Notes: generated from the sequence alone by a model not told the origin. Positions 1 to 33,206 are shown, counted from the first letter of the stretch. The stretch is 33,206 nt of DNA from Methylophaga thalassica (GCA_011052985.1 DRHY01000081.1:1-33206), one strand, 5' to 3'. Numbers and translations are program-made.

Positions 1-216
1 GACCAGTACATCTTTATCATCAACAAAAGTTTTAACGTTGAAGACCGGTGATTTATCGCCAATGTCAGGACCATGATCGACCATCATGGCACCCAGCGGG
101 GCTGAGCGTTCATGCAGTAGACCAATTTGTCGGATGACTCCGACCATGAGTGCTGCCAGTGCCAGAAAAGCGGCCCATAGCAGCACATTTGAAGCAATAA
201 GAATATCGAAACTCAT
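1..216 (-). CDS. mauD: MauD, methylamine dehydrogenase maturation protein (N-terminal 72 residues)
   Basis: Partial gene: the window edge cuts it after 72 codons. The start is ATG at 216 on the minus strand. It opens with one hydrophobic membrane segment (about residues 5-28, LIASNVLLWAAFLALAAL) followed by RQIGLLHERSAPLGAM, a block characteristic of MauD. In the family the rest is a periplasmic thioredoxin-like domain needed for correct disulphide formation in the methylamine dehydrogenase small subunit; that part, with its expected CxxC, lies outside the window. It follows mauE after 22 bases, so it is read in the same mau transcript (F-B-E-D order). The identity rests on the N-terminal block and on gene order. 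Confidence 0.88.
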   Translation of the reverse strand, partial: MSFDILIASNVLLWAAFLALAALMVGVIRQIGLLHERSAPLGAMMVDHGPDIGDKSPVFNVKTFVDDKDVLV

Positions 217-238
217 TGTAAATTTTCCTTACTAAAAA

Positions 239-787
239 TTAGGTTCTTGATTCACGGGAATTCGGCAGTCCCACCATCACATCAGCGGCTACATAAAGCA
301 TTGCCAGCATGGCTGCCGCAGCGATAGCGATGAGCCAGGATGCGAGGGGAACGCTGGCGACTTCCAGCGAACTTAAAGCGATGAATGTGCTTACACCGGC
401 GAGAAACAGGGCACGTAAGACATGAAACATGCCGATACGGCTCTTGCTGGTCGGACGACGCACGCAACCACAATCGATGTGGGTCCGGCCTCTGCCGACA
501 TTAATCGCCAGTGCCAACGCGAACATCACAAACAGTCCTACTGCCACCCAAGCTGCTATCTCACGTGCCGGCGGTACCATCAGCGCGATAGCACAAGCCA
601 ACTCGACCCAAGGCAGTAGTCTGGCTACCGGTGCCACCAGGAAGCCCGGCAGTAAACGGTAGTTGTCGACCACACCCTGGAACTCGTCAGGGCTTCGCAA
701 CTTGGATATAGCAGCCACTGCCAGTACCAATCCCACAAAAAGTGTGGCAAGTACTGTCAGGGCAGGATCGTTAATAAACCAGTTCAT
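239..787 (-). CDS. mauE: MauE, membrane protein for methylamine dehydrogenase maturation
   Basis: 182-residue integral membrane protein with about four hydrophobic segments (roughly residues 8-28, 50-72, 76-98 and 120-165). A conserved cysteine pair sits in [11 protein letters not shown] near residues 102-112, as is typical of MauE/DoxX-like proteins. In known mau clusters MauE works with MauD in making or stabilising the disulphide-rich small subunit in the periplasm; MauE is thought to pass reducing or oxidising equivalents across the membrane. The ATG start lies only 3 bases after the mauB stop, so translation is probably coupled. The family is clear from sequence and position; the exact chemistry is an inference from studies of other methylotrophs. 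Confidence 0.9.
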
Positions 788-790
788 GAC

Positions 791-1969
791 TTACTCACTA
801 TCCTGAGGCAGGGTAAGAATGTGCGGGTAGCGGCCGAGTCCTGCCGTTTCACCGATTTTCTTACCTGTCTTAGCATCAAAGGTGTACAGAGTTTGTTCAT
901 TGGCTGATACAGCAAACAGATAGGGTTTGTCATCCTGACTCACTGCAATCGAATCAATTTCGTGGTTCAGCTTAAACATACGCAGTCGTTTACCGCTATT
1001 GGCGTCAACAACAAACACGAAACGGCTTGGCGTTTTGTGGGTCCATTTGCCACGTTTGTCAGCCAGCAAATACAGTTCATTACTGTCATTGTGAACAGTG
1101 ACTAACTGCCAACCACCCGGACGCCATTTTTCTGCTTTCTCTTCTTTAGTGAAAACGTCGATAGGCTCCATGAACTCAGCACCGTCAGCAGTCAGTTTTG
1201 CCTGATAGATACGGCCTTCGTAGTCGGGCCATACCAGACGGTTAGTCACATCTGAGTAATAAGGTTCGTTCACCAGATAACTGTCTTCCGGATGGAAAAC
1301 TTTGCTATGTGTCTGAGTAGCGTTACCCTCATCGTCATAGTTGATTTTGAGCATTGAACCGTCACGGCAGTGCATATACACGTTCTGTTCAGGCGCCGGG
1401 AACAGGTGATAACAATCCGGAGTATCCATCATTTTGACGAACTTGTTTTCTTCCAAATCAACCAGACCGACTGCAGGTATGGGTGAGAACTGTTGGAATA
1501 GCATATGTTTGTCGTCGGTACTCAGCGTCGCCATGTGAGTAAAAATAGCGGTCAGGAAACGACCTTCAGGAATATCTATATCAGCAGTAACCTTGTGAGT
1601 CTGGGTATCAAAGACTTCAATATAGTCATCACGGTTACCGCGTGCGATCCGGTCATACCAGGTATTGGCAATGGCCATAAAGTTACCTTTATCACCAACC
1701 AAAACGTGAGGCAGTTTCCCGGCATCAGACATACCCAGAATTTTGTTGTTGTTACCGTCGATGGTGAACACCTGAGAGGTCATTTGAAAATGGCCCGGAT
1801 CGGTGACATAAACGCGTTTTGAGTCACTTTGTGGCGCCACTTCCAGCGTCATTTGTTCGATGGCAATATCCGCTAATGCTGGATAAGTTGTTGCCATCAG
1901 GGCTGCCGCCGCAATTCCGCCTACCATGCCTTGCTGTTTCAGCTTCGATTTAAGATTAAAAATAGTCAT
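791..1969 (-). CDS. mauB: MauB, methylamine dehydrogenase heavy (large) subunit precursor
   Basis: 392-residue precursor of the periplasmic quinoprotein methylamine dehydrogenase large subunit. With the small TTQ-bearing MauA subunit (not in this window) it oxidises methylamine to formaldehyde and ammonia. The N-terminus is a signal peptide: a basic stretch (KSKLKQQ), the hydrophobic core GGIAAAALMATTYP and a likely cleavage after PALA near residue 33. The mature part is a seven-bladed beta-propeller type protein; blade-like segments include HVLVGDKGNFMAIANTWYDR, YIEVFDTQTHKVTADIDIPE and a C-terminal YTFDAKTGKKIGE. Length matches the family. There is no twin arginine in the leader, so ordinary Sec export is likely for this subunit. 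Confidence 0.95.
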   Translation of the reverse strand: MTIFNLKSKLKQQGMVGGIAAAALMATTYPALADIAIEQMTLEVAPQSDSKRVYVTDPGHFQMTSQVFTIDGNNNKILGMSDAGKLPHVLVGDKGNFMAIANTWYDRIARGNRDDYIEVFDTQTHKVTADIDIPEGRFLTAIFTHMATLSTDDKHMLFQQFSPIPAVGLVDLEENKFVKMMDTPDCYHLFPAPEQNVYMHCRDGSMLKINYDDEGNATQTHSKVFHPEDSYLVNEPYYSDVTNRLVWPDYEGRIYQAKLTADGAEFMEPIDVFTKEEKAEKWRPGGWQLVTVHNDSNELYLLADKRGKWTHKTPSRFVFVVDANSGKRLRMFKLNHEIDSIAVSQDDKPYLFAVSANEQTLYTFDAKTGKKIGETAGLGRYPHILTLPQDSE

Positions 1970-2027
1970 ATCTCCTCCAAAATTATTTTTGGTTTATAGC
2001 GAGTTAAGGTTCTTATCTCGCTTATGT

Positions 2028-2879
2028 TTACAGCGTCAGCATGGTTAATGTTGCTGCGCCGATTGTCAGCAGAAGAAACCCATCCAGTTCAACTGCACGT
2101 TCCTGCCATTTCGCCAGCCAGGCCTGGACGGACTGGTTAGTGATTGGCAAAAAGTTCACCGCAACAGGCAGACAGCGCCCGATGTTAAAGATGGCGATGA
2201 TTGTGATTGCCGTAGTGACATCCGCACTCAGCAAAGCAGCACCCGTCACGATATAAAGGATCGGTGTCTGCACATATGTCAGATAGTTCATGCCCAGAGC
2301 GTAGCCATATAGCAGGCCAATCGTGGACGATCGGAAACGAAGACGTGCGTCGTGTGGAACCTGAGCTCGACGTTGTGGATAAGGCATTTTTAAAAAGCCT
2401 AATTGGTGTGTACCGTAGCCAACTGCGAGTATCGCCAGCCCCAAGACCATGTGGCTGAAAGCCAACTGTTCGAAAAGGAAAGCACCGACCAGACCAAGGG
2501 CTCCACCCAATACCAGAGCGCCAAAGGCATATCCGACTGCATGAGTGATAAAAGTTGGTGTCCAGCGAGCAACTGAAGCCAGTGAATATTTCCCTGCTGG
2601 TCGCAACAGACTAAGGCTGGAATATCCACATGGTGACCAGGTAGAAAGTAAACCACCAATAAAGGTCAATACCAGAAACATGCTGGTCAAAGCAGTAGAC
2701 ATTTGTGTACTAAACAGCGTGCCTAGCGTTACACCGACAGCAATTGCTGAAAACATAATGGCGAGTCGTGCACCAGATGATTTTGACTCAGAAAAACTTA
2801 TGGCATCAGGTACACATGCCACACTGTTCTCGATGATGGATGACTGACTATAATTGCCAGCTTCTATATCCGTTCTCAC
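2028..2879 (-). CDS. mauF: MauF, membrane protein for methylamine dehydrogenase biosynthesis
   Basis: 283-residue multi-spanning membrane protein, first gene of the mau operon as in other methylotrophs. MauF is essential for making active methylamine dehydrogenase, but its biochemical role is unknown; it is distantly like CcdA-type disulphide transporters. About seven hydrophobic segments are seen, with a short motif around TWSPCGYSSLSLLRPAGKY (about residues 80-98) holding the conserved cysteine. The start is GTG at 2877-2879, supported by the strong ribosome-binding sequence GAGGAGGAG just upstream; an ATG two bases upstream is out of frame and stops at once. A 58-base gap separates it from mauB. 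Confidence 0.88.
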   Translation of the reverse strand: MRTDIEAGNYSQSSIIENSVACVPDAISFSESKSSGARLAIMFSAIAVGVTLGTLFSTQMSTALTSMFLVLTFIGGLLSTWSPCGYSSLSLLRPAGKYSLASVARWTPTFITHAVGYAFGALVLGGALGLVGAFLFEQLAFSHMVLGLAILAVGYGTHQLGFLKMPYPQRRAQVPHDARLRFRSSTIGLLYGYALGMNYLTYVQTPILYIVTGAALLSADVTTAITIIAIFNIGRCLPVAVNFLPITNQSVQAWLAKWQERAVELDGFLLLTIGAATLTMLTL

Positions 2880-3462
2880 ATTCTCCTCCTCGGACCGACA
2901 GTCACTTTAGTTGTTGATGAAATAATTTCGTAACAACTATAGCCAGCCGAAAATGGGTGCCGTATCAAAAACTGGCATTGAAGGATGAGATTGACGGTAT
3001 AGGGTGTTTATGTTGCCGAATTTTGCTACTCATCAGATGCCTGAATGAGAATTTTGTATCGACCGCTCAGAAATCAGCACTCAAATCAGCGACATAGGCA
3101 CAGATAAACCACTAATTTGAACAACGCTAATGATCTGTATCATCACTGTTGTTCGGTGAAACTATTGCATCGACACAATTAACTGTTGATTAGATAAATG
3201 CTGGTGACACAAATGAGAGTGACTGAAGTGTCAGGTATGTAAGAGCAAAAATCGACTAAGAATTATTACTCATCATTTAATAAAGTTCACTACCCAGATA
3301 ATTGTGTTGCCGATTTCTACTATAGCTATCCAAGAAAAGACTTATTATGGTAGCTACCAGCTGTCAGCCTGATAAAAACAACAAGACAGGAATATCAGGG
3401 CTTCTCCAATAAAAACAATGAGCTCCGGTCAAATAGACAAACTGGTTGTGAGGGAGAGAAGA
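2880..3462. promoter_or_regulatory. Divergent regulatory region between mauF and the AraC-family gene
   Basis: A gene-free stretch of about 580 bases that must hold the mau promoter (minus) and the regulator promoter (plus). Seen in it: the 12-base perfect palindrome TGGTAGCTACCA at 3348-3359 and a separated inverted repeat TGACAC (3205-3210) / GTGTCA (3228-3233), both possible operators. I could not fix -35/-10 boxes. The unusual length suggests several control inputs, for example methylamine induction and nitrogen or carbon control, but that is inference. Confidence 0.5.
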
Positions 3463-4467
3463 ATGAATCAAGAAAAGATATGGTTAGATAACGGCTCAGA
3501 TAAATTAGAAATAAAAGCAGTACGCTCTAAGTTAACAGATGTGTTAGAGCAAGCGGCGGCATTGCCTATGTGGTCTCAGGATTACACTCAGTTAGATAAG
3601 GGTGGGTTTTCTGGCACAGTAACCAGTGTCGCTTCTCAGGGCGTGCAGATTTTTAGTGAGGCCATGAATCGTTCTGTGGATGAGCTTGCCAGCGCTCCAC
3701 CAGATAGTTATGTCATTGGTTTGCCCACCATTGTTGAGGGGGATGCTTTGTGGTGTGGCAGCAAGTTAACTAAAAACTCGCTTATCAGCTTGGATAAAAA
3801 TGACGAACTCTTATTTAAGACCTCGCATTCATCTGAAATCACCGCTGCTGTCATTTCTGAGCAACGACTTGAAGAATATGCAGAGCGAGTTGAAAAGGTC
3901 GATCTTCGTCCTCTTATAAGCAAGGTAAACCCTGTAGAGAAACTGCCACCTGACATACAAAGCCGCCTTTTGGCGATCTTGTACATTGGCACGGAACATT
4001 TGGCTAAAAATATTGAAGATGGTGTCAGTCATCCAAACAGTTGGCGCCACTTTGAAGACAGTGTATTCAGTTCATGCATGCAAGCGCTGACCGCGGCCAG
4101 CAATAATAACGACCGACATCATGAAAACCGGGTCCATCGTTATATCGTTAAAAGTGTGCGGGAAATGACGCTCACACAACATTGTGACCCGATCACTATT
4201 GGCGAGATTTGTACCACACTCAATATTAGTCGCCGGACATTGAACCATGCGTTTCAGCAAGTGCTTGGTATCACCCCGGTTGCCTATATGCGTAACATTC
4301 GCTTGCACAAGATCCGGGCCGAGCTTCAATATAAATCGAAGCAGCTTAACAGCATCGCCTGTGTGGCCTCACATTGGGGATTCTGGCACATGAGCTTGTT
4401 CGCCCGTTATTACCGTGAGCTATTCGGTGAGACTCCGAGTGAAACACTTGCACGTTCACACCACTGA
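3463..4467 (+). CDS. AraC-family transcriptional regulator
   Basis: 334 residues from ATG 3463, chosen because AGGGAGAGAAG lies right before it. An in-frame ATG at 3418 would add 15 residues but lacks a ribosome-binding site. The C-terminal 100 residues form the two helix-turn-helix AraC domain: ITIGEICTTLNISRRTLNHA, then the linking GITPVAYMRNIRLHKIR, then the second helix pair SIACVASHWGFWHMSLFARY and FGETPSE. The N-terminal part (WSQDYTQLDKGGFSG...) resembles the EutR-like sensory domain group. It is divergent from the mau operon and 66 bases upstream of tatA. Methylamine control is a plausible guess; known mau clusters use the LysR-type MauR, so this would be a different regulator. The target is not proven. 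Confidence 0.85.
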   Translation: MNQEKIWLDNGSDKLEIKAVRSKLTDVLEQAAALPMWSQDYTQLDKGGFSGTVTSVASQGVQIFSEAMNRSVDELASAPPDSYVIGLPTIVEGDALWCGSKLTKNSLISLDKNDELLFKTSHSSEITAAVISEQRLEEYAERVEKVDLRPLISKVNPVEKLPPDIQSRLLAILYIGTEHLAKNIEDGVSHPNSWRHFEDSVFSSCMQALTAASNNNDRHHENRVHRYIVKSVREMTLTQHCDPITIGEICTTLNISRRTLNHAFQQVLGITPVAYMRNIRLHKIRAELQYKSKQLNSIACVASHWGFWHMSLFARYYRELFGETPSETLARSHH

Positions 4468-4533
4468 GCCCCTCATGTCACAGGTCTATAACAGAGGTTC
4501 AGTCTTTCCACATCAAATCAAGGAGACACATTA

Positions 4534-4746
4534 ATGGGTTCATTTAGTATTTGGCACTGGCTGATTGTTCTGGTGGTAGTTGCCCTCGTTTTCGGCACCA
4601 AAAAACTACGTAATCTGGGCGGTGACTTAGGTGGCGCAGTGAAAGGCTTTAAACAAGCCATGAATGAAGAACAGTCAAGCGGCGTCATAGAACACGCAGT
4701 CAATGAAGCTGATAGCGTAAGCAGTAAAGCTACACAAAAAGAATAA
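4534..4746 (+). CDS. tatA: TatA, twin-arginine translocase pore-forming subunit
   Basis: 70-residue TatA/E protein: one N-terminal membrane helix ([16 protein letters not shown]), the conserved [21 protein letters not shown] hinge and amphipathic helix (FG at about residues 21-22), then a charged tail. TatA oligomerises to let folded proteins through the inner membrane. A good ribosome-binding site (AAGGAG) precedes the ATG. It is first of a compact tatA-tatB-tatC set. The set lies directly after the AraC-family regulator and next to the mau genes, so it may be transcribed with the regulator. Confidence 0.95.
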
Positions 4747-4758
4747 GCTGAGCTTGCT

Positions 4759-5136
4759 ATGTTTAATATTGCCTTCCCAGAACTCGTGGTGATTGTGCTG
4801 GTATCACTGATTTTCATCGGCCCAGATAAGCTTCCAAAGGTAGCGCAAACGCTTGGTATGATGATGGGACGTATGCAGCGTTTTATGAGTGCTGTTAAAG
4901 ACGACATCGACCAAGAGCTGAAAAATAACGATTTGCTTCGTTTGCAGGAAGAGCTAAAGCTACAACAAGAAGGCCTCAATGATGATCTTCGTAAAGGCAT
5001 GCAGCCGGTTGCTGACGTGATTCGTCGCCCTGAAACAACCGTTTCAGAAATACCTGATCCAGACTCCACTCAGCCAATTGTCATTGATACAGACCCACAA
5101 AAAACCACTGTCAAACCAGAAGGAATCTCTACTTGA
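4759..5136 (+). CDS. tatB: TatB, twin-arginine translocase subunit
   Basis: 125-residue TatB. It starts with MFNIAFPELVVIVLVSLIFI, a single membrane helix that contains the conserved glutamate, then the GPDKLPKVAQTLG hinge and a long amphipathic, coiled-coil-like helix rich in E, L and Q (about residues 45-80), then a low-complexity proline/threonine tail. TatB with TatC forms the receptor that binds RR signal peptides. It lies 12 bases after tatA, and its stop codon overlaps the start of tatC. Confidence 0.95.
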   Translation: MFNIAFPELVVIVLVSLIFIGPDKLPKVAQTLGMMMGRMQRFMSAVKDDIDQELKNNDLLRLQEELKLQQEGLNDDLRKGMQPVADVIRRPETTVSEIPDPDSTQPIVIDTDPQKTTVKPEGIST

Positions 5137-5873
5137 GTAGCAAAGAAGAACTTTTCAGCCACTTACTGGAGCTTCGTAACCGGTTATTGAAGATCGTGGC
5201 AGGCATCTTAGTCGTCATGCTTGCTTTAGTCCCTTTCGCTAACGAGATTTATCAGTTCCTGGCGACCCCCTTGCTGCAAGCATTGCCAGAGGGAGGTCAG
5301 ATGATTGCCACCGAGGTGACCACACCTTTCTTTGTTCCACTTAAAGTAGTGATGCTGGCCGCCTTTATTATTTCATCACCCTATACGCTCTACCAAATCT
5401 GGGCTTTCATCGCCCCCGGCCTCTATGCCAATGAGCGCCACCTTGTTGCTCCTTTGGTTATCACCAGTGTTTTCCTGTTCCTTTGCGGGATGGCGTTTGC
5501 CTACTTTCTTGTTTTTCCTGTCGTGTTTGGTTTTATTACCAGCACCGCACCAGAGGGTGTTGCGGTGATGACCGATATTGGTAAATATCTAGATTTTGCA
5601 ATTAGCCTTTTCATCGCCTTCAGCTTGGCCTTTGAAACTCCCGTGGCAGTAGTGCTTATGGTCGCGGCGGGGATGGTGAGCGTCGTCGCACTGAAACAAG
5701 CTCGTGCATACGTCATTGTTGGCGCGTTCGTTGTTGGCGCAATTATTACTCCGCCTGACATTATTTCTCAATTCATGCTGGCTATACCAATGTGGGTGTT
5801 GTACGAAATTGGCATATTAGTCGCAAGTGTTATGCAGCAAAAAAAGCATCATCAGTATGAGCATCTACCCTGA
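5133..5873 (+). CDS. tatC: TatC, twin-arginine signal-peptide receptor
   Basis: 246-residue six-helix membrane protein. The N-terminus holds the conserved LFSHLLELRNRLLK signal-peptide-binding block; the cytoplasmic loop YQIWAFIAPGLYANERH carries the conserved F and E of the second binding site. The start is TTG at 5133-5135, overlapping the tatB stop (TTGA), which implies translational coupling and gives the family's usual N-terminus. The set is complete and looks functional. The MauA precursor in known methylotrophs carries a twin-arginine leader, so neighbouring mau genes give these genes an obvious client; this link is inferred. Confidence 0.96.
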   Translation: MSSKEELFSHLLELRNRLLKIVAGILVVMLALVPFANEIYQFLATPLLQALPEGGQMIATEVTTPFFVPLKVVMLAAFIISSPYTLYQIWAFIAPGLYANERHLVAPLVITSVFLFLCGMAFAYFLVFPVVFGFITSTAPEGVAVMTDIGKYLDFAISLFIAFSLAFETPVAVVLMVAAGMVSVVALKQARAYVIVGAFVVGAIITPPDIISQFMLAIPMWVLYEIGILVASVMQQKKHHQYEHLP

Positions 5874-6264
5874 CTATCATCAACTAGCCCTCATTAAAAG
5901 ACAGGCTTGATCAGTTTGAACGATATATCCAGCATATTCTGATGATGCATAGTGTGCTGGCTATATGGCCTGACCGTGAGCGAGCGCCAAAATGATGAGT
6001 GAGTTTATAACTCTGTGAATCGCTGCCTAGCTGGCAGTGAGGGCATGATGTGGAGTGGTTTTGTATTCATTGTGTGGTGCATTAAGTCGAGGGTGACAGT
6101 ATCAAAATGGTTGAGTTGCGTTAGTAATGAGAACGAGTCTTTGAGTTTCTTATAGTGAAACGATGATGATTGCGCTGCAACAAAAAGTATGACAGATTTG
6201 CCCCAATTATCATCAGGCTCATGCATCAAATAGTGTTTGGTGACCGTCATTTTGGGAGTAAAGA
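5874..6264. other. Intergenic region between tatC and the chemoreceptor gene
   Basis: No convincing gene is seen. An imperfect inverted repeat (about 5922-5935 with 5952-5965, around CCAGCA/TGCTGG) could form a 14-base stem with two mismatches after tatC, but no T-run follows. The ribosome-binding site GGGAG of the chemoreceptor is at about 6252-6256. An 81-codon open frame on the minus strand lacks a ribosome-binding site and known motifs. Confidence 0.4.
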
Positions 6265-8370
6265 ATGCATTTTTCCATTCAACAACGTTTCAGTATCTGG
6301 GCTGGACTGGGCCTTCTTAGCGTTGTGTTAATGGCTGTCTTAGTAGGGCTTTGGCAGTTTGACAAGATCAAGCAGACTCTTTCCAGTCAGAGCTATGACG
6401 TCACTCGTAGCCAAGTTGAAGATTACCTTCGGGTGCTGGCCAGCGATACGTCAGTGGAATTATCTATGCCGCTACAGTCTGCCATGCATGCAGTACAAGC
6501 TACTGCCTCAGCAATTGAGGCTGTTGTTGATACAAAAAGCAATCTAGATAAGCGGGATCTGGCCATTCGTATGTTAGAACAAACGTTGGCGGATCATCCC
6601 GATTTTCTCGCAACTTATGTGGCTTTTGAACCCGATGCGATTGATGGCAACGATGAGCTTGCAAAACAGGCTCGCGGCAGTGATGTCGCGGGACGATTCG
6701 TGCCCTATGTGACCAGAGATAATAACGGTTTTCAGGTTGCTTTGCTTGAAGGACTGGAAGATACCAGGCTTGATCAGAATGGTATCAGGGTGGGGGAATA
6801 TTACCTGTGCTCCAAAGAGAGTGGCGAAAGCTGCGTTATTGATCCATATCTCTATCCAGTAGAAGGTGAACAGGTCTTGCTTAGCAGTCTGGTGGCCCCT
6901 ATCAAACAGAAGGGACAGTTTATTGGTATCGCTGGTGTGGATATTTCGGTCACTTTTCTGCAGTCAGTGATTAGTGATGTTGGTGCCGGTCTCTACAATG
7001 GTCAGGGACGTACTTTGCTGGTCAGTCCGAACGGTATTATTTCCGGTCATAGCCAGAACTTAGCGTTGATTGGCCAGAATCTCAATGTGCTGGAAACGTC
7101 GATAAGTAAAAACCTTAAAGAAGCCGCAGCCAGTGGTGAGACCAGGATCATTAATTCCAAACAGCGATTTATTGTTCTGAAGCCGTTTCATTTACCGGGC
7201 AATCAGCAACGTTGGGTCGCATACATAGAAGTGCCTGAAGATATAGTGATGGCAGATGTGGCCATGCAAAAACAATTTCTTGAGGCTGCTCAGCGGCGGT
7301 TTATAACTACAACCACAGTACTTGGGGTATTTCTGTCAGTACTTGGTGTGGTTGCGATATGGCTTGTCGCTCGCAAAAGCATCCGACCTCTGACTGAAAT
7401 GACCGAGCTGGTGGCTTCGATTGCCGAGGGGGAGGGCGATCTGACGCAGAGGCTGAATATTAGTTACCGTGATGAGACTGGCAAACTGTCTAGCCTGCTC
7501 AATACCTTTATTAAAAAGCTGCATAACTTGGTTCAGCAATTGCTGCCGGTAGCCAGTGACGTCAGTTCCCTATCAACCGACGGGCGAAAGATCAGTGTGG
7601 AAACCAGTGTTCAGATGTTGGAGCTGGAGAGTTTGATCGAGGATATGGTGCTGGCCATGAGTGAAATGGCTGCGTCAGCAGAGCAAATTGCCACCAATGC
7701 TGAGCGAACATCGCAGTTTGTTCAGAACGCCAATGATGCAGCAACTGAGGGAGCTGCTGTGGTGCAGAAAAAAGGCACATCGATTAACCGTGTCAGTAAG
7801 TCAGTTTACGAGTCCGAAGCCGCCCTGCAGGAAGTAGAAAAAAACAGCGATGGCATAGTGCAGATTCTGTCGCTTATAGAGGAGATGGCCCATGAGACCA
7901 ATAATTTAGCAGTTAACGTTGCCAACAATGCCGCGACTGATAGCAAAAATGAAGCCGGTTTTGCATCAGCGGCAGCGCAGATTAGTATATTGTCTAGCAA
8001 GACCCAACAAGCCACTGTTGATATTCATCACATGATTACCACTGTGCAGCAAAGTAATCAGCAGGTGTTAGCTATGATTCGGCTCAGCGGTCAACAGGTT
8101 TCAGAAACTGTGGGGCTGGCACAACAGGCAGAAGCGATGTTGAATGACATTAACCAAGCCATTGAAGAAGTCACTGATATGACCTTGCAGATTGCATCAG
8201 CTACGGAACAACAAAGTGCGGTGTGTGAGGAAGTAAGTCATAACCTGTCGGAAGTTTCACGTCTGGTACATCAGACCTCAAAAGGGGCGCAGGAACTTCG
8301 CAGTGTCGGCAATGAACTGGACCAGACAGCCATCAGGCTGCAAGAAAAACTGTCTCTGTTTAAGGTTTGA
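6265..8370 (+). CDS. Methyl-accepting chemotaxis-type receptor with degenerate signalling tip
   Basis: 701-residue membrane receptor. Order: cytoplasmic start, TM1 (about residues 12-33), a large periplasmic double-Cache-like sensor (about 45-335; includes GIAGVDISVTFLQSVISDVG and the preceding YLYPVEGEQVLLSSLVAP), TM2 (about 345-367), HAMP (about 368-420; SIAEGEGDLTQRLNISYRDE) and a long helical signalling domain. The signalling hairpin tip should read close to IAFQTNLLALNAAVEAARAG. Here it reads MAHETNNLAVNVANNAATDS (about residues 541-560): the contact glutamate, arginine and following residues are replaced by N, T and K. No C-terminal CheR-binding pentapeptide is present. The frame is open throughout, so it is expressed-looking but probably does not couple normally to CheA/CheW. 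The ligand is unknown. Confidence 0.9.
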   Translation: MHFSIQQRFSIWAGLGLLSVVLMAVLVGLWQFDKIKQTLSSQSYDVTRSQVEDYLRVLASDTSVELSMPLQSAMHAVQATASAIEAVVDTKSNLDKRDLAIRMLEQTLADHPDFLATYVAFEPDAIDGNDELAKQARGSDVAGRFVPYVTRDNNGFQVALLEGLEDTRLDQNGIRVGEYYLCSKESGESCVIDPYLYPVEGEQVLLSSLVAPIKQKGQFIGIAGVDISVTFLQSVISDVGAGLYNGQGRTLLVSPNGIISGHSQNLALIGQNLNVLETSISKNLKEAAASGETRIINSKQRFIVLKPFHLPGNQQRWVAYIEVPEDIVMADVAMQKQFLEAAQRRFITTTTVLGVFLSVLGVVAIWLVARKSIRPLTEMTELVASIAEGEGDLTQRLNISYRDETGKLSSLLNTFIKKLHNLVQQLLPVASDVSSLSTDGRKISVETSVQMLELESLIEDMVLAMSEMAASAEQIATNAERTSQFVQNANDAATEGAAVVQKKGTSINRVSKSVYESEAALQEVEKNSDGIVQILSLIEEMAHETNNLAVNVANNAATDSKNEAGFASAAAQISILSSKTQQATVDIHHMITTVQQSNQQVLAMIRLSGQQVSETVGLAQQAEAMLNDINQAIEEVTDMTLQIASATEQQSAVCEEVSHNLSEVSRLVHQTSKGAQELRSVGNELDQTAIRLQEKLSLFKV

Positions 8371-8785
8371 GTGTTAGCGGTGTTGAGACGTTTTTGGCAC
8401 ACCGACTCATAGCCAGGCTGACATTTCCTCGGCTTTTAACTGATATGAAGTGCTTAGTGGTAAGTATTCTGGAACGCTCTGAACCTTTGACACCTATTGG
8501 ATATAGAGCTCCTGAGCCTCCACTTGACAGGGAGATTGAAAAATTAATGTAAATAAGTAGGCCAACAGGTTAATTACATAACGCCTGTAACGCCAAGCGC
8601 TCCAGATTTATTCAGGAAACAGTGCCACGTCCCTGTGACATCTGCATTAATGGGCGTTCAAACCAAGCATAATGTCAGCTGTTAGAGGTATGAACCGGTC
8701 TTCCTGTACGATACCACCTAGCAAATTAGCCTAAAAAGTTGGTAAGAATCACCACCATTATTTCATCTGAATGCTTTTCTAATGA
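8371..8785. other. Intergenic region between convergent chemoreceptor and rnk genes
   Basis: About 415 bases with no supported gene. A 61-codon frame beginning TTG at 8367 overlaps the receptor stop but has no ribosome-binding site and no recognisable motif. I see no clear intrinsic terminator for either flanking gene. Confidence 0.35.
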
Positions 8786-9199
8786 CTACCTGTGATAGTC
8801 CCCGGATCGTTCAGGTTGATAAAGAATATTTTCAATTCTGACTTTGATGTTCTTTCCACCTGGGTTTGGCCAATAAATCTCATCACCCTGTTTCATTCCC
8901 AAAAGAGCTGTTCCAATCGGTGAGAGTATCGATAAGGTAGAGCCATCTTCTCTGACATCTTTGGGGTACACCAGAGTCACATAAAACGGAGCCTCAGAAG
9001 ATGATAAAGATAGCTGGACCGTTGAATTCATGGAAACAACGTTTTCAGGAACATGCCGTGAATCCACAACCGTAGCTCTTTCTAACTCTTCTTCTAAGTT
9101 GAACTTAGAGAGAGTGTTAAAAGCTGAAAATGAGCCGAGCAGGGCTTCCAGCCTCTCTAGGTCTAGTGATGAAATAATTATATCGGGCTGAATTGTCAC
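8786..9199 (-). CDS. rnk: Rnk, nucleoside diphosphate kinase regulator / GreA-like protein
   Basis: 137 residues from GTG at 9197-9199, the same size as E. coli Rnk (136). An N-terminal coiled coil-like part (DIIISSLDLERLEALLGSF) is followed by the GreA/GreB C-terminal fold: MNSTVQLSL, YVTLVYPKD, LSILSPIGTALLGMKQGDEI and the ending VRIENILYQPERSGD, a typical Rnk block. Rnk binds RNA polymerase and affects NTP pools. The GTG start is preferred to an ATG 51 bases upstream because GAGGTT is well placed before it and because the longer frame would run through a terminator hairpin. Confidence 0.9.
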   Translation of the reverse strand: MTIQPDIIISSLDLERLEALLGSFSAFNTLSKFNLEEELERATVVDSRHVPENVVSMNSTVQLSLSSSEAPFYVTLVYPKDVREDGSTLSILSPIGTALLGMKQGDEIYWPNPGGKNIKVRIENILYQPERSGDYHR

Positions 9200-9220
9200 G
9201 CTAATAACCTCAACATAAAT

Positions 9221-9255
9221 AAAAAACCAGAATGCAGATGTGGTCTGCATTCTGG
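9221..9255 (-). terminator. Rho-independent terminator of the cytochrome b561/SrpA unit
   Basis: A perfect 12-base stem (CCAGAATGCAGA at 9227-9238 with TCTGCATTCTGG at 9244-9255) and a 5-base loop. Read on the minus strand it is followed by six T residues (9226-9221). It lies between the cytochrome b561 gene and rnk, both on the minus strand. It should separate the two units, or act as an attenuator for read-through into rnk. Confidence 0.85.
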
Positions 9256-9433
9256 CTAAAACAGAAGGAATAAAAATAGGTCTGAATAGACCCGCGGTTA
9301 TGATGCCTAATTCTCAGTTAATAGTTAAGCGCGAATGATGCAAGTTAGGCATCTATTGCTCATTTTTACTATTGAGTCTACAGGGTACAAAACACAAACT
9401 GGAGTTAAGCCAAACTCATCATTCCGGACTCTG

Positions 9434-9973
9434 CTAGAACCACATTGAGTCAAAAATACTGTCGCGTCGAATCATGGCGTGATACAGAGCAGCAGAGATA
9501 TGCATGAGTATAAGCAAAATAAGGATCACCGCCGTTATGCCGTGTATTTCTCTGAATAGACCATAGAGTCCAAGATCGATTGTTGTAATGGATGGAAGCA
9601 TTAACGTATCAAAGATGTAAATAGGCCGTCCTGCGAAGTTTTGCATGAGAAAACCAGATACTGGCATCAGAATCATAGCCATGTACATCAAAATGTGAGT
9701 GAGCTTGGCAATAAAGCGTTGTAAGGATGGAAGCTCATTATCTAGCGAAGGTGAGACAGTTCTCAAACGGACTAACAGCCGCGCCAAAACAGCGATGAAA
9801 GCAATCACCCCTAAGTTTTTATGAATACTCAATAATGTAGGCTGCCATGGCTCTAAGCTTCTGATCATAGATAGACCAGCAAAAATCAGAGAAAAAATAA
9901 GCAATGCCATCCCCCAGTGAATTACTTTCATGACTAGATTGTATGACTTGATTGATGTATTTGGAGAGTTCAT
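9434..9973 (-). CDS. Cytochrome b561 family membrane protein
   Basis: 179-residue four-helix membrane protein of the bacterial cytochrome b561 (YodB/CybB-like) family. Candidate haem-ligand histidines are visible: VIHWGMALLIF near residue 19, SIHKNLGVIAF in helix 2, KLTHILMYMAM and IHGITAVILI / LMHISAALYHAM near the end. It passes electrons between quinol and periplasmic partners. It starts 5 bases after the stop of the SrpA-type peroxidase gene, a pairing seen in many proteobacteria, so it probably supplies electrons to that enzyme; this partnership is inferred. Confidence 0.9.
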   Translation of the reverse strand: MNSPNTSIKSYNLVMKVIHWGMALLIFSLIFAGLSMIRSLEPWQPTLLSIHKNLGVIAFIAVLARLLVRLRTVSPSLDNELPSLQRFIAKLTHILMYMAMILMPVSGFLMQNFAGRPIYIFDTLMLPSITTIDLGLYGLFREIHGITAVILILLILMHISAALYHAMIRRDSIFDSMWF

Positions 9974-9978
9974 AGGTG

Positions 9979-11013
9979 TTACTCAGACAGTCTTAATAAA
10001 TGCTCTTTTGCACGCCTTCTGTATGACTCTGCATAAGCCGATGAGCGTGCTCCAAGGATCTTATCTTGACTAGCCTCAATCCCGGTCGGAAGAACCAATG
10101 GATCAAAATTGATTTCATTGCATATGCTGTTTTTCTGCGGCGTCGCATCTGTGATGAGTAGTTGACCAGCTATGACTTCTCTGCGAGAAGAGGGCCAGGC
10201 TTGTGTTGGATCAGTCACATTGTCTTCGGCTGTAGCAAAAGTGAAAATCAGATCAAATTTTACATTTCCTGCTTTGAGACGATTAAAAAACTCATCTTGA
10301 AGTGCATCATTATTTGATGTGTCTAAATCGGCTGCTGCTAGTGCATCAATTGGAGGGCTTACTCTCCATCGGACAGCTTGTTTGTTACCTTTATTATTGA
10401 TCAGATAGAAAGCATTGATACTGTGATAAGTCTCTTCTGCAAAGCTGTTCTTAGGCGAATATTCAGATGCCCATGTCCTGAAAGCTTTACTTTCAGGATG
10501 CTCATCGAAGAAGTCTCTTATTTTGCTTGGATCACGTTCATTGGTTGTTGGGTCAGGAGCGAGAGCAAGGAGTTGCTGGTAAAAATCATACGGGTTTCTA
10601 ACAGCCATGACAGGAGGTGTGTTCATCGCTGTTCGCCAGACTTCATTTTTAGATGAAAGACTCAGTGCCAGGCTTCTTACAGGAGCTTTCAAGTCTGGTG
10701 CGGTGGGATTATTCCCAGCAATGGAGATACGTCCGGTAAAAGGCGTGTTTTTTCTGGAGAAAAAATAAGCTGAAGTGTATTGCGCGAGGTTGCCGTTAGA
10801 CTGCAATACGCCGCCTATACAAAAACCCTTTGCGTGAGCACGCCGAAACCCTTCGTAAACGAGTTTTCCCTGCTGAAGGTCAACAAAATCCTGAGCCGTG
10901 ATTTTGTTACCGCTACCAAACTTGGCGAACATAAAAGCCGCCATTAATGAAGCAACAATAACCGCAATCAATAGTAGCGGTTTAAGTGGCCAAGCCAGCG
11001 TTTGTTTGTTCAA
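9979..11013 (-). CDS. srpA: SrpA-type catalase-related haem peroxidase
   Basis: 344 residues with an N-terminal membrane anchor or signal segment (LLLIAVIVASLMAAFMFAKF, about residues 13-32), so the enzyme faces the periplasm. The minimal catalase fold follows: the distal histidine lies in RRAHAKGFC (about residue 60), NNPTAPDLKAPVRSLALSL matches the catalase core, and the C-terminal GARSSAYAESYRRRA carries the proximal Arg/Tyr haem-ligand motif. Length fits the small catalase-related peroxidases rather than true catalases. It likely removes hydrogen peroxide or organic peroxides with electrons from the downstream cytochrome b561. Periplasmic methylamine and methanol oxidation would be one source of peroxide, though that is speculation. 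Confidence 0.88.
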   Translation of the reverse strand: MNKQTLAWPLKPLLLIAVIVASLMAAFMFAKFGSGNKITAQDFVDLQQGKLVYEGFRRAHAKGFCIGGVLQSNGNLAQYTSAYFFSRKNTPFTGRISIAGNNPTAPDLKAPVRSLALSLSSKNEVWRTAMNTPPVMAVRNPYDFYQQLLALAPDPTTNERDPSKIRDFFDEHPESKAFRTWASEYSPKNSFAEETYHSINAFYLINNKGNKQAVRWRVSPPIDALAAADLDTSNNDALQDEFFNRLKAGNVKFDLIFTFATAEDNVTDPTQAWPSSRREVIAGQLLITDATPQKNSICNEINFDPLVLPTGIEASQDKILGARSSAYAESYRRRAKEHLLRLSE

Positions 11014-11260
11014 TGTTGATGCCTTGATTGATTATTGAGAGACAGTTGACTATTTCTTTAGTTCAGAGGTTTTAAGATGCTGCTTGAATTACTTTCTGTG
11101 GTTTCTATTTCTCATGAGCCTGATGCTTACGGTCTTGCCGAAATTAGATACTGTCATCTCGACATCATCAGTATATTTATTCTTTCACAACGCAAATATC
11201 GGGTCTCACTCTGCTTACAGTAGGAGGCCTAAATCATTCAATCACGGATATGAGGAATTA

Positions 11261-11980
11261 ATGAAAACTACGAAATACCTAATAGCCTTTTCGGTCATGC
11301 TAGCATCCTCGTCGGCATTTGCATGGCAATCTGAAGATGATCAGCATGCAACCAGCGCATCAGTAGCGTTGGGAAGTGATTATGTCTGGCGTGGCTATTC
11401 TCAAACGGATAATGAACCTGCCTTATCAGGAAGCTTTGACTATCAACACGCCAGTGGAGTGTATGCCGGGGCTTGGGCATCCAACGTCGATTTTGAAATC
11501 AATAATGATCAAGCTCACATCGAGATGGATGTTTACGCTGGCGTTGCTGGAGAATTCAGTGACACAGATATTTCATATGATCTTGGTGTTCTCCGTTACG
11601 TATACCCAGGGACTGACGGTGGTAATTGGAACGAAATTTATGCCTCATTGAGTTATAGCTTTTTCAGTCTTGGTGTTGCTCACTCTGATGACGTTTATAA
11701 CTCGAATGATAGAGGCACTTACTATTCAATTGGTTTTGAATACCCCATGCTGGCAGGTATTAATTTTGAAACGACTTTCGGTTACTACAATTATGACAGA
11801 GATGTTTTTGGTAGAGGAAATCCTGATTCGGCCAAAGATATGAACATTGGTATCAGTAAAGATCTTGCTGGATTGAATATTTCACTCAATTACATCAATT
11901 CTGATGATGATGCAGGAGAGATCTACGGCGATAGCATCACTGATGGACGCGTTGTATTTGCTGTTTCTAAATCAATGTAA
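11261..11980 (+). CDS. TorF family outer-membrane beta-barrel (putative porin)
   Basis: 239 residues from ATG 11261, supported by TGAGGAATTA upstream and by a signal peptide that begins there (KTTKYLIAFSVMLASSSAFA, cleavage near residue 22). The frame stays open for 59 codons further upstream, but that part is not protein-like. The mature protein is a run of amphipathic strands rich in Y, G and D, starting ASVALGSDYVWRGYSQTDNE, the signature of the TIGR02001/Gcw_chp TorF family, and ending in a VVFAVSKSM strand. These are small 12-strand or so barrels often tied to transport of nitrogen compounds; the substrate here is unknown. It is divergent from the peroxidase gene and followed by its own terminator. 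Confidence 0.88.
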   Translation: MKTTKYLIAFSVMLASSSAFAWQSEDDQHATSASVALGSDYVWRGYSQTDNEPALSGSFDYQHASGVYAGAWASNVDFEINNDQAHIEMDVYAGVAGEFSDTDISYDLGVLRYVYPGTDGGNWNEIYASLSYSFFSLGVAHSDDVYNSNDRGTYYSIGFEYPMLAGINFETTFGYYNYDRDVFGRGNPDSAKDMNIGISKDLAGLNISLNYINSDDDAGEIYGDSITDGRVVFAVSKSM

Positions 11981-12056
11981 AAAGATTAAAAGTAAATCAA
12001 CCAGTGGTACAAATTTGATTTGCTTCTGATTCCCTATTCTCTCGTTGGGAAACTGG

Positions 12057-12116
12057 GGAGAGTTTCGGCTATTAACACTTACCCCTGTCGATAGCTGTGA
12101 CTCTCCTCTTTTTTTT
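12057..12116 (+). terminator. Long-stem intrinsic terminator after the TorF-family gene
   Basis: GGAGAGT (12057-12063) pairs with ACTCTCC (12100-12106), and inside it CGGCTAT pairs with ATAGCTG (7 pairs, one G-U). A run of eight T residues follows at 12109-12116. It ends 136 bases after the TorF stop. Confidence 0.85.
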
Positions 12117-12405
12117 ACCTTAAAAAAAACACCGGTTCTAGCCTAATGTTTTCCTGCTTAAGATTTTGTTTTTTGCCCGAATAATCACCGGGCTGGGTTC
12201 ATACCGTACTTCTTAAAAGGTAACGGAAGTGCATTTAATCTCGAGACATCAACAATATGCCCCTGGATGGGGAGCAGATTGCTAATCCTCGATATTGTTA
12301 TATGAGAGTGTGCAGTGTAAAATTCTAAGCCTTAGAAAAGTGGTTTTTCGGAAAACACTATTCCAAAAATTATCAATGGCACAAACTTATTGATAACTAT
12401 ACAGT
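12117..12405. other. Upstream region of the tRNA-Pro gene
   Basis: No protein gene is supported. An inverted repeat AACAATAT (12251-12258) / ATATTGTT (12292-12299) encloses a CCCC...GGGG hairpin and could be a small structured RNA or an operator. The tRNA promoter must lie in the last 60 bases, but I could not fix the boxes. Confidence 0.3.
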
Positions 12406-12482
12406 CGGGGCATGGCGCAGCCTGGTAGCGCACTTGCATGGGGTGCAAGGGGTCGAAGGTTCAAATCCTTCTGTCCCGACCA
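12406..12482 (+). tRNA. tRNA-Pro (anticodon GGG)
   Basis: 77 bases including an encoded CCA. The acceptor stem pairs CGGGGCA with TGTCCCG (one G-U). The anticodon stem-loop is CTTGC-ATGGGGT-GCAAG with GGG at the wobble-to-third positions, reading CCC/CCU proline codons. The T arm holds GGTTCAAATCC. Its 3' part is repeated at 15530-15563, marking it as the insertion target of the adjacent island. Confidence 0.97.
12449..12482 (+). repeat. attL-like direct repeat (3' end of tRNA-Pro)
   Basis: The last 34 bases of the tRNA, from GGGGT to the CCA. It matches 15530-15563 at 32 of 34 positions; the final 23 bases (12460-12482) are identical. This is the usual core of a tyrosine-recombinase attachment site at a tRNA 3' end. 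Confidence 0.85.
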
Positions 12483-12787
12483 ATTTTCTCTCTTTATTCT
12501 CTAATGTAAAAATCGTGTAAAAGCCTATTTTTACTGGCTTTATGAGTTTTCTTATTACACCATTTTAATTTCTAAATGCTTCAGGAATGGCTGTTTTTGG
12601 TCTTTTTACAGCCATTTTACAGCCACACCGAAACTTCAATAATTCCTGTTGGAAACTGCACGAAGTATCAGCACTAAACTTTAGTGAATTATTCAGATGA
12701 ATCTGAATAAATAAATTTGGGTGCGCGGTGTTAATGACCTGATGATATAGTCCTGTGAATGGAAAAAATCAGATAAGGAGCGTTTAG
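12483..12787. other. Left end of the tRNA-Pro island (non-coding)
   Basis: Contains no gene. It holds inverted and direct copies of an ACAGCC-type motif: TTTTTACAGCCA (12603-12614), TTTTACAGCCA (12615-12625), GGCTGT (12589-12594, inverted) and a variant TTTTTACTGGC (12528-12538). The promoter of the ATPase gene must lie in its last 100 bases; TAAGGAGCG at about 12774-12782 is the ribosome-binding site. Confidence 0.5.
12603..12614 (+). repeat. Island-end repeat TTTTTACAGCCA, left copy
   Basis: 12-base word identical to 15456-15467 near the right end. A second, overlapping-type copy TTTTACAGCCA follows directly at 12615-12625. Spacing and position are like tyrosine-recombinase arm sites; that function is inferred. 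Confidence 0.55.
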
Positions 12788-15403
12788 GTGTCTATCCTGA
12801 AAGAAATTCAGAATTGGTCAAAAGATCTTCCTGAGTGGCAACAAGATGCTATTGCCAAACTCTACGTCAATCGTAGCTTGTCTAATGCTCAGCTCAACCA
12901 TCTTTATGCACTTGCAAAAGCAGAAGTAGGTATTCCTGATGAGGAGGGGCGGGTAGCAACCAAGTTTCAGGATAAAGAAATTGCTGCAGAGCCGAATCCG
13001 ACAAGGCTTGTAAAACTCGAGGCAGTGAGAGACTTGGTTAATGTCAACGCCCTAGCTGAAGGTATACGTTTACCCATTGCTCTAGATGGGCTGACAGTCA
13101 TTTATGGTGAAAATGGTACAGGAAAGTCCGGCTACTCACGTGTATTCAAGCATGCCTGTAGAGCAAGGGACACTAGTGAACCGATTCTGCCAAATGCAAA
13201 GTTAGAACCAAAAGAAACCGGCGTTGCTAAGGCTATTTTTGAGACGAATATTGATGGCCAGTCATTAGAATTAGCTTGGAGTGCTGATAAGATCTCACCA
13301 GAAGAGTTATCAGATATTTCCATTTTTGATACACATTGCGCTCGTGCTTATGTTGATAACCATGGTGACTATGCATACGTGCCATATGGACTCGATATTC
13401 TTGAAGGGCTAGCATCAATATGTGTAGAACTAAAGAGTAGGGCTACCAAAGAAAAAACTAATAATGCACCGTCAGATAATGCCTACTCGTCACTGACGTC
13501 TGAGCAGACAGCTGTAGCTGCCGCACTTAAAAACATAGTCTTAAACAAGACTAAAGCAGAAGACATCGAGGCTTTAGCCATACTCTCCGAACAGGAGCAG
13601 AAAAGGTTAAATTTGCTCAATAAAACACTCGCTGAGGCTGACCCTAAGCAAAAAGCACAAGCAATCAGGCATAAAGCCAGCCGTTTTGAGAGCCTAAAGT
13701 CTCGTATGGCAGATGCTGTAAAAGTAATAGACGAGGAGAAGCTCTCTGAGCTTCAGAGGCTATTGCATAAATATAATAGTGCAAAGAAAGCAGCAGAACT
13801 CGCTGCTACAGAGTTTAAAGATACTCCGGGTCAACTTCCGGGAACTGGAAGTGATGAGTGGAAGACCCTGTTCGATGCTGCTAGAGAGTTTGCAAAGCTT
13901 TCGCATGGTGAGCATAAATTTCCTCATTTACCCGAAAATTCAAAGTGCCCACTGTGCCAAAATGAGCTTGGTGATTTAGGCGCCAGTAACTTAGTTAGAT
14001 TTGATATTTTTATCGGGCAAGAAGTGGAAAAAGCTGCATTAGATGCACGTAAAGATGCTGCAAGAGCTTATAAATTGATCAGAGATGCTAGTCTTGAATT
14101 GAATCTTGAGGATGCGTTGATTCAAGAGTTGCGAGAGGTTAATCCTGAACTCGCTGAAACATGTTTGTCTATGCAGTCTGAAATTGTACTTCGTCGTAGC
14201 AAAATCCTTGAAGCGGCTGAGGATAAACTTAAATGGTCAGATGTTCCAAAACTTACTCATGACCCTAGAGAAAAATTGACGGAAAATATTGAAAGCTTAT
14301 TAATGCAGGCAAAAGCACTAGAAGCTACTGCCGATGAAAAAACAAAAACTGCAATGGTGCTAGAGTTAGCCGAATTAGATGCTAGAAATAAGCTTTTCGA
14401 AGTCAAAGAAGCTGTTTTGGAAGCCATAAAAAAGCATCAGTATTGCCAAAAACTTCAGAAATGTATCGAGAGTATGGATACTGCTCGTATTTCAAGAAAG
14501 TCTACTCATCTCTCTCAAACAATTGCTAGTCAAGAATTAGCTGATGCTCTGAATGAGGAGCTCAAGCAACTAAAAGTTCATGAACTCAAGGTGGTAATGA
14601 AGCCTGAATCTTCAAGGGGACGAACAAAGTTTAAACTTGTTTTAGAAGTGCCAGGAGGGAAGGCACCGTCATCCATACTAAGTGAAGGTGAGCAACGAGC
14701 GATAGCAATTGCTTCATTTCTAGCTGAAGTTAAGCTTGCCAAAGGTTTAGGTGGTGTGGTGTTTGATGATCCTGTCTCATCTTTAGATCATCGTCGTAGA
14801 TGGGAAGTAGCCCAACGTCTAGCTATAGAAGCCAAAGCTCGCCAAGTAATTATATTTACACATGACATCTACTTTCTTTGCATCATTGAACAAAAAGCAG
14901 CAGAGATCGGAACTAATATTTGTAAAAATTATATTCGAAGAACTCCTCAAGGGTTTGGGGTTCACTCTGATGAGTTGCCCTTTGATGTGGTTGGCACAAA
15001 AGAGCGTGTAAAGAGGTTACGTAAAAGGTTAGCCGATGTTCAAGCTGCTTATTTAGCAGGTGATGAAGAATCACATCGTTTCATGACATCAAGGTGCTAT
15101 GGCGACTTAAGACTAGCTTGGGAGAGGAGCATAGAAGAGGTGCTTTTTAATAAAGTCATTGAGCGATTTGGTGAAGGCGTCTCTACCGTTAGATTGAGAA
15201 GAGTAACCGTGACAGATGATGACTATGCAGAAATCGATGCAGGAATGACTAAAAGTTCTAAATTCGAGCATGATGCAGCCATGCGAGTAGGGCGACTACC
15301 AACTCCTTCGCCAGAGGAACTAAGTGACGACATAGAAAATCTGGAAGCGTTTCGTGTGAGAGTTAATAAGAGAGGAGAGCAGGTTGCAGATGCTAGAGGT
15401 TAA
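12788..15403 (+). CDS. SMC/ABC-type ATPase with zinc hook, RloC-like putative anticodon nuclease
   Basis: 871 residues from GTG 12788 (TAAGGAG upstream). An ABC-type ATPase split by a long helical insertion: Walker A GENGTGKS (107-114), coiled coil about 215-600 with a Rad50-like hook CPLC (387-390) near its middle, signature LSEGEQ (631-636), Walker B VVFDDP (Asp 660-661), D-loop SSLDH and H-loop FTHD (His 692). The 180-residue C-terminal region contains RLAWE (Arg 775, Glu 779) and a later EHDAA (His 828). PrrC/RloC anticodon nucleases use an Arg-x3-Glu pair plus a downstream His, and RloC also has a zinc hook, so an RloC-like tRNA-cutting defence protein is my best reading. It could instead be another AAA_13 defence ATPase. 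It is the only gene in the island. Confidence 0.75.
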   Translation: MSILKEIQNWSKDLPEWQQDAIAKLYVNRSLSNAQLNHLYALAKAEVGIPDEEGRVATKFQDKEIAAEPNPTRLVKLEAVRDLVNVNALAEGIRLPIALDGLTVIYGENGTGKSGYSRVFKHACRARDTSEPILPNAKLEPKETGVAKAIFETNIDGQSLELAWSADKISPEELSDISIFDTHCARAYVDNHGDYAYVPYGLDILEGLASICVELKSRATKEKTNNAPSDNAYSSLTSEQTAVAAALKNIVLNKTKAEDIEALAILSEQEQKRLNLLNKTLAEADPKQKAQAIRHKASRFESLKSRMADAVKVIDEEKLSELQRLLHKYNSAKKAAELAATEFKDTPGQLPGTGSDEWKTLFDAAREFAKLSHGEHKFPHLPENSKCPLCQNELGDLGASNLVRFDIFIGQEVEKAALDARKDAARAYKLIRDASLELNLEDALIQELREVNPELAETCLSMQSEIVLRRSKILEAAEDKLKWSDVPKLTHDPREKLTENIESLLMQAKALEATADEKTKTAMVLELAELDARNKLFEVKEAVLEAIKKHQYCQKLQKCIESMDTARISRKSTHLSQTIASQELADALNEELKQLKVHELKVVMKPESSRGRTKFKLVLEVPGGKAPSSILSEGEQRAIAIASFLAEVKLAKGLGGVVFDDPVSSLDHRRRWEVAQRLAIEAKARQVIIFTHDIYFLCIIEQKAAEIGTNICKNYIRRTPQGFGVHSDELPFDVVGTKERVKRLRKRLADVQAAYLAGDEESHRFMTSRCYGDLRLAWERSIEEVLFNKVIERFGEGVSTVRLRRVTVTDDDYAEIDAGMTKSSKFEHDAAMRVGRLPTPSPEELSDDIENLEAFRVRVNKRGEQVADARG

Positions 15404-15455
15404 TTTTTCAAAACGTTTAAAGATGAAGGGGCAGGTAGGATTTTTGTAGGTTTTG

Positions 15456-15467
15456 TTTTTACAGCCA
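15456..15467 (+). repeat. Island-end repeat TTTTTACAGCCA, right copy
   Basis: Identical to 12603-12614, followed by a partial copy AACAGCCA (15471-15478). It lies 63 bases before the right core repeat. A weak hairpin CCAGG/CCTGG (15465-15487) followed by GTTTTGTTTT overlaps it and may terminate the ATPase transcript. Confidence 0.55.
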
Positions 15468-15529
15468 GGAAACAGCCATAAACCTGGGTTTTGTTTTGTA
15501 AGTTAATGATATGTATAACAATTGTTTTT

Positions 15530-15563
15530 GGGGTTGAAGTTTCAAATCCTTCTGTCCCGACCA
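15530..15563 (+). repeat. attR-like direct repeat (partial tRNA-Pro copy)
   Basis: Copy of the tRNA-Pro 3' end (12449-12482) with two mismatches at 15535 and 15540; the last 23 bases including CCA are identical. It is not a tRNA gene, since nothing upstream folds as the 5' half. Confidence 0.85.
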
Positions 15564-15594
15564 TTTTAGTGAATTATCTAGTTCCTCAAGTAAA

Positions 15595-16905
15595 TCAAGA
15601 ACCACTCTTCCTTAATTCATTGATAATCCGATGACGCTCATCCTCTTGGTAAAAACTTGGATCATCAAATAAATCACCCTGTGATTGATTGAATATCATG
15701 CTCAAAGCTTGTGCACTGGTCTGAACCATTGGTTCAAAGTGTGCATTCTCTCCACTCACAAGATCGACAACCTTATGACGTCGGTAAATCGTATAACAAC
15801 CTAAAATAGCCAATACACTACCAATATAAATGGGTAATCCGTAAGAGCCAATTAAAGACATTAAGCCACCTGATAAAACGGGAGCAAAGGCACAACCTGC
15901 GCCGTGCAGTACGAGCATGTCTGATGAGCCCGATACAATTTCATCAGGATGTAATTGATCGATCAATTGAGCGACAGCCAATGGATAGATCGAAAATGAC
16001 AGGCCTCCCCATAAGAAGTAGATAGCTAATAAAGTGAGTTTTGATGGTGCAATGGCCATTAGCAGGGCGAGCAGTGCGGCTAACATAACGACCCATGTGA
16101 TGATTTTAGGTCTATCATGTTTGTCAGAATAACGGCCAATTGGGATTTGTAATGCGGCACCACCTAGAATAGTAATACTCATTATTAATGCAATATCACT
16201 TATGCCGTATCCAACTTGTGTAGCGTAGATTGGTGTCATTGCCCAGAATGCCCCCATTGCTAAACCTGATAGTGTAGATCCGACAACCGATAGAGGTGCT
16301 ATTGATAAAAGATGCTTAAGACTACTCTTAGGTTTTTCAGAACTGATATTGGGTTGATTTCTTCTCGTTAGGCTCAGTGGTAGGATGGCCCAGCTGATGA
16401 CGATAGATACAATGGCAAATAGCAGAAAGTTATCAGGTGAGTCTAAGTGGAGAAGTTGTTGTGCAATGGCCAATGCTCCAAGATTTACCACCATGTAAAA
16501 TCCAAAAACTCGACCGCGCTCGTGTTGTGCTGCCTGACTATTTAACCAGCTTTCAATAACAGTCATTAATGTGATGTAGGCTAACCCATAAAAAAAACGT
16601 AACCCAGCCCAGACCCAAGCATCAATTATCATGATGTGCATTAGAGTCGTCGTGGCGCAGACCGAGGCACAAAAAGCGAACGTTCTGATATGACCCATTC
16701 GCCTAATGAGGCGACCACTAACCCACGTACCACAAATAAAGCCGATGAAATAGGCTGACATAATGGCACCCATTACGATACTGGAAAATCCCTCTGAGGT
16801 ACCACGCAGTGTTAATAAGGTGCTGATTAAGCCATTACCCAATAGAAGAAGTGCAACACTCCATAGGATAGATTGGATCGGTTTAAGTAATGCTAAAGAC
16901 TGCAT
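15595..16905 (-). CDS. Major facilitator superfamily transporter (YcaD-like)
   Basis: 436 residues, 12 predicted membrane helices, ATG start at 16905 (TAAGGAAAT upstream). The loop between helices 2 and 3 holds the MFS signature in the form GRLIRRMGHIRTF; the repeat in the second half reads GRYSDKHDRPKII. The sequence VIESWLNSQ after helix 4 and the overall pattern match the YcaD/COG0477 subgroup of small-molecule exporters. A 60-residue soluble tail follows the last helix. The substrate cannot be told. It lies just outside the tRNA-Pro island, ending 32 bases from the right repeat, so it is probably original chromosome. Confidence 0.88.
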   Translation of the reverse strand: MQSLALLKPIQSILWSVALLLLGNGLISTLLTLRGTSEGFSSIVMGAIMSAYFIGFICGTWVSGRLIRRMGHIRTFAFCASVCATTTLMHIMIIDAWVWAGLRFFYGLAYITLMTVIESWLNSQAAQHERGRVFGFYMVVNLGALAIAQQLLHLDSPDNFLLFAIVSIVISWAILPLSLTRRNQPNISSEKPKSSLKHLLSIAPLSVVGSTLSGLAMGAFWAMTPIYATQVGYGISDIALIMSITILGGAALQIPIGRYSDKHDRPKIITWVVMLAALLALLMAIAPSKLTLLAIYFLWGGLSFSIYPLAVAQLIDQLHPDEIVSGSSDMLVLHGAGCAFAPVLSGGLMSLIGSYGLPIYIGSVLAILGCYTIYRRHKVVDLVSGENAHFEPMVQTSAQALSMIFNQSQGDLFDDPSFYQEDERHRIINELRKSGS

Positions 16906-17272
16906 TTTATTTCCTTATAGTTGCCCACTTGATGAGCGTTATATGCACCAAATGTGTCTGCTCACTCAACCTATCTTTCTGGGCGAACGATAGCCTTTAT
17001 TGCTATGTGACTGACTTAATTAATAAATTTAATAAAAGCCACCATGAAAACAAAAAGATTAATTATGAACACTTCTTCATGCAATGATTACACCGTATGA
17101 ATATTTATTGCTTATGTTATGCACTTGAATAAAATAGTCTTGATATTGCTGAGAATTAGGTTTGGCTGTTGATTCTTGATGAGTAGAAAGATAAAAACTG
17201 TTTTCACAGAATTTTCTCACTGGGTTGATAACATCTATCTTGAACTATCATCAACAGTTCACTCCAACCTAT

Positions 17273-17313
17273 AAAATAAAGCTGGCTTACCCCCGATTAG
17301 CCAGCTTTATTTT
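17273..17313. terminator. Bidirectional terminator-like hairpin
   Basis: A perfect 15-base stem: 17273-17287 (AAAATAAAGCTGGCT) pairs with 17299-17313, loop of 11 bases. The stem begins with A residues and ends with T residues, so it could stop transcription in both directions. No gene on either side obviously needs it. Confidence 0.65.
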
Positions 17314-17413
17314 CCTCAAAGAAATGATCTCACTCATTGAAAACAACTCATTCACTATTATTTATTATTCGTATTTTCCAATGGATAATTTGCTTCGTTC
17401 CTAAGTCATATTT

Positions 17414-17502
17414 AGTGCCAGCGTTCACTGACCTGTACGTTGGCAACCTATCTGTGCAAATCTCCGTTTTGGAGTAGGGTGGCGGGATGCCACCCTTTTT
17501 TT
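17414..17502 (+). ncRNA. Putative small RNA or leader RNA with three stem-loops
   Basis: Three hairpins in a row: TGCCAGCG (17416-17423) with CGTTGGCA (17438-17445, one G-U), CTCC (17462-17465) with GGAG (17471-17474), and a terminator stem GGGTGGC/GCCACCC with a T-run. No open frame runs through it. It could be a stand-alone small RNA or an attenuated leader for the aldo/keto reductase gene that begins 54 bases later. I do not recognise it as a known riboswitch. Confidence 0.45.
17477..17502 (+). terminator. Rho-independent terminator upstream of the aldo/keto reductase gene
   Basis: GGGTGGC (17477-17483), loop GGGAT, GCCACCC (17489-17495), then seven T residues (17496-17502). This is a strong intrinsic terminator on the plus strand, closing the putative small RNA. 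Confidence 0.85.
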
Positions 17503-17556
17503 ATCTTTGAAAAAAGATAGACTAGCTATTAAGACTCAGATGAAAATGGAAAATTA

Positions 17557-18600
17557 ATGAATTACAACAAATTAGGCAACACTGATATATCAGTAAGTGA
17601 AATATGTCTAGGTACGATGACATTCGGTCAACAAAATTCAGAGCATGAGGGGCACGAACAGTTAGATTTTGCTTTAGCAAATGGAGTGAATTTTATTGAT
17701 ACAGCTGAGTTATATTCTATTCCTCCAAAAGCAGAAACTTATGGCGTGACAGAACAGATTATTGGCTCCTGGTTAACACAACGCCAAAAACGTGATGACA
17801 TTGTCTTAGCCACAAAAATAGCAGGTCCAGGTGGTGAATGGGTAAACCATATTCGTGGTGGAAATACACGATATACAAATGATTTTATTGCACAATCGTT
17901 AAATGATAGTCTTCGGCGGTTACGCACAGATTATGTGGATCTTTATCAACTGCATTGGCCAGAAAGAAATACGAATTATTTTGGCCGCTTAGGGTTTGAA
18001 ATTCATAGTGAAGAGGAAAACTTAACGTCAATGGTCGATACTTTGACAGCGCTTGAAACCCAAGTAAAAGCCGGGAAAATACGTCATATTGGTTTATCAA
18101 ATGAGACGCCATGGGGAATGATGCAGTTCATCACAACTGCAAAGGCAATGAATCTTCCTCTATGTGTTAGTGTGCAAAATCCCTTCAGCTTACTTAATAG
18201 AACTTATGAAGTAGGCTGTGCTGAAATAAGTCACCGTGAGCAAGTGGGGTTATTAGCTTATTCGCCCCTTGGGTTTGGTGTTTTAAGCGGAAAGTACTTA
18301 AATGAGCAACCTGATAATGCACGATTGACTTTGTGGCCTCACTATTCGCGTTACAGCTCTATAAATGCTGTTGAAGCTACAACGGCCTATGTTAACCTTG
18401 CAAAGGAGTTCAATTTGGATCCTGCTCAAATGGCATTAGCATTTGTCAGTTCTCGACCATTTGTGACTGCGAACATCATTGGAGCCACCTCTCTGACCCA
18501 ATTGGAATCAAATATAAACAGTCAAAATATCACATTAAGCAGTGAAGTTATGGAGAAAATTAATGCTATTCACACGCGTTATTCAAATCCCGCTCCATAA
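17557..18600 (+). CDS. Aldo/keto reductase (Tas-like)
   Basis: 347-residue NADPH-dependent aldo/keto reductase, close in length and pattern to E. coli Tas. Start MNYNKLGNTDISVSEICLGT is standard for the family. Catalytic residues are visible: Asp and Tyr in NFIDTAELY (about residues 46-54), Lys in VLATKIAG (about 84-91) and His in DLYQLHWPE (about 128-136). The C-terminal GATSLTQLESNI block binds the cofactor phosphate. It reduces aldehydes or ketones; the real substrate is unknown. The ribosome-binding site is weak. It converges on ectR with a 26-base gap and is probably not part of the ectoine system. Confidence 0.92.
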   Translation: MNYNKLGNTDISVSEICLGTMTFGQQNSEHEGHEQLDFALANGVNFIDTAELYSIPPKAETYGVTEQIIGSWLTQRQKRDDIVLATKIAGPGGEWVNHIRGGNTRYTNDFIAQSLNDSLRRLRTDYVDLYQLHWPERNTNYFGRLGFEIHSEEENLTSMVDTLTALETQVKAGKIRHIGLSNETPWGMMQFITTAKAMNLPLCVSVQNPFSLLNRTYEVGCAEISHREQVGLLAYSPLGFGVLSGKYLNEQPDNARLTLWPHYSRYSSINAVEATTAYVNLAKEFNLDPAQMALAFVSSRPFVTANIIGATSLTQLESNINSQNITLSSEVMEKINAIHTRYSNPAP

Positions 18601-18626
18601 TACAAATACAACCTATAGTATCAAGC

Positions 18627-19220
18627 TTACTTAGGTCTGACTTTAAAAGCAGGATGACTTTCAATCTCTGTGTCGTGCCTATCTAATAACCCAATATCTA
18701 GAACTGGAGCTGCGTCTATATGTTGGGCATCCATCATTTGTGCTACGCGCTTTAATGCTGAGATTATCATCGTTTGCTCCCACTCCTGTAGATCACCGAA
18801 TTGGCGAGTGAATTGGTCCTGCAATGGGATGGGGGCATTCTTCAGTAGCTCAATGGCTTCATCAGTAAGGTGAGCATGAACTTTTCTTTTATCGGTTTCA
18901 GATCGTTGTCTAAATAAAAGCTTCCGTTTTTCTAGTCGATCAACGATAGTCGTCACTGTTGCTTGGCTTAGACTCATTTCATTCGCCAATTCGCCAATTG
19001 TTATTTGCCCTTTATCTCTTAAGCTTTGTAATAGTAAGATTTGCGGTGCAGTAAGTCCCGTTGTTTTTGCAAGAAATTTTGAGTGTAAATCAGTTGCTCT
19101 GATAACACGTCGGAGGGCGACCAATACTTCTTCAATTTGATTCAACAGGTGATCCTTTTGTTCATCAGAAAGGTCAAGATTATAAACCGCTTCCAAATTT
19201 AAACCGACAGTTTTACTCAT
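18627..19220 (-). CDS. ectR: EctR, MarR-family repressor of the ectoine genes
   Basis: 197 residues from ATG 19220 (MSKTVGLNLEAVYN); a longer frame to 19307 has an unlikely N-terminus. The winged helix-turn-helix is clear: LTAPQILLLQSLRDKGQITI, GELANEMSLSQATVTTIVDR (recognition helix) and the wing RQRSETDKRKVHAHLTD. An N-terminal helical extension and a C-terminal 40 residues make it longer than typical MarR proteins, as in EctR of halophilic methylotrophs, where it represses ectABC-ask at low salt. It is divergent from ectA, and a near-perfect EctR operator lies between them (19400-19417). Confidence 0.92.
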   Translation of the reverse strand: MSKTVGLNLEAVYNLDLSDEQKDHLLNQIEEVLVALRRVIRATDLHSKFLAKTTGLTAPQILLLQSLRDKGQITIGELANEMSLSQATVTTIVDRLEKRKLLFRQRSETDKRKVHAHLTDEAIELLKNAPIPLQDQFTRQFGDLQEWEQTMIISALKRVAQMMDAQHIDAAPVLDIGLLDRHDTEIESHPAFKVRPK

Positions 19221-19399
19221 AATTTTCCATTCATATTTGATAATAAAACTCTGATCACAGGTATTACTTGGTAGTAGATAAACCAGAGGCCAGACAGCTG
19301 AATACACATAAATAACTCACTATTTTTGTAATGAAGACCAATGTAACTGTTATGTCATCAATACTATTTATAGTTTATTTGCTGGCTGGACTTTATTTT

Positions 19400-19417
19400 T
19401 ATTTAGTGTACTATACA
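19400..19417. promoter_or_regulatory. ectR: EctR operator (TATTTAGT-GT-ACTATACA)
   Basis: Two 8-base half-sites split by GT. It differs by one base from the EctR1 site that I recall from Methylomicrobium alcaliphilum (TATTTAGT-GT-ACTATATA). As there, it overlaps a probable -10 element, so bound EctR would block RNA polymerase. Confidence 0.85.
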
Positions 19418-19435
19418 TATTCACATTTAAACAAT

Positions 19436-19465
19436 GTAACGTTAAAAGTGTAAATTACACGTTAC
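19436..19465. repeat. Nested inverted repeat downstream of the EctR box
   Basis: GTAACGT (19436-19442) pairs with ACGTTAC (19459-19465), and inside it GTGTAA (19448-19453) pairs with TTACAC (19455-19460). It could be a second regulator site or an mRNA structure; no known factor is assigned. Confidence 0.55.
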
Positions 19466-19553
19466 TGCTGCTCTAGCAGCCGACAAGCTCTAATTTGTCG
19501 TTATTGTTTGTGATTAAATCCAATAGACATATAAATAATAGAGCTATTAATAA

Positions 19554-20060
19554 ATGAATCAAAATGAAACGGACGATCTCATAACACTGCGAGCACCGAC
19601 ATCAAAAGATGGTGCAGCAGCTTACAAACTAATTGAACAATGCCCACCGCTAGATACTAATTCGATGTACTGCAACCTGCTCCAGAGCAGTCATTTTTCA
19701 TCTACATCTGTGGCTGCTGAACTTGATGGCAAGATTGTAGGTTTTATCTCTGCTTATTTACTTCCTGACAACCCACAAACTTTGTTCATATGGCAAGTGG
19801 CAGTGGGTGAAGAGGCTAGGGGTAAAGGGCTTGCTAGCCGAATGCTAAAAAATATACTAAACCGAACAGCTACAAAATCAGTTACTTTCATCGAAACCAC
19901 CATAACACCGGATAACAAAGCATCATGGGCACTTTTCGAGAGCCTTGCTAAGAAATTGGATGCGCCGCTTAACAGCACAGTTATGTTTGAGCGAGATGCA
20001 CACTTCGCAGGTGAACATGAAACAGAAATGCTGGTAAAAATTGGTCCATTTGAGCTTTAG
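19554..20060 (+). CDS. ectA: EctA, L-2,4-diaminobutyrate acetyltransferase
   Basis: 168-residue GNAT enzyme, second step of ectoine synthesis: it acetylates the gamma-amino group of L-2,4-diaminobutyrate with acetyl-CoA. The acetyl-CoA binding motif is VAVGEEARGKGLASRML (about residues 82-98). The start APTSKDGAAAYKLIEQCPPLDTNSMY block is typical of EctA, including the substrate-site CPPLD and NSMYCNLLQ. Length fits the family. It is first of ectABC-ask and 51 bases before ectB. Confidence 0.97.
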   Translation: MNQNETDDLITLRAPTSKDGAAAYKLIEQCPPLDTNSMYCNLLQSSHFSSTSVAAELDGKIVGFISAYLLPDNPQTLFIWQVAVGEEARGKGLASRMLKNILNRTATKSVTFIETTITPDNKASWALFESLAKKLDAPLNSTVMFERDAHFAGEHETEMLVKIGPFEL

Positions 20061-20111
20061 TCAGCTCCCAATTTTCACAGCAAACTACGATTATTATCAG
20101 GAGAAATTTAT

Positions 20112-21443
20112 ATGAAAATTTTTGAAGAAATCGAATCAGAAGTCAGATCTTACGCACGCTCTTTTCCACGTATGTTTAATCGTGCAAAAGATGAGTTTAT
20201 CTATGATGAAGAAGGCAATGAATACATTGATTTCTTGGCAGGTGCAGGTTCATTAAATTATGGACATAACAACGACTTATTCAAAGGTAAGTTAGTTGAA
20301 TACATTCAAAACGATGGTATTACGCAAGGTTTAGATCTTCATACTCGTGCCAAGGGTGAGTTTCTCGAAAGCTTTAATGAGAATATTCTAAAACCACGTG
20401 ATCTTGATTACATCGTTATGTTTACAGGCCCTACTGGTACCAATGCCGTTGAAGCTGCATTAAAAACTGCGCGTAAATATACGGGAAGAGAGAATGTCAT
20501 CTCATTTACAAATGGCTGGCACGGTCAAACGCTAGGTTCACTTGCTGTAACCGGTAATGGTCATCATCGTGGTGGAGCGGGTATCAGCCTAGGTGGTGCT
20601 ACACGCATGCCATATGATGGTTATTTGGGTGACGACGTAGACACAACTAATTACTTAGACAAAGTGCTTTCTGATTCTAGCAGTGGTGTTGATAAACCCG
20701 CTGCTGTCATCGTAGAAACTGTTCAAGGTGAGGGTGGTATCAATGCCTGCTCGTTAACGTGGCTTAAGAGTTTGTCTGAAGTGTGTAAAAAACACGAAGT
20801 CTTACTGATTATTGATGATATTCAAGCAGGTTGCGGCCGAACGGGTACATTTTTCAGCTTTGAAGAAGCTGGTATATATCCAGATATCGTTACTGTATCT
20901 AAGTCATTAAGTGGCTATGGTTTACCATTTGCCATCGTGCTGATGAAACCAGAAATTGATCAATGGAAACCAGGCGAGCATAACGGTACGTTCCGTGGTA
21001 ACAACCACGCATTTATTACCGCAAAAGCGGCTCTTGATAACTACTGGAAAGATGATAAGTTCGCAAAAGAAGTCCAAGCCAAAGGTGATTACATTGCCCA
21101 GCGCGTAGATAAAATTGTCGAGCTGTACGGAGAAGGTAACTTTAACTCTCACGGTAGAGGTATGTTTAGAGGCATTAACTGCGTCAGTGGTGAACTGGCT
21201 GGTGCCATCACACATCATGCTTTCCAAAAAGGCTTAATTATCGAAACAAGTGGTACAGAAGATCACGTAGTGAAATTCTTATGCCCATTGACCATCAAGC
21301 AGGAAAATCTTGAAAAAGGTATCGATATTCTTGAGCAGTCTATTAAGGAAATATGCGCTAAGGCTGAGGAAATTCCTGAAGAGAAAGATTACTTTGAAGG
21401 TGATTACTCAGTAAGTGATGAAGTGGAAAAAATGCATAACTAA
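20112..21443 (+). CDS. ectB: EctB, L-2,4-diaminobutyrate aminotransferase
   Basis: 443-residue class III PLP aminotransferase that makes L-2,4-diaminobutyrate from aspartate semialdehyde and glutamate, the first committed step to ectoine. Visible blocks: FTGPTGTNAVEAALKTARK (PLP phosphate site), FTNGWHGQTLGSLAVTGN, IIDDIQAGCGRTGTFFSFE (the cofactor Asp), and the Schiff-base lysine in TVSKSLSGYGLPFA (Lys 264). The length is a little over the usual 420-430 because of an acidic C-terminal tail (EEIPEEKDYFEGDY). A good ribosome-binding site (CAGGAG) precedes the ATG. Confidence 0.97.
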   Translation: MKIFEEIESEVRSYARSFPRMFNRAKDEFIYDEEGNEYIDFLAGAGSLNYGHNNDLFKGKLVEYIQNDGITQGLDLHTRAKGEFLESFNENILKPRDLDYIVMFTGPTGTNAVEAALKTARKYTGRENVISFTNGWHGQTLGSLAVTGNGHHRGGAGISLGGATRMPYDGYLGDDVDTTNYLDKVLSDSSSGVDKPAAVIVETVQGEGGINACSLTWLKSLSEVCKKHEVLLIIDDIQAGCGRTGTFFSFEEAGIYPDIVTVSKSLSGYGLPFAIVLMKPEIDQWKPGEHNGTFRGNNHAFITAKAALDNYWKDDKFAKEVQAKGDYIAQRVDKIVELYGEGNFNSHGRGMFRGINCVSGELAGAITHHAFQKGLIIETSGTEDHVVKFLCPLTIKQENLEKGIDILEQSIKEICAKAEEIPEEKDYFEGDYSVSDEVEKMHN

Positions 21444-21459
21444 ATTTCAAATACCATAG

Positions 21460-21483
21460 TAGAGAGGAAGCCATTCCTCTCTA
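21460..21483 (+). other. Hairpin in the ectB-ectC spacer
   Basis: A perfect 9-base stem, TAGAGAGGA (21460-21468) with TCCTCTCTA (21475-21483), loop AGCCAT. No T-run follows, so it is not a normal terminator. It may protect or cut the transcript and so set EctC levels relative to EctA and EctB. Confidence 0.65.
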
Positions 21484-21525
21484 TGATTACATGAAAAATT
21501 TTCAATTAGTAATAGAGGAAATGAC

Positions 21526-21930
21526 ATGCTGGTAAGGCAGTTACAAGAAGCAGAACAAACAGACCGTAAAATTGTAGATCCAAATGGGAATTGGGATAGC
21601 ACACGCTTGTTATTGAAAGATGACAATATGGGTTTTTCTTTCCATATCACCACTATTTTTGAAGGTGCTGACTTCAGAATGCATTATCAAAACCACTTAG
21701 AATCGGTTTATTGCATCAGTGGCGAAGGTGAAGTTGAAACATTGGACGATGGCAAAAAATATCCAATTACGCCAGGAACACTTTATAACTTAGATAAGCA
21801 TGACAAACACATGTTGCGTGCGTTTAAGGAATTGAAGCTAGCCTGCGTATTCAATCCACCGCTTCATGGAACTGAAGTTCACAATAAAGATGGTGCTTAC
21901 GAGTTAGAAGCTGACACCATCAAGGGGTAA
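21526..21930 (+). CDS. ectC: EctC, ectoine synthase
   Basis: 134-residue cupin that closes N-gamma-acetyl-diaminobutyrate to ectoine. Start [14 protein letters not shown] aligns with EctC N-termini (usually MIVRNLEEA); an ATG five bases upstream is out of frame. Core blocks are all present: [40 protein letters not shown] (metal ligand region), [20 protein letters not shown] (His ligand) and the C-terminal [19 protein letters not shown]. No ectoine hydroxylase (ectD) follows, so ectoine rather than hydroxyectoine is the expected product. Confidence 0.97.
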
Positions 21931-21946
21931 AACCTCACCTTATCGA

Positions 21947-22020
21947 ATACAGTGGCCCATTCAGGCTGCTGTATATCAATATCAAACTTATCAGCGATAG
22001 CATTCAGTGTATCTGCTGAT
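21947..22020 (+). other. Two tandem hairpins in the ectC-ask spacer
   Basis: First: 21947-21957 (ATACAGTGGCC) pairs with 21964-21974 (GGCTGCTGTAT), 11 pairs with two G-U. Second: 21990-21999 (ATCAGCGATA) pairs with 22010-22020 (TATCTGCTGAT) with one bulged T. They fill a 132-base spacer that is long for this compact operon. They may reduce or time ask expression. No T-runs follow. Confidence 0.55.
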
Positions 22021-22062
22021 GGAATAAGTAAATCCAATAAAGGATGAAATAGAGATATCACA

Positions 22063-23505
22063 ATGAGTTTTCACACGGTTGAAAAAATAGGCGGTACTTC
22101 AATGAGTAACTATGTTGCAGTTCGTGACAATGTTATTCTGAAACCTGTTCATAACGACTCACTCTACAATCGCATTTTTGTCGTTTCTGCATATGGTGGC
22201 ATTACCGATATGCTGCTGGAACATAAAAAAACAGGTCAAGCAGGTGTATACGGCTTGTTTGCTAGTGGCTTAAATGATGAAAGCTGGAAAACATCCTTAG
22301 CTGAATTGAAACAAAAAATATTTGATATCAACGCGACGTTTTATAAGAAAAAAGAGAATTTAGACAAAGCGAATGATTTCATCCTAGAGCGGCTAGATGA
22401 TACCGAACGTTGTTTGGCTGATCTCCAACGCTTGTGTCAGCATGGACATTTTGCATTGGATATACATTTAGAAACGGTTCGTGAAATGTTGGCAAGTATC
22501 GGTGAAGCACACAGTGCATGGAATATGACGCAATTACTTCAACGTGATGGAATTAACGCAAAGTTTGTCGATCTGACAGGCTGGAAAACCGATCAGCATA
22601 TTTCTTTAGACGAACGTATCGCTCAGGCATTTGAAAAAATTGATCTCGAAACTGAATTACCCATCGTTACTGGCTATGCTCATAGTCACGACGGTTTGAT
22701 GTCAACATTTGACCGCGGTTATAGCGAAATGAGTTTTAGTCGAGTGGCTGTGTTGACCAAAGCAAATGAAGCAATTATTCATAAAGAGTTCCATCTGAGT
22801 AGTGCCGATCCTCGATTAGTAGGTGAGGATAATGCTGTGCCTATCGGTCGGACAAACTATGACGTCGCTGACCAGTTAGCTAATCTAGGTATGGAAGCTA
22901 TCCATCCAAAAGCGGCTAAGGGGTTACGTCGTGATGAAATTCCATTGCGTGTTCGCAATACCTTTGAACCAGAACATGCGGGTACATTAATCACGGGGGA
23001 TTACGTGAGCTCCACCCCGTGTGTTGAGATCATTGCAGGCTGTAAAGGTGTATATGCATTCGAGCTATTCGATCAAGATATGGCAGGCAATATTGATCGT
23101 TACGATAGTGAAATTCTAGCTACGATTAAACGTTTTAGAGCACACATCATTTCAAAAGACATTAATGCTAATACGATTACTCATTACCTATCAGCGAATC
23201 TGAAAACGATTAAACGTATTAGAAATGCGCTTGAGGAACGGTTTGTTGATGCTGAAATTAATCAACAAAAAGTCGCTATTGTTTCTGCCATTGGCAGCGA
23301 TATGAAAATACCTGGTATCTTAGCCAAAACCGTAAGTGCGTTAGCCAAAGCGAATATTAGTGTACTTGCTATGCACCAATCGATGCGTCAAGTCGATATG
23401 CAGTTCATCATAAATGAAGCAGATTATGATGATGCTATCAAGAGCTTGCACAGCGTATTGGTAGAAATTCATGACCATGGAAGAGCCATATGCCTCGCAT
23501 CTTAG
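22063..23505 (+). CDS. ask: Ask_Ect, ectoine-specific aspartokinase
   Basis: 480-residue aspartate kinase of the ectoine-linked subgroup (also called ask_ect). It phosphorylates aspartate to feed aspartate semialdehyde into EctB. The N-terminal KIGGTSMSNY is the kinase motif (KxGGTS). The middle TFDRGYSEMSFSRVAVLTKA and FHLSSADPRLVGEDNAVPIG belong to the amino acid kinase fold. Two ACT-type regulatory regions lie at the C-terminus (about 310-385 and 400-475, the second VAIVSAIGSDMKIPGILAKT). These special kinases escape lysine/threonine feedback inhibition. The ATG is 132 bases after ectC. Confidence 0.95.
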   Translation: MSFHTVEKIGGTSMSNYVAVRDNVILKPVHNDSLYNRIFVVSAYGGITDMLLEHKKTGQAGVYGLFASGLNDESWKTSLAELKQKIFDINATFYKKKENLDKANDFILERLDDTERCLADLQRLCQHGHFALDIHLETVREMLASIGEAHSAWNMTQLLQRDGINAKFVDLTGWKTDQHISLDERIAQAFEKIDLETELPIVTGYAHSHDGLMSTFDRGYSEMSFSRVAVLTKANEAIIHKEFHLSSADPRLVGEDNAVPIGRTNYDVADQLANLGMEAIHPKAAKGLRRDEIPLRVRNTFEPEHAGTLITGDYVSSTPCVEIIAGCKGVYAFELFDQDMAGNIDRYDSEILATIKRFRAHIISKDINANTITHYLSANLKTIKRIRNALEERFVDAEINQQKVAIVSAIGSDMKIPGILAKTVSALAKANISVLAMHQSMRQVDMQFIINEADYDDAIKSLHSVLVEIHDHGRAICLAS

Positions 23506-24386
23506 CTGTCATAGCCTTTGTATGTATGCTTACTCCTGTTCAGCTACTGGCTGAGCAGGAAACAGCTTCAAACTTACCCACTCAAGAGCAAATGAAAACT
23601 GATGTGGGTAAGCTCGATAAACCCCTCTATACACCGTTTATTGAACGCTACGTTTTGGATGATCTTAAACAACTCAGAACGGATATGGCTGCTCAACGCT
23701 CTGAAATGATTCAAATGGTAGTAGACAAAGAATTATCGGCAGCCGATCGCGCTGTCACCTATGCCACTGACACGGTTACCTATTTTTTCTATCTTATCGC
23801 TGCCGCTTCTTCTGTATTAGTGTTGGTGGGTTGGTCTTCGATCAGAGAAATTAAAGAGCGTGTTCATACCTTGGCTGACCAAGAAATTAATAGCTTGATT
23901 AATGAATACGAAAAACGTCTCCGTGCGATAGAGCAGCAGCTGAGTAAAGAGACCCAACAAATCGAAGAAAATAGAGAGAAGATTGAACACACTCAAGAAG
24001 TTCAATCTTTATGGTTACGAGCAGGCCAAGAGTCGAATCCGGCTAATAAAATCGCCGTCTATGACCAAATTATGAGCATCAGACCATACGATGTAGAAGC
24101 GTTGACCTACAAGGCTGACGCCGTATTGGAATTAGATGAACCCCAGTGGGCGACAAACCTATGTCATCAAGCGTTAGAATCGGATCCTGATAATGGGCAC
24201 GCTTTTTATCAATTAGCATGTGCGCATACAACAATGAAACAATTTGATGAGGCATTACGCTATCTCAAACAAGCTATTCAGCGAAGTGAGACATACCGCG
24301 AGCAATGCTTAATGGATCCTGCATTGCAGCCTCTAAAAGCGCATCCCGAATTAGAGAGTGTGTTGAGTCCAAGCACCGAAAGCTAG
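23490..24386 (+). CDS. Membrane-anchored coiled-coil and TPR protein of unknown function
   Basis: 298 residues; ATG overlaps the last 16 bases of ask, so it is co-translated with it. Signal peptide (RILAVIAFVCMLTPVQLLA, cleavage about residue 21), a periplasmic stretch to about 88, one membrane helix (TYFFYLIAAASSVLVLVGW, about 92-110), a coiled coil (about 115-165, EYEKRLRAIEQQLSKETQQ) and then two or three TPR units (about 170-290; VYDQIMSIRPYDVEALTYKA, HAFYQLACAHTTMKQFDEAL). The layout suits a scaffold with a cytoplasmic TPR domain. The link to ectoine synthesis or to the symporter that follows is by position only; I know no named family for it. Confidence 0.8.
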   Translation: MPRILAVIAFVCMLTPVQLLAEQETASNLPTQEQMKTDVGKLDKPLYTPFIERYVLDDLKQLRTDMAAQRSEMIQMVVDKELSAADRAVTYATDTVTYFFYLIAAASSVLVLVGWSSIREIKERVHTLADQEINSLINEYEKRLRAIEQQLSKETQQIEENREKIEHTQEVQSLWLRAGQESNPANKIAVYDQIMSIRPYDVEALTYKADAVLELDEPQWATNLCHQALESDPDNGHAFYQLACAHTTMKQFDEALRYLKQAIQRSETYREQCLMDPALQPLKAHPELESVLSPSTES

Positions 24387-24423
24387 TGCATTAATTAGCC
24401 AAACAGTAAGTGAAGGAAATCTT

Positions 24424-25833
24424 GTGGTACTTAGTTTTATAGGCTTCCTAGTTGTATTTGTTGCAATTGGCCTGAGCTCAGCTTTTTTTAGCAGAGGCAC
24501 CAAAAAAGACTATTATTTAGCAAGTGGTGATATTCCGCCGAGTCTAGTTGGATTGTCAGCGGTGGCAACTAATAATAGTGGTTACATGTTTATTGGTGTC
24601 ATCGGTTATACCTATACCACAGGATTAGCCTCTATATGGATGGTAACAGGCTGGATACTCGGTGATTTCATTGCGTCAACGTTTGTTCATTCACGCTTAC
24701 GAAAAGCCACTCACAATACTTCTGAGTCTAGTTATGCCGGTGTGTTGAGCCACTGGTATGGACAAAATGATGTCACCCTTCAACGCCTGATAGCCCTTAT
24801 TTCTCTTGTATTTCTGCTTGCTTATGCAGGGGCTCAGTTAGTCGCTGGTAGTAAAGCATTACAAGTATTACTGGACTGGCCTGCATACGCAGGTGCGATT
24901 ATTGGCGCTGTTATGGTGACCTTATATTGCTTTGCGGGAGGAATCAGGGCCTCAATCTGGACTGATGCTGCTCAGTCGGTTGTGATGATCGTCGCAATGG
25001 CAAGTATGTTGATTGTTACTACTATTTCTATGGGCGGATTTGATGGAGCTGTCCAACAGATGAGTTTAATTGATGGGTTTTTAGACCTATTCCCTCAGGA
25101 TCTTGCTTTTGCAGGTCTGACTGGAGTGGTTCTGTTTGCACTCAGTTGGATGTTTGCTGGTTTTTCCGTTATTGGTCAACCTCATATTATGGTGAGATTC
25201 ATGGCTCTCAATCAGCAAGGTAAAATGCGTCAAGCACGTATCTGGTATTACGTTTGGTTTACAGCCTTTTACTGCATGGCTACTGGTGTGGGTATGCTCT
25301 CACGAGTCTATTTGGGAGAAACCGCTAGTTTTGATGCTGAATTGGCCTTACCGACGATGGCAATGCAGTTGTTTTCGCCTGTGATGGTGGGGCTGGTATT
25401 GGCTGGAATATTTGCGGCTACCATGTCCACTGCAGATTCGTTAGTGCTTAATTGTTCAGCTGCTGTAACCCATGATCTTCTGCCACAAAACATCGAAAGA
25501 CCACTGTTTCTGAAGTTGGCAACCGTAGTGATCGTGTTTGTTGCTCTTTTACTCGCATTGAGTAGTAATCAAAGCGTTTTTAATCTCGTGATATTTGCCT
25601 GGGCTGCTCTAGCGAGTGCTTTTGGCCCACTACTAATTTCATTGTGCTTAGGTTTTAAGCCATCTCAGAGATCCTCTATTGTGGCTATGTTAATAGGGTT
25701 AAGTGTTGCTCTCGTTTGGCGTTATTTTGGTTTGCATGAAGCTATCTACGAAGGCTTACCTGGCATAGTAGTCGGCTTTATAGTGTTGATGATAGCTTGT
25801 CACACAGAGAAAAAAACACAAATACAAGACTAG
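24424..25833 (+). CDS. Sodium/solute symporter (SSS family, PutP-like)
   Basis: 469 residues with about 13 membrane helices. Start GTG 24424 with GAAGGAAAT upstream. Family blocks: YYLASGDIPPSLVGLSAVATNNSGYMFIG around the first unwound helix with sodium-site residues, GGIRASIWTDAAQSVVM, and FSVIGQPHIMVRFMAL, all like sodium/proline symporter PutP; MSTADSLVLNCSAAVTHDL is the second sodium-site helix. It lies 37 bases after the TPR gene, in line with the ectoine operon. Uptake of proline, ectoine or another osmolyte is a fair guess, but the substrate is unproven. Confidence 0.9.
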   Translation: MVLSFIGFLVVFVAIGLSSAFFSRGTKKDYYLASGDIPPSLVGLSAVATNNSGYMFIGVIGYTYTTGLASIWMVTGWILGDFIASTFVHSRLRKATHNTSESSYAGVLSHWYGQNDVTLQRLIALISLVFLLAYAGAQLVAGSKALQVLLDWPAYAGAIIGAVMVTLYCFAGGIRASIWTDAAQSVVMIVAMASMLIVTTISMGGFDGAVQQMSLIDGFLDLFPQDLAFAGLTGVVLFALSWMFAGFSVIGQPHIMVRFMALNQQGKMRQARIWYYVWFTAFYCMATGVGMLSRVYLGETASFDAELALPTMAMQLFSPVMVGLVLAGIFAATMSTADSLVLNCSAAVTHDLLPQNIERPLFLKLATVVIVFVALLLALSSNQSVFNLVIFAWAALASAFGPLLISLCLGFKPSQRSSIVAMLIGLSVALVWRYFGLHEAIYEGLPGIVVGFIVLMIACHTEKKTQIQD

Positions 25834-25835
25834 GC

Positions 25836-26369
25836 TTATTTTGGTGTAAGCAGCTTAGATTTGATGTCCTGCTTAAATGGCTTCTCACCAAACCATATTC
25901 GAAAGTACATTTCACCCAATAATGCAGAGTTACTTTTTGCCAATATTTTGTTGTTTTTTAGCAAAAAAAGTTCGTCAGTTATCAGACGAATATCGTAACG
26001 ATCGCCCTCATCTACATCTTCATATCCTGAGTTGAATTGGTTTAAATCTGGTTCAATTTGCTGGTAGATGTCTGCTGATACATTTCTTTTAATTAGTGTT
26101 TCAGCCGCTTCAACAAAGTCTTCGGCGTCGATTGAACGATGGTAAATAAATGATAATTGTTTATTTCCTGAGTAGGCAGGTCTTTGCTGACAGTCAGGCA
26201 TAAAAAACCCCACATCAGCGACGTTAATAAAGGCCATAACCGAAATGCTGGTTTGCTGACAATTATTCATTGTGACGTCTGATGCCTTGACGAACTTTTC
26301 GAATTCATTGGCAGAAACAGACATTGGTAAAGACAAACACATGATGAGTGTATAGCGGAGTAGCGACAT
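25836..26369 (-). CDS. Secreted chalcone isomerase-like protein
   Basis: 177 residues from ATG 26369, chosen because a signal peptide begins there (LLRYTLIMCLSLPMSVSA, cleavage about residue 20). The mature protein matches the bacterial chalcone isomerase-like fold in outline: a short strand FINVADVGFFMPD, the middle KQLSFIYHRSIDAEDFVEAA, then IEPDLNQFNSGYEDVDEGDR and the hallmark ending GEMYFRIWFGEKPFKQDIKS with LL. Such proteins bind fatty acids and occur beside cyclopropane/methyl fatty acid genes in other proteobacteria. It is divergent from the lipid operon and probably shares its control. It converges on the symporter gene with a 2-base gap and no visible terminator. Confidence 0.75.
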   Translation of the reverse strand: MSLLRYTLIMCLSLPMSVSANEFEKFVKASDVTMNNCQQTSISVMAFINVADVGFFMPDCQQRPAYSGNKQLSFIYHRSIDAEDFVEAAETLIKRNVSADIYQQIEPDLNQFNSGYEDVDEGDRYDIRLITDELFLLKNNKILAKSNSALLGEMYFRIWFGEKPFKQDIKSKLLTPK

Positions 26370-26436
26370 TAGATAGCTCTTAGGCTGAAGAAAAATACAC
26401 AATAAGTTAGTAGATGTTGATTAAATCGTTCGGTGT

Positions 26437-26486
26437 GTGAAAATGGAGTGAACCCCGCATTATTGCTTGTTTCACATCAAATTCAC
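26437..26486. promoter_or_regulatory. Symmetrical operator array in the lipid operon divergent promoter
   Basis: Two direct GTGAA half-sites (26437-26441 and 26448-26452, spacer of 6) face two inverted TTCAC half-sites (26471-26475 and 26482-26486, spacer of 6), with 18 bases between the pairs. The half-sites repeat every 11 bases, one helical turn. The array lies midway between the chalcone isomerase-like and desaturase genes. Such tandem half-sites suit a multimeric repressor (MerR/CarH-like or other); the factor is unknown. Confidence 0.6.
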
Positions 26487-26528
26487 GGATTTGTAAATAG
26501 GCTGTAGTCACTCCTAAGAGACCTTTTT

Positions 26529-27455
26529 ATGAAAGCAATACGTTCCTGGTTTGATAGCCAATCACATGACGATAACAAACAGCAAGGTGATAGTGTTGAT
26601 TGGATGAGAATCGTGCCTTTTATTTTGCTTCATCTAGGCTGTATCGCTGTTATTTGGGTCGGCGTAACTCCAATCGCGATCAGCATTGCTATTTGTCTCT
26701 ATTTCATTCGTATGTTTGCTATAACGGCTTTTTACCATCGTTATTTTGCCCACAAATCATTCAAAACCTCCCGTTTTTGTCAGTTTCTGTTTGCAGTTAT
26801 CGGGGCAAGTGCTACTCAACGAGGACCCCTGTGGTGGGCTGCACACCATCGCTACCATCACCGGCACGCTGACACAGATAACGATCCACATTCTCCCAAA
26901 CGTGGCTTCATCTGGAGCCACATGGGGTGGTTCCTGAGTAAAAAACATTTTCAAGCTGACTACAACTTGGTCCCCGAATTAGCGCGTTTTCCCGAATTAA
27001 GGTACTTAGATCGTTTTGACGTTTTTGTACCGATTGTACTTGCCATCACTTTGTATTTTGTGGGGGAATGGTTAAATCTTATCAATCCAGCTCTACAAAC
27101 CAGCGGCTGGCAATTAGTGGTGTGGGGATATTTCATCTCAACGGTTGTGTTGCTTCATGCCACCTTACTGATCAATTCACTAGCCCACCACTGGGGGAGT
27201 CGTCGATACGATACAAGTGACGATAGCCGAAATAATTTTCTGTTAGCTCTAATGACTCTGGGGGAAGGTTGGCATAACAATCATCACTACCATTCAGCAT
27301 CAGCCAGACAAGGCTTTTATTGGTGGGAAATCGATATTAGCTTTTACTTCCTACTATTGATGAAAAAATGTCATTTAATTTGGGATGTGAAAACGGTCTC
27401 TCCAGAAAAGCGTGATCGAGGCTTTACCAATGCGAAGGATAAATCATGCGTATAG
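26529..27455 (+). CDS. Acyl desaturase (delta-9 type, membrane di-iron)
   Basis: 308-residue membrane desaturase. The three histidine boxes that bind the two iron atoms are intact: HRYFAH (about residues 75-80), HHRYHH (about 112-117) and HNNHH (about 253-257, in GEGWHNNHHYHSAS). Four membrane helices in two pairs are seen. It introduces a double bond into a saturated acyl chain with O2 and an electron donor. It belongs to the acyl-CoA/phospholipid desaturase group without a fused cytochrome b5. As first gene of the operon it could provide the unsaturated substrate for the Cfa-like enzymes. The next gene overlaps its end by 10 bases. Confidence 0.93.
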   Translation: MKAIRSWFDSQSHDDNKQQGDSVDWMRIVPFILLHLGCIAVIWVGVTPIAISIAICLYFIRMFAITAFYHRYFAHKSFKTSRFCQFLFAVIGASATQRGPLWWAAHHRYHHRHADTDNDPHSPKRGFIWSHMGWFLSKKHFQADYNLVPELARFPELRYLDRFDVFVPIVLAITLYFVGEWLNLINPALQTSGWQLVVWGYFISTVVLLHATLLINSLAHHWGSRRYDTSDDSRNNFLLALMTLGEGWHNNHHYHSASARQGFYWWEIDISFYFLLLMKKCHLIWDVKTVSPEKRDRGFTNAKDKSCV

Positions 27456-28693
27456 CTGTCATTGGGGCTGGTATTTCAGGTATAACTGCCGCTTGGTATC
27501 TAAGCCAACAGCATGAGGTTGAGCTGTTTGAAGCCAATGATTATTTGGGCGGTCACACGGACACACATGATGTTGATATCTTGGGGAAAACGTGGTCAGT
27601 TGATACCGGATTTATTGTGTTTAACGATTACAATTATCCTAATTTCTGTCGTTTGCTATCAGCATTAGACGTTGAAGCCAGCGATACAGAGATGAGCTTT
27701 AGTGTTTTCAATGAACAATCTGGGCTTGAGTATAATGCCGCGAGTTTGAACACACTATTCTGTCAGCGTAAGAATTTGGTTAACCCTAGTTTCTATCGGA
27801 TGTTGTCAGAGCTTGTGCGTTTTTATCGTCAAGCCCCAAAGGTTTTAAAAGACGATAATCAGCTTACTGTTGGCGATTATCTAAAACAGTACCGTTACAG
27901 CGACATTTTTGTTAATGATCATCTAATTCCTATGGCTTGTGCCTTATGGTCCGGACCTTCAACAAGTTTGATGAATATGCCAATCAGGTATTTAGTCTCA
28001 TTTATGGCTAACCATAAAATGCTTTCACTCGGTGCTAGACCTCAGTGGCGAGTAGTCAAAGGTGGTTCTAATCAATACATCAAACAATTCAGTGAACGAT
28101 TTAAGGGTAAGGTTCATACTTCGAGCCCTGTAAATAATATCCAACGCAACACTAATGGGGTTAGTTTTAATATCCATGAAGCCGAGCATCAATTTGATGC
28201 CATCATCTTGGCCTGTCATTCAGATCAGGCGCTCAATATATTAGGTGATCCGACCACTGATGAAGCCGTGCTTTTAGGAAACATTGAATACCAAGATAAT
28301 CATATGCAATTGCACGCTGACGAATCAATCTTACCTCCCAATCCAGCGGCATGGGCAAGTTGGAACGTACATATTGGTCCATCCCTCAGGAACAAATGTA
28401 CAGTCTCCTATCACATGAACACATTACAGAATTTAGATGCGCCTGTTGAACTGATCGTATCACTCAACTCTGCTGACCGGGTTGATCCACAAAAAGTCTT
28501 TTTAGAAAGACATTACGCTCACCCTGTGTACACAGAAAAAACACTACAAACACAAAAGCGCTGGTCGGACATCTCAGGTCATAACAATACGTATTATTGT
28601 GGAGCCTATTGGGGATGGGGATTCCATGAGGATGGTGTTAAAAGTGCTCTCAGAGTCGTTGACCAGATCGCTAAAAGGCGTGTTGATGTTTAA
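27446..28693 (+). CDS. FAD-dependent oxidoreductase (COG2907, amine oxidase-like)
   Basis: 415-residue flavoprotein. The N-terminal dinucleotide-binding motif is RIAVIGAGISGITAAW, followed by the ribose-binding Glu in VELFEAND and GGHTDTH. The middle carries the amine oxidase-like fold, ending in GAYWGWGFHEDGVKSALRV, the usual FAD-binding C-terminus. This family clusters with Cfa-like and DUF1365 genes in many proteobacteria; members are candidates for desaturating or oxidising the lipid chain, as UfaD/UfaO do in furan fatty acid synthesis. Which of these it matches cannot be told from sequence alone. It overlaps both neighbours. Confidence 0.85.
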   Translation: MRIAVIGAGISGITAAWYLSQQHEVELFEANDYLGGHTDTHDVDILGKTWSVDTGFIVFNDYNYPNFCRLLSALDVEASDTEMSFSVFNEQSGLEYNAASLNTLFCQRKNLVNPSFYRMLSELVRFYRQAPKVLKDDNQLTVGDYLKQYRYSDIFVNDHLIPMACALWSGPSTSLMNMPIRYLVSFMANHKMLSLGARPQWRVVKGGSNQYIKQFSERFKGKVHTSSPVNNIQRNTNGVSFNIHEAEHQFDAIILACHSDQALNILGDPTTDEAVLLGNIEYQDNHMQLHADESILPPNPAAWASWNVHIGPSLRNKCTVSYHMNTLQNLDAPVELIVSLNSADRVDPQKVFLERHYAHPVYTEKTLQTQKRWSDISGHNNTYYCGAYWGWGFHEDGVKSALRVVDQIAKRRVDV

Positions 28694-29480
28694 AACAGCA
28701 TTAATGAAAGGGCGTGTTGATCACCATCGAATTTTACCTCGGCATCATCAGTTTTCTTACCCGATTGCCATGGTTATGTTTGATGTAGATGAATTAGCTA
28801 ATACACTCAAGCAAAGTCGCTGGTGGTCATTCAATCGATTTAACTTCATTAGTTTTTATCGTAAAGACTATTTAGGTCGACACAATGGTGATTTAAAAAC
28901 AGCTATCGAATCGCTCATATTCCAACGCCTTGGTGAACAATTTAGTGGCAAAGTCTATTTATTAACTCATCCCAGATATTTTGGTTTTGTGTTTAATCCT
29001 GTGAGTTTTTATTTCTGCGTAAACAACGATGATGAGCTGGTGTATATTCTGGCCGATATCAACAATACCCCCTGGAATGAGAGACATGCATATGTGCTGA
29101 AAGCCTCTCAACAAAACGTCAGCGAATTAACATCAGAGTTTGATAAAAAATTCCATATCTCGCCATTTATGCCAATGGATATTCAATACAACTGGCAGTT
29201 CAATTGGTCATCAGAGACTTTGAACATTCTTATGCAGTCATACAGAGGTGACGAAAAGCAGTTCACAGCCAGTATGGTGTTAACCGCAGAAACACTTTCA
29301 CCAAAAGCTATGAATCAATTACCGCTTGAGTTCCCACTTCAGACAATGCGTGTGGTTTGGCGAATCTATTGGCATGCATTTAAATTATGGTTAAAAAAAA
29401 TTCCTGTTTTTGAACATCCTAAAAATAATCCCACTAGCCAGCAGGTGAATGCTAGAGAAACTGATGAGGATAGAGTATGA
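28686..29480 (+). CDS. DUF1365 protein
   Basis: 264 residues from ATG 28686, which overlaps the end of the FAD gene by 8 bases; a frame start at 28599 would add 29 residues lying in the flavoprotein gene. The DUF1365 pattern is clear: LMKGRVDHHRILPRHHQFSY, MVMFDVDELAN, then LTHPRYFGFVFNPVSFYFC and NNTPWNERHAY. The family has no known activity, but it is nearly always beside Cfa-type and FAD genes and is thought to act in fatty acid modification. No membrane segment is evident. Its stop overlaps the start of the next gene (ATGA). Confidence 0.88.
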   Translation: MFKTALMKGRVDHHRILPRHHQFSYPIAMVMFDVDELANTLKQSRWWSFNRFNFISFYRKDYLGRHNGDLKTAIESLIFQRLGEQFSGKVYLLTHPRYFGFVFNPVSFYFCVNNDDELVYILADINNTPWNERHAYVLKASQQNVSELTSEFDKKFHISPFMPMDIQYNWQFNWSSETLNILMQSYRGDEKQFTASMVLTAETLSPKAMNQLPLEFPLQTMRVVWRIYWHAFKLWLKKIPVFEHPKNNPTSQQVNARETDEDRV

Positions 29481-30733
29481 CATCACCCACTACTTTGGTG
29501 AATGGACACACTAATAGAGCGACACGCTTTAGCCGTGTGTGTCGATATTTGTTATTAAAACAACTATCAGGCATCACAAATGGGGCCATAACACTTCATT
29601 TAGAAGATGAAAAAATTCAGCTTGGTGATTTGACCTCCGATCTCAATATTCAAATATACATATCTGATGCCCACTTTTTTGAGGCTGTTGTTTTTGGCGG
29701 TTCTGTTGGTGCGGCGGAGTCCTATATGCAGGCTGAGTGGCAAACAGATAATTTAACAGGCTTGATTCAGTTATTAGTCAGAAACAGAGATCTAGTGGAT
29801 GGCATGGAAAAGGGTATGGCAAGGCTCACTGGCTCTGTTATGAAAGCGGTTCATTGGTTCAGAAAAAATACCCGTGATGGTAGCCGTAAAAATATTTCTG
29901 CCCATTACGATTTGGGTAATGACCTGTTTGAATTATTTCTCGATAAAGATCACATGATGTATTCATCGGCGATTTATTACTCAGAGAATGACACACTTGA
30001 ACAGGCTCAGAGTCAAAAGTTGGCGAGGTTGTGCGACAAGTTAGATTTGCAAGCTAGCGATCATTTATTGGAAATTGGAACAGGTTGGGGTGGCTGTGCT
30101 GTATATGCCGCATTGAATTATGGCTGTCAGGTGACCACCACCACGATCTCTCAGCAGCAGTATGACTATGCTATCAAGCGAGTAGCTGAATGCGGCCTTG
30201 AAGACAAAGTCACTGTTCTACTTCAGGACTATCGTGACTTAGACGGACAATATGATAAGTTGATTTCTATTGAGATGGTTGAAGCGGTAGGTCACCATTT
30301 CATTGATGAATACTTCCAACGTTGCAGTGACTTATTGAAGGAGGAAGGCTTAGCCATCATTCAAGCTATTACACTTGAAGATCATCGCTATGAGCAAGCG
30401 GTTAAATCAGTTGATTTTATTAAACGATTTATCTTTCCAGGTAGCTTTATTCCCTGTGTAAGTGTGTTAGTAAATTCGGCAGCAAAAGCAGAGATAAAAC
30501 TCATTAATCTAGAAGATCTTGGAACGAGTTATGCCACTACATTGCGAGAGTGGCGCGAGCGCTTTTTTTCTAATATCGACCAAGTACGAACATTGGGTTA
30601 CGACGAACCATTTCTTCGCATGTGGGAATTCTATTTATGTTACTGCGAGGGTGGTTTTATAGAGCGTAGTATCAGTGATGTGCATTTATTGTTCAGTAAG
30701 CAGGCCAATCGTCGCCAACAATGGTTACCTTAA
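29477..30733 (+). CDS. cfa: Cfa-like phospholipid methyltransferase with altered active site
   Basis: 418 residues: a lipid-binding N-terminal domain (about 1-140) and a SAM-dependent methyltransferase domain with motif I LLEIGTGWGG (about residues 196-205) and IEMVEAVG (Glu 269). It aligns with E. coli cyclopropane fatty acid synthase to the end. Of the bicarbonate-site residues, Glu (269) and Tyr (352) are kept, but Cys139 is Ser (164, in MMYSSAIY) and His266 is Gln (296, in IIQAIT). It may therefore transfer a methyl group to a double bond without closing the ring, as UfaM does in Rhodobacter. That outcome is inferred. Start ATG overlaps the previous stop. Confidence 0.9.
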   Translation: MTSPTTLVNGHTNRATRFSRVCRYLLLKQLSGITNGAITLHLEDEKIQLGDLTSDLNIQIYISDAHFFEAVVFGGSVGAAESYMQAEWQTDNLTGLIQLLVRNRDLVDGMEKGMARLTGSVMKAVHWFRKNTRDGSRKNISAHYDLGNDLFELFLDKDHMMYSSAIYYSENDTLEQAQSQKLARLCDKLDLQASDHLLEIGTGWGGCAVYAALNYGCQVTTTTISQQQYDYAIKRVAECGLEDKVTVLLQDYRDLDGQYDKLISIEMVEAVGHHFIDEYFQRCSDLLKEEGLAIIQAITLEDHRYEQAVKSVDFIKRFIFPGSFIPCVSVLVNSAAKAEIKLINLEDLGTSYATTLREWRERFFSNIDQVRTLGYDEPFLRMWEFYLCYCEGGFIERSISDVHLLFSKQANRRQQWLP

Positions 30734-31255
30734 GTGGCTAATATTCTCAACTTTGTTGCATTCCAACTGGTCTGGTTTATTGCTATTTTCTCTGCTGCCA
30801 GTAATAAAAGCTTCTTAGCGATTCCTGCTGTACTCTTTTTTGCTGTTGTGCAGATTTTTTACAGCCGCTGCAAATTAACCGATCTAACACTAGTACTGAT
30901 CGGATTTGTTATTGGCATGACAATCGATTCTATCTGGCTTAATCTGCACTGGATTGACTATTCAGACATCTATTTCTCCTCTGTAGCACCGTTATGGATT
31001 GGTTGCCTTTGGATTAACTTTATGTTGACTTTAAATCATTCAATGAGCTGGCTAAATCACCGCCTTTTATGGCTTTCCGTACTCTCACTCATTGCAGCTC
31101 CGTTGTCCTATTATGCGGGGGCTAGGGCGGGTGCAATCATATTAAACGAGCCTTTATTAGCCTTAATAGCTGTTGCTTTAAGTTGGGCTATTTGGATACC
31201 GGTTGCCATGCATATTGCTAATAGACTGCGAAATAGAGAGGAGAGCACGTCATGA
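30734..31255 (+). CDS. DUF2878 membrane protein
   Basis: 173 residues, GTG start directly after the Cfa-like stop with no gap. Four to five hydrophobic helices (for example FQLVWFIAIFSAASN, LTLVLIGFVIGMTIDSIW, APLWIGCLWINFMLTLNHSM, ALIAVALSWAIWIPVAMHI). The pattern around APLWIGCLWINFMLTLNHSMSWL is typical of DUF2878, a family found only beside such lipid genes. Its role is unknown; lipid flipping or holding the enzymes at the membrane are guesses. Confidence 0.8.
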   Translation: MANILNFVAFQLVWFIAIFSAASNKSFLAIPAVLFFAVVQIFYSRCKLTDLTLVLIGFVIGMTIDSIWLNLHWIDYSDIYFSSVAPLWIGCLWINFMLTLNHSMSWLNHRLLWLSVLSLIAAPLSYYAGARAGAIILNEPLLALIAVALSWAIWIPVAMHIANRLRNREESTS

Positions 31256-32022
31256 TTTGGTCTGCTTTATTGATTGCCATGATCGCCATGTATTTTGCTT
31301 GGCTTTATGAAGGTAAAACTAATAATGCCGGTGTGGTTGATGTGATCTGGTCAGCATTAATGGTCACATTACCCATTCTCTACGCCTGGCAAATGGATGG
31401 CTCTTTACTGATTCGCATATTGGCAGCCAGTTTAATGTCTCTATGGTATTTACGGTTATTTTTACATTTATCTTCTCGAGTATTTTCAAAGCCTGAAGAC
31501 GGGCGTTATCGATATCTGAGAGAGTATTGGGGAGAGAAAGCCCACCGGAATCACTTTTTTTTCTTTCTGTTTCAAGCTGTCTTGGCGTGGTCTTTCACTT
31601 TACCTATCTGGTGGTTAAGCCAAGCTGAATCATTCTCAACGGGCTTTTTAATTCTTTCCTACTTGCTCGCTATAGGTGCTTTTATCGGCGTATATATTGC
31701 CGATAAACAATTAGCCGAATTCAGAAATGATCCTGAAAATAAAGGCAAAGTCTGCGAGCGAGGACTTTGGTACTACTCGCGCCACCCTAATTACTTTTTT
31801 GAATGGCTACACTGGTTTGCTTATCCATTGATGGCTGTTGGGATGACTGGTGGTTTTTGGCTTTGGTTGATGCCTCTGATTATGCTGGGTTTTCTTTATT
31901 TTATTACGGGTATTCCCTACACCGAGCAACAAGCGATTCGGAGTAGAGGTGATGCTTATCGCCACTATCAACACACAACAAGTGCATTTATTCCGTGGAG
32001 GAAAAAAAATGGGGCTGATTAA
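31252..32022 (+). CDS. DUF1295 membrane protein (steroid 5-alpha-reductase-like)
   Basis: 256 residues with six or seven membrane helices. The C-terminal part shows the steroid 5-alpha reductase/isoprenylcysteine methyltransferase-like pattern: ERGLWYYSRHPNYFFEWLHW (about residues 167-186), and the ending EQQAIRSRGDAYRHYQHTTS with FIPW. Related proteins reduce a double bond with NADPH or methylate a thiol. In this operon a reduction of an unsaturated lipid intermediate is plausible. It overlaps DUF2878 by 4 bases (ATGA) and the next gene by 14. Confidence 0.85.
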   Translation: MIWSALLIAMIAMYFAWLYEGKTNNAGVVDVIWSALMVTLPILYAWQMDGSLLIRILAASLMSLWYLRLFLHLSSRVFSKPEDGRYRYLREYWGEKAHRNHFFFFLFQAVLAWSFTLPIWWLSQAESFSTGFLILSYLLAIGAFIGVYIADKQLAEFRNDPENKGKVCERGLWYYSRHPNYFFEWLHWFAYPLMAVGMTGGFWLWLMPLIMLGFLYFITGIPYTEQQAIRSRGDAYRHYQHTTSAFIPWRKKNGAD

Positions 32023-33040
32023 TTTAGCAGAAAAAAGTTGGATGCCAGACAAAGTGATTCGATTTGGTATCAGACATCTGTTGAAGCAGCGGATGCGTGA
32101 GGAATATGTTGATGATCCAGAAGTGGCCAGCATACGAAAACAAGCCTGTATTGACATGCTAAAGCAGAGTCCCATTGCTATCGAGACAGATGCCGCAAAT
32201 GAGCAGCACTATGAAGTACCTTCGCTGTTTTATGAATACTCACTCGGTAAGCGTTATAAATATAGTGGCTGTTACTGGGATGATACCTGTCTTACATTAG
32301 ATGATGCTGAAGATCTCATGTTAGCCAAGTATCTAGAACGGGCCGAGCTCAAAAATGGACAAGATATATTGGAGCTTGGTTGTGGCTGGGGATCACTGAC
32401 TTTATACATGGCAGAAAAACTACCTTATGCCAAAATTACAGCCGTATCTAATTCATATTCTCAACGTGAATATATTGATTCTCAACTTAAAGCACGTGGT
32501 TTGACGAACGTAAGAATAGTCACCTGTGATGTCAATGAGTTAGAACTGGAGCAACAATATGACCGTGTGATATCCGTTGAAATGTTTGAGCACATGCGTA
32601 ATTATCAACGGCTGTTTGACAAAATTAACAACTGGTTAAAAGATAACGGCAAATTGTTTGTACATATTTTTTGCCACAAAACCGTTGCCTACCCATTCGA
32701 AGTCGAAGGCGATGATAATTGGATGGGCAAATACTTCTTTACAGGTGGCTTGATGCCATCAGCAGATACTTTATTGCATTTTCAACAGCAGCTACAGATC
32801 GAAAAACAATGGCTGGTCAACGGTCAGCATTATCAGAAAACAGCTGAAGCCTGGCTGCAGAACACTGATAAACACGAAATGGAAATACTTGAAGTATTTA
32901 AAGAGGTCTATGGTGATAAGAGTGCCAAGGTTTGGTTGCAACGATGGCGGTTGTTTTTTATGGCTTGTGCAGAATTATTTGGTTACAAGCAGGGCACCGA
33001 GTGGTTAGTTACACATTATCTTTTTACTAAGAAACACTAA
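32009..33040 (+). CDS. Second Cfa-like SAM-dependent methyltransferase (coclaurine N-methyltransferase-like group)
   Basis: 343 residues from ATG 32009 with GGAGG just upstream; a longer frame from 31949 lies inside DUF1295. SAM motif I is ILELGCGWGSLTLYMAEKLP (about residues 114-133), then ITAVSNSYSQREYI, VISVEMFEHMRNYQRL and FFTGGLMPSADTL. This pattern is that of the Cfa-like group that includes plant coclaurine N-methyltransferases and bacterial relatives of unknown function, not true cyclopropane synthases. It lacks the N-terminal lipid-binding domain of Cfa. Two different methyltransferases in one operon suggest two methylations, as in dimethylated furan fatty acids (mono- and dimethyl forms are known), but that is inference. 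Confidence 0.85.
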   Translation: MGLINLAEKSWMPDKVIRFGIRHLLKQRMREEYVDDPEVASIRKQACIDMLKQSPIAIETDAANEQHYEVPSLFYEYSLGKRYKYSGCYWDDTCLTLDDAEDLMLAKYLERAELKNGQDILELGCGWGSLTLYMAEKLPYAKITAVSNSYSQREYIDSQLKARGLTNVRIVTCDVNELELEQQYDRVISVEMFEHMRNYQRLFDKINNWLKDNGKLFVHIFCHKTVAYPFEVEGDDNWMGKYFFTGGLMPSADTLLHFQQQLQIEKQWLVNGQHYQKTAEAWLQNTDKHEMEILEVFKEVYGDKSAKVWLQRWRLFFMACAELFGYKQGTEWLVTHYLFTKKH

Positions 33041-33206
33041 TGGCAAAAAACGCGACCACACTACAAGCCAAACTGGTTAAAGTTTTCCTGATACAGGTGT
33101 TGTTGATAAGCGTTGTTACGCTTGCGGGTATCTACGCTGCCAAAATAATGGTGCAGGATGTGTTGGTTCACGAAGCACTAAAAGGTGAAGCTGAGCATTT
33201 TTGGGA
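33040..33206 (+). CDS. N-terminus of a membrane protein, possibly a sensor kinase or receptor (cut by window end)
   Basis: Only 55 codons are present. The ATG overlaps the previous stop by one base (TAATG). It begins MAKNATTLQAKLVKVFLIQV, with one membrane helix (about residues 15-36) followed by a charged helix (VLVHEALKGEAEHF). This is how many bacterial histidine kinases and cyclic-di-GMP enzymes start, so a sensor that controls the lipid operon is possible. No catalytic domain is visible, so the identity is open. Confidence 0.6.
   Translation, partial: MAKNATTLQAKLVKVFLIQVLLISVVTLAGIYAAKIMVQDVLVHEALKGEAEHFW

Follow-up and report, generated by a model that had tools for sequence, protein, structure and literature searches.

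A phage-att-bounded cassette with a single RloC-like gene in tRNA-Pro(GGG) of Methylophaga thalassica

The tRNA-Pro(GGG) locus and its cargo gene

The window analysed here is the whole of contig C81, a stretch of 33,206 nucleotides of Methylophaga thalassica whose own assembly (G000) comprises 2.86 Mb in 353 contigs and is 93% complete. Gene content, with a methylamine dehydrogenase cluster and ectoine genes, likewise points to Methylophaga or a near relative. ARAGORN finds one tRNA gene in it, tRNA-Pro(GGG) (Table 1). The 23 nucleotides of its 3' end, TTCAAATCCTTCTGTCCCGACCA, occur exactly twice in the window, from 12460 and from 15541 and both on the plus strand, with 3081 bp between the end of the tRNA and the end of the copy. 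Once every other ORF of at least 45 aa had been listed, that at 12788-15403 was left as the sole credible gene between the two. A family-level search of the whole own genome gave no integrase on C81 or on the contig C244 discussed below, and 16 Phage_integrase matches elsewhere. The sequence-only reading of this locus, which had described a copy of the tRNA 3' end about 3.08 kb downstream (23 nt exact, 34 nt near-exact), a zinc-hook ATPase as the only gene between the repeats and an island with no visible integrase, is borne out on all these points. Positions 12483-15563 together with the tRNA 3' end are an attL-cargo-attR cassette.

Table 1. Positions of the features discussed, in the window (first eight rows) and in three other genomes of the genus
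Feature	Position	Strand	Remarks
Mau block	1..12405		Right part of a larger insertion, most readily taken as a separate one: mau cluster, Tat, chemotaxis receptor, catalase, porin; outside the cassette
tRNA-Pro(GGG)	12406..12482	+	Whole; 3' end forms the attL core; ARAGORN
attL core	12460..12482	+	23 nt; identical to the attR core and the phage attP core
Left arm-type sites	12587..12625	+	Inverted TGGCTGT 12588-12594; direct ACAGCCA 12608-12614, 12619-12625
RloC-like zinc-hook ATPase	12788..15403	+	871 aa; predicted C-terminal nuclease triad; sole cargo gene
Right arm-type sites	15458..15478	+	ACAGCCA 15461-15467, 15472-15478
attR	15530..15563	+	Copy of tRNA-Pro nt 44-77; 32/34 identical, exact over 15541-15563
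MFS transporter	15595..16905	-	Ancestral right neighbour; flank, outside the island; adjoins the tRNA in G003, G004, G020, G021
G015 cassette, tRNA-Pro, 5.4 kb	L075:12473-17985		RT_UG5-nitrilase, 1098 aa
G016 cassette, tRNA-Pro, 2.7 kb	L076:3866-6692		Mrr_cat nuclease
G017 cassette, tRNA-Leu(CAA), 2.4 kb	L359:7962-10458 (G017:C1:79962-82458)		Exact 23-nt 3' copy; no integrase

A search for the tRNA-Pro gene covered 24 genomes of the genus, and its neighbours were placed by tblastn. In four congeners (G003, G004, G020 and G021) the order is ppsA, tRNA-Pro, MFS transporter and aldo-keto reductase, which is the empty site joined to the MFS side that had been predicted. The tRNA and the MFS gene are ~30-42 bp apart in these genomes, and the same short spacing follows the 3' copy in the window. 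The cassette is a clean insertion in tRNA-Pro(GGG) that leaves the tRNA whole. Its RloC-like gene is present in one of the 24 congeneric genomes and missing from the 23 others. Across the order, the tRNA-Pro 3'-end sequence is confined to congeners and three other genomes, and none of the latter three has a second copy of it.

The left flank of the tRNA differs from the ancestral one. In the own genome, ppsA lies on C244 (L057:3044-8162) and is followed by nucleotides 1-43 only of tRNA-Pro and then by mau genes. The window begins inside mauD, and comparison with congeners places C244 next to it across a gap of ~86 bp, so a block of ~17.6 kb separates ppsA from the complete tRNA-Pro. At either end of this block stands a 43-nt repeat of the tRNA 5' half, and the block has no integrase; a comparison of its ends for arm sites gave a few shared 10-mers, within the range of shuffles. 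The most plausible reading is that of a distinct insertion that has another repeat, and the tRNA-Pro of the window is thus not in its ancestral left context but has a second, larger insertion on its left. An integrase just outside, with a matching repeat that explains a larger island, had been named beforehand as an objection to a small one; the mau block is a larger island in that place and answers to this in part, yet it has its own, different repeat (nt 1-43), is integrase-free and leaves the 3' repeat unexplained. The mau cluster of G016 and G018 has another location, downstream of tRNA-Pro(TGG)-tRNA-Arg.

The cargo gene has a GTG start preceded by AAGGAG. Its product has matches above the cut-off to the Pfam families AAA_13 and AAA_21 and a weaker one, below the cut-off, to SMC_N; it contains a CPLC zinc-hook motif and is assigned by PADLOC to the candidate defence family PDC-S06. 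Across 19 aligned sequences, from Pseudomonas to Bordetella, C387-x-x-C390, all of R775-X3-E779-X48-H828 and the ATPase motif residues are invariant. RloC is an ABC ATPase with a zinc-hook CxxC and a C-terminal R-X3-E-X36-52-H, and some of its genes start with GTG (PMC2610378). The cargo protein shares the ATPase, the hook, the triad and the GTG start, and since the hook and the triad are the sequence hallmarks of RloC, it fits this zinc-hook anticodon nuclease; by family resemblance it would cleave tRNA. What had been called a putative defence gene has therefore gained a candidate family and the features of RloC, its activity being a predicted one.

In a structural model of the protein (mean pLDDT 79), long helices flank the zinc hook on both sides, and residues 74-739 match the heads of SMC/Rad50 proteins (5h68_B, Z 19.7, rmsd 4.7, 277 aligned; 4ncj_A, Z 18.5, rmsd 4.6, 257 aligned). 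The C-terminal part of the model is of low confidence, and these matches, restricted to residues 74-739, do not extend to the C-terminal domain, where RloC would have a HEPN fold. A sequence search of solved structures gave no match, nor did a search for a phage-borne copy of the gene in an annotated phage collection. Plasmid relatives exist, the best (66%) in Methylomonas. Promoter-like sequences were no more frequent than in shuffles, and a terminator scan found none on the strand of the gene.

Attachment-type sites and a P2-like phage

In genome G022 the same tRNA-Pro is occupied by a 38-kb element with a 26-nt repeat, the right flank of which is nearly identical to the post-tRNA sequence of the empty-site genome G021. 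The element is a P2-like prophage, with a Phage_cap_P2 major capsid protein, a terminase with a gpP-like domain and a minor tail protein. Its tyrosine integrase gene lies directly after tRNA-Pro, and the protein is ~43% identical to the integrases of enterobacterial temperate phages, including Peduovirus records. An identical integrase protein is encoded by an 18-kb viral contig, IMGVR_UViG_3300009194_000065 (L267, L268). The attP of this contig is intact and reads TTTACAGCCATTTTGCAGCCA, ~60 bp, AGGTTCAAATCCTTCTGTCCCGACCA, ~130 bp, TGGCTGT...ACAGCCATTTTACAGCCA and then the integrase gene.

The same elements are found around the cargo gene. The pair ACAGCCA-N4-ACAGCCA occurs twice in the window, once at each end of the island (12608-12625 and 15461-15478). 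The G022 prophage differs by one base from the window sequence to the left of the cargo gene, AATGGCTGTTTTTGGTCTTTTTACAGCCATTTTACAGCCAC. To the right, ACAGCCA recurs at an 11-bp period ~60 bp before the core, in the window and in the prophage alike, and on both sides the arms keep similar distances from the core. When the whole island was compared with the phage contig by BLAST, the att modules were the only significant matches: the left arm matches the attP side adjoining the integrase over 41 bp (E 1.2e-13), and the next match is 22 bp inside the arms (E 0.003). The best ungapped score is 38 on the left, against a maximum of 14 in 200 shuffles, whereas on the right it is 12, barely above the shuffle maximum of 11, so the case for the right arm rests on the spacing and position of the repeats and not on length. 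Judged by sequence, both ends of the island bear the core and the arm-type sites of one tyrosine integrase, that of the P2-like phage. Near-identical arms amid unrelated neighbouring sequence are what would be expected of sites still in use.

Integrase-free cassettes elsewhere in the genus

The genus contains three further integrase-free cassettes with paired arms, of 2.4-5.4 kb, in G015, G016 and G017 (Table 1). As had been anticipated, other cargo is thus found between repeats of tRNA-Pro, in G015, in G016 and in the G022 prophage. The cassette of G015 encodes a DRT-type reverse transcriptase-nitrilase (PADLOC RT_UG5-nitrilase, E 9.5e-303) and, on the opposite strand, a protein of 402 aa with no Pfam match. 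Repeats of ACGCGGAAACA are present at both of its ends, and their doubled form has no other match in the 24 genomes. The cassette of G016 codes for two unknown proteins of 164 and 185 aa beside the nuclease, and its arms, GGTGCCA-N4-AGTGCCA, are present at both ends. This sequence has three exact matches in the 24 genomes, two of them at the G016 island ends and one in G017. It was from this last match that the G017 island was reached, which has a second GTGCCA pair at its opposite end and holds three small genes of no clear family, a candidate for an unknown defence system.

In viral contigs the GGTGCCA arm-pair form, sought with a looser arm pattern, has nine matches, eight of them beside a Phage_integrase gene; the cassettes of G016 and G017 thus share an arm type that adjoins integrases in phages. 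With strict patterns, neither a phage integrase for the G015 arms nor the G016 arms joined to the tRNA-Pro core had a match in viral contigs. One genus therefore harbours four cassettes built alike, each with a different cargo and with three types of arm among them, and three of the four carry a known or predicted defence gene. In G019 (L079:11948-12527), tRNA-Pro is followed 0.46 kb downstream by a 46-nt copy of its 3' end, with similar sequence after both copies and with no gene or arms seen in the interval; this is possibly an emptied or duplicated site.

Possible movement and relation to known elements

The reading that best accounts for the locus, and a fairly probable one, is that of a cassette bounded by phage att sites and moved in trans by the phage integrase, in the manner of a cis-mobilizable element (CIME). 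The integrase and excisionase of the P2-like phage would act on the att sites of the cassette when the phage infects or resides in the cell. The cassette would be excised as a circle, whose attP copies that of the phage, and the circle would insert at the tRNA-Pro of the same or a new cell. Co-transduction, transformation and tandem insertion beside the phage are candidate routes between cells. The cassette probably originated from a phage or island stripped of all but its att ends and one defence gene, and it may have been kept because RloC guards the host, cutting tRNA when infection damages DNA or disturbs restriction. With arm and core sites of a phage integrase at the island ends, the trans helper becomes concrete and is no longer hypothetical. 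The mobilisation in trans proposed in the sequence-only reading is strengthened by this match, but its resident helper was not found, as the own genome (93% complete) yielded no G022-like integrase; the helper phage is known from G022 and one viral contig. No free-circle or phage form of the cassette was present in viral contigs under a strict right-end pattern, a looser one matching too much to be of use, and no excisionase binding site was identified.

Alternatively, the cassette could be an inert deletion remnant, left when a P2-like prophage, or an island akin to it, that carried the RloC gene close to one end lost the integrase and its other genes, the att sites being relics. Elements of this kind usually arise by the loss of mobility genes (PMC5704250), and a remnant would sit well with the missing helper integrase in the own genome and with the single occurrence of the RloC cassette with ACAGCCA arms in the 24 congeneric genomes and the viral contigs. 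However, no traces of phage genes or of other phage DNA are left, yet the core and both sets of arms are kept, and the same precise deletion would have had to occur in each of four like cassettes, whose arms are of three types. An inert remnant is therefore unlikely, although it deserves serious consideration. It is distinctly improbable that the cassette spreads only by homologous recombination of its flanks, in transduction or transformation, the att sites recording no more than the first insertion: throughout the genus tRNA-Pro and the sequences beside it are conserved and offer homology on both sides of a cassette that lacks an autonomous mobility gene, but this explains neither why arms are retained beside differing sequence nor why the design turns up again in other species.

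There is very little to be said for a single larger island that includes the mau block and in which the present repeat is internal. The 17.6-kb block does lie directly to the left and is likewise integrase-free, and its left junction ends at nucleotide 43 of the tRNA where the attR copy begins at nucleotide 44, the outer pieces making up one tRNA; the repeats nevertheless differ (nt 1-43 vs nt 44-77, exact over 55-77), and the 3-kb part is bounded on either side by matching arms of its own. Least credible of all is a true phage satellite packaged by a P2-like helper, which would share att sites with the phage as the cassette does but of which there is no regulation, replication or capsid-size gene and no common phage DNA outside att. 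Phage satellites (PICI, PICMI, P4) have their own integrase and usually genes for regulation or replication; the cassette has one gene. No candidate for a shared packaging site was seen in a DNA comparison with the G022 phage, which gave no significant match outside att. Without any indication of packaging, the name of minimal satellite given to the island in the sequence-only reading is unsupported, and since the att modules are the sole significant DNA in common with the P2-like phage, a cassette using a borrowed integrase is better supported than a phage satellite.

For many small islands in tRNA genes it is not apparent how they move. As the arm sites at the ends of this island match one phage integrase, the missing enzyme could be named from sequence alone; if the mobile-cassette reading is right, the helper of an integrase-free island can be traced through its arm sites, ~200 bp of sequence from phage ends suffices to mobilise a defence gene, and phages help to spread genes directed against them or their rivals. 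A more tentative proposal is that of a general class of non-autonomous elements, each with a single defence system, bounded by phage arms and cores and moving by the borrowed integrases of temperate phages. Were there such a class, its members would be to phage integrases what MITEs are to transposases, and phage integrases would spread anti-phage genes.

Elements that resemble the cassette in part have been described. CIMEs of ICESt1-type islands retain attL and attR and are mobilised by the recombinase of a related element, through site-specific accretion with it (PMC5704250). Similarly, the cassette keeps the attL and attR of a known recombinase and has no integration or transfer genes; however, its matching autonomous element is a P2-like phage and not conjugative, and its cargo is one defence gene. 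As the matching element is a phage and there is no ICE origin, in contrast to the ICE or IME origin of CIMEs, the cassette is CIME-like in its working but is not itself a CIME. The microcin H47 island of E. coli is integrase-free, and its excision and integration have been shown with functions supplied by the host genome (PMC3191183). It is small like the cassette, but at 12.6 kb it has long imperfect repeats and antibacterial-peptide cargo, and its helper is not linked by arm sites to a named phage. The CR2-sul2 unit is likewise att-bounded and moved by the integrase of another element, GIsul2 (PMC9376610), although here a resistance gene is carried downstream of guaA and the integrase belongs to a genomic island, not to a phage. 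Defence genes also occupy a hotspot in P2-like phages and P4-like satellites (PMC9122126). The P2-type background and anti-phage cargo are comparable there, but whole phages or satellites are involved, whereas the cassette consists of att ends and one gene. In the literature searched, which took in no preprints and few subscription journals, three points appear to be new: island ends that match a single phage integrase, a content cut down to one defence gene, and a design that recurs with other arms and other cargo.

Genomic islands in tRNA genes that do bear an integrase carry it inside, usually adjoining the tRNA; C81 has no Phage_integrase match. In Ewingella (L022:4369-14741), an RloC relative lies between two tRNA-Leu copies together with a reverse transcriptase and a 684-aa ORF. 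This ORF reads like a tyrosine integrase, and the locus would then be an integrase-bearing counterpart.
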